Assembly: GCA_003599275.1 (NCBI GenBank)
Contig: QZJG01000024.1
Location: 1-40,053 of the forward strand
Source of the DNA: Nitrospiraceae bacterium
GTDB lineage: Bacteria > Nitrospirota > Thermodesulfovibrionia > UBA6902
Length of the DNA: 40,053 nucleotides
Direction of reading: 5' to 3'
Shown here piece after piece: positions 1 through 40,053 of the stretch. A program made the translations under genes and the position numbers. The stretch's first letter is position 1. Every line of letters starts with the position of its first letter. The notes under the pieces are model-generated. The model worked only from the letters and a program-made list of their open reading frames with translations. It was not told the origin of the DNA and did no database searches.

Positions 1-2
1 TC

Positions 3-173
3 ACGCTCGTTCAACAATTGATCAAATGGAATTTCACACTTATCGACTGCCAGGTGACCACCGCCCATCTGAAAAGCCTCGGCGCACAGGATGTCCCCCG
101 CGATGACTTTTTATTAATGCTGAAATCCGCTCTTAACTTACCGACGAAAAAAGGGAAGTGGGTTGTCTTGTGA
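3..173 (+). CDS. aat: Leucyl/phenylalanyl-tRNA--protein transferase, C-terminal fragment
   Basis: The reading frame is open from the window edge to a TGA at 171-173 and gives the last 56 residues of a protein. It contains the segments LIDCQVTTAHLKSLGA and VPRDDFLLML, which match the well-conserved end of the Aat family (E. coli has FIDCQ, then SLGACEIPRRDYL). Aat adds Leu or Phe to N-terminal Arg or Lys of proteins and so marks them for ClpAP degradation. The N-terminal part lies outside the window. It converges on nuoN, with about 70 bases between the two stop codons and no strong terminator hairpin visible there. Confidence 0.85.
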   Translation, partial: TLVQQLIKWNFTLIDCQVTTAHLKSLGAQDVPRDDFLLMLKSALNLPTKKGKWVVL

Positions 174-246
174 CCAATCCCTCCAATTTATAAAAATTGT
201 ATCTGAACTTCTGTACCCAAATACATCGCATTAGCAGGATGAAAAA

Positions 247-1680
247 TTACTTTAAACCCGCAACTGCTGCCTGGATAATGCTAATGATGGGAGAAGGATA
301 AACCCCGATCCATATCAACATGACTGCCAGCGCTGTCATTACGAAATGGCCTGTTAATGTCACATGCTGCAACATTGGTCCGGGTCCTTCATGTTCCGGC
401 TGCTCGTACAGGACGATGATGATACGGAGATAATAATAAAGGCCGATGGCGCTGGTTATCACAAGTATGATTACCAGCGGCCATAATGCTGAATTGGCCC
501 CGGCGGTCACCACATAGAATTTACCAAGAAAGCCCGCTGTCAGCGGAATTCCCGCAAGCGACAGGAGCATCGCCGTGAAAATTCCGGTCAGCCACGGCCT
601 CTGCCATGCCATGCCGCAATAATCATTCAGCTCGTCGGCGTCCCTGTCTTTTCCGGACAGGATGGTGATAATCCCGAATGCGCCGAGAGTGGTGACAAAA
701 TATGCGGCAAGATAGAAGCTCACTGCATTAATCGCAAGAGGGCCTGAAGCAAGAAAGGCGACGAGCAAATAACCCATATGCGCTATGGAGGAATATGCCA
801 GTATGCGTTTGATGTTGTTTTGCATGAGCGCAAGCAGATTGCCCGTGAACATAGAGGATATTGCGATGATCGTGAAGATAGCAAACAGGGCCGTGTAATT
901 GCGAATATCGACAACCGTGAAATATCTGAGCAAAAGGGCAAACACCGCGCCCTTGGAGACGGTGGCGACAAATGCGGTCACCGGCGCGGGCGCGCCTTCA
1001 TAGACATCGGAAGTCCACATGTGGAACGGGACTGCGGCGAGTTTAAACCCGGCCCCGACGATAATCAGCGCCAGACCCGTGAAGAGCATCAAGTCTTTTT
1101 CAGCGCCGGAATTCTGCGCTACCTGCGCAAGCTCCATGGTCCCAAACCGGGCATAAACAAGCGCCATGCCGAAAAGCAGAAACGCCGACGAGGCCCCGGC
1201 GAGCACCAGATATTTCAGTCCCGCCTCATTCCCTCTCTCGCTTACACGCAAGTATGCGATGAGGGCATAAAGAGAGACGCTCAGTATTTCAAGGCCTAAG
1301 AAGAAAGACACAAAATGGCTGCTCGCGGCAAGAACGCATGCGCCGAGGGTCGCCAGAAGCAGGAGGAGATAGTATTCGTCCTGATTGCATGCGCGACCTT
1401 TAAGATAATCAAATGAAAGGGCCGATACGGCAATAGCGGCGGCGATGACGAGCCCTATATAAAAAAGGGCGTAACCGTCCATGATGAGGACAGTCGTCAC
1501 GCTGCGCGGCGCCATCGGAGATATCACAAGCAATGCGATAAATGCGGCAGCCAGTCCGGCAATGGTCAGGACGGACGTCAACACATGGCTCCTGTAAAAG
1601 GCGATTGTCATCATTACGATTACCGCGGCAGCGGATATCACAATCAGCGGCAGAAGGATTATGATGTCAGCGGCGTTCAT
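247..1680 (-). CDS. nuoN: NADH-quinone oxidoreductase subunit N
   Basis: This is a 477-residue, highly hydrophobic antiporter-like membrane subunit of complex I, with about 14 predicted transmembrane helices. It has the family segments KLAAVPFHMWTSDVYEGAP and ILAYSSIAHMGYLL, which hold the Lys and His residues used in proton translocation, and the usual length for NuoN. It is the last gene of the nuo operon and follows nuoM after a 196-base gap. A GGAGGGG ribosome binding site stands just upstream of its ATG. Confidence 0.97.
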   Translation of the reverse strand: MNAADIIILLPLIVISAAAVIVMMTIAFYRSHVLTSVLTIAGLAAAFIALLVISPMAPRSVTTVLIMDGYALFYIGLVIAAAIAVSALSFDYLKGRACNQDEYYLLLLLATLGACVLAASSHFVSFFLGLEILSVSLYALIAYLRVSERGNEAGLKYLVLAGASSAFLLFGMALVYARFGTMELAQVAQNSGAEKDLMLFTGLALIIVGAGFKLAAVPFHMWTSDVYEGAPAPVTAFVATVSKGAVFALLLRYFTVVDIRNYTALFAIFTIIAISSMFTGNLLALMQNNIKRILAYSSIAHMGYLLVAFLASGPLAINAVSFYLAAYFVTTLGAFGIITILSGKDRDADELNDYCGMAWQRPWLTGIFTAMLLSLAGIPLTAGFLGKFYVVTAGANSALWPLVIILVITSAIGLYYYLRIIIVLYEQPEHEGPGPMLQHVTLTGHFVMTALAVMLIWIGVYPSPIISIIQAAVAGLK

Positions 1681-1876
1681 TTATAAAATCCCCTCCTGCC
1701 CCTTTGAGAAAAAAGGGGGGATGCCGAATAAACTCAATGACGACACCTTTAAAAAAGAAATAACATTTTGCAGCAGTGACTTTGGGGATTTAAACCAAAT
1801 CAGTACTTCCTGCAAAAACAGATTTGATATTTCAATTAATTGTCGATTCATTGTGTTTATGAGGCAGTTGCCCTTT
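1681..1876. other. nuoM-nuoN spacer with small hairpin
   Basis: This 196-base gap inside the nuo operon has no convincing gene. A 7-bp hairpin (CCCCTTT at 1699-1705 pairing with AAAGGGG at 1712-1718) sits immediately upstream of the nuoN ribosome binding site on the transcribed strand, where it could modulate nuoN translation or mRNA stability. The rest is AT-rich and unremarkable. The open frame on the plus strand here shows no recognisable protein features. Confidence 0.4.
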
Positions 1877-3400
1877 TCATTTTGATACCCTCAACACATT
1901 ATCCGGCACAACCCTGAATGTCCCGGCAGTGCTTTTTTGCAGGTTATTCAACGCCTCGCGGCCCCTGTCAAACACGGGCTGCGGATAGAGGCCAAGCCAG
2001 ACCAGTAACACGATCATCACCGACATCAAAGCCATTTCCCGCAGGGAAAAATCGGGTACGCTTCGCATCTCCCTGCCCTCGCCGTGAAAGGCCCGCTGGA
2101 CCATCCACAGGGCATAGACCGTTGCGATGACAATACCCGCCGTCGCCAACACGGTCATTACAATGGTTACACGGTATGTCCCGAACAGCACAAGGAACTC
2201 GCCGACAAAATTCCCGAGACCGGGAAGGCCCAGAGATGCAAGCGCAAAGAAAAGCATAACCGCGCCCATGCGGGGGACCTTTGACCAAAGCCCTCCCATC
2301 TGCTCCATGTCGCGAGTGTGTATGCGCTCCTGCAAAGCGCCCGCGATCATAAAGAGGGCGCCTGTGCCGATGCCGTGGCAGATCATCTGCATCACAACGC
2401 CCTGGAGCGCAATCCGGTCCCATGCAAAAATTCCAAGCAGCACAAAACCCATGTGACTGATACTCGTATACGCGATGAGCCTCTTGATGTCTGTCTGTGA
2501 GAATGCAAGGACGGCCCCGTAAATAATTCCGGCGACTGCCAGCGCCATCGCAATCGGCGCAACGTCAGACGCGGCCCCGGGGAAAAGGGGAACAGCAAAG
2601 CGCATGAGTCCATACGCACCTGTCTTCAACAGGAGTCCGGCCAGGATTACGCTTCCAGCGGTCGGCGCTTCCGTGTGCGCGTCAGGCAGCCATGTGTGAA
2701 GCGGGACAGCCGGAAGCTTTACTGCAAATGCGGCCAAAAATCCCAGCATAAGCCACATGGCCGCAGGTCCCGGTATCGATGTTCCGAGCAGCTTCATATA
2801 ATCGAATGTATAAATGCCGGTGGCGCGCCCGTGAATAAAATACAGACCCAATATCGCAATGAGCATCAGCAGTCCGCTGAGCTGCGTGAACAGAAAGAAT
2901 TTGATCGAGGCATATCTCCGGTTTTCATGGCCCCAAAGGGCGATGAGAAAATACATGGGCACGAGCATCAATTCCCAGAAGAAGTAGAAGAGGAAGAGGT
3001 CGATTGCGAGGAACACCCCCATGACCCCCGCGAGTATCCACAGGAGGTTAAAATGAAAGAAACCCACGCGCTCCCTGATCTCCGTCCATGAGATGCCGAC
3101 AGACATAATGCCTAAAAATACCGTAAGCAGCAAAAGCAGGAGACTGAGGCCGTCCAGCGCGAGATGAAGACTTATTCCAAGCTGAGGTATCCATTCCCTG
3201 TCAAATTCAATCAGCCATGTAGCGCCGGAATTTGAAAAATCCCGGACCGGATTCCGGACCCATAATCCAAGCACGAGCACAAACGTCAGCATCAGGGAGA
3301 TAAGCGATATCCAGCGGGGCCACGCCCGGTTTATGCGGCCTGAATACCATGCTGCAAGGCCGCCGGTCAAAGGTATTATGATTATCCAGGCTAATATCAT
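1877..3400 (-). CDS. nuoM: NADH-quinone oxidoreductase subunit M
   Basis: This 507-residue antiporter-like subunit forms part of the proton-pumping membrane arm of complex I. It carries the LPAVPLHTWLPDAHTEAPT segment with the conserved Lys and His/Glu pattern, and DIKRLIAYTSISHMGFVLLG, both diagnostic of NuoM. The N-terminal region ends in the FFWELMLVPMY motif, whose Glu is the essential residue in helix 5. Its ATG overlaps the nuoL stop codon (ATGA type), so the two are probably translationally coupled. Confidence 0.97.
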   Translation of the reverse strand: MILAWIIIIPLTGGLAAWYSGRINRAWPRWISLISLMLTFVLVLGLWVRNPVRDFSNSGATWLIEFDREWIPQLGISLHLALDGLSLLLLLLTVFLGIMSVGISWTEIRERVGFFHFNLLWILAGVMGVFLAIDLFLFYFFWELMLVPMYFLIALWGHENRRYASIKFFLFTQLSGLLMLIAILGLYFIHGRATGIYTFDYMKLLGTSIPGPAAMWLMLGFLAAFAVKLPAVPLHTWLPDAHTEAPTAGSVILAGLLLKTGAYGLMRFAVPLFPGAASDVAPIAMALAVAGIIYGAVLAFSQTDIKRLIAYTSISHMGFVLLGIFAWDRIALQGVVMQMICHGIGTGALFMIAGALQERIHTRDMEQMGGLWSKVPRMGAVMLFFALASLGLPGLGNFVGEFLVLFGTYRVTIVMTVLATAGIVIATVYALWMVQRAFHGEGREMRSVPDFSLREMALMSVMIVLLVWLGLYPQPVFDRGREALNNLQKSTAGTFRVVPDNVLRVSK

Positions 3401-5274
3401 AGAAGCATCACCGCCGCCAGGAGTATTGCAGCGCCGAGGGCGACTCCAACTGCGTACAGCCTCACCTTTCCGGTCTGCGTACGGACAAGTGAACGGTTAA
3501 ACCCGAGGCCCACCCATGCCATTCCGCCGTATATCAGATCGATAAAGTCGTCCCTGTTTATACGCGCTATCAATACAAAAGGACGGACAAACAATATGTC
3601 GTAAATCCGGTCAAAGCCCCAGCCTGAAAACCATAAACGGTGAAGCAGAGACGCTGGGGCCTTCCGTAAAATATTCTCCACATATTCCGGATTGCGCAGG
3701 AACAGAACATAGGCCGAATATGTTCCTGCCAGAGAGACCACTGACGAGATAATAAGTAATATTAGTCCGGCGCCTCCATGCGCCGGACCCGTCTGAGGCA
3801 ATGCAGTATGCAGGAAACCGGAGAAGGCCGTAGTGCCCGATTCCACATAGCCTCCGGTTATCGAAAGAAAGGCCAGCGCGACGAGCGGAATAAGCATCTT
3901 CATCCCCGGCTTTTTGACCACCTGTTCCTTTGCCTCGCCGAAGAACACAATGAACACCACGCGGAATGCATATAGAGATGTAATGAACGCCCCAGCCAGA
4001 CCTGCCGACCATAACCACGGACTGCCGGAACTGGAAAACCATGTCTGATGAAGGACCATGTCTTTGCTGTAGAAACCCGCCGTGAAGAACGGAAGCGCGG
4101 AGAGTGATGAGGCCCCGATGAGAAAGGTCATGAAAGGCAAGGGCAATTGCCTGCGGACCCCCCCCATTTTGAATATGTCATGCTCGTGATGAAGCCCCGT
4201 AATAATCACGCCTGCGCAGAGAAACAGAAGCGCCTTGAAAAATGCATGGGTCATAAAATGAAATACGGCGGCGGTCCATGCGCCCACTCCTAACGCGAGA
4301 AACATATAACCGATCTGGCTTATCGTTGAATAGGCAAGAACACGCTTGATGTCCTTCTGCGTCAGGGCGCTGAGACCCGCAAGCAATAATGTGACAGCGC
4401 CGATTACCGCAACGACCATCTGCACTGCGGGGGCCAATGTGAAAAGCACATGGGTCCGCGCAATGAGATAGACCCCGGCGGTAACCATGGTAGCGGCATG
4501 TATGAGCGCGCTTACGGGCGTGGGGCCTGCCATCGCGTCAGGCAGCCACGTCTGAAGGGGAAGCTGCGCTGATTTGCCTAATGCGCCGCCAAGGAGAAGC
4601 GCGGACGCGGCAACGGCAAGGCCGGAGCCGGGAACCCACTGCTGTCCGGCAAGACGCATGATCTCCTGGATTTGCAAAGTGCCCAAGTTTGTGAACAGCA
4701 GGAAAAGGCCGACAGCCATAGCGGCGTCTCCGATGCGCGTCACAACAAACGCCTTTCGCGCCGCGTAACCATTGGCTGGGTCCTTATACCAGAAACCGAT
4801 GAGGAGGTAGCTGCAAAGCCCCACACCTTCCCATCCAAGATAAAGAAAGAGCAGATTGTCCGCAAGCACCAGTGTCAGCATCGAGCCGACAAAGAGATTC
4901 ATATACGCAAAGAAACGCGCGTATCCTTCCTCATCCGCCATAAACTCAGAGGAATACAGATGTATCATGAATGAAACAAATGTAATCACGAGCATCATGA
5001 CAACCGAGAGGGCGTCAAGATAAAAAGCGATCTCCGGCCTGAAGCCGTCAACATCGATCCAAGTCCACAGGACCTGTCTGTAAAAATGACCCGGGGGCGG
5101 TGAAGTGATGAAACTCGTCCCTGCAAGAAAGGCGATAAGCGCAGACAGTCCAACTGAACCGACGCCTATGGCCGCCGTCACAGTTCGCGAAAGCACGCGG
5201 CCCGTCAATGCCAGGACAAGAAACCCGGCAAATGGTAATGCGGGAATCAGCCATAAAAGTTCAATAAACACCAT
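3397..5274 (-). CDS. nuoL: NADH-quinone oxidoreductase subunit L
   Basis: This 625-residue protein is the distal antiporter-like subunit of complex I. It has the NuoL signatures LYLGWEGVGLCSYLLIGFWY, QLPLQTWLPDAMAGPTPVSA and DIKRVLAYSTISQIGYMFLA. The C-terminal extension expected for the lateral helix that runs along NuoM and NuoN is present in its length. It overlaps nuoM by four bases at its end. Upstream it is separated from nuoK by a 248-base gap filled by a dispersed palindromic repeat. Confidence 0.97.
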   Translation of the reverse strand: MVFIELLWLIPALPFAGFLVLALTGRVLSRTVTAAIGVGSVGLSALIAFLAGTSFITSPPPGHFYRQVLWTWIDVDGFRPEIAFYLDALSVVMMLVITFVSFMIHLYSSEFMADEEGYARFFAYMNLFVGSMLTLVLADNLLFLYLGWEGVGLCSYLLIGFWYKDPANGYAARKAFVVTRIGDAAMAVGLFLLFTNLGTLQIQEIMRLAGQQWVPGSGLAVAASALLLGGALGKSAQLPLQTWLPDAMAGPTPVSALIHAATMVTAGVYLIARTHVLFTLAPAVQMVVAVIGAVTLLLAGLSALTQKDIKRVLAYSTISQIGYMFLALGVGAWTAAVFHFMTHAFFKALLFLCAGVIITGLHHEHDIFKMGGVRRQLPLPFMTFLIGASSLSALPFFTAGFYSKDMVLHQTWFSSSGSPWLWSAGLAGAFITSLYAFRVVFIVFFGEAKEQVVKKPGMKMLIPLVALAFLSITGGYVESGTTAFSGFLHTALPQTGPAHGGAGLILLIISSVVSLAGTYSAYVLFLRNPEYVENILRKAPASLLHRLWFSGWGFDRIYDILFVRPFVLIARINRDDFIDLIYGGMAWVGLGFNRSLVRTQTGKVRLYAVGVALGAAILLAAVMLL

Positions 5275-5282
5275 CCCTCCTC

Positions 5283-5420
5283 TGTCATTGCGAGCACCCG
5301 GAGGGTGCGTGGCAATCTACACGATCAAAAGGTGAGATTGCGGAGTTTGTCCCAAGCGATAAAAGAGATTGCTTCGCCTTTGGCTCGCAATGACAAGCGA
5401 AGGACCTGCTCGCAATGACA
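5283..5420. repeat. Dispersed palindromic repeat, copy 1 (nuoL-nuoK gap)
   Basis: The block is bounded by TGTCATTGCGAGCA and its exact reverse complement TGCTCGCAATGACA (14-bp perfect arms). A further internal copy of GGCTCGCAATGACA near 5384-5396 makes it composite. Related copies lie at 7977-8049 and 39957-40044. It has the look of a REP/MITE-like intergenic family with no coding capacity and sits inside the nuo transcript. Confidence 0.8.
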
Positions 5421-5522
5421 ACTCCCGCTGGATTTGGGAAGAAATTTCCTCCATGGTATCGCACAATATGTTTTCTCACATGCCTTCTCCTGACTTGTTA
5501 ACAAATGACTGCATTTTCAGGA

Positions 5523-5822
5523 TTATCCTTTCATAACACTGGCGGCATCTGTGTCCAGCGTCTTGTGTTTATGATAAAACTGTAATGCGATGGCAAGACC
5601 CACCGAGACCTCCGCTCCCGCCATCGCTAATATAAAGATAAACATCACCTGTCCGTCCGGCTGTCCCCACTGCGCCCCTGCCGCCACAAACGCGAGCCCC
5701 GCCGCATTCAGCATTATCTCTATCGACATGAGCATGAAAATTATATTCCGCCGTATGAGAAGCCCTGTAAGTCCCAACACAAAAAGCGCAGCGGCAAGAA
5801 TAAGTCCGTGTTCCGTTATCAC
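5523..5822 (-). CDS. nuoK: NADH-quinone oxidoreductase subunit K
   Basis: This is a 99-residue, three-helix membrane subunit of complex I. It shows the family pattern with a Glu inside helix 2 ([15 protein letters not shown]) and another in helix 3 ([14 protein letters not shown]), both needed for proton translocation. Length is normal for NuoK. It lies between nuoJ, from which it is separated by a heptamer repeat tract, and nuoL. Confidence 0.96.
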
Positions 5823-5852
5823 TATTCTGTCTCCAGAAAACTTGTGTTACCC

Positions 5853-5915
5853 CTACACCCTACTCCCTACTCCCTACCCGCTACACCCTAATCCCTACCC
5901 GCTAATCCCTGCTCC
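5853..5915. repeat. Degenerate heptanucleotide tandem repeat (nuoJ 3' end)
   Basis: Nine consecutive 7-base units of the form CTACACC, CTACTCC, CTACCCG, CTAATCC and CTGCTCC can be read. The tract starts in the nuoK-nuoJ spacer and continues through the nuoJ stop codon into its coding sequence, so that the last residues of NuoJ (roughly REQGLAGRD) are encoded by repeat units. Other heptamer tracts occur at 12637-12728, 31050-31112 and 34391-34427. Confidence 0.8.
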
Positions 5916-6412
5916 CTGTCCTGCGGGCTGCGACGGCCGAGGTGATATGCGCCGACGAGCCCGGCGAGAAGCAGCATGGACGCAAGCTCAACACCGAGGA
6001 GGTATTTACCGAGGAGACTGGTCCCGACCTCTTTCGGCCCGATGCCATTTATGACTGATACTTTTCCTTCTTCGTCAAGAAGCAGGTATATGAATTCCGC
6101 CAATAAAACCAATGTCAGTGTCGCCGGTCCCAACCATATTTCCGGAGTGATGAGTTGTTTTTCCTCTTCCACTGTACGCGCCCCCATGTTGAGCATCATG
6201 ATGACGAATACAAAGAGCACCATTATCGCCCCTGCGTAGATTATTAATTCGAGGGCTGCAACAAAGGGCGCACCGAAGGCGAAGAAGATCACCGCAACCG
6301 ACATCAGTGAGACGATCAGATAGAGGAGCGCGTGGACCGCATTCAATTTCGTGATGACCATGACGGTCGATATTACGGCCACTGCAGCAGATATGTAAAA
6401 AACGGTGATCAT
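5888..6412 (-). CDS. nuoJ: NADH-quinone oxidoreductase subunit J
   Basis: This 174-residue membrane subunit of complex I contains the conserved helix-3 region (VAALELIIYAGAIMVLFVFVIMML), which holds the pi-bulge element involved in coupling quinone reduction to proton movement. Five hydrophobic helices are apparent. The extreme C-terminal tail is encoded by the heptamer tract at 5853-5915 and is therefore probably not homologous to other NuoJ tails. It follows nuoI by 12 bases. Confidence 0.95.
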   Translation of the reverse strand: MITVFYISAAVAVISTVMVITKLNAVHALLYLIVSLMSVAVIFFAFGAPFVAALELIIYAGAIMVLFVFVIMMLNMGARTVEEEKQLITPEIWLGPATLTLVLLAEFIYLLLDEEGKVSVINGIGPKEVGTSLLGKYLLGVELASMLLLAGLVGAYHLGRRSPQDREQGLAGRD

Positions 6413-6424
6413 CTCATCAATTCC

Positions 6425-6940
6425 TCACGGCATAATGCCCCGGACATCCACAGGCGGCAGCTCATTTTCGGCCTCTCCCTTGTCCTTGCCTTCGATGGAC
6501 AGTCCGGCGGTCCTGTAAAAATTATATCCGGGATACTTGCCCGGCCCGCTTATCAGCAGGTCTTCTTTTTCATAGACCAGATTCTGTCTTTTGTATTCGC
6601 CCATCTCGAAATCGGTTGTGAGCTGTATCGCATAAGCAGGACACGCCTCTTCACAAAACCCGCAGAAGATGCACCGTGAAAAATTAATGCGGAAGAATTC
6701 GGGATAGCGCCTTCCGTGTTCGTCTTCGGCGGCCTGCAGAGCGATACAGTCCACAGGGCATGCAACGGCACAGAGATAACATGCCACGCACCGCTCCCCT
6801 CCGTCGGGGTCGCATGACAGAATAATGCGGCCCCTCCAGCGCGGCGGGACATACGGCTTTTCTTCCGGATAGGACACCGTTATCTTTCGCCTGAAGAGGT
6901 GCAGAAAAACCGTCCACATGGTTTTCAGCAGACTTAACAT
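6425..6940 (-). CDS. nuoI: NADH-quinone oxidoreductase subunit I (2x[4Fe-4S])
   Basis: This 171-residue ferredoxin-like subunit has two classical [4Fe-4S] motifs: C51-x2-C54-x2-C57-x3-C61 and C90-x2-C93-x2-C96-x3-C100. They correspond to clusters N6a and N6b, which pass electrons from NuoG towards NuoB. The N-terminal amphipathic stretch before the motifs is usual for the family. It sits 29 bases after nuoH. Confidence 0.96.
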
Positions 6941-6969
6941 TGTTTCTCCTTAAGATGTAACTATCATTT

Positions 6970-7926
6970 TTACTTCCCGGTTGCAAGCAAAACAGCTGCT
7001 GTCACCATCAAATTGGCTAATGACAGCGGCAGCATGACCTTCCATCCCAACGCCATCAACTGGTCATAGCGGGGACGCGGCAGAGACGCCCTGAGAAGGA
7101 TGAACCCGCAGATGAAGACAGCGGTCTTGATAAAAAACCATACAATGGGAGGGAATACCGGCCCCAGCCATCCCCCGAAAAAGAGCGTCGCTATCAGCGC
7201 TGAAATAAGCGTGATGCCGAGGTATTCACCGACAAAGAACATGCCGAACTTTATCCCCGAGTATTCGGCGTGAAAACCCGCGACAAGCTCGCTTTCAGCC
7301 TCCGGCAAATCAAAGGGCAGCCTATGGGTCTCGGCAACGCCGGAGATGATGAAGACCGCCAATCCCAAAAATTGCGGTATGCAAAACCACATCCCCTTTT
7401 GCGCCTCGACAATATCGCCAAGATTGAACGAGCCTGCCATCATCACAACGCCCATGAGCGAAAGCCCCATGAAGACTTCATAGCTGAGCATCTGCGCCGC
7501 GGCCCTCAAACCGCCCAGCAGGGAATATTTGCTGCCCGATGCCCATCCTGCAAGGGTAATGCTGTACACCCCGAGGGAAGACATCGCAAGAAAGAAAAGA
7601 AGCCCGATATTTAAATCCACAACCCCGACGCCCGGAGCAAGAGGCAATACTGTAAAAGACATCAATGCGCTGAGCACGATGATGACCGGGGCCAACACAA
7701 AAACAGGTTTGTCCGCAAAGGGCGGTATCCAGTCTTCCTTCGCGAATATCTTTACCATGTCGGCAATCACCTGAAATAATCCGAAAGGCCCCACGCGGTT
7801 CGGTCCATACCTGTCCTGCCACATCGCAAGCAGCCGGCGCTCGACCCATATGAGGCCGCCCGCGATTGTCATGAAGGCAAAAAGAACGCCGAATATAATT
7901 ATCAAATGTCCAGTGACGTCATTCAT
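6970..7926 (-). CDS. nuoH: NADH-quinone oxidoreductase subunit H
   Basis: This 318-residue membrane subunit forms the quinone-binding chamber and the first proton channel with NuoB and NuoD. It contains the hallmark segments [22 protein letters not shown] near the N-terminus, [22 protein letters not shown] with its charged E channel, and [22 protein letters not shown] near the C-terminus. Length is normal. It is preceded by a 156-base gap containing copy 2 of the dispersed palindrome. Confidence 0.97.
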
Positions 7927-7976
7927 TCTTTGACCCCAAAAATGCCCTTAACAGGCTACCGAAAAATTATCCTGGC

Positions 7977-8049
7977 TGTCATTGCGAGCAAAGCGAAGCA
8001 ATCTCGCTCATAGGGGATTACTTCGTCACTAACGCTCCTCGTAATGACA
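7977..8049. repeat. Dispersed palindromic repeat, copy 2 (nuoH-nuoG gap)
   Basis: This 73-base copy starts with TGTCATTGCGAGC and ends with CTCCTCGTAATGACA-like sequence. It has the internal arms GAAGCAATC and GATTACTTC, so almost the whole element can fold into one imperfect hairpin. It is closely similar to the copy at 39957-40044. Confidence 0.8.
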
Positions 8050-8082
8050 AAGACGGACTCTTTCTGCAACCTGTTAAACAAA

Positions 8083-10812
8083 TTATTGAACAATGTCTGC
8101 ATTTTCCGGATTGACCCTCCCCCATGCAGGAAGCTCAACCCACTGCGACCCCGGCAAACCGAAGGGCAGCCCCGCAACACCGTCCGGCAGATCAGACATG
8201 AATTTGACCGGAAGGTTGTATGTCCTGCCGTTTAAAATTAATTTTATTTCTTCTCCCTCTTTGGTCCCTGTTCCCTTTAAGCCGCGCGGATTCAACGCAA
8301 GATAGGGTTTTGACGAAAGTTCCGCCACACCCGGAGAGATCACGCTCAATTCCTCCGAGCCGAATATGTGATAAAGAGGTACGACCAATATTTCGTTATC
8401 ATGGACATTGAAGGCCGCCGGGACAACCGTAAAATATGCAGGTCTTTCGATGTCCCCCGGCTCTATCAACCTCTTGCCCGTATCTCCGCCGCGCAGCGGC
8501 CCGTTGATCTCTCTCTGGAATTTATTGACTGCCTGCACCGAATTCCAGCCCGGCGACCAAAACCTGGGGATGAGCGGCGAAGGATGCCGGCCTTCGTACC
8601 CTTCCATCGAAAAGGAAAATGGGGCGTCCGTATCCTCTGGCGGTTTGGGCTCGTGCACAAGGAAATGTGAAAACATCGCAGTGCGCCCGCTATAGCGGTG
8701 CGGTTGTCTGGGGACCCTCATCCCTGTCTCGCGGTAAGTCGCGCCGGGGGCGATTTCGCGTACTTGTTTGAGTGAAGGAATCGCCTCCGTCATGGCGGCA
8801 GTAATATCATCGAGGGTTTTCCATTGCCCTGCCAATGGAATATGAGAGGCCGCCATCATGTCCCTCAGCCATTGCCTGCTCTCCTGTATATCGAGGCCGG
8901 GAATAAAGACCTGATAGAAACGCTGGGCGCGTCCCTCATTGTTTATGACCGTTCCCGTGGTCTCCGCAAACGAGCCTGCGGGAAGGATGACGTCGGCCTT
9001 TGCAGAGGTCTTTGTAAAGACGTGGTCTATCACTATGACGTTTTTGACTTTATCAAAGAAGCGGTCAAGCTGGGCGGCATCCACCCTCCTGTACAGGTCG
9101 TTCTCAAGGACAATGGCCGCATCAACCCTGCCTTCATCCGCTGCCTTCAGGGCCATGCCTATGCTGCTGCCTCCTATAAAACCCAGCCCCACGCTGTTGC
9201 ACTCAGGCATGGCAAAACAGAGCTGCGCCTTCCGTCCCTTTTCACATAATGCCCACGCTATGTTTGCGGCGGCATGTATTACCGCTTCACTGAGGCAGCC
9301 TGTTCCGGAAACTATCAGCGGCCTTCCCGCATTTCTCAATTCATCAGCTATGCGTTTTGCGAGTCCATGCACTTTTGAACTCAGTCCCGTGACCTCCGGA
9401 AGCTCATTGTTCAATTCGTGCGCTACGGCAAAACCGAGCCGCGCAATGTCATCAGGCGCGCCCCGGAAAGTCCCTGCGGCGATATCGTCAATCCCGGTCC
9501 CTGCCGGAGTGGCGATGAAGAGAGGGCCTCGTTCGCTTTGCATGGCAGCCCTGACCGCTGCATCATGCCAGTCCGGAATTTTCAGCCTCCTCTCCGCCTC
9601 CATCGGCCTCTGTCTCACCGACTGCCTGAGGGCAAGGCCGAGCATCGGCGCTGTATTCAGGACATCTTCTCCAAGCACAAACACCGCGTCCGATTTCATC
9701 ACGTCGTTTAAAGACGCCGAACGCGCAGGCCCTTTCTCCAATATTTTTATGATGGAGGAGATGAGTGCGTGTTCTTTTTCAGACATCCCGGAATAATAAT
9801 TTTCCGGGCCGACCAGCGAGCGCAGCGCAAAGTTTGCCTCAAGCGATGCGCGCGGAGAACCTATGCCGATCACCCTTGCGCCGAAGTGAAGGACGCCTGA
9901 GATATGTTCGAGGACCTCTTCACGTGAGACGGGAATAGCATCAACATTCCTCTCCGGGCGGACCAGGACCTGCGGGATGCGCCTCCCGCTGTTGACGAAC
10001 TCATAGCCGAAACGTCCCCGGTCGCACAGGAAATATCCGTTGACCTCACTGTTGTAGCGGTCCGATACGCGCCTCAGTTTTCCGTAACGTTCTCCGGGGA
10101 TGGTGTTGCATCCCAGACTGCAATGCACGCATACGGAAGGCGCGGTCTGCAGGTCCCATTTCCGTGTGTAATGTTTTTTCAGGGTCTTGTCCGTGAAGAC
10201 CCCGGTAGGGCAAACCTCCACTAAATTTCCGCTGAATTCACTCTGCAGGATACCGTCTTCGTGGCGTCCGAAGTAGACGTGGTCATGCGAGGCAAATACA
10301 TTCAGATCGCGGCCCCCGGCATAATCACGATAAAACCGGACGCAGCGGTAACACTGGATGCAACGGTCCATCTCGTGGTTGACAAAAGGGCCGAGATACT
10401 GGTTGCGGTATGTCCTTTTTTTGAAACGGTACCTGCGGTATGAATGGCCCGTCATTACCGTCATGTCCTGAAGGTGGCATTCACCTCCCTCGTCGCAGAC
10501 CGGACAGTCATGGGGATGGTTTAACATCAGCCATTCAATCACGCCTTTTCGGAAGGCCTTCGCCTCGGGATCGTCTATCGAGATGCGCGTGCCGTCCGCA
10601 GCAGGGGTCATGCATGACATGACTATCTTCCCCCTCGTGTCGGCTTCGTCTTTATACTGTTTCACCGCGCACTGCCGGCATGCGCCTACGGAATGCATCG
10701 CAGGATGCCAACAGAAATACGGAACGTTGAATCCCAGCGAAAGACATGCCTGCAAAAGGTCCTGCCCTTCTTTCACCTCATACGGTTTGTTGTCTATAAA
10801 AATTGTCGCCAT
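8083..10812 (-). CDS. nuoG: NADH-quinone oxidoreductase subunit G
   Basis: This 909-residue peripheral-arm subunit is the largest of complex I. The N-terminus carries the [2Fe-2S] ligands C34, C45, C48 and C67, then the N5 cluster ligands (H99, C103, C106, C112) and a [4Fe-4S] set (C151, C154, C157, C201). The extra N7 motif C228-x2-C231-x3-C235-x27-C263 is also present, as in E. coli and Thermus. The remainder is a molybdopterin-oxidoreductase-like fold without obvious cofactor function. Its ATG overlaps the nuoF stop codon by one base. Confidence 0.97.
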   Translation of the reverse strand: MATIFIDNKPYEVKEGQDLLQACLSLGFNVPYFCWHPAMHSVGACRQCAVKQYKDEADTRGKIVMSCMTPAADGTRISIDDPEAKAFRKGVIEWLMLNHPHDCPVCDEGGECHLQDMTVMTGHSYRRYRFKKRTYRNQYLGPFVNHEMDRCIQCYRCVRFYRDYAGGRDLNVFASHDHVYFGRHEDGILQSEFSGNLVEVCPTGVFTDKTLKKHYTRKWDLQTAPSVCVHCSLGCNTIPGERYGKLRRVSDRYNSEVNGYFLCDRGRFGYEFVNSGRRIPQVLVRPERNVDAIPVSREEVLEHISGVLHFGARVIGIGSPRASLEANFALRSLVGPENYYSGMSEKEHALISSIIKILEKGPARSASLNDVMKSDAVFVLGEDVLNTAPMLGLALRQSVRQRPMEAERRLKIPDWHDAAVRAAMQSERGPLFIATPAGTGIDDIAAGTFRGAPDDIARLGFAVAHELNNELPEVTGLSSKVHGLAKRIADELRNAGRPLIVSGTGCLSEAVIHAAANIAWALCEKGRKAQLCFAMPECNSVGLGFIGGSSIGMALKAADEGRVDAAIVLENDLYRRVDAAQLDRFFDKVKNVIVIDHVFTKTSAKADVILPAGSFAETTGTVINNEGRAQRFYQVFIPGLDIQESRQWLRDMMAASHIPLAGQWKTLDDITAAMTEAIPSLKQVREIAPGATYRETGMRVPRQPHRYSGRTAMFSHFLVHEPKPPEDTDAPFSFSMEGYEGRHPSPLIPRFWSPGWNSVQAVNKFQREINGPLRGGDTGKRLIEPGDIERPAYFTVVPAAFNVHDNEILVVPLYHIFGSEELSVISPGVAELSSKPYLALNPRGLKGTGTKEGEEIKLILNGRTYNLPVKFMSDLPDGVAGLPFGLPGSQWVELPAWGRVNPENADIVQ

Positions 10813-12086
10813 TATTTATACGAACACCTCTTCTCCCTTATATGCCGCTCGAAATCCTCCCTGAAATATTTCAGCGCGCTCTGAAGGGGCTCCACCGCGC
10901 CCGGGGCGTGCGCGCAAAAGGTATTTCCGGGTCCCAATAGTTTTGTGTGCTCTTTCAGGATTTCGATGTCGCCTGCCTCACCCTTCCCTTCTTCAATCGC
11001 CCTGAGAATTTTGGCAAGCCACGGCAGTCCCTCGCGGCATGGAGTGCACCACCCGCAGGATTCACGCGCAAAGAATTCCTCAAGATTATGCACCATCCCG
11101 ACAGGGCAGGTTTTATCGTCAAGGACTATCATAGTGCCCGTGCCCATGCGGCTTCCGGCCTTCTGCACGGAATCAAAATCCATCTTCACGTCAAGATGCT
11201 CCCCGACAAGAAAATCCGTTGAGCCCCCTCCGGGCATTACGCCTCGAAATTTATACCCGTCAATCATGCCTCCCGCATGTTCCTCAAGCAGCTCGCGTAT
11301 TGTCGTCCCCATGGGCAATTCCCATGCGCCCGGTCTGTTGACCCTGCCGCTTACCCCGTAAATTTTCGTGCCTCCGTCGCCTGAACGGCCCAGGCCTTTA
11401 AACCATTCCGCTCCATTGCTGATGATATGAGGCACATTGCAGACAGTCTCCGTATTGTTGACTACGCTCGGCTTCCCCCATAGTCCGCACACCTGGGGAA
11501 ACGGGGGCTTCGTCCTCGGTATCGCACGCCTGCCTTCCATCGCATTTAACAGCGCCGTCTCCTCTCCGCAGATATAACGCCCCGCACTGACATGGAGATA
11601 AAGCTCAAGGCTGTAATCCGACCCCATGATATTTTTGCCAAGGTAATTTTCAGCGTAAGCCTCGGCGATTGCGCGCGCCAGACGCTCTTCAGCTAATTTG
11701 TACGCCCATCGGAGAAAGATATAGGCAATGTCCGCCTGAATTGCATAAGAGCTGACGATTGCGCCTTCAATTACCTGATGAGGGTCTCCTTCGAGAAGTA
11801 ACCTGTCCTTGAATGCGCCGGGCTCCATCTCGTCGGCATTTACCAGAAAATACTTCGGGCGCGGCGCATCGTCTCCCATGGGGACGAAGCTCCACTTCAT
11901 GCCGGTGGGAAATCCCGCGCCTCCCCTTCCCCGGAGGTTTGACGCCTTTACCTCTTCCTGCACCTGCTGCGGCGTCATCTTCAGGGCCTTGCGCACCGCC
12001 TGATAGCCGCCGCTTTTTTCATATTCCTTCAGGGTAAGCGGCCCCCTTCCGGGACGAATGTTTTTTGTAAGAGGTTTCTTTTTCAT
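10812..12086 (-). CDS. nuoF: NADH-quinone oxidoreductase subunit F (NADH/FMN)
   Basis: This 424-residue subunit oxidises NADH. It shows the glycine-rich nucleotide-binding segment LRGRGGAGFPTGMKWSF (51-67) and the FMN region around YICGEETALLNAMEGR. The N3 [4Fe-4S] ligands are C344, C347, C350 and C391 (SCGWCTPC, then FCAHAPGA). It pairs with NuoE, encoded immediately upstream with a 9-base gap, and its end overlaps the nuoG start. Confidence 0.97.
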   Translation of the reverse strand: MKKKPLTKNIRPGRGPLTLKEYEKSGGYQAVRKALKMTPQQVQEEVKASNLRGRGGAGFPTGMKWSFVPMGDDAPRPKYFLVNADEMEPGAFKDRLLLEGDPHQVIEGAIVSSYAIQADIAYIFLRWAYKLAEERLARAIAEAYAENYLGKNIMGSDYSLELYLHVSAGRYICGEETALLNAMEGRRAIPRTKPPFPQVCGLWGKPSVVNNTETVCNVPHIISNGAEWFKGLGRSGDGGTKIYGVSGRVNRPGAWELPMGTTIRELLEEHAGGMIDGYKFRGVMPGGGSTDFLVGEHLDVKMDFDSVQKAGSRMGTGTMIVLDDKTCPVGMVHNLEEFFARESCGWCTPCREGLPWLAKILRAIEEGKGEAGDIEILKEHTKLLGPGNTFCAHAPGAVEPLQSALKYFREDFERHIREKRCSYK

Positions 12087-12095
12087 GACATTTCC

Positions 12096-12557
12096 CTACC
12101 TGTATTTCTCTAATATTCCGTCGATCTTTTCAAAAGTCAGATTCCCATAGAGCTCATCATCTATCATCATGGCTGGAGCGATGTTGCATGCGCCAAGACA
12201 GGATATGGGTAAAAGCGTAAACTGGCCGTCGGAGCTGGTCTCACCGGCATCGATGCCGAGGCGTACCTTGAGATGCCTCCGCACGATATCGTATCCCATG
12301 ACCCAGCAGCTTACGCCGTCGCATACCCGTATAACATGCTTGCCTGCTGGTCTCCGGAATATCTGGCTGTAAAATGTCGCCACGCCGTCCAGCTCGTCGG
12401 GCGTCATCTCAAGAAGCTCCGCGATGTCTCTGACTTCATCCGACACCCAGCCCCTGTGACGCTGTACGATCTTCAGGGCTTCGACGCACGCGGCCTGCTT
12501 GTGCGCATGCCGCTTCAATTCATCCCGGATCTCTTTTCTTTCTTCTTCAGTTAACAT
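12096..12557 (-). CDS. nuoE: NADH-quinone oxidoreductase subunit E ([2Fe-2S])
   Basis: This 153-residue thioredoxin-like [2Fe-2S] subunit has ligands C79, C84, C120 and C124 (CDGVSC, then CLGAC), cluster N1a. Length and motif spacing are normal. No clear Shine-Dalgarno sequence stands before the ATG; the upstream bases are an A/T run. A 169-base, repeat-filled gap separates it from nuoCD. Confidence 0.96.
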   Translation of the reverse strand: MLTEEERKEIRDELKRHAHKQAACVEALKIVQRHRGWVSDEVRDIAELLEMTPDELDGVATFYSQIFRRPAGKHVIRVCDGVSCWVMGYDIVRRHLKVRLGIDAGETSSDGQFTLLPISCLGACNIAPAMMIDDELYGNLTFEKIDGILEKYR

Positions 12558-12601
12558 GTGTTTTTTTTAATTAATAAATATTCTTCGCGCCTGTCGTCGT
12601 C

Positions 12602-12621
12602 ATTCCCGTGTAAACGGGAAT
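12602..12621. repeat. Short palindrome ATTCCCGT-N4-ACGGGAAT
   Basis: A perfect 8-bp palindrome around a GTAA loop lies in the nuoE-nuoCD gap, in the context GTCGTCATTCCCG...CGGGAATCCAG. Intergenic repeats built on this core are common in many bacterial genomes. It would form a small stable hairpin in the nuo transcript. Confidence 0.6.
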
Positions 12622-12636
12622 CCAGTTCTTTCAAGC

Positions 12637-12728
12637 CTTAACTCCTAACTCTTAACTCCTAACTCTCAACTCTTAACTCTTAACTCTTAACTCTTAACTC
12701 TTAACTCTTAACTCCTAACTCTTAACTC
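12637..12728. repeat. Heptanucleotide tandem repeat (nuoE-nuoCD gap)
   Basis: About thirteen units of TTAACTC with single-base variants (CTAACTC, CAACTCT) run from the middle of the spacer up to the nuoCD stop codon. This is the longest and most regular of the heptamer tracts in the window. It has no coding capacity on the transcribed strand and separates nuoCD from nuoE. Confidence 0.9.
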
Positions 12729-14490
12729 ACCGGTCCACATCAGCAAGCACAAAATCGATGCTCCCCAAAATCGCCAGCAAATCGGACACCATCAGTCCCC
12801 GGCTTATTAACGGTATCATCTGCATGTGCGGGAAAGAAGGCGTCCGTATGCGCGTCCGGTATGAGACCGTGTTCCCGTCGCTTATGAGATAGTAGCCGTT
12901 GCTCCCTTTGGAATTCTCAATGCTGCAGAATGCCTCTGCCGCAGGCACGACAGGCCCCCAGCTAACATTCAGAAAATGCGTAATGAGTGTCTCTATATCA
13001 TGCATTGTACGTTCCTTTCGCGGGGGCGTGGCGAGCGGGTGATCGGATTTGTACGCGCCGGGAGGCATGTTCTTCAGGCACTGTTCGATGATGCGCAGGC
13101 TCTGCCGCATCTCCTCGACGTGGACCGCACAACGGTCGTAGCAGTCTCCGTTTGTTCCAACGGGTATATCGAATTCAAACTGGTCATAGCCGGAGTATGG
13201 TCTTTTTTTCCTCCAGTCCCAGGCGAGGCCTGCTGCGCGAAGTCCGGGGCCCGTAACTCCCCATTCTATGGCCTCATCAATTGTGTAACTGCCGATGCCT
13301 TTTGTGCGCGCCCTGAAAATGGCATTTTTCATTACTATACTGTCGTATTCATTCAGCCTGCCGGGCAGATAATTCAGGAAGTCCTGAATGAGCCTGTCCC
13401 AGCCATTTGGTAAATCCTGCGCGACCCCTCCAATACGGAACCATCCCGGGTGCATGCGGCCCCCGCATATCGCCTCGACAATTCCAAAGACGCGCTCGCG
13501 GTCGCTGAATGTATAAAACACCGGAGACATGGCCCCTACGTCCTGGGCGAACGTGCCGTAAAAAACGAGGTGGCTCGCTATGCGGAACAGCTCCGACATC
13601 ATGACGCGGATGACCTTTGCCCTGTCCGGGACCTCGATACCCGCCATCTTCTCGACGGCCATCACGTAAGGAAGGTTGTTCAGGACGCCGCTCAGGTAGT
13701 CGATGCGGTCGGTATATGGAATGTATGTGTGCCATGACTGGCGCTCGCCCATCTTTTCCGCTCCCCTGTGGTGAAAGCCGATATCTACGACGGCATCGGA
13801 AATCTCTTCTCCGTCCAGTTCAAGTATGATGCGGAGCAGTCCGTGGGTCCCCGGATGGTGCGGCCCCAAATTCAGAAACATATAATCAGTGTCTTCTCCC
13901 CTGCGCTCCATGCCCCAGTCCTCAGGCCTGAACTGAAGCGCCTTCTGCTCTTTTATCTCTTTTTCCTCGGGAAGCTGAAATGGCCCTATGTCCGTTGCGC
14001 GCGCGGGGTGGTCCTTTCGCAATGGATGCCCTTCCCACGTCGGCGGCATCAGTATCCGCCTCAGGTGCGGATGTCCTTCAACGCCGATCCCGAACATGTC
14101 CCATATCTCGCGTTCATACCAGTTTGCCGAGGGCCAGATGCCGGTTATTGAATTTATCGACGGATATTCTCCCTTGAGCGCGACCTTTAACAGGATGTCC
14201 TCATTGCGGTCGAATGACATGAGATGATACACGACCGTAAAATCGCTGTCAGGCAGACCCTGACGATTTGCGCGGACGCGCTCGTCGATTGCGAAGAGAT
14301 CATAGAGCATGCGATAAGGCTGTTCAGCCTCTTCTTTCAGATACCGCGCGATATCGCAGAGACTGTCTTTGCCCGTCCAGACAGTGGTAATACCATCCGC
14401 CGTCTCCTGCACCGCAACAGCGCCTTCGCCGAACCTGTCTTGCAGCTTGAGGAAAATATCGTCAACCTTTTGGCCCATATTGTCCCTCAA
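12727..14490 (-). CDS. nuoCD: NADH-quinone oxidoreductase fused subunits C and D
   Basis: This is a 587-residue fusion. Residues about 1-190 are NuoC-like, with [25 protein letters not shown]. Residues about 200-587 are NuoD-like, with [37 protein letters not shown] and the terminal [11 protein letters not shown]. NuoD lines the quinone site with NuoB. Fusion of C and D also occurs in E. coli and many other bacteria. The gene is separated from nuoB by a 184-base gap holding a long inverted-repeat element. Confidence 0.97.
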
Positions 14491-14662
14491 TAAAGAGCAG
14501 GCATAAAAGAAAACATGTTGTGCGATACCTTAGCCGGTCATTGCGGCTGTAAGTCTTATTTAGAAAAAAGTTCCCGACAAGCAGGAACAACATTTTATGG
14601 CAGGCAGGCAACTTTAATTATCCTATCGCTTTCAAAATGTTTTCGATGATACCTGCTCTTTA
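14491..14662. mobile_element. MITE-like element with long imperfect terminal inverted repeats
   Basis: The gap between nuoB and nuoCD is almost exactly filled by a 172-base segment beginning TAAAGAGCAGG and ending with its reverse complement CCTGCTCTTTA. The similarity of the two ends extends inward for roughly 40 bases: GAAAACAT, TTG and GCGATA recur in order in both arms. An internal hairpin with arms GTTCC and GGAAC is also present. There is no coding capacity. It could be a non-autonomous transposon or a structured intercistronic RNA; no clear target duplication is visible beyond a possible TA. Confidence 0.5.
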
Positions 14663-14674
14663 AGTTCAAACACG

Positions 14675-15271
14675 TTAAACCTCATCAGGAGAACGAAGTA
14701 TCGTCGTCCGGCGTCTCCCGTCCCGTTTGAGATTACGCATGGACGGCATGTCCGCCTTTTCAACCTTCTGAGGGCCAACTACCCAGCTCAATGGCCTCTT
14801 CTCCCTGCCTATCTGCTCGCGGAGGAGCAGAAGTCCTTCCATAAAGGCGTCGGGCCGTGGCGGACATCCGGGGACATACACGTCAACCGGCATAAACTTG
14901 TCCACTCCCTGCACAACGCTGTAAATATCGTACATGCCGCCGGAATTGGCGCAGGAGCCCATGGAGATGACCCAGCGCGGCTCCATCATCTGCTCGTACA
15001 ACTGTTTGATGACCGGGGCTATCTTGACGAACACCGTGCCTGCAATGACCATAAGGTCAGCCTCACGCGGCGTGCCCCTTATGACCTCCGAGCCGAAACG
15101 GGCAATATCGTATTTGCTGGTGATGCTCGTCGCCATCTCCACAAAACAGCACGAAAGTCCGAAGTGGAAAGGCCAGATGGAATTCTTCCGTCCCCATGCA
15201 ATAAGGTCATGGAGACGCGTCAGCAGAACGCTGCGCGAGACAGCGTCCTCAAGCGGGGTATCCGGGCGCAT
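14675..15271 (-). CDS. nuoB: NADH-quinone oxidoreductase subunit B
   Basis: This subunit binds cluster N2, the last iron-sulfur centre before quinone. The ligands are the adjacent C41-C42 ([11 protein letters not shown]), C107 (GSCANSGG) and C136 ([11 protein letters not shown]). I chose the ATG at 15271 (198 residues) because a GGAGAGG ribosome binding site precedes it and it begins just after the nuoA stop. An upstream in-frame ATG at 15319 would overlap nuoA by 41 bases and add a non-conserved tail. Confidence 0.95.
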
Positions 15272-15278
15272 TGCTCTT

Positions 15279-15680
15279 TCACCTCTCCATGTACTTTTTC
15301 TTTTGACTTCCCCATTCAAGGGCGCCGAGCCTCCAGAGATAAATTAACGCCGCCGTCAGTACGCCGACAAAGACAAGCATCTCTATGTAACCCGCCCACT
15401 GGAGTTCACGGACAGACACGGCCCATGCAAAGATAAATACGGCCTCGATATCGAAGATGACGAAGAACATCGCGACAAGATAAAATTTCACATCGAACCT
15501 CATCCGCGCGGTACCCGTTGAGGCGATGCCGGATTCATAGGGAACGCCGGTGGCCCTTTCCTTATGACGCTGCCCCAAAAAATACGACGTGAAGAGCATA
15601 AGGAGCGGGACGGCCAGGGCCGCGGCAAAATATACGGCAAGCGGCCACAAAGTGTTTGCATTTAAATCCTGAGCATCCAA
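15279..15680 (-). CDS. nuoA: NADH-quinone oxidoreductase subunit A
   Basis: This 133-residue, three-helix membrane subunit has the conserved loop [38 protein letters not shown]-type pattern, whose Cys is replaced by Ala or Ser in many bacteria. It is the first gene of the nuo operon. A GGAGGTTGTCTG-like ribosome binding site lies upstream of its ATG, so the operon promoter should be within 15681-15883, where I cannot pick a confident -35/-10 pair. Confidence 0.95.
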
Positions 15681-15883
15681 CAGACAACCTCCTGCCTAAA
15701 ACGATATCACAACGTCAGGCGATGTCAAGGTTGAACGGGGGGCGGTTCAGGAAATTTGTCCTGAACAGACAGGGGAATTTTGCCGGCTTATCGGATACAC
15801 GTGAGGGAGAGAAAAAAAAGAGACCGCGAGAGCGCAGCGGGAACACAGCCGCGCCCCCCGTATCTTACAGGGAGTTTCGCGGA

Positions 15884-16711
15884 CTAACCCACTGAGACCT
15901 GCATAATATCTTCGGCCTGCAATTTGCCTTTCTCACGTTTCGATCTGGCTATTCTGAATTCAAAAATCTTGTTGCGGCTCGGCAGTCCGCCCAGATCGAT
16001 ATCGCCGGCAAATTGCGAATCATGAAAATATACCGTTTCATAGGGGGAATCTTCATCCCTGGTATCGGTTATCCAGAGGTCCCCCAATTGCCTGATGAAC
16101 CGCATGAAGCCGTAACTCTCATTCTGCCTGTAATAATAACAGATGCCCCGGACCCGCGATCCGGCCTTTCCCCATGCCTTTGGTTCCTGTGGCTGGCTGA
16201 CCGGCAGCAGGTTCGGGATAAGATAACCGGACATAAACATGTCCGCTTCCCTCCTTAATTCCCACGACACATGATCAAAAGCCACGGCTTCGACCCTGCA
16301 CCCTTTGTTCTGCAAGGCGCGTACAACCTGGACAAAGTCACCGTCACCCGTTACCAGAAGGACCCGGTCCAGGTTCTCCGACTGTAAAAGCGCATCCACG
16401 GCCATGTCCAGGTCCGCATTCGCCTTCGCGAATTCAAGACCTTCCTCGTCCCTGAACCACTTCACCTCTTTTTCGATGACCTTGAAGCCATACTCTCTCA
16501 ATGTAAAAAAGAAGTTCCGTATCTTCGTCTCATAAATCGAATCATTTTTCGCGCGCCGTTTGTCAAAACCGACATATGCGTTCAGCCTTACCGGCTGGGC
16601 GCTGTCACGGCACGCAAACTTTCTCAGGATATCGTACTGCATGCCGAATCCTCCGTTCCTCCGGATATTCTCCACGTCCACATAAACTCCGACTTTTGCA
16701 ATAGCCGACAT
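15884..16711 (-). CDS. NYN-domain (LabA/DUF88-type) nuclease fused to a cold-shock-like domain
   Basis: The 275-residue protein starts with an NYN/PIN-like nuclease domain (about 1-165). Acidic residues typical of the metal site are visible: D12 in VYVDVEN, D100/D102/D106 in NADLDMAVDALL, and D123/D125 in VTGDGDFVQVV. Residues about 185-275 look like an OB-fold or cold-shock-type RNA-binding domain (GICYYYRQNESYGFMRFI, then VYFHDSQF, then KIFEFRIARSKREKGKLQAEDI). This suggests an RNA-directed nuclease, but substrate and role are unknown. A GGAGG site precedes the ATG at 16711. Confidence 0.8.
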   Translation of the reverse strand: MSAIAKVGVYVDVENIRRNGGFGMQYDILRKFACRDSAQPVRLNAYVGFDKRRAKNDSIYETKIRNFFFTLREYGFKVIEKEVKWFRDEEGLEFAKANADLDMAVDALLQSENLDRVLLVTGDGDFVQVVRALQNKGCRVEAVAFDHVSWELRREADMFMSGYLIPNLLPVSQPQEPKAWGKAGSRVRGICYYYRQNESYGFMRFIRQLGDLWITDTRDEDSPYETVYFHDSQFAGDIDLGGLPSRNKIFEFRIARSKREKGKLQAEDIMQVSVG

Positions 16712-16813
16712 AAAATTGCCTCCATATTGAGCTTGATAAAATAAATGATAATATACCTGAGAATATACAATATTTACAGGGCGGCATAAAGCCTGTGATC
16801 TGGAGGCAGCCTG

Positions 16814-16996
16814 TTGACGGATGTGCCGCTCTGGCCATGGCCCATGGAAGACAGGACCAGAACGGAAACCCTCCAGGTGTCAGGCAAATGCGTGAGCGTA
16901 ACGTTTGAGTATGACGGCAGTTGCACAGGCGGACTATGGAAAACATTGCCCGAAATATATAATATTAAAACAAAAGGCAATGCAGAAAAGAGATGA
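16814..16996 (+). CDS. Small hypothetical protein (TTG start)
   Basis: This 60-residue frame has no recognisable family. It begins with TTG, placed seven bases after a good GGAGG site. It is rich in Pro, Trp and Thr at the start (VPLWPWPMEDRTRTET) and has two Cys (GKCVSVTFEYDGSC), a pattern that could be a small folded domain. Its end overlaps the start of the next small gene by 17 bases, suggesting coupling. It may be spurious. Confidence 0.35.
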   Translation: MTDVPLWPWPMEDRTRTETLQVSGKCVSVTFEYDGSCTGGLWKTLPEIYNIKTKGNAEKR

Positions 16997-17273
16997 CAAT
17001 CATTTTACACGTGAGTTCTGGCGGCGACAGGGGCGTCAGCTTTTGGCTATTGCGGCAGCGCTTTTTCTCGTTTTATTGCTTGCCGTAGTCTATAAACGCC
17101 AGGACCTCTTCGGTGAATACTCAAAAAATACCCTTGTCGCGGCCCAGATTGTGGTAATAACCGTGTTTATTGGTTTTACAGCCTTTAACTGGAGATGTCC
17201 CGCATGTAAAAAATATCTCGGAAAAGATATTTCTAAACGCGCATGCAGGCACTGTAAAACCAGGTTGAGATAA
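16980..17273 (+). CDS. Small membrane protein with C-terminal zinc ribbon
   Basis: The protein is about 97 residues from the ATG at 16980, which has an AAAGG site four bases upstream; an earlier ATG at 16911 is possible. Two hydrophobic segments follow a basic N-terminus (LLAIAAALFLVLLLAVV and LVAAQIVVITVFIGFTAF). The tail is a C-x2-C ... C-x2-C zinc-ribbon-like segment (CPACKKYLGKDISKRACRHC). No specific function can be assigned. It probably forms a two-gene unit with the small frame at 16814. Confidence 0.6.
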   Translation: MQKRDDNHFTREFWRRQGRQLLAIAAALFLVLLLAVVYKRQDLFGEYSKNTLVAAQIVVITVFIGFTAFNWRCPACKKYLGKDISKRACRHCKTRLR

Positions 17274-17341
17274 CAGAAGGGATAAATCTTCGACCATAGT
17301 GCGTATAAACTCGCGGTCCTGCCGTACAGCGCAAGCATGGT

Positions 17342-17370
17342 TTATCAATTATTATAGTGTGTGTTATACT
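17342..17370 (+). promoter_or_regulatory. Candidate sigma-70-type promoter for pnp-prfC
   Basis: TTATCA (17342-17347), a 17-base spacer and TATACT (17365-17370) give a plausible housekeeping promoter with a good -10 and weak -35. Transcription would start near 17377 and leave a leader of about 240 nt before pnp. Confidence 0.45.
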
Positions 17371-17482
17371 TGCGCATGTCATGTAGATTTAACATCGATA
17401 CTGTTTTGATCTCTCGCCAGCCATTCCCCCTTTTTCCGTGCATGGATTGCTGATTTAGAACAAAAGCTGTTATGTCTGCGCG

Positions 17483-17519
17483 AAGGCCCACCCCGATGGA
17501 AACGGGGGAGCCGGGCTTT
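17483..17519 (+). promoter_or_regulatory. Structured leader hairpin upstream of pnp
   Basis: The leader folds into a two-tier hairpin. AAGGCCC (17483-17489) pairs with GGGCTTT (17513-17519) with one G-U, and inside it CCCCG (17491-17495) pairs with CGGGG (17503-17507) around an ATGGAAA loop. In E. coli the pnp leader hairpin is the target of RNase III and PNPase autoregulation, so a similar role is possible. I do not recognise a known riboswitch class. Confidence 0.5.
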
Positions 17520-17619
17520 AAAATCGAAGGACAAAATGCTTCAACTTTCTGAAAACAAATAGAGACAAGCAGGGCGATACCGAATATCAGCCGGCTTGGA
17601 ATAAGGAGAAAAAGAAAAA

Positions 17620-19713
17620 ATGGAATACAGTGTAACAATTGAAACACGAGCAAAGGAGCTGAGTCTGAAAACCGGCAGGATGGCCAGACAGGCGGATGGT
17701 TCGGTAGTTGCCCAATACGGGGACACGATCGTCCTGGCCACCGCGGTAGCTGCAAAAACACCCAGGACGGGCATAGACTTTTTCCCGTTGACAATCGATT
17801 ATCGGGAAAAGGCCTGTTCCGCAGGAAAAATACCGGGAGGCTTCTTCAAAAGAGAAGGGCAGCCAACGGGCAAGGAAGTCCTTACCTCACGCCTTATCGA
17901 CAGGCCCATCCGGCCGCTTTTCCCGAAAGGGTTCAACTGCGAAACGCAGGGAATAGTCAATGTGCTCTCCTTCGGCGATGAAAACATTGCCGACATCCTC
18001 GGTATCACATGCATGTCCGCGGCGCTGCACATCTCGGACGTCCCTTTTGACGGCCCCGTCGGCGCAGTGCGGATCGGGAGGGTTTCGGGTTCGTTCGTAA
18101 TAAATCCCGGCCTCAGAGAGTTGGAAGAATGCGATATCAATCTTGTTGTCGCCGGGACAAAAGAGGCAGTGGCCATGGTCGAGGGCAGCGCCCAGGAAAT
18201 GAGCGAGGCGGACCTCCTCGAGGCCATTGACCTTGCCCATCAGGAAATAAAAAAACTCTGCGACCTCCAGAATGAGTTCAGGGAGAAGGCCGGAAAGGTC
18301 AAGAGGGTTGTGGAAGAGCCTGTTTTTGACGAGGCGTTGAGTAATACGGTGAAGGAAATGTCTCTTGACGAGATAAAGAAAGCTATCATTATACCCGACA
18401 AGCTCCGGAGGCAGGCAGCGCTTGATGAAATACTGAGTTCAATCGTTAATAAATTAAATACGGGCGAGAATGATATCTCCAGGGACATCGCGTCTGTTTT
18501 TAATGATATAGAAAAGGACCTCGTAAGGGACATGATACTCAATGAGAATGTCAGAGCCGACGGGAGGGCACACGACCAGATCAGAAATATCAGCGCCGAT
18601 GTCGGCATCCTCCCCAGGCCGCATGGCTCCGCCCTGTTCGTCAGGGGTGAAACACAGTGCCTGGCGGTGGTGACCCTCGGCACCTCCGTGGATGAGCAAA
18701 GGATCGATGCGCTTGAAGGTGAAACATTCAAGTCTTTCATGCTCCACTACAACTTCCCTCCGTTCAGCACCGGAGAGGTAAAGTTCCTTAGATCTCCGGG
18801 CCGAAGAGAGATCGGCCACGGGATTCTTGCGGAAAGGTCTTTGCAGGCTGTAATGCCGTCAAAAGAGGAATTCCCCTATACGGTGAGGATCGTTTCGGAT
18901 GTGCTCGAGTCGAACGGCTCATCTTCTATGGCGACTGTTTGCGGAAGCACCCTGGCGCTGATGGATGCGGGCGTCCCGATCAAGGCGCCTGTGGCCGGGA
19001 TCGCGATGGGATTGATAAAGGAAGGGGACAGGGTAGCGGTACTGACCGATATCCTGGGCCTTGAAGACCACCTCGGCGATATGGATTTCAAGGTGACCGG
19101 CACTGCCGACGGCATCTGCGCCTTCCAGATGGACACCAAGATCGGGGGGATATCCCGCGACATCATGGAGAGGGCGCTCGAACAGGCCAGGCAGGGCAGG
19201 CTCTTCATACTCGGTAAGATGAGAGAAACCCTCGCTGAATCCCGGTCCGAGCTGTCAGTCCATGCCCCGAGGATCTACACGATGCATATCAACAGGGAAA
19301 AGATACGCGACGTGATCGGCACGGGTGGAAAGATCATACGCGGGATCACCGAACAGACAGGCGCAAAGATCGACATAGATGACACCGGGACTATACACAT
19401 CGCCTCTGCAGACGGAGCTTCGGCGCAAAAAGCGATCGACATTATTAAAAGTATTACAGCCGATGCCGAGCTGAACAAGGTCTACAAGGGCACAGTCAAA
19501 AAGATAATGGACTTCGGCGCCTTTGTGGAAATCCTGCCGGGAAAGGAAGGGCTTCTTCATATTTCACAGATATCCGATGAAAGAGTCGCAAACGTTACGG
19601 ACGTGCTGAAAGAGGGAGATGAAGTGCCGGTAAAGGTCATAGAGATAGACAGGATGGGCAAGATCAGGCTGAGCAGAAAAGAGGCCCTGAGCGCGGCCGG
19701 TCCTGAAGTGTGA
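17620..19713 (+). CDS. pnp: Polyribonucleotide nucleotidyltransferase (PNPase)
   Basis: This 697-residue protein is a phosphate-dependent 3'-5' exoribonuclease of the RNA degradosome type. It has two RNase PH domains (about 10-220 and 310-540), the second with FVRGETQCLAVVTLGT, FPPFSTGEVKF and the catalytic-site segment DILGLEDHLGDMDFKVTGT. These are followed by a KH domain (IREKIRDVIGTGGKIIRGI-like) and a C-terminal S1 domain (YKGTVKKIMDFGAFVEILPGKEGLLHISQI). Length is normal. An AAGGAG-type site lies upstream. The usual neighbour rpsO is not present here; prfC follows. Confidence 0.97.
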   Translation: MEYSVTIETRAKELSLKTGRMARQADGSVVAQYGDTIVLATAVAAKTPRTGIDFFPLTIDYREKACSAGKIPGGFFKREGQPTGKEVLTSRLIDRPIRPLFPKGFNCETQGIVNVLSFGDENIADILGITCMSAALHISDVPFDGPVGAVRIGRVSGSFVINPGLRELEECDINLVVAGTKEAVAMVEGSAQEMSEADLLEAIDLAHQEIKKLCDLQNEFREKAGKVKRVVEEPVFDEALSNTVKEMSLDEIKKAIIIPDKLRRQAALDEILSSIVNKLNTGENDISRDIASVFNDIEKDLVRDMILNENVRADGRAHDQIRNISADVGILPRPHGSALFVRGETQCLAVVTLGTSVDEQRIDALEGETFKSFMLHYNFPPFSTGEVKFLRSPGRREIGHGILAERSLQAVMPSKEEFPYTVRIVSDVLESNGSSSMATVCGSTLALMDAGVPIKAPVAGIAMGLIKEGDRVAVLTDILGLEDHLGDMDFKVTGTADGICAFQMDTKIGGISRDIMERALEQARQGRLFILGKMRETLAESRSELSVHAPRIYTMHINREKIRDVIGTGGKIIRGITEQTGAKIDIDDTGTIHIASADGASAQKAIDIIKSITADAELNKVYKGTVKKIMDFGAFVEILPGKEGLLHISQISDERVANVTDVLKEGDEVPVKVIEIDRMGKIRLSRKEALSAAGPEV

Positions 19714-19744
19714 ATTAACTTGTTAAGCTAAGAGAGTAATTACT

Positions 19745-21352
19745 ATGGACTATCTGGAAGAGATACAAAAGAGAAGAACTTTCGCGATAATCAGTCATCC
19801 TGACGCGGGCAAGACTACTCTTACTGAAAAGCTCCTGCTCTTCGGCGGGGCCATTCAGGTTGCCGGGGCAGTAAAGTCCAACAAGATAAGAAGAGACACC
19901 GCCTCCGATTTTATGGAGATAGAACGGCAGAGGGGCATTTCAGTGGCCACGTCCGTTATGGGATTCGATTACCGCGGCTTTCAGGTCAATCTGCTGGATA
20001 CTCCCGGACACAAGGATTTTGCAGAAGACACGTACCGCACGCTTACCGCGGTAGACAGCGTAGTCCTGGTGATCGACTGCGTCAAAGGGGTTGAAACTCA
20101 GACCGAAAGGCTTATGGAAGTCTGCCGGATGAGAAATACCCCTGTCATTATCTTCGTAAACAAGATGGACCGGGAAGGGAGAAATCCCTTTGATCTGATC
20201 AACGAGCTTGAAGCAAAACTGAATATTACGGTGCGCCCCCTGAGCTGGCCTGTCAGCATGGGTTCGTCATTCAAAGGGGTCTACAACCTTTACGACAAAA
20301 GCCTCTATCTCTTTACTCCCGGCGGGAATACGCTGCCGGACGATGACGGGCTCGCAATAAACGATCTGAACGGTCCTATCGTGGATAAACTTTTAGGTGA
20401 CCATGCGACTCAATTGCGGGATGATGCAGCATTAATCGAGGGGGTTTGCGCCCCTTTTGAGAAAAAACAGTATCTCGACGGCAATGTAGCGCCCGTATTT
20501 TTCGGAAGCGCCATAAACAACTTCGGCGTCAGGGAACTGCTCGATACTTTTGTCGCCATTGCCCCCGGGCCCGGCGCGCGGCCAGCCGATCCACGCGCTG
20601 TGACCCCGCATGAAAAAAGTTTCAGCGGCTTCGTGTTCAAGATACACGCCAACCTCGATCCGCGCCACAGGGACCGGATCGCCTTTTTGAGGATATGCTC
20701 CGGCAAATTCGAACGAAACAAATTATATCATCACGTGAGACTGGGAAAGGCCCTCAGGTTCAGAAGCCCGACGACCTTTATGGCCCAGGAAAAGATCCTC
20801 ATCGAGGAGGCCTATCCCGGAGACGTCATCGGACTTTATGATACGGGCAACTTCAAGATCGGCGATACCCTGACCGAAGGCGAAAAACTGATGTTTCACG
20901 GCATCCCGAGCTTTTCTCCCGAGATCTTCAAAGAGGTCATCAACACGGACCCGATGAAATCCAAACAGTTGGAGAAAGGCATTGAGCAGCTTACCGACGA
21001 AGGCGTAGCACAGCTCTTCACCCAGGACCAGGGGAACAGAAAGATCATCGGCACTGTCGGCGAGCTCCAGTTCGAGGTCATACAGTACCGCCTGCTGCAC
21101 GAGTACGGCGCTTCATGCCGTTTCAGCCCGCTTGATTTTTTCAAGGCCTGCTGGATCACGTCCGAAGACAAGCAGAGTATAAAGACGTTTTGCAAATACA
21201 AGACCGACCGCCTTGCGATTGATAAAGACGGCAACCTTGTTTTCTTCGCCGAATCCAAATGGAATTTACAGCGTTCAATCGAGGAGAACCCGAAAATAAG
21301 TTTTCATTTTACTTCCGAATTCAAGACCGCAGCGAACACCGTAACAGCCTGA
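19745..21352 (+). CDS. prfC: Peptide chain release factor 3
   Basis: This 535-residue translational GTPase recycles RF1 and RF2 from the ribosome. The G motifs are clear: [15 protein letters not shown] (P-loop), [10 protein letters not shown] (switch I), [14 protein letters not shown] (G3) and VNKMDRE (G4). The RF3-typical [11 protein letters not shown] segment follows the P-loop. The C-terminal domains align in length with RF3 rather than EF-G. It lies 31 bases after pnp with only a weak AAGAGAG site and is probably co-transcribed. Confidence 0.96.
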
Positions 21353-21381
21353 GGGTCTGCTTTATGCGCAGTGCCTTTTTC

Positions 21382-21981
21382 CTATTCCTTTTTTTCAATA
21401 AAGCTCTCAAGATACTCTTTGAACTTGCTTGGCAGCAGCCATCTTATCCCCAGTTTCTCGGCCCATTTTATGGCCCCGTGGTCTACAGTGACGAGCAGGC
21501 CATCGAGCTCTTTCGCAAGGAGTATCAGATCGACGTCTTCCTTACTGTCGATAATCCCCTCCCTTAATGCGTCCCTGTAGTTCTTTCTCATGTTCTGGAT
21601 CACTTCCCTCTCATCACCCTTGCCCGCGTTCCTGACGGCCTTTTCAGAGATCCTGAGCCCTTTATTGACCCGCTCTCTTATGTCTTCAATTAGTTCATAG
21701 AGGAAAAAAGCGGGACACGTCATCTCGTGTTTATTAGGTGATTTCTGATGAAGTATTGCAAGCAGCGCGCCGGGGATTTCTTTCTCGTTTACAAAATTCA
21801 GAAGCTCCCTGAAAATGGACGAAGGCATGTAGAATTCGAGCTGGGGGATTTGCTGCGCTATGCTGAGAAACCCTTTTATCGCCCCGGTCGGCGTATCGCC
21901 GAAATCATTGCGCACCTCGGGATTGACAAAAAGGCTTGTATCAAGAACTACTTTGTCTCTTCTTTGTTTTGCAGGCTTCAT
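21382..21981 (-). CDS. HARP: protein-only RNase P of the Aquifex type (PIN domain)
   Basis: This 199-residue PIN-domain protein fits the family once called RNA ligase partner protein and now known as Homologs of Aquifex RNase P, which mature the 5' ends of tRNAs without an RNA subunit. The start VVLDTSLFVNPEVRNDFG (D14) and the acidic cluster DSKEDVDLILLAKELDGLLVTVDHGA (D149/D151, D160, D167) give the metal site. The central KHEMTCPAFFLYELIEDIRERV-type helices fit the HARP insertion. Its start overlaps the end of lapB by 41 bases. Assignment is from memory of the family and not from an alignment. Confidence 0.8.
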   Translation of the reverse strand: MKPAKQRRDKVVLDTSLFVNPEVRNDFGDTPTGAIKGFLSIAQQIPQLEFYMPSSIFRELLNFVNEKEIPGALLAILHQKSPNKHEMTCPAFFLYELIEDIRERVNKGLRISEKAVRNAGKGDEREVIQNMRKNYRDALREGIIDSKEDVDLILLAKELDGLLVTVDHGAIKWAEKLGIRWLLPSKFKEYLESFIEKKE

Positions 21982-23275
21982 GAGTGTTCAGAACAAGGGT
22001 ATTCCATCTCTTGCACGAAGGGCACCTTCCGGACCAGTCTTTCGAATTATAGCCGCAGTCAGAGCAGCAAAAAGGAATAAGGAGGTATTTATCGGACTTA
22101 AGCGCCTTCCTGAATTCATCCGAGGCCTTCTCATGCTGGGAGCGTCTCTGGTGGATATTGCCCAGGAGGATATGAAAATCAGGGAAGTCAAAGGCGCTTA
22201 CATCAATGGCGTTTATGGTCTCATAGGCATAATCTATCATCTCAAGACGGTAATAAAGTTTTGCAAGAAAAAACTGCAGCCTAAAATCTTTCTGGTCGTT
22301 CTGAATGGCCTTTTGATATATCTCAATGATCGTGCCCGGTTCTCCCATTGTTATAAAAAAGTCCTCAAGGCGTACCAGCAGCACCAGTGAAGATGTCGCC
22401 TCATAACCCTTCATGAGGACTTCCTGCGCCTCGTCGGTATTGCCGTCTTTTAAGTATGCCTCGGCAAGCGCTATATACGCGGATTCGAAATCCCTGTCAA
22501 TTTTAATTATCTGGCGCAATGTCTTCACGGCTTTTTCCGTATTGTTTGTTTCGAGGTAATGACATGCCAGCTCATATTTGTAACCGAGCAGCTTTTTATT
22601 CTCCTGTTGTTCTTCTTCGGGAGACAGATCGCATTTGAGTATCTTATGCTGGACATCCAGGATATCTTCCCATTTCCTGTCCTTTTCATAAATATCGCGT
22701 TTCTTCTGCAGGATCTCGGGGTTCTCATCCTCGATATCAAGGACGGCGTCAAGATATTTCAGGGCATCCTGCCGTTTCTGCTGCGCCTCGGAGACCTTTT
22801 CAAGCGAGAGAAGCACTTCAACACTCCTCGGTTTTATTTCCTTTGCCTTTGTATAAAAATCCCTTGCCCCCATGAAGTCTTCCTCGACAAAGGCAATGTC
22901 ACCGAGTCTCAGAAGCGCATTTTCATGAGAGGGGTCTTCTGCAATAACGCGTTTAAAAAGGTCTCTTGCCTCTTCATACCTGCACGCAAAAAAGGCGTCA
23001 AGCCCCCTTGCATACGACTCCTGTATCTTGATCTCTTTTTTCTGGCGGCGGGTGAACTGCCAGTTCCCGAAGAAACGCCGGGCGTCCCTGACGGAAAATA
23101 CGATAAACATCGCAAAGATGCCGACTGCGGTAGATATGAGGATAAGGCCGATTACAGGGACTTCGTAAGTGACCCCGTGCCAGATAGTAAGGTCTACCGT
23201 ATCTTTATTGAAAAATGCGAGAAGGCCTACTACGAGAAGAAATAAAATGATCAGGAATACTGTAAATTTTGCCAT
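21941..23275 (-). CDS. lapB: LapA-LapB fusion: TPR protein with membrane anchor and rubredoxin-like end
   Basis: The 444-residue protein begins with two hydrophobic segments and the FFNKDTVDLTIWHG pattern of LapA (DUF1049), residues 1-90. About eight tetratricopeptide repeats follow (100-400), and the end is a four-Cys rubredoxin-type metal site (CSDCGYNSKDWSGRCPSC). LapB in E. coli controls LpxC proteolysis by FtsH and so lipopolysaccharide level; LapA is normally a separate small gene. Here the two seem merged into one polypeptide. It overlaps the HARP gene downstream. Confidence 0.85.
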   Translation of the reverse strand: MAKFTVFLIILFLLVVGLLAFFNKDTVDLTIWHGVTYEVPVIGLILISTAVGIFAMFIVFSVRDARRFFGNWQFTRRQKKEIKIQESYARGLDAFFACRYEEARDLFKRVIAEDPSHENALLRLGDIAFVEEDFMGARDFYTKAKEIKPRSVEVLLSLEKVSEAQQKRQDALKYLDAVLDIEDENPEILQKKRDIYEKDRKWEDILDVQHKILKCDLSPEEEQQENKKLLGYKYELACHYLETNNTEKAVKTLRQIIKIDRDFESAYIALAEAYLKDGNTDEAQEVLMKGYEATSSLVLLVRLEDFFITMGEPGTIIEIYQKAIQNDQKDFRLQFFLAKLYYRLEMIDYAYETINAIDVSAFDFPDFHILLGNIHQRRSQHEKASDEFRKALKSDKYLLIPFCCSDCGYNSKDWSGRCPSCKRWNTLVLNTHEACKTKKRQSSS

Positions 23276-23322
23276 TTGACTCTCTTTCCTATCGTGGAAA
23301 AACCCCTTGTCCGGCTCTGATA

Positions 23323-23673
23323 TTATTCCCCTTCAACAGGTATTCTCGGCGCATCTATCCAGAGCTTCTCAAGGGCATAATAGTCCCTTGTCTCTTCATC
23401 GAAGATGTTTATTATTATGTCGCCGTAATCTACTAAAACCCAGCGAGCAAAATCCAGACCTTCCTTCCCGAGAGGGAAGATTTTCTGCTTTGAAAAATTT
23501 TCCTGGATCGCTTCCGCTATTGCCTTGATCTGTACCGGGTTCTCTCCTGAACAAATTACAAAATAGTCCGCAATCGTCGATAATTCTTTCAATTCGAGGA
23601 TGATGGTGTCTTTGGCCTTTTTGTCAATGGCTATTCCTGCCGCCCTGACGGCCTTCTTTTTGCTGTTGATAAT
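23323..23673 (-). CDS. rsfS: Ribosomal silencing factor RsfS, non-canonical ATT start
   Basis: The protein binds uL14 and blocks subunit joining. Recognisable segments are STIADYFVICSG, FPLGKEGLDFARWVLVDYGDIIINIF and YYALEKLWIDA. A TTG at 23592 would give 89 residues and delete the conserved N-terminal helix and strand. In-frame sequence continues upstream (AAGIAIDKKAKDTIILELKE) to a stop with no ATG, GTG or TTG. The ATT at 23673 lies seven bases after an AAGGAG site and overlaps the nadD stop by one base, giving 116 residues. Confidence 0.8.
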   Translation of the reverse strand: MINSKKKAVRAAGIAIDKKAKDTIILELKELSTIADYFVICSGENPVQIKAIAEAIQENFSKQKIFPLGKEGLDFARWVLVDYGDIIINIFDEETRDYYALEKLWIDAPRIPVEGE

Positions 23674-24365
23674 TAAATGTCTCCTTCTTTAATTAGAGAT
23701 CGGGAAGTGTCTTTATATAATTTATGAGAAATTATATAGGATTCAACCGAATCCGGCAAGAGATATTTTACGCTTTTTCCGGAAATTATCAAGTTCCTTA
23801 CGGCTGAAGCCGATGTGTCGAGCGGCGTGACCCTGCATAAAAACCCTTTTTTGTTGCCGGAGATGCCGAAGGAAAAAACAGATTTTCGCCCTTCGTCGAG
23901 CTCCTTCAGTGTCTTCTTCCGGACCTCTCCGAGATATGGAGATGCGACAAGGCCGGTGAAGGAATAACCGGGTCTCGATATTATAATCATATTGGTGAGG
24001 CTGACAAGTTTATCAGGCTGTTTCCAATGCGGAAGATCGAGAAAAGCATCGATACCGAGGATGAAGAACAATTCGCTTCCCTTATATTTTTCACCCAGTT
24101 TCCTGATCGTGTCCACAGTGAATGATTTGCCTTTCATTTTGACTTCAATATCGGACACCTCAAAACAGGGATTGTCCGCTATGGCGAGCTTTACCATTTT
24201 GTAACGGTGACTTGCCCTGATGAGACCGGATTTTTCAAACGGCGGTCTCCCCGCAGGGATGAAAAGGATTTTATCAAGAGAAAGTTTGTCCCTTACTTCC
24301 TCCGCCGTCCTCAAGTGCCCATAATGAATAGGGTTGAACGTCCCGCCGCATATACCTAATTTCAT
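23673..24365 (-). CDS. nadD: Nicotinate-nucleotide adenylyltransferase
   Basis: This 230-residue enzyme of NAD biosynthesis transfers AMP from ATP to nicotinate mononucleotide. The N-terminal GGTFNPIHYGHLRTAEE carries the HxGH nucleotidyl-transfer motif, and DTSASAVRNLI near the end is the ISSTxxR-type motif. I start it at the ATG at 24365 (MKLGICGGTF), because the longer frame from 24467 adds non-conserved residues that overlap the upstream permease gene. The ATG overlaps the permease stop (ATGA). Confidence 0.94.
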   Translation of the reverse strand: MKLGICGGTFNPIHYGHLRTAEEVRDKLSLDKILFIPAGRPPFEKSGLIRASHRYKMVKLAIADNPCFEVSDIEVKMKGKSFTVDTIRKLGEKYKGSELFFILGIDAFLDLPHWKQPDKLVSLTNMIIISRPGYSFTGLVASPYLGEVRKKTLKELDEGRKSVFSFGISGNKKGFLCRVTPLDTSASAVRNLIISGKSVKYLLPDSVESYIISHKLYKDTSRSLIKEGDI

Positions 24366-25594
24366 GACACCGACTCCCGCAATTTGCTCTTCCACGGCGC
24401 AACCTTCATCAAAAGCAGCATGCCGGGAACGGCCATTAAAACGCATACGACGAAGAAACCAACCCAACCGAGATGTTTGGCGAAATATCCGGTCGGCGCA
24501 GATGCCATTACCCTGGGCACGCCCATGAGACTGCTTAAAAGCGCATATTGAGTGGCCGTAAATTTCCTGTTTGTAATACTCGCCATGAATGCCGCATAGG
24601 CCGCAGTGCCCATGCCGCCGCTTAGGTTCTCAAAGGCGATTACGGCTGCAAGAGCAGGTATGCTGTGCCCGATGATCGCAAGAGCAGCGAAACCGGCAGT
24701 GGATATCGCCTGAATAAAACCGAAGACCCATAGCGAACGGTTGATTCCCATCCGCAGCATAAAAACACCTCCGGTAAGACTCCCGATGATGGTCGCCCAG
24801 AAACCGAACAATTTGACTACGGCGCCTATCTCTGTCTTGGAAAACCCGATATCGAGATAAAAAGGCGTGGTCATCGCACTCGCCATAGTATCGCCGATTT
24901 TATAAAGAAGGATAAAGGCCAGCATCCATAAGGCGCCCTGCCTGGAAAAATATTCAGCGAGCGGATCGATGACCGCTTCTTTCATGGTCTTTGGCGTTCC
25001 TGCCGGAAGCGCCGGTTCAGGCGTCAACAGTGTTGTAACTACTCCGGGAAGCATGCACGCCGACATGATTAGATAAACCATCTGAAATGACATGAAGTCT
25101 GCCATGATAAGTCCGCCGCCTGAAGCAAGAAGCATCCCAACACGATAACCGTTCACATACAGAGAAGAGCCCAAACCCAGTTCAGTATCGGCAAGGTCTT
25201 CCCGGCGATAGGCATCTACTACAATATCCTGCGATGCGCTGAAGAATGTGACAATGAAAGCGACAATAGCAACCACCCACGGGTCCTTTCCGGGACTGGT
25301 CAGTCCAAGTCCCGCGATTGAACAAATCAACGCTATCTGTGCAATCAAAAGCCATCCTCTTCTGCGGCCCAGAAAAGGAAGCGTAAATCTGTCAATAAAA
25401 GGCGCCCAAAGGAACTTCACTGTATAGGGAAGCCCCACGAGTGACATTATCCCGATAACGGTGAGGTCCACCCCCTCCTCCTTCATCCATGCCTGTAACA
25501 CGGTTATAGTCAGAAGGAGCGGCAGGCCGCAAGCGAAACCCATTATGAATGAAACCAGCATACGGCGGCTGAAGATTGTCCTGAGCATTTTCAT
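24362..25594 (-). CDS. AmpG-type MFS permease (muropeptide transport)
   Basis: This 410-residue, 12-helix major facilitator has the AmpG-like signature MGFACGLPLLLTITVLQAWM in helix 1, followed by GLPYTVKFLWAPFIDRF and LGRRRGWLL in the cytoplasmic loop. AmpG imports GlcNAc-anhydroMurNAc peptides for cell-wall recycling. Its ATG overlaps the stop of the DUF1460 gene, which makes a cell-wall role for the pair more likely. Related permeases also carry siderophores, so substrate is inferred. Confidence 0.8.
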   Translation of the reverse strand: MKMLRTIFSRRMLVSFIMGFACGLPLLLTITVLQAWMKEEGVDLTVIGIMSLVGLPYTVKFLWAPFIDRFTLPFLGRRRGWLLIAQIALICSIAGLGLTSPGKDPWVVAIVAFIVTFFSASQDIVVDAYRREDLADTELGLGSSLYVNGYRVGMLLASGGGLIMADFMSFQMVYLIMSACMLPGVVTTLLTPEPALPAGTPKTMKEAVIDPLAEYFSRQGALWMLAFILLYKIGDTMASAMTTPFYLDIGFSKTEIGAVVKLFGFWATIIGSLTGGVFMLRMGINRSLWVFGFIQAISTAGFAALAIIGHSIPALAAVIAFENLSGGMGTAAYAAFMASITNRKFTATQYALLSSLMGVPRVMASAPTGYFAKHLGWVGFFVVCVLMAVPGMLLLMKVAPWKSKLRESVS

Positions 25595-26322
25595 ATCGAA
25601 ATTGGTCTGTATACGACTACACCGGGCTTATCAGAAATATATTTCCTGAACTCCTCATCGACGACCTTCCTGTGACTGCTCGACGATGAAGCGTGTCTGA
25701 ATTTTATTTTCTCCTTCTCTTTGATTAATATCCCTACGTGCGAGACGTCCAGTCCCGAATTCTCTGAATACATCCCGGCATAATCGCCTGTCTTTAAATT
25801 CACAATAACGGCGTCATCAAGTAAATCTGACGGGATGTATGTAATCTCTCTGTCCCTTGCCGGAATACCTGGAAGAAAATATGTCCCGTCGTCCTTCATG
25901 TTCAGCATTTTATTAACATGTCTGCTTTTCCCGGTGCTTACCTTTTCCGTAACGTCTTCGATCAAATCCGAATTAAATTCCCGCCAGTCGGTGAAGAAAT
26001 GGTTCCTGTTTTCATAAGCAATCTTTACCGACCGGTACCTTACTTCCCGGAGATTATTTTTGAATTCAGCAAAGGACCTTGATATCCTCATTGCCTCGAT
26101 GTAATCAAGGAATGTAAAGCAGTCAACTCCTGCGAGGTTGACCACAAATACCTCCGGCACACTTGCATCTCCGATTAAGGTAGCATCCATATACGGCGTG
26201 TTCAGAAACTGTCCTGAGAGAAAATCTATTCGCGTGCCTGTATCGCTTATTGCTGAAGCTTCTTTCAGGAGATGGTCTATTCCCTCTTCTGTCCATTTGC
26301 CTAATTGTATCCGTTCTCTCAT
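25591..26322 (-). CDS. DUF1460-family protein (N-acetylmuramoyl-L-alanine amidase-like)
   Basis: The 243-residue protein matches the DUF1460 pattern: an N-terminal helical part, VVNLAGVDCFTFLDYIEAM with the candidate nucleophile Cys, and GLDVSHVGILIKEKEKIKFRHASS with the His, as in NlpC/P60-like fold enzymes. Characterised relatives cleave amide bonds in peptidoglycan fragments. No signal peptide is visible in this frame, so it may act on imported muropeptides in the cytoplasm. It overlaps the AmpG-like gene by four bases. Confidence 0.75.
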   Translation of the reverse strand: MRERIQLGKWTEEGIDHLLKEASAISDTGTRIDFLSGQFLNTPYMDATLIGDASVPEVFVVNLAGVDCFTFLDYIEAMRISRSFAEFKNNLREVRYRSVKIAYENRNHFFTDWREFNSDLIEDVTEKVSTGKSRHVNKMLNMKDDGTYFLPGIPARDREITYIPSDLLDDAVIVNLKTGDYAGMYSENSGLDVSHVGILIKEKEKIKFRHASSSSSHRKVVDEEFRKYISDKPGVVVYRPISI

Positions 26323-26423
26323 CGTAGTCCCTTGCGCCTTTCAATTATATTGTATCCCTTGCCAGGATACAAACAGTATGACAATAATTTTTCAAAGATG
26401 AATCTCCGGGCTTATTCAGAAAC

Positions 26424-26464
26424 ACAAAAAAAATGCGGCAAGGAGTAAATACCTTGCCGCATTT
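26424..26464 (-). terminator. Rho-independent terminator
   Basis: AAATGCGGCAAGG (26431-26443) and its exact complement (26452-26464) form a 13-bp stem with an 8-base loop. On the minus strand it is followed by a run of T (26426-26433 as A on the plus strand). It lies 25 bases after the stop of the secreted-protein gene at 26489, so it ends that transcript. Confidence 0.9.
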
Positions 26465-26488
26465 GCAGACTGTATATTCTGTGGTTAT

Positions 26489-27511
26489 CTACATACTGGC
26501 GTTCTTCTCGTCTCTATTATTTATCTCATCGCCTAAATCTTTTGCATTTTCCAGGTTGGCATTGGAAAGGATTGAATTCCTGATCTCGGTCAATGCATCC
26601 CCTACAGTGGCCCCTGTTCCGTATCCCGGATTAAGATATTGCAATATCTGTATTTCGCCTGCAGTCAGCAGGGTTGATTCCGGAAGGCTTGAAGCTGCAT
26701 TCAAACATAATGCGGCATATTGCTGTTTTGCCTTTTTCAACATATCTTTTTTGCCCTGCATGGACAAATAATAGTTCAGATCATTGGCTGATGCAAATAC
26801 CCCGCCGGATTTTGTGACGGCAGCATTAATAAATGAATTTCTCTCCTCATCATGTGTCTTCCAGAAACCCATGCTCCTTGCTCCGCTCGGAGCATCCGCT
26901 GAAGGAGGAGTGCCGTCAATCAATCCTGTAAATATGTCGGAGGTGCTGTTTCCATCGAAACTTCCATCCGTAATCAGAAGGGTCATTTTCATACCAAGTG
27001 TGGCATTGGTCCCAATCACACTTTGCAATTCATTGATATACTGTGACGGATGTATGGCATCCGTATTCAATACGACATTGGTCAGATTTAATGTTCCCGG
27101 GTTATTAATATCAAGAGTGGGGTTCAGATACCATTTTAATCCATCGGTCACGAACATTATATTGGACAAGGTGGCAGAGAAATAATTGAATGATCCGTCA
27201 CTTATCGTTATAACTGCATCAGAGAATATATTATTATCCCCTGTCCTTGCAGCGCCACTGATGGTCACAGTTTTGCCGATTATACTTTCATTGGCGCCAT
27301 TTTCAGTAGTAGATCCGTAAAGATAATTTATATTGGATATTACTGCCTTGACAAGGACCAATGATCCGATGCTGGTATCCGGTATAGTTGCCGTTGTCTG
27401 TGCATTCCCCGAAAAATTTGCTGTCGGCAGTCCGATAACGGACCATGAATTGCCTGCCCCTATGGAAATAAAAAGTGCTAATGCCGCCACAATCATCAAA
27501 AGTTTCTTCAT
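26489..27511 (-). CDS. Secreted protein of unknown function, related to the adjacent PEP-CTERM protein
   Basis: The 340-residue protein has a typical signal peptide (MKKLLMIVAALALFISIGAGNSWS) and no known domain. Its first 210 residues are beta-rich and resemble the neighbouring gene product: both have a segment of the type YLNP..D...L.LTN...N, then YI..L......LGM. The second half has SMGFWKTHDEERNSFI, a motif seen in secreted proteins with extracellular sorting, followed by helical sequence. A GGGGGAGG site precedes the ATG and a terminator follows. Confidence 0.7.
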   Translation of the reverse strand: MKKLLMIVAALALFISIGAGNSWSVIGLPTANFSGNAQTTATIPDTSIGSLVLVKAVISNINYLYGSTTENGANESIIGKTVTISGAARTGDNNIFSDAVITISDGSFNYFSATLSNIMFVTDGLKWYLNPTLDINNPGTLNLTNVVLNTDAIHPSQYINELQSVIGTNATLGMKMTLLITDGSFDGNSTSDIFTGLIDGTPPSADAPSGARSMGFWKTHDEERNSFINAAVTKSGGVFASANDLNYYLSMQGKKDMLKKAKQQYAALCLNAASSLPESTLLTAGEIQILQYLNPGYGTGATVGDALTEIRNSILSNANLENAKDLGDEINNRDEKNASM

Positions 27512-27589
27512 TTCTTCATCCTCCCCCTATTTATATTTAAAATTCAGAATGTTTTCCAGATAAAATATTTCGCTTCGAACCCGTTCTTT

Positions 27590-28333
27590 TCAAATCTGTT
27601 CAGAATTAGTATCTCTTATTTTCCAGAAACGTCTCGCAGCTAAAGTTGCGCCGCCCGCAATAAAGAGAATAATACTAACCGGCTCAGGAGTGACAACCAT
27701 TTTGCCTGAAACAGATCCGGCAGCATTGTCTGTAAACGCAGTGCCGCTGCCGGACGAACCGGAATTAAAGCTGAAATCCATACCAAGATTTATATAGCCA
27801 TGAGTGTTATAACTCGTCTCTAATTGTGTGATGTATGCAGATCCGTTTGCATTAAACGTTATATTGGTAAGATTGGACTTGGTATGGTCATACAATGGAT
27901 TCAACTGAGTTCCAAACAAACTATCAGTAATAACAAAATTGTTGAGTTGCGCAGTAAGGTAGGTTATTCCTCCATTAGAAATGGTAAAACTGACCGGACT
28001 GGTCGTACTTGCCGAGTAGGTGCCGTCGAATGTCAGATTAGCCGGACTCTTCTGGTTATAAAGAGTGCCGATTGAAAACGTTGCCCCAGTAACAGGGTCA
28101 CTCCCCTCACCAAAATAACTTCCGTCCAGATATTGCCCCCCGGTTATATTCCAGTTGGAGAAAGTGAGCTTGCATTTGCTCGCATTTCCACAATTACCAT
28201 TGGTATAAGAAAAACTACCCGCGAAATCCAACCAGGGGAAATAAAGAGTATCTGCTACCGCAATATTTGATAACAGAAAAATGCTCACGAATAAAACAAG
28301 AACTGCAACTTTATTCACAAGAGTCATTTTCAT
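27590..28333 (-). CDS. PEP-CTERM sorting-domain secreted protein
   Basis: The mature part (about 25-215) is beta-rich and of unknown function. The end is a PEP-CTERM signal: VVTPEPVSIILFIAGG, a hydrophobic helix and then ARRFWK. Such proteins are cut and anchored by an exosortase and usually go with exopolysaccharide. I use the ATG at 28333, which follows a GAGGAGG site by six bases, giving a clean signal peptide. No exosortase gene is in the window. Confidence 0.85.
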   Translation of the reverse strand: MKMTLVNKVAVLVLFVSIFLLSNIAVADTLYFPWLDFAGSFSYTNGNCGNASKCKLTFSNWNITGGQYLDGSYFGEGSDPVTGATFSIGTLYNQKSPANLTFDGTYSASTTSPVSFTISNGGITYLTAQLNNFVITDSLFGTQLNPLYDHTKSNLTNITFNANGSAYITQLETSYNTHGYINLGMDFSFNSGSSGSGTAFTDNAAGSVSGKMVVTPEPVSIILFIAGGATLAARRFWKIRDTNSEQI

Positions 28334-28556
28334 GATGAACCTCCTCGACGATTTTATAGCTGTCAATTAATAGAAAATTTAATATCAGGATAGTTATAGA
28401 TGACTATATTAAAAAATATTACAGGACTAATGTCAACTTTTTTATGATTTTTTATATGGGGTATAAGAATTTCATATTTGCCTTATTGCGCAAATAGTTA
28501 AGAAGCTTTTAGCATTTTAAACTTTGTACGTTTTGTATCATCGTCAAAAAACAGCC

Positions 28557-28593
28557 TTGACAAAAATATTGTCATATTCTAATATTTGAATAT
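28557..28593 (+). promoter_or_regulatory. Promoter with ArsR-type operator upstream of yedE-1
   Basis: TTGACA (28557-28562), 17 bases and TAATAT (28580-28585) form a near-consensus promoter. The -10 lies inside the palindrome ATATTC-TAATATTT-GAATAT (28574-28593), i.e. ATTC-N8-GAAT, the form reported for the sulfide-responsive ArsR-family repressor SqrR. A second palindrome, TGACAA-N5-TTGTCA (28558-28574), covers the -35. The layout predicts repression by steric block. About 50 nt of leader follows before the yedE-1 AAGGAG site. Confidence 0.75.
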
Positions 28594-28641
28594 AATAATA
28601 ATTGCACGAATAAATTTTATAATATTAACAAGGAGCTGAGA

Positions 28642-29829
28642 ATGACTCTTTCAAAATATTTCCATGAAAAACTATATATAAACCTTTTTGGAAAAAACTG
28701 GCCGATGTGGCTCGGCGCTGTTTTGATAGCATTTCTGAACATACTGATGTTTTTATTTCTAATGCCCTTTGGCGGCATATATCCGGCTATAGCGGACTGG
28801 GGCATATGGATTTACAGGCTTGCAGGACTGAACATAACCCCTCCATGGGGTACTTTAACACCGCCTCATCTGAGCATCATAAGTATTGTGAATGCGGGAT
28901 TGATATTAGGCACATTAAGTTCCGCCCTCCTTTCGCGACAATTTAAACTCAGAAAAGATTCAGCGTCCGGCTATATTCAGGGGTTTATCGGAGGGGCCTT
29001 GATGGGTATCGGCAGCTTCCTTGTCGGCGCGTGCATCTTTGGAGGTTTTTATTCATCGATCATGTCATTGTCCCTGAGCGGATTATACATGATGGCCGGA
29101 TTGCTTGGGGGCGCTTATCTTGGCGGGAAATTTATGATATGGCAGGCCGTCAGAGAGGCGGAAAAAATGGAATTTCCGGAGATCGCCGACCTGAAGACAA
29201 TCCCGGAGAAAAAGATCAGGAAGACGATTAATTATCCGTTATTGGGTATTGTTGTTACAATCACTTTATTCGTTTTGGCGTCAGTTTATTTTCTCACAGG
29301 AAAATATATCCTGGGGGGAATGCTCCTCTTCGGCGCAGCCTTTGGAATTGTCTTCCAGAGGTCCTCTTTCTGCATATCTGCCGGTTTCAGAGAAGTCTTC
29401 ACATCACGGCACAATGAGCCTATGCGAAACATTCTGCTCAGCCTCATGATAGGCGCCGTGGGATTTACGATCATAAAAGCAAACGGCTTCAGGCCTTCTG
29501 ATATGTTCGTCCTTCCGGCAGGCTTCCACAGCATTATAGGCGGAGCGGTTTTCGGATTCGGCATGGTCATAACAGGCGGCTGAGCGGCGGGCATGCTCTG
29601 GCGGTCCGCCGAGGGATATATAAGACACTGGTTCGCATTGCTTGGGGCCATGCTTGTTGCAGGCTTATGGGTGCCTCTTTATGGAGAGCAGGCGGGCAAC
29701 GGCCGGCTTTACGGCAAGACGATATTTTTACCTGACAAGTTAGGCTGGGGAGGGGCCTTGATCGGTATGCTGGCAATACTGTCGGCTTTCTACTTTTTTA
29801 TAACGTGGCTTGAACTTAAAAAGAAGTAG
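28642..29829 (+). CDS. yedE: YeeE/YedE-type sulfur/selenium transporter, selenoprotein (Sec314)
   Basis: This 395-residue membrane protein has about nine hydrophobic segments. An in-frame TGA at 29581-29583 is read as Sec314. Before it lies FGFGMVITGG and after it AAGMLWRSAEGYIRHWFALLG, then more membrane sequence to the TAG at 29829. The family normally has Cys at this TGGC position. C131 (GACIFGG) and C244 (SSFCISAG) are the other channel-lining thiols. Relatives import thiosulfate (YeeE) or are linked to selenium use (YedE). It opens module 1, 28 bases before dsrE. Confidence 0.9.
29596..29613 (+). promoter_or_regulatory. Bacterial SECIS element of yedE-1
   Basis: Starting 12 nt after the TGA, CTC-U-GGCG-GUC-CGCC-GAG folds into a 7-bp stem with one bulged U four pairs below a GUC loop; the loop begins 20 nt after the TGA. 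A bulged U and a G-U-containing loop are the SelB-binding features of E. coli fdhF mRNA. Confidence 0.8.
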
Positions 29830-29857
29830 TGATAAACCTGAACCAAAGGAGGACAGG

Positions 29858-30214
29858 ATGAGCAAGACCTTTACACTTTTATTAGGCACGTCGCCGTATT
29901 CTTATGAGAATACGCTCACGACAGTGAAGATCGCTGAAGCCGCCCTGAATAAAGGGCATACGGTCAACGTCATTGCATCAGGCGACGGGATTTACTGTTT
30001 CCTGAAAGGGCAAAAGGCAAAGGGCATAACCAATGCGGAAGAGAAATTCTCGGAGCTTATCCGGAAGGGCCTGAGGGTATATCTCTGAGGCGGGTGTCTC
30101 AACTTTCGCCGTGCGGTGAAAGATGATTATCTCGATAACGCGGAAGTCGGCACACTCAAGGGTCTTTTTAAGACGATGGGTGAAACCGATGTCTGGCTGA
30201 ATATGGGGGCATAA
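29858..30214 (+). CDS. dsrE: DsrE/TusD-like sulfurtransferase subunit, selenoprotein (Sec77)
   Basis: This 118-residue protein has a DsrE-type fold: TFTLLLGTSPYSYENTLTTVKIAEAAL, then VNVIASGDGIYCFLKGQ. A TGA at 30086-30088 is read as Sec77, then GGCLNFR and 34 further residues to TAA. The position equals the active-site Cys of TusD/DsrE (Cys78 in E. coli TusD), which carries persulfide. C80 follows, making a U-x-x-C pair. An AAAGGAGG site precedes the ATG. Gene calling would end it at the TGA. The genes after it encode DsrF- and DsrH-like partners. Confidence 0.88.
30103..30122 (+). promoter_or_regulatory. Bacterial SECIS element of dsrE
   Basis: CTTTCGCC-GTGC-GGTGAAAG gives an 8-bp stem (one G-U pair) with a four-base loop starting with G. 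The loop begins 23 nt after the TGA at 30086. This distance and loop are as expected for a bacterial SECIS. Confidence 0.7.
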
Positions 30215-30236
30215 GTCCACACAATGGGTAACAAGA

Positions 30237-30360
30237 CAGGAAATAGTATTTGCGCTCATTCTCGTCCCGACATATGGGGACTCCGAGGTTTTTGCCTCTT
30301 GATAATTAAAATGTTTAGAAGGACTATCGGCAAAAGAAACCGCTTAAATACTATTTCCTG
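30237..30360. repeat. 124-base element with 15-bp perfect inverted ends (dsrE-dsrF gap)
   Basis: CAGGAAATAGTATTT (30237-30251) is repeated exactly inverted at 30346-30360. Between them two small hairpins are visible (GTCCC ... GGGAC and GAGG ... CCTC). It fills most of the 186-base gap between dsrE and dsrF and has no coding capacity. It may be a MITE or an intercistronic RNA structure that changes the relative expression of DsrE and DsrFH. Confidence 0.6.
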
Positions 30361-30400
30361 CCTTCCGATTCAATTCATGATCAAGGGATAGGAGGAAGTC

Positions 30401-30754
30401 ATGGGAAAAATTGCAATTATTCTGAGAAGGTCGCCATATGGTGACATAAACGCAGCCGAGGCTGTGAGGCATGCCCTGGGAGGCGCTGCGGATGAGCTGG
30501 GCGTTGACCTCATTCTTGTTGACAGCGGGGTCCTTCTGGCAAAGCAGGGACAGGACGATACGGACACGGGCTTTACGAATCTGGGGAATGTGCTGACGGA
30601 CTGCATTGAGATGGGCGTTGATATATATGCAGATAAGCATTCAATCAGAGAACAGGATATGGATACGGCTGATATCCCCGAAGGGATCAAGATAGTAAAC
30701 GGCCCCGAGATCGCCGAAATTATTAAAAATGCAAAGACAACAATGATTTATTAA
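30401..30754 (+). CDS. dsrF: DsrF/TusC-like protein
   Basis: This 117-residue protein of the DsrE/F superfamily starts GKIAIILRRSPYGDINAAEAVRHALG and has a Rossmann-like alternation; its only Cys is in NVLTDCIEMGVDIYADK. In Allochromatium-type systems DsrF is the inactive partner of DsrE in a DsrE2F2H2 hexamer that moves persulfide sulfur between TusA and DsrC. Here the active subunit would be the Sec protein upstream. A GGAGG site precedes the ATG; dsrH follows after 10 bases. Confidence 0.8.
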   Translation: MGKIAIILRRSPYGDINAAEAVRHALGGAADELGVDLILVDSGVLLAKQGQDDTDTGFTNLGNVLTDCIEMGVDIYADKHSIREQDMDTADIPEGIKIVNGPEIAEIIKNAKTTMIY

Positions 30755-30764
30755 GGAGGTCATC

Positions 30765-31046
30765 ATGTTTGTGATTGTCAAAAGCGGGCCTGAAACTCAG
30801 GATGGGAAGAGAGGTGTAAAACTGGCAAGAGACATGGGCGCGGATTTATGCCTGGTCCAGAACGCGGTATACTTTGCTCAAAAGGAGAGACTTGAAGGTT
30901 TTTGCGGGACGTTATATGCCCTTGAAGATGACTTGAGGCTGAGGGGTTTGAAAGACGATGAATTAGAGAAGGAAACAAAAAAATTAGGGTATGTCGGCCT
31001 CGTTGAGATAATGGCCGATGAAGATAAAGTAGTCGGGATGTTTTGA
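30765..31046 (+). CDS. dsrH: DsrH/TusB-like protein
   Basis: This 93-residue protein starts MFVIVKSGPET and has the DsrH/TusB layout, with LVQNAVYFAQ and LYALEDDLRLRGL, a segment in which TusB/DsrH carry the conserved sulfur-relay residue. Cys at LCLVQN and GFCGTL are candidates. It completes a DsrEFH-type set with a perfect AAGGAGGT site. No DsrC, DsrAB or rhodanese gene is visible in the window. Confidence 0.78.
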   Translation: MFVIVKSGPETQDGKRGVKLARDMGADLCLVQNAVYFAQKERLEGFCGTLYALEDDLRLRGLKDDELEKETKKLGYVGLVEIMADEDKVVGMF

Positions 31047-31049
31047 GAT

Positions 31050-31112
31050 AGCAGTTAGTAGCAAATAGTTAGTAGTTAAGGGTAGTCATTACCCTTACTG
31101 ACTGCTTGCTGC
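31050..31112. repeat. Palindromic heptamer array between dsrH and sqr
   Basis: Heptamer units (TAGTAGC, AAATAGT, TAGTAGT and so on) lead into AAGGGTA-GTCAT-TACCCTT (31078-31096), and the inverted units CTGACTG and CTTGCTG follow. The whole 60-base gap can fold into one imperfect hairpin, ending just before the sqr AAAGGAGG site. Confidence 0.7.
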
Positions 31113-31135
31113 TTTTATGAAAAAAAGGAGGCAAT

Positions 31136-32323
31136 ATGGCAAAAATAGTAATTATAGGCGGGTCTTTCGGAGGTTTGACGGCGGGTTTTGAACTCAAGAG
31201 ACTTCTCGGCAATAAAGCAGAAGTGACGCTGCTATGCGATACCGACAAATTTGTCTTTGTCCCTTCCCTTCCCTGGGTATCAATGGGCTGGAGAAGACCC
31301 GAAGATATAACAATAGGACTTGAAAAAATTCTTGCCGCCGGGGGCATAAGATTTTTTCCTGAAGCGGCAGTTGGAGTGGATGCGGACGCAGCGAAGGTCA
31401 TAACAGCGGCGCATGAATTTCAATACGACTACCTTGTCATTGCTACCGGGCCTGACCTTGGTTTTTCATCAGTTCCCGGGTTTGGTCCATATGGCGGACA
31501 TACGGAATGTATCTTCACCCTTGATCAGGCCTTGAAAACAAAGAAAGCATGGGACAGGTTTCTTGAAAACCCGGGACCCATTGCTGTCGGAGCGGTCCAG
31601 GGTGTAAGCTGTTTCGGGCCTGCCTATGAATATGCGTTTGAGGTGGACACTGAGTTGAAAAGGAGAAACATCCGGCACAGGGTCCCTATTACATTTGTCA
31701 CCTCTGAACCATATATAGGCCATTTCGGGATCGGAGGGCTGAAAAAATCCAGAAGTATTATGGAAGATGAATTTGCGGACAGGGAGATTAAGCTGATTAC
31801 AAATCAGTCAGTGGAGGAATTTACGCCGGACGAAGTCAGACTTAAAGACGGGACAAAACTCCCTTTCAAACTCGCAATGTTTGCCCCCCCGATGGCAGGG
31901 GTCAAGGCAGTTTTTCATCTCGGCAACCCAAAGGGTTTTATTCCTGTTGATGCTAATTACCGCCATAAGAATTACAAGAATATCTTTTCTGTTGGAGTTG
32001 CGATAGCAATAGCACCTCCGGAACAGACACCCGTGCCAACGGGCGTGCCGAAGACCGGCTACATGACTGAACATATGGCAAAATACGCGGCTGAAACTAT
32101 AGCGTCGGAGGTCCTCGGAAAATCTTTGCCGAAAACCGGGCCTGTCGGGGCGCTATGTATTATGGATATGGGAAATACGGCGGCATTGATGAAGGCATAT
32201 CCCGTACTTCCGCCAAGAAAGACAGCGGAGCTTAAAGAAGGTAAAAGATACAGATGGGCGAAGCTTGCATTCGAAAAATATTATCTCTGGAAGATCAGGA
32301 GAGGTTTAACCGGTCTTCCTTAA
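31136..32323 (+). CDS. sqr: Sulfide:quinone oxidoreductase-type flavoprotein
   Basis: This 395-residue FAD enzyme starts with the dinucleotide fold IIGGSFGGLTAG. It has three Cys spaced like the catalytic set of SQR: C125 (HTECIF), C159 (GVSCFGPAYE) and C341 (ALCIMDMG); the Aquifex enzyme uses C124, C156 and C347. PKTGYMTEHMAKYAAE is the conserved quinone-site segment. It would oxidise sulfide or a persulfide and pass electrons to quinone. It closes module 1; the RND gene starts 18 bases later. Confidence 0.9.
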   Translation: MAKIVIIGGSFGGLTAGFELKRLLGNKAEVTLLCDTDKFVFVPSLPWVSMGWRRPEDITIGLEKILAAGGIRFFPEAAVGVDADAAKVITAAHEFQYDYLVIATGPDLGFSSVPGFGPYGGHTECIFTLDQALKTKKAWDRFLENPGPIAVGAVQGVSCFGPAYEYAFEVDTELKRRNIRHRVPITFVTSEPYIGHFGIGGLKKSRSIMEDEFADREIKLITNQSVEEFTPDEVRLKDGTKLPFKLAMFAPPMAGVKAVFHLGNPKGFIPVDANYRHKNYKNIFSVGVAIAIAPPEQTPVPTGVPKTGYMTEHMAKYAAETIASEVLGKSLPKTGPVGALCIMDMGNTAALMKAYPVLPPRKTAELKEGKRYRWAKLAFEKYYLWKIRRGLTGLP

Positions 32324-32341
32324 AACCAGGTGGAGGTCGTC

Positions 32342-34693
32342 ATGCGTAAATTTTCCCTTGTTCACTTCTCCGTAAACCACCCTAAGTCAGTTGTGCTTCT
32401 GACAATTCTCATTACCCTCGTCTTCATGACCCGGTTCCCCAGGATAACAACTGACACAAATCCGAAACACATGCTCCCCGCAAACTCGGACGTGAGGGTC
32501 TGGAACGACGAAGTCGACAGTACATTCGCGCTGTACGAGGACATGATAGTTCTTGGAATCGTCAATGAAAAAGGCATTCTCAATAAAGATACTCTCGGAA
32601 AAATTCAGAGGATAACGGACGAAATACTGAATATTAAAGGAGTCGCCGCAAGGGATGTAAACAGCTTCCCGACTATCACCAATGTAACGGCGGAACAGGG
32701 CGTCCTGAAAGTAGCGCCCCTCATGACAAAAATTCCGGAGAGCGACGCAGAGGTCGGGTCCCTCGGTAAAATGCTTTATGAGAATCCCCTTTTCATCAAC
32801 CGCATAATCTCGAAAGACGGCAAAACTACAGCCATATATGTCCCGCTTGAGAAGGACGCAAACGGCAAAGAAGTAGCGGACAAAATAAAAGAGATTGCCG
32901 GCAAAGAGAAAGGCGATGAAAAATATTACGTTGCAGGAGACCCTGTCGCACGCGACACCTTCGGCGCCGAGATGTTCAAGCTCATGGCGGTATTTGCGCC
33001 GATAGCCGGGATGGTCATGCTTATTGTGAGATACCTTATGTTCAGGGACCTTTTCCTCTCCGTCACGCTCATGATGGACGCGATGGTCAGCATCATCTGG
33101 AGCATGGGGCTTTTAATAGCGTTTGGATTTCCTGTCCACATTATGAGCTCGATGGCGCCTGTCTTTCTGATGGCAATCGCGACCGACAGCATACATATCT
33201 TCAATGAGTTTTATTTCCGCTACAAAGAGAAGAAAGATAAAAAGACGGCGATCATTGAAACAATGAATGCCGTGAGCCGTCCCGTGCGTTATACCGCTCT
33301 TGCAACGGCAGTGGGTTTCGGCGTGCTCCTGTTCATGAATATCATACCCGTCAAGGTCTTTGGCGGGCTCGTCGCATTCGGCACTGTAATGTTGAGAGTC
33401 TTAAGCTTCAGTTTCATCCCCGCGATGTTCACTTTTGTGAATGAAGAAAAGATCGAGAAGGCGTCAAGGAGCGAGGACATTGAATTCAGCAGGACCTCAC
33501 AATTGCTGAAAAGCCTTGCCGGTTTTGGCACGCATAAACCAAAGGCCACGGTCTTTGCCGGTCTTATACTTTTTGTAATAGCGATCATCGGGCTGACAAA
33601 GATAGTAGTCAACAACAACATGGTGGAGTGGTTTAAAAAAGACAGCGAGGTGCGCATTGCCGACAGAGTTATGAATCAGGCCCTCGGCGGCACGTCTCTC
33701 GGCTACATAGTGGCGCTGTCAAATGAAGACGGCTTTATAAAGACACCCGAAGCCATGAGGTATATTGAAGGACTTCAAAGACATCTGGAGAAACTTCACA
33801 TAGTCGGGAAGACGAGCTCGGTTGCAGATTATGTAAAGAGAATAAACCTTGTCCTGCATGATAATGACCCGAAATATGACGCGGTCCCTGACACAAAGGA
33901 GACAATCGGTCAGTATCTGTTTTTGTTCGGCATGTCTGCAAAGCCGTCTGATCTGGACAATGTTGTTGACTATCCGTTCAGAAAAGCAAATATCTGGGTC
34001 CAACTGAAGACGTGGGACGCCCAGGCAATGAGAGATGTCATAGAGGCGACGGACGAATATAAGAAGTCTCACCCTGTTCCGATGGAATTTAAACCGGCGG
34101 GCATCGCCTATTTTAATCTCGTATGGAATGATGAGGTCCTCTACGACATGCTGAGGGGATTTATTATTGCGTTGATCGTGGTGTTTCTTATCCTTGTAGT
34201 TAACTTCCGGTCAGTAAAATGGGCGATCGTCGGATATACCCCTCTTCTATTTACAATACTGCTCATTTACGGCGTCGTAGGTTACATCGGCAAAGACTTT
34301 GACATGCCGATATCCGTGCTTTCATGTCTCAGTCTCGGCATGGCCGTGGACTTTGCAATACATTTTATAAGCAGGTTCAGGCAACACTTAAGTGAGAAGT
34401 CAGAAGTGAGAAGTCAGAAGTCAGAAGATGCTAAAAATCTCGTCACCGACGCTTTATTATGGACCGCGGCGCGACCCGGAAAGGGCATAATGCGCAATGC
34501 CGTGCTCTTTGCCGCTTCCTTTGCCGTGATGATGTTTGCATCTCTTACGCCGTATATCACGGTAGGCGCATTCATTGTCAGTATGATGCTGCTCAGCGCA
34601 ATAATGACTATAATTTATGTGCCTGCGCTTATAACGTTATTGCAGGGATGGTTGTTTTGTGATAAATGTGAGGGAGGAAAAAATAAATTTTAA
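32342..34693 (+). CDS. RND/MMPL-superfamily exporter
   Basis: This 783-residue protein is built as two halves of one helix, a large periplasmic loop and about five helices each, as in COG1033-type predicted exporters and hopanoid HpnN. IATDSIHIFNEFYFRYKEKKDKKTAI and LGMAVDFAIHFISRFRQHL are the paired charged loops. I use the ATG at 32342 after a GGAGG site. A heptamer insertion at 34391-34427 adds SEKSEVRSQKSED to the cytoplasmic loop of the second half. Substrate is unknown. It sits with a LolA-like and an outer membrane protein. Confidence 0.88.
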   Translation: MRKFSLVHFSVNHPKSVVLLTILITLVFMTRFPRITTDTNPKHMLPANSDVRVWNDEVDSTFALYEDMIVLGIVNEKGILNKDTLGKIQRITDEILNIKGVAARDVNSFPTITNVTAEQGVLKVAPLMTKIPESDAEVGSLGKMLYENPLFINRIISKDGKTTAIYVPLEKDANGKEVADKIKEIAGKEKGDEKYYVAGDPVARDTFGAEMFKLMAVFAPIAGMVMLIVRYLMFRDLFLSVTLMMDAMVSIIWSMGLLIAFGFPVHIMSSMAPVFLMAIATDSIHIFNEFYFRYKEKKDKKTAIIETMNAVSRPVRYTALATAVGFGVLLFMNIIPVKVFGGLVAFGTVMLRVLSFSFIPAMFTFVNEEKIEKASRSEDIEFSRTSQLLKSLAGFGTHKPKATVFAGLILFVIAIIGLTKIVVNNNMVEWFKKDSEVRIADRVMNQALGGTSLGYIVALSNEDGFIKTPEAMRYIEGLQRHLEKLHIVGKTSSVADYVKRINLVLHDNDPKYDAVPDTKETIGQYLFLFGMSAKPSDLDNVVDYPFRKANIWVQLKTWDAQAMRDVIEATDEYKKSHPVPMEFKPAGIAYFNLVWNDEVLYDMLRGFIIALIVVFLILVVNFRSVKWAIVGYTPLLFTILLIYGVVGYIGKDFDMPISVLSCLSLGMAVDFAIHFISRFRQHLSEKSEVRSQKSEDAKNLVTDALLWTAARPGKGIMRNAVLFAASFAVMMFASLTPYITVGAFIVSMMLLSAIMTIIYVPALITLLQGWLFCDKCEGGKNKF
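34391..34427. repeat. In-frame heptamer repeat inside the RND exporter gene
   Basis: Units AGTGAGA and AGTCAGA alternate for about 5.3 copies. Because 7 is not a multiple of 3, translation cycles through different residues (SEKSEVRSQKSED). It lies in a loop between membrane segments where an insertion would be tolerated. Confidence 0.85.
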
Positions 34694-34706
34694 TTGGAGG
34701 TTTAAG

Positions 34707-35495
34707 ATGAAACGATATTTGATTGCATTGCTCATAGTGCTTTTGCCTCTCAGCGCGTCCGCCCTTACCGCAGATGAGGTAATGAAGAAATCACAGGCCG
34801 CATTTCTTTATCAGGGCAAAGACTTCAAGGCAAGGGTAATGATGAAGCTGATAAGCAAAAGCGGTCAGGAGCGGGTCAGGGAGCTTACCATGCTGAGAAA
34901 AAACTACGGCGCATCCGGCGGCGAGCAGAAATATTTCATGTATTTCTTCCAGCCTGCCGACGTGAAAGACATGACATTCATGGTGAACAAATATCCTGCA
35001 AAAGACGATGACAGATGGCTCTTCGTCCCCGCAATAAACATGGTCAGAAGAATCGCCGCGCAGGACAAGAGCTCAAGCTTTGTCGGCTCTGATTTCACCT
35101 ATGAAGATGTTTCGGGAAGGGACATAGAAGACGATACACATGAGATTGTGAAGGAAGAAAAGCTCGCAGGGAAAGACTGTTATGTAATTAAAAGCTCTCC
35201 AAAGGCGGGCGATGTGGATTACAGTTACAAACAATCATGGATTGATAAGGCTGATTTCCTGCCGGTGAAGGAAGAATATTATGATAGAAGAGGCGAGCTT
35301 TACAGGGTGTTCACCGCTGAAGAAATTAAAGAAATGAAAGGGTTCCCGACCGTTACAAAAAGGACCATGAAAAATCTTCAGAGCGGTCACAGGACAGAAG
35401 TTACATATTTGAAAGCGGATTACAACATCGGCATTGAGGACAGCCTTTTTTCAGAAAGATTTCTCAAGCAGCCGCCGAAGAAATGGATTGAATGA
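34707..35495 (+). CDS. LolA-like periplasmic protein (outer-membrane lipoprotein-sorting family)
   Basis: This 262-residue secreted protein has a signal peptide (MKRYLIALLIVLLPLSASALT). Its beta-sheet pattern, with the segments MLRKNYGASGGEQKYFMYFFQPADVKDMTFMVN and WLFVPAINMVRRIAAQDKSSSFVGSDFTYEDVSG, is that of COG2834 proteins which often accompany RND exporters. I start at the ATG at 34707, which follows a GGAGG site. It may carry a lipid or lipoprotein across the periplasm for the exporter. Its stop overlaps the next gene (ATGA). Confidence 0.82.
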   Translation: MKRYLIALLIVLLPLSASALTADEVMKKSQAAFLYQGKDFKARVMMKLISKSGQERVRELTMLRKNYGASGGEQKYFMYFFQPADVKDMTFMVNKYPAKDDDRWLFVPAINMVRRIAAQDKSSSFVGSDFTYEDVSGRDIEDDTHEIVKEEKLAGKDCYVIKSSPKAGDVDYSYKQSWIDKADFLPVKEEYYDRRGELYRVFTAEEIKEMKGFPTVTKRTMKNLQSGHRTEVTYLKADYNIGIEDSLFSERFLKQPPKKWIE

Positions 35496-36781
35496 AAAAA
35501 CAGAGCAGCAGAGCAACAGAGCAGCAGAGCAGCAGGTCACTGCTCTGCTGGATTATTGTTCTACTGGTCTCCTGCTCTACTGTTCCGCCTTCTTCATACG
35601 CATCCGATATCTCATTTCACGGCTTCCTTCAGGGTAATTACTCCTTCAATACGGACTCATCAAATCCTGACGGTAAGGACATGAAATGGGCTGAGGAGAG
35701 ATTGCAGTTGAAACTTGATGCGAGAAAAGACCCGTTGAACTTCTTTATAAAAGCCGATGCTTTTTATGATCATATCGACGACGCATCACATCTGGAGTTA
35801 AGAGAAGGATATGCCGATTTCACGTCTTCAAGCTATGATCTGAGGATCGGAAGGCAAATTATCACGTGGGGGCTTGGCGATTTGATTTTCATCAATGATG
35901 TATTCCCAAAAGACTACGAGGCGTTCTTTTCCGGAAGACCTCTGGAGTATCTGAAAAAGGGAATTGACGGCATCAAGCTCGGCATGTACCCGTCCTTTGC
36001 CTCCGCCGAATTGATTATCATCCCTTTTTTTGAACCGAACAATTTTCCCGATCCAAAGAGATTCCATATGTTCGACCCGATGCCGCTCATAACAAAGAGA
36101 GAGGAAGAAAAGCCTGCAAGTACTTTCGACAACACCGAGATTGCTTTCAGAATGTACCGTGATGTAGCAGGCTTTGATGCGTCATTATATTATTATCGCG
36201 GTTTTTTCAGGCAGCCCTCCATGCTTCCTGACAGCATGACTGCGCCGTCAAAAATCACGTTATTTTATCCAGAACTCTCGGTCTATGGAGCAAGTCTTCA
36301 GGGCAGGATGCTTGACGGTGTTGTAAGTTTTGAAGCAGGCCATTACGATTCGAGAGAAGACAGAGACGGCACAGACCCGATGACTCCAAATTCACAGACA
36401 AAATTTCTCATCGGTTATCAGAGACAATTATGGGAAGACTTCACCATCGGCTTACAGTATTTTGGAGAATACATGCATGATTATTCCGAATATGAAAAGA
36501 ATCTTCCGTCAGGGTTCCCGCAGGAAAAGAAATATCATGACCTTGCCTCTGCAAGACTTACACAGTTTCTGATGCACCAAACCCTGAGGCTTTCCTTCTT
36601 TGCTTTTTACAGTCCGTCATATGAAGACTACCTGCTGAATCCGGAAATTAAATATAATTTCTCCGATTCTGTATGGGCAGCGACAGGCGCAAACATCTTC
36701 GGCGGGGGAGAGGAATGGGACCAGTTCGGACAATTGGACAAGAACGATAATATTTATTTGCAGATGAGATATGAGTTTTAA
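35492..36781 (+). CDS. Outer-membrane beta-barrel protein (DUF1302-like)
   Basis: The 429-residue protein has alternating amphipathic strands from about residue 40 to the end and a terminal Phe (MRYEF), as in outer membrane barrels. The strand pattern and motifs such as LREGYADFTSSSYDLRIGRQIITWGLGD resemble DUF1302-type proteins found with RND exporters. Its signal peptide (residues 1-37) is largely encoded by an octamer repeat array. Function would be export through the outer membrane; substrate is unknown. Confidence 0.8.
   Translation: MKKQSSRATEQQSSRSLLCWIIVLLVSCSTVPPSSYASDISFHGFLQGNYSFNTDSSNPDGKDMKWAEERLQLKLDARKDPLNFFIKADAFYDHIDDASHLELREGYADFTSSSYDLRIGRQIITWGLGDLIFINDVFPKDYEAFFSGRPLEYLKKGIDGIKLGMYPSFASAELIIIPFFEPNNFPDPKRFHMFDPMPLITKREEEKPASTFDNTEIAFRMYRDVAGFDASLYYYRGFFRQPSMLPDSMTAPSKITLFYPELSVYGASLQGRMLDGVVSFEAGHYDSREDRDGTDPMTPNSQTKFLIGYQRQLWEDFTIGLQYFGEYMHDYSEYEKNLPSGFPQEKKYHDLASARLTQFLMHQTLRLSFFAFYSPSYEDYLLNPEIKYNFSDSVWAATGANIFGGGEEWDQFGQLDKNDNIYLQMRYEF
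35501..35589. repeat. Octamer array with inverted second half, forming the signal-peptide code
   Basis: Four octamers of CAGAGCAG/CAGAGCAA (35501-35532) are followed, after CAGGTCAC, by units of the reverse sense (TGCTCTGC, TGGATTAT, TGTTCTAC, TGGTCTCC, TGCTCTAC, TGTTCCGC). The result is a large imperfect hairpin that sits within the first 33 codons of the barrel gene. Confidence 0.8.
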
Positions 36782-36783
36782 TC

Positions 36784-36825
36784 TTGACACTTAACTTCAC
36801 ATATATGCTAATATCTGCATATATG
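36784..36825 (+). promoter_or_regulatory. Promoter with ArsR-type operator overlapping the arsR start codon
   Basis: TTGACA (36784-36789) and an extended -10, TGC-TAATAT (36806-36814), lie 19 bases apart. The -10 falls inside ATATGC-TAATATCT-GCATAT; the arms extend to a perfect 9 bp (36800-36825, ending on the ATG). Core and -10 placement match the site at 28574-28593. Transcription would start at about the ATG, so the arsR message may be leaderless. Confidence 0.75.
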
Positions 36826-37164
36826 AATAATTTGGGTTCAAGAATTGAAATCCTTAAACTCATTGCTCATCCGGCGAGAATTGCCATCCTGGATGAACTC
36901 GCAAAAGGCGTAAAGTGTGTAAGCGACCTTGAGGAATTTCTTGAACTGAGCCAGTCCAATGTCTCACAACATCTTTCCGCTCTGAAACATTCAGGCCTTA
37001 TCGATTACTTCATCGACGGACGCCTCAGATGTTACTTTCTGAAAAATCCTCTTGTTCCCGATATTCTTGCTATCCTTAAAAAAGATTATCCGTCTCAACT
37101 ACCCGGTCCTGAATGTTGTCCGGTCACCAAAAAAGGAAAGTATCATGGTGAAAGAAAAAGATAG
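36823..37164 (+). CDS. ArsR/SmtB-family transcriptional repressor
   Basis: This 113-residue winged-helix protein contains IAHPARIAILDELAKG and the recognition helix LSQSNVSQHLSALKHSGLI. Cys are at C32 (KCVSDLEEF, at the first Cys site of the ArsR ELCVCDL motif), C70 (RLRCYF) and C98-C99 (GPECCP). This differs from the Cys placement of BigR/SqrR persulfide sensors, so the inducer (persulfide, selenium species or a metalloid) is uncertain. The start is the ATG at 36823; upstream TTG would fall in the promoter. yedE-2 follows after 18 bases. Confidence 0.9.
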   Translation: MNNLGSRIEILKLIAHPARIAILDELAKGVKCVSDLEEFLELSQSNVSQHLSALKHSGLIDYFIDGRLRCYFLKNPLVPDILAILKKDYPSQLPGPECCPVTKKGKYHGERKR

Positions 37165-37182
37165 ATTTTAAGGGAGGCAATA

Positions 37183-38367
37183 ATGACTCTTTCCGAATAT
37201 TTTCATGACAATATTTACGCAAAGCTCTTTGGAAAGACATGGCCAAAATGGATCGGCGGTCTATTGCTGGCTTTCCTGAACATATTGTTTTTCCTTTATG
37301 TAATGCCTCTCGGCGGAATCTATCCTGCAATTGCCGATTGGGGCATATGGATATACAGGCTTGCAGGCGTAAACATTGAGCCGCCGTGGGGCTCTCTGGA
37401 AGTCCCCTGGTTAAGCCTGACATCTGTTTTAACTGTCGGCTTGATATTCGGGGTCTTTATTTCAGCGCTGTTATCAAAACAGTTTAAATTCAGAAGAGAT
37501 ACAAGGGGCGGTTATATACAGGCCTTTCTCGGTGGGACATTAATGGGCGTCGGAAGCTTCCTCGCAGGGGCTTGCATCATAGGCGGCTTTTATTCATCCG
37601 TTATGTCTTTATCGTTTAGCGGTTTTTATATGATGACCGGGCTGATAGCGGGAGGTTATTTCGGCGGTAAGCTGATGATATGGCAAGGACGCAGAAAGGC
37701 CCAAAAAATTGTGCTGGATATCAAACCCGTGCCCAAAGATCCGGTCCGGAAAGAATACAAATCCAGCCAGCCGAAATACGGGGTAATTGCGCTGTTTATT
37801 ATGTTCGTTATCGCAGCAGCTTATTTTTTTGCCGGTAAAAACATTCTCGGTGGGGTGTTTCTTTTCAGCGCGGTCTTCGGGATCGTCTTTCAAAGGTCTG
37901 CCTTTTGTATAACTGCGGCATTCAGGGAAATTTTCACCACCAGGAGTAACGAAATGATGCGCAGCCTTATGCTCAGTCTTATGATCGGAGTTACAGGATT
38001 CAGCATCATTAAGGCAAATGGTTTCAGGGCCGCAGACATGTTTGTCCTTCCGGCCGGTTTGCACAGCATTGCCGGCGGCTTGTTATTTGGGTTCGGTATG
38101 GTAATAACAGGGGGTTGAGTGGTCGGCATCCTCTGGCGGTCAGCCGAGGGATATACCAGACACTTTATTGCGATACTTGGGACCATGGTTGCAGCAGGCT
38201 TATGGGTCCCGATTTATGGTTTTAAAGTAGGGGAAGGCCCGCTTTACGGAAAGGCGCTGTTTTTACCTGACATGTTCGGCTGGGGCGGCGCTTTAATGCT
38301 CACCTTGGTAATCCTGATATTTTTCTACTTCTTTGTTACATGGCTTGAAATCAGAAAAAAGACTTGA
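37183..38367 (+). CDS. yedE: YeeE/YedE-type sulfur/selenium transporter, selenoprotein (Sec312)
   Basis: This 394-residue paralogue of the protein at 28642 shares nearly all helices and the same first 70 residues in pattern. TGA at 38116-38118 is read as Sec312 in TGG-U-VVGILWRSAEGYTRHFIAILG, and the frame continues with membrane sequence to the TGA stop at 38365. C131 (GACIIGG) and C242 (SAFCITAA) are in equivalent positions to the first copy. A GGGAGG site precedes the ATG. Conservation of Sec in both copies argues against a random stop mutation. Confidence 0.9.
38130..38149 (+). promoter_or_regulatory. Bacterial SECIS element of yedE-2
   Basis: CTC-U-GGC-GGUCA-GCC-GAG gives a stem with a bulged U and a GGUCA loop; the flanking C38130-G38149 pair extends it. 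The loop begins 20 nt after the TGA. E. coli fdhF has a bulged U and a GGUCU loop, an almost identical arrangement. Confidence 0.85.
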
Positions 38368-38417
38368 GATGAATTTGAAATACGATATCCGAATTTAAAG
38401 TAAAGGGGGTGATAATA

Positions 38418-38654
38418 TTGCCTGACCACTTTGAAGTGGACATAAGGAACACTATGTGACCGTATCCCAAATATGTTATTCCACAAGTTTTGGAAAAACT
38501 TGCAAAAGCGGAAAAAGGTACAAGTGTGGATGTCTTTGTGGACTGCCCGTCTGCCATAGACGAGATACCGGGCATTTTAAGCAAAGAAGGATACACCGTC
38601 AACACAACACAGATCGGCGACGGTGAATATAGAATAAGGGCTGAGAAACAGTAA
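38418..38654 (+). CDS. tusA: TusA-like sulfur carrier, selenoprotein (Sec14, UPYP motif)
   Basis: This 78-residue protein is invisible to ordinary gene calling. It starts with TTG at 38418, seven bases after a GGGGGT site. TGA at 38457-38459 is read as Sec14, giving U-P-Y-P in place of the catalytic CPxP of TusA, which carries persulfide sulfur. The rest has TusA length and pattern: alpha helix (PQVLEKLAKAEKG), strand VDVFVDCPSAIDEIPGIL (E. coli: LLIIADDPATTRDIPGF), helix and last strand YRIRAEK. C43 in DCP is an extra thiol. An SQR-like gene follows after 9 bases. Confidence 0.88.
38484..38502 (+). promoter_or_regulatory. Bacterial SECIS element of tusA
   Basis: CAAGTTTT-GGA-AAAACTTG is a perfect 8-bp stem with a GGA loop. 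The loop begins 32 nt after the TGA. Loop size, a G at its start and distance fit a bacterial SECIS; no bulged U is seen, unlike in the two yedE genes. Confidence 0.7.
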
Positions 38655-38663
38655 GGAGGAAAC

Positions 38664-39914
38664 ATGCCGGCAAACAGCAGGACAATAATTGTTTTAGGCG
38701 CAGGGGTGGGAGGGCTTGTAACGGCGAATGAACTCAGGAAAAGATTAAGTAAAGAGCACACTGTCATCCTCATCGACAAATCAGAAGAGCATATTTCCTA
38801 TTCATCGGCGCTGTGGGTGGCCATCGGGGAGCGCGGGCAGGAAGAGATCAAAAAAGATGTTTCACGATTAACGCGTGAGGGGGTCGATTTTGTACAGGAT
38901 GAAATACAAAAAATCGACCTTGCCGGCAAGATTGTAAAGACGTCAAAAAGAGATCTCCGTTACGATTACCTCGTTATTTCTCTCGGAGTTTCATTAGCTC
39001 CTGAAACCGTGCCGGGTCTTACCGAAGCCATGAATAAAAACGCCTTCAACTTCTACACCCTTGACGGGATATTGAAGGCAAAAGACGCCCTCAATAATTT
39101 TTCGAAAGGCAACCTGATTATTATGGTCTCCGCCCTCCCCTACAAATGCCCGGTTGCCCCAAACGAATTTTCTCTCCTCCTGAATTCCTTTTTCACCAAA
39201 AGAGGCCTGAGGAAAGACATCAACATTAAGGTATGCACGCCGGAAGTCCTTCCTATGGGAGGAAACGGGCCCAAGACCGGGAGCATTGTAAAAGGCCTGA
39301 TGGAAAGCGCCGGAGTAGAGTACAAGTCGCAGCACGCCGTACAGGCTGTTAACTCAGACAAAAATGAAATAGTTTTCGACAAAGGCACGATGAATTATGA
39401 TCTGCTTCTGGTCATCCCTCCTCACAAAGCGCCGAAGGTGATTGTCGAAGCAGGACTGGCTGAACCGGACTGGGTGCCTGTAGACAAAAATACCCTGAAA
39501 ACGAAATTCGATAACGTCTACGCGATAGGCGATAACGCAAAGGTGAAACTGCCGGGTGAATGGAAACAGGGCATGCCTTTGATGCTTTCCAAAGGAGGGG
39601 TTTTCGCGCATTACGAAGCAAAAGTTATCGCGGAAAATATCGCCAATGAAATTCTGGGCAGCAAAGAGAGGGTGGAATATACCGGACGGGCAGCATGCTT
39701 TGTCGAGACAGGCTTCGGAAAGGCCGGGCTTGCGCAGGGATATTTCTTCACAACGCCCACGCCGAACACTGTTTTCCTGAAACCGTCACGTATATTACAC
39801 CTGAGCAAGATCATGTTTGAAAAATACTGGCTCTCCGAATCAGCGCTGTTCAGAGGCATCATGAATTTTTTCATGGAAAACTGGATGTACGGAGAATATA
39901 AGAGAAGGGGTTAA
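38664..39914 (+). CDS. SQR-like FAD/NAD(P)-type flavoprotein
   Basis: This 416-residue flavoprotein has the FAD site VLGAGVGGLVT at the start and YAIGDNA near 286-292. It has C162 in ALPYKCPVAPNE, C191 and C345 (AACFVETG); the first Cys of classical SQR (the C125 equivalent) is missing. It belongs to the SQR/FCSD superfamily but is distinct from the copy at 31136. It could oxidise a persulfide carried by TusA. The C-terminus has amphipathic sequence for membrane attachment (FMENWMYGEYKRRG). AAGGAGG precedes the ATG. Confidence 0.85.
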   Translation: MPANSRTIIVLGAGVGGLVTANELRKRLSKEHTVILIDKSEEHISYSSALWVAIGERGQEEIKKDVSRLTREGVDFVQDEIQKIDLAGKIVKTSKRDLRYDYLVISLGVSLAPETVPGLTEAMNKNAFNFYTLDGILKAKDALNNFSKGNLIIMVSALPYKCPVAPNEFSLLLNSFFTKRGLRKDINIKVCTPEVLPMGGNGPKTGSIVKGLMESAGVEYKSQHAVQAVNSDKNEIVFDKGTMNYDLLLVIPPHKAPKVIVEAGLAEPDWVPVDKNTLKTKFDNVYAIGDNAKVKLPGEWKQGMPLMLSKGGVFAHYEAKVIAENIANEILGSKERVEYTGRAACFVETGFGKAGLAQGYFFTTPTPNTVFLKPSRILHLSKIMFEKYWLSESALFRGIMNFFMENWMYGEYKRRG

Positions 39915-39956
39915 ACATATTAACTGTCTAACAGTCTGCTGAAAAAGTATTTGAGC

Positions 39957-40044
39957 TGTCATTGCGAACGAAGTGAAGCAATCCGCTTCTATATTAATCA
40001 ATATGTTTGAGATTGCTTCGTCACTACCGTTCCTCGCAATGACA
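39957..40044. repeat. Dispersed palindromic repeat, copy 3
   Basis: TGTCATTGCGA at the left and TCGCAATGACA at the right are exact inverses. GAAGCAATC and GATTGCTTC form inner arms. It follows the last gene of the island by 42 bases and is nearly the same as the copy at 7977-8049. Confidence 0.85.
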
Positions 40045-40053
40045 TTGAAAACC

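Follow-up and report, generated by a model that had tools for sequence, protein, structure and literature searches.

Selenocysteine at predicted sulfur-transfer positions of YedE, TusA and DsrE in a Nitrospiraceae gene locus

We identified four genes in the window (the whole 40,053-nt stretch of DNA analyzed) in which an in-frame TGA is almost certainly read as selenocysteine (Sec). They encode two YedE transporters, a TusA-family carrier and a DsrE-family carrier, and we read the locus, with a probability of about 0.6, as the sulfane-sulfur system yeeE/yedE-tusA-dsrEFH of dissimilatory sulfur bacteria (YTD, DsrEFH type II) in a form that carries Sec. A first-pass annotation of this DNA had presented the combined locus as unfamiliar. 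The combination of yedE, tusA and dsrE(FH) is in fact known as YTD or DsrEFH type II from papers that name cable bacteria (PMC13293266, PMC13047784, PMC12998232); what is new is Sec at the YTD transfer cysteines, and the main texts of these three papers contain no word starting with "selen". All features described here lie on the forward (+) strand.

Four in-frame TGA codons are conserved within coding sequence

The TGA codons are found at 29581-29583 in yedE1 (28642..29829, stop TAG), which encodes a YeeE/YedE membrane transporter (Sulf_transp, PF04143); at 30086-30088 in dsrE (29858..30214; DsrE-family sulfur carrier, PF02635); at 38116-38118 in yedE2 (37183..38367), a second Sec-YedE gene whose true stop also is TGA; and at 38457-38459 in tusA (38418..38654, TTG start; TusA-family sulfur carrier, PF01206, 3.2e-11). 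They correspond to Sec314, Sec77, Sec312 and Sec14, respectively. All four positions and reading frames agree with the first-pass annotation, and its claim of homologous protein on both sides of each TGA was borne out by profile matches and orthologue alignments. Pfam matches span the TGA in YedE1 (Sulf_transp, 3.4e-41), DsrE (1.1e-16) and TusA (3.2e-11), and for YedE2, run against NCBIfam only, the NCBIfam matches also cross it. TGA occupies the aligned column in 18/18 full-length rows of the YedE subfamily and 7/7 DsrE rows (38 of 39 distinct rows in a larger set), and is present in all six TusA rows, that of L052 being one column off through an alignment gap.

Identity to the congener L051 was 84% before and 86% after the TGA for YedE1 and 93% on both sides for DsrE; more distant DsrE proteins were 58% identical before and 48% after (L057) or 62% before and 42% after (L058). 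Differences downstream of the TGA were biased towards the third codon position in all four genes, with counts at positions 1/2/3, against three to four close orthologues, of 53/7/131 for YedE1, 13/4/30 for DsrE, 69/33/119 for YedE2 and 12/10/86 for TusA. Were the TGA codons true stops, the genes would be truncated or misassembled, and a standard-code ORF listing does break all four at the TGA. We consider this exceedingly improbable given the identical TGA in separately named MAGs, the purifying selection past the TGA and the conserved hairpins described below. Stops or pseudogenes were rejected on the evidence of the TGA-aligned orthologues and the third-position bias beyond the TGA, and the orthologue rows contradict an outcome named beforehand as adverse, relatives with a true stop followed by unrelated sequence. 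A reassigned genetic code was also rejected, because 10 of the 28 window genes with listed ends, yedE2 among them, terminate normally at TGA.

YedE and TusA homologues have Cys aligned with the Sec position, and one DsrE homologue (L213, 60% identity) has Cys at the Sec site. Replacement of Sec by Cys among homologues, a check set beforehand, was thus seen for all three families, and the earlier placement of Sec at the families' key Cys positions is supported at all four sites. The genome also has the Sec machinery: tRNA-Sec scored 72.4 bits, over the cut-off, and genes for SelA, SelB and SelD were all found, selA and selB on contig C37 and selD on contig C27, none within the locus. The check for selA, selB, selC and selD therefore found all four, and a genome without selB or selC, the other adverse outcome named in advance, is not what we observed.

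SECIS-like hairpins downstream of the TGA codons

The first-pass annotation had placed a hairpin after each TGA; the support for SECIS-like hairpins is good in YedE and DsrE and weak in TusA. Computed folds give hairpins at 29596..29613 in yedE1 (CUC-U-GGCG-GUC-CGCC-GAG, with GGUC at 29603-29606) and at 38130..38149 in yedE2 (GGUC at 38138-38141). This GGUC lies at nt 20-23 after the UGA in 18/18 Sec rows and 0/6 Cys homologues; E. coli fdhF, used as a yardstick, has GGUC at nt 19-22. The dsrE hairpin (30103..30122) is marked both by pairing, 88.9% versus 47-58% when slid (37 distinct rows), and by a peak in codon conservation, with synonymous-codon identity of 0.80 over codons 82-88 versus 0.47 overall. 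For tusA, a possible hairpin at 38484..38502 (CAAGUUUU-GGA-AAAACUUG) is part of a 47-nt stretch that folds weakly, at -5.9 kcal, and is represented by two sequence groups only. An Rfam search here found no RNA family. The more divergent TusA genes of L052 and L053 have a hairpin with a GGUC loop.

Sec is predicted to replace transfer cysteines

In a Foldseek search with the YedE1 model, the top five hits were TsuA or TsuA-TsuB (probability 1.00, E 0.01-0.03); no hit fell under E 0.001. In residue numbers counted by hand from the alignment, YedE1 U314 aligned with TsuA Cys91 (C91), C131 with C293 and C244 with C22. Given the in-line cysteines described for TsuA (C293-C91-C22) and TsuB (C17) (PMC11073785), the YedE Sec replaces, by sequence alignment, the second of three in-line transport cysteines of YedE/TsuA. 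A strict wire of three steps does not hold throughout, because the third cysteine, C244, is missing in 3/18 Sec rows (L058-L060) and in all six Nitrospirota Cys rows aligned. The TsuA-TsuB (YeeE-YeeD) thiosulfate uptake system of Spirochaeta thermophila and E. coli shares with this locus its fold, its cysteine positions and a TusA-like partner encoded next to the transporter (PMC11073785). It differs in that the two YedE halves match TsuA in swapped order, Sec takes the place of Cys91 and of the CPxP Cys, and identity in the Foldseek alignments is 16-18%. YedE1 scored below the cut-offs of the NCBIfam TsuA/YeeE models (NF052577, 90.2 of 400 bits; NF041049, 75.6 of 645 bits) and of the selenium-named models (NF033796, 140.2 of 350 bits; TIGR04112, 30.4 of 200 bits).

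In TusA, Sec14 lies in a UPYP motif and, by alignment, occupies the position of the CPxP cysteine of the TusA/TsuB partner. With one domain of 78 residues, the protein is no SirA-DsrE fusion; the nearest NCBIfam name is YedF (PRK11018, 39.1 of 79 bits, below the cut-off). Sec77 of DsrE lies in a UGGC motif and stands for the first Cys of CxxC. The predicted DsrE model resembles YchN and DsrEFH. By sequence, the match to A. vinosum DsrE was insignificant (E 1.4), and the tie to A. vinosum-type DsrE is one of modeled fold. No NCBIfam model matched DsrE, and a PPR protein that topped its PDB profile search was taken as spurious.

DsrE-like (UxxC) and YeeE/YedE (GUxSG) proteins are already predicted selenoprotein families (PMC13188914). 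The UGGC of DsrE fits UxxC, and the YedE Sec shares its site with that of L259, a gene of another phylum whose GUGSG fits the listed GUxSG; the motif here differs, being GUxxG, and in the tree the Nitrospirota rows group separately. The 119-family inventory in the review table of PMC13188914 contains no TusA family, and we found no published description of Sec-TusA in a literature search that left supplements, preprints and most subscription journals outside its range.

The neighborhood resembles a YTD locus

As in YTD/DsrEFH type II, the YedE-like transporter, TusA and DsrE are accompanied by two small partners, DsrF and DsrH. dsrF (TusC-like, 30401..30754) matched Pfam DsrE, DsrF 2hy5_B (3.9e-6) and, below the cut-off of 94.15, TIGR03010 (33.8 bits); dsrH (TusB-like, 30765..31046) matched Pfam DsrH (8.1e-9) and, below the cut-off of 49.2, TIGR03011 (42.6 bits). 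Also shared are an SQR as likely sulfide oxidizer and dsrA in the genome (528.8 bits, over the cut-off). SQR1, a sulfide:quinone oxidoreductase (31136..32323), matched SQR 3hyv of Aquifex (1.7e-97). Its Cys159 and Cys341 both aligned with Cys of 3hyv, presumably at the catalytic positions. SQR2 (38664..39914; Cys162, Cys345), without Sec, is type III-like (NF049943, 284.7 bits versus a cut-off of 525; SQR 8dhk, 2.6e-28).

Between them lie genes for an RND/MMPL (HAE3-like) transporter (32342..34693; Pfam MMPL; TIGR00921, 178.9 bits versus a cut-off of 351.9), a LolA-like lipoprotein-sorting protein (34707..35495; PF17131, 4.6e-66), a putative outer-membrane protein with a weak DUF1302 match (35492..36781; PF06980, 5e-5, 22.9 bits versus a cut-off of 23.2) and an ArsR-family regulator (36823..37164; PF01022). 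The four ArsR cysteines (32, 70, 97 and 98) were all kept in 24/24 aligned orthologues, window included. The RND set is not a chance neighbor, because an RND gene stands alongside DsrEFH in 12 of the 20 loci examined across the phylum.

What sets the locus apart from YTD/DsrEFH type II is that YedE, TusA and DsrE carry Sec at their transfer residues, and that ArsR, SQR and the RND/LolA/outer-membrane set belong to the same gene run. We call the locus a variant rather than a member, because DsrE carries Sec (TGA) in place of a conserved functional cysteine. The window has the YTD genes in two parts, yedE1-dsrEFH and yedE2-tusA. Here tusA adjoins yedE2, with dsrE about 8 kb away, and the gene preceded by ArsR is yedE2 rather than yedE1, a layout that counts against the relay reading. 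In L057, the Sec triple is found within 2.5 kb, as ArsR-DsrE(U)-DsrF-DsrH-YedE(U)-TusA(U)-SQR; yedE, tusA, dsrE and two further small genes are contiguous in L057, L052 and L053.

A possible sulfur relay and its alternatives

The first-pass annotation had proposed a Sec-armed relay for sulfur or selenium. The reading as a sulfur relay is supported, and the cargo is probably sulfur, not selenium. A selenium system, in which YedE imports or exports selenium and Sec-TusA and Sec-DsrE deliver it to SelD, following the proposal for YedE/YedF (FdhT/FdhU), would suit the closest NCBIfam names, selen_YedE_FdhT (140 of 350 bits) and YedF, the link of YedE to SelD-bearing genomes (PMC5322559) and the logic, fitting for detoxification, of a Sec carrier made only with selenium present. 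However, the resemblance to YedE/YedF is one of family, with scores below the cut-offs, and TusA is a single domain. The locus has no sel genes, and a separate, TGA-free YedE is found about 2 kb from selD (L073), which makes the selenium role less likely. Moreover, DsrEFH and SQR recur as partners across the phylum, and another phylum has the yedE-tusA pair as a double-Cys form. We regard selenium handling as quite improbable.

Protection against reactive sulfur is unlikely as well. Here ArsR would sense persulfide and induce SQR, the carriers and an RND/LolA/outer-membrane exporter against sulfide and polysulfide, with YedE as a safety route rather than a part of energy metabolism. The four invariant ArsR cysteines are reminiscent of the sulfur sensors SqrR/BigR, of which BigR governs genes for a persulfide dioxygenase and for YedE/YeeE (PMC12170894), and the recurrent RND gene beside DsrEFH (12/20 loci) would fit. 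In contrast, both in vitro work and co-occurrence connect DsrEFH type II with Dsr-based sulfur oxidation (PMC13293266).

Sequence comparison suggests, instead, that the locus serves sulfane-sulfur import towards Dsr, and for the inward direction and the delivery to Dsr we lean slightly in favor. The SQRs would oxidize sulfide to polysulfide, passing electrons to quinone. SQR had been cast as the relay's oxidizing step; following the model of PMC13293266, which we carry over to this locus by inference, it more likely feeds polysulfide into the relay than oxidizes the relay product. Polysulfide or thiosulfate sulfur could enter through YedE along Cys131, Sec314 and Cys244, be caught by TusA Sec14 as a selenenyl-persulfide, and then reach Sec77 of DsrEFH and finally DsrC/DsrAB. 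The Cys-rich ArsR may switch the gene set on under reactive sulfur, and Sec may speed each hand-over and guard the carrier from dead-end over-oxidation.

We are evenly divided on a more specific picture: a selenium-based sulfur wire to Dsr through three consecutive Sec stations (YedE, TusA, DsrE), in which transporter and TusA made the change from Cys to Sec jointly, Sec-TusA forms a selenoprotein family that the current inventory lacks, and the sulfur transferase usual in Thermodesulfovibrionia and their neighbors is Sec-DsrEFH, overlooked so far because gene callers stop at TGA.

Distribution of the Sec and Cys forms

By hand count, 99 of the 103 DsrE matches with E<=1e-23 across 395 genomes of the phylum (Nitrospirota) contain TGA. 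Sec-YedE is patchy in the genus, occurring in at least 6 of 10 genomes among the matches listed; the genome studied here has a third copy elsewhere (C70). At least four of the genus's Sec-YedE genomes have Sec-TusA among the matches listed, which, with two phyla sampled, show it only in this genus. With Sec for the reactive Cys in a transporter and two carriers, ordinary gene calling shortens these proteins and can miss them. It is currently disputed whether YTD/DsrEFH type II works in sulfur oxidation or in disproportionation, and the published counts were built on predicted proteins (PMC13293266, PMC12998232). If DsrE carries Sec in much of the phylum, and YedE and TusA in one genus, surveys at the protein level would cut these genes short or miss them, and their counts of the pathway would come out too low.

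What the use of selenium brings to sulfur transfer is an old question of selenium biology, and a yedE-tusA pair in which both genes carry Cys provides a natural Cys/Sec swap for measuring the benefit. Four of the 345 genomes examined from another phylum have such an orthologous Cys/Cys pair, and TusA has Cys, in a CPYP motif, in all four.

Decoding of the in-frame TGA codons

All four in-frame TGA codons, corresponding to Sec314 of yedE1, Sec77 of dsrE, Sec312 of yedE2 and Sec14 of tusA, lie where the first-pass annotation had placed them. The codons are spanned by Pfam domains in YedE1 (Sulf_transp), DsrE and TusA, and by NCBIfam YedE models in YedE2. As expected for selenoprotein genes, a search of the source genome (3.05 Mb, 88.6% complete) recovered tRNA-Sec (72.4 bits), SelB, SelA and SelD. 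The selD gene (G000:C27 5354-6268, L018) carries one in-frame TGA of its own. TGA also serves as an ordinary stop, ending 10 of the 28 window genes with listed ends, yedE2 among them.

Alignment with relatives placed TGA at the same site in all 18 full-length YedE rows (16 loci and the two of the window), 7/7 DsrE rows and 6/6 TusA rows, one of the last displaced by a column through an alignment gap. Among congeners, identity is similar before and after the TGA, and most differences downstream of it fall at third codon positions; in two distant DsrE rows identity drops after the TGA, from 58% to 48% and from 62% to 42%. A motif script found TGA in 12 of 13 named Nitrospirota YedE loci; the thirteenth (L112), with a variant motif outside the script's pattern, is the contig of L058, which has TGA. 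Homologues with Cys in place of Sec were found for all three families: TGC or TGT in YedE, CPYP in TusA and TGC in one DsrE row. Six Nitrospirota YedE rows (~33% identity) have TGC at the Sec site, and the codon is TGC or TGT in each of the 45 YedE-like loci of the named collection that belong to other groups (L119-L163).

The hairpins annotated downstream of the TGA codons are conserved and paired for YedE and DsrE, but the TusA fold is weak (-5.9 kcal for a 47-nt stretch, with just two sequence groups to compare). In all 18 Sec-YedE rows, GGUC flanked by short complementary arms occupies nt 20-23 after the UGA, close to its place in E. coli fdhF, used as a yardstick (nt 19-22); GGUC was absent from that place in 6/6 Nitrospirota Cys-YedE rows and in all four Cys-pair rows (yedE-tusA pairs with Cys in both). 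For DsrE, 88.9% of cells were paired across 37 distinct rows, compared with 47-58% when one arm was slid, though the structure was derived from the window's own sequence, which biases pairing in its favor. Among 2000 shuffles, none reached the paired percentage or the double-change cells, five reached the number of double-change pairs and 1164 reached the count of extra pair types. Synonymous-codon conservation in 28 full-length dsrE genes peaks over the hairpin (0.80 for codons 82-88 vs 0.47 overall).

A proposed selenocysteine-armed sulfur relay

Alignments bore out the earlier assignment of Sec to each family's key Cys position. In a profile comparison with PDB entries, the YedE halves occur in swapped order relative to Spirochaeta thermophila TsuA, with Sec314 on Cys91, Cys131 on Cys293 and Cys244 on Cys22 (TsuA residues counted by hand from the profile alignment). 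The best five Foldseek matches of a predicted YedE1 model (pLDDT 81) were TsuA and TsuA-TsuB structures; their scores were modest (prob 1.00, E 0.01-0.03, TM 0.44-0.49). The TusA Sec occupies the CPxP cysteine position (UPYP), and DsrE Sec77 aligns with the first Cys of the YchN CxxC. A predicted DsrE model (pLDDT 88) matches the folds of YchN and DsrEFH. In TsuA-TsuB, C293, C91 and C22 are in line, and the fourth cysteine is the CPxP residue C17 of TsuB (PMC11073785). Cys244 is absent from 3/18 Sec-YedE rows and all six Nitrospirota Cys rows, which argues against a simple wire.

In the published DsrEFH type II model, SQR generates polysulfide; sulfane sulfur is carried by a YeeE-like protein to TusA, which accepts it, and is handed on through DsrEFH to DsrC and DsrAB (PMC13293266). 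YedE, TusA, DsrEFH, SQR and dsrA are all present in the window's genome. Given these components and the three hand-over residues that are Sec, the locus is most likely a Sec-armed version of this YTD (yeeE/yedE-tusA-dsrEFH) system. Detoxification of reactive sulfur by the same genes seems unlikely, and selenium handling slightly more so. In a Sec-armed YTD system the cargo would be sulfur, moving inward, and Sec may speed transfer or guard against over-oxidation.

Sec-DsrE (UxxC) and Sec-YeeE/YedE (GUxSG) are among 119 listed prokaryotic selenoprotein families; the family table has no TusA/SirA entry, and these words are absent from the main text (PMC13188914). Titles and abstract openings of literature on TusA/SirA with selenocysteine or selenoprotein likewise yielded no description of Sec-TusA, and words starting with "selen" are absent from the main texts of three papers on YTD/DsrEFH (PMC13293266, PMC13047784, PMC12998232). 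On these grounds, the Sec variant of YTD appears to be new and Sec-TusA appears to be an unlisted selenoprotein family. The DsrEFH survey reported that 99.3% of sequences carry the functional Cys, attributing the rest to possible sequencing errors, and took predicted proteins as input (PMC13293266); its methods suggest that TGA genes would have been cut.

Distribution and gene order

Across 395 genomes of the phylum, 103 close DsrE matches were found (E<=1e-23, counted by hand), with TGA in 99 and none in 4; the site itself, checked in 39 distinct rows, was TGA in 38 and TGC in 1. Sec-YedE is less common: close YedE (E<=1e-25) occurred in 11/395 genomes, seven of them with TGA, and Sec-YedE in 6/10 genomes of the window's genus among the matches listed. 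Sec-TusA, among the matches listed, was confined to that genus, in 4/10 genomes counting G006 (L052, L056). A second survey covered 345 genomes of a phylum reached via a Desulfuromonadales MAG. Close Cys-TusA (CPYP) was found in four, each time immediately 3´ of a Cys-YedE 43-46% identical to that of the window; the pair is thus both Sec in Nitrospirota and both Cys in the other phylum. YedE at E<=1e-40 occurred in 57 of the 345 genomes, two with TGA: one at the window's Sec site, with a GUGSG motif and hairpin-like sequence downstream (L259), and one away from the site, which has Cys (L260). In a 45-row YedE tree, the 18 Nitrospirota Sec rows group together (94/87), adjoining the four Cys-pair rows, and at least two Cys/Sec changes are required, with a program warning that long branches may mislead.

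Among 20 phylum loci picked by DsrE, some cut by contig ends, DsrE-DsrF-DsrH was present in 20/20 (DsrE being the selection criterion). ArsR occurs in 16 of them and as a broken copy in L212, SQR1 in 13 and as a single fragment in L211, and RND in 12 and as fragments in L211. In L211 (G052, 6943-8634), ArsR-DsrE(U)-DsrF-DsrH is present and the SQR1, RND, LolA-like and outer-membrane genes are fragments, as if the operon tail had decayed. Congeners share the order ArsR-YedE(U)-[TusA(U)]-DsrE(U)-DsrF-DsrH-SQR1-RND-LolA-outer-membrane protein (L051, L053, L054, and L052 as far as the contig end); the window differs, with ArsR upstream and tusA downstream of yedE2. In L057 the Sec triple falls within 2.5 kb, as ArsR-DsrE(U)-DsrF-DsrH-YedE(U)-TusA(U)-type III-like SQR-TauE; 3´ of the triple are a 158-aa PrdB/GrdB-like protein (2032-2508) and a TauE/SafE transporter (2637-3425). 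SQR1 closely resembles SQR 3hyv, and SQR2 resembles type III and mitochondrial SQR. Near the Cys-DsrE of L213, an SQR2-like gene (4065-5195, minus strand) has a TAG one codon 5´ of a conserved cysteine, which may reflect a sequencing error, gene decay or recoding. Four Cys of ArsR are kept in 24/24 aligned orthologues; of 27 loci scanned, four had no match at the threshold used.

The dsrE-dsrF gap (30215-30400) measures 186 bases in the window, ~10 in L051, L052 and L054, and ~95 in L053. It contains a 38-nt imperfect inverted repeat (76%; arms 30233-30270 and 30327-30364) and resembles a small mobile insertion. The retrieved loci of other genomes showed no copy of its core motif. The protein encoded at 27590-28366 (minus strand) has no Pfam match, and we take its tail to be a PEP-CTERM-like motif.

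Other YedE genes

A TGA-free yeeE adjoins a Cys-tusA (CPHP) elsewhere in the genome (L227, G000:C8 4547-6277), followed by a presumably UspA-like gene; Cys and Sec versions thus seemingly coexist. Another TGA-free YedE lies ~2 kb from selD (L073). A third, divergent Sec-YedE group comprises G000:C70 444-1601 (L061) and L062-L066, loci that yielded no relative of tusA or dsrE. The L061 gene adjoins what we take to be 2-oxoacid:ferredoxin oxidoreductase-like genes, and those of L063 and L065 are near presumed groEL-like genes.
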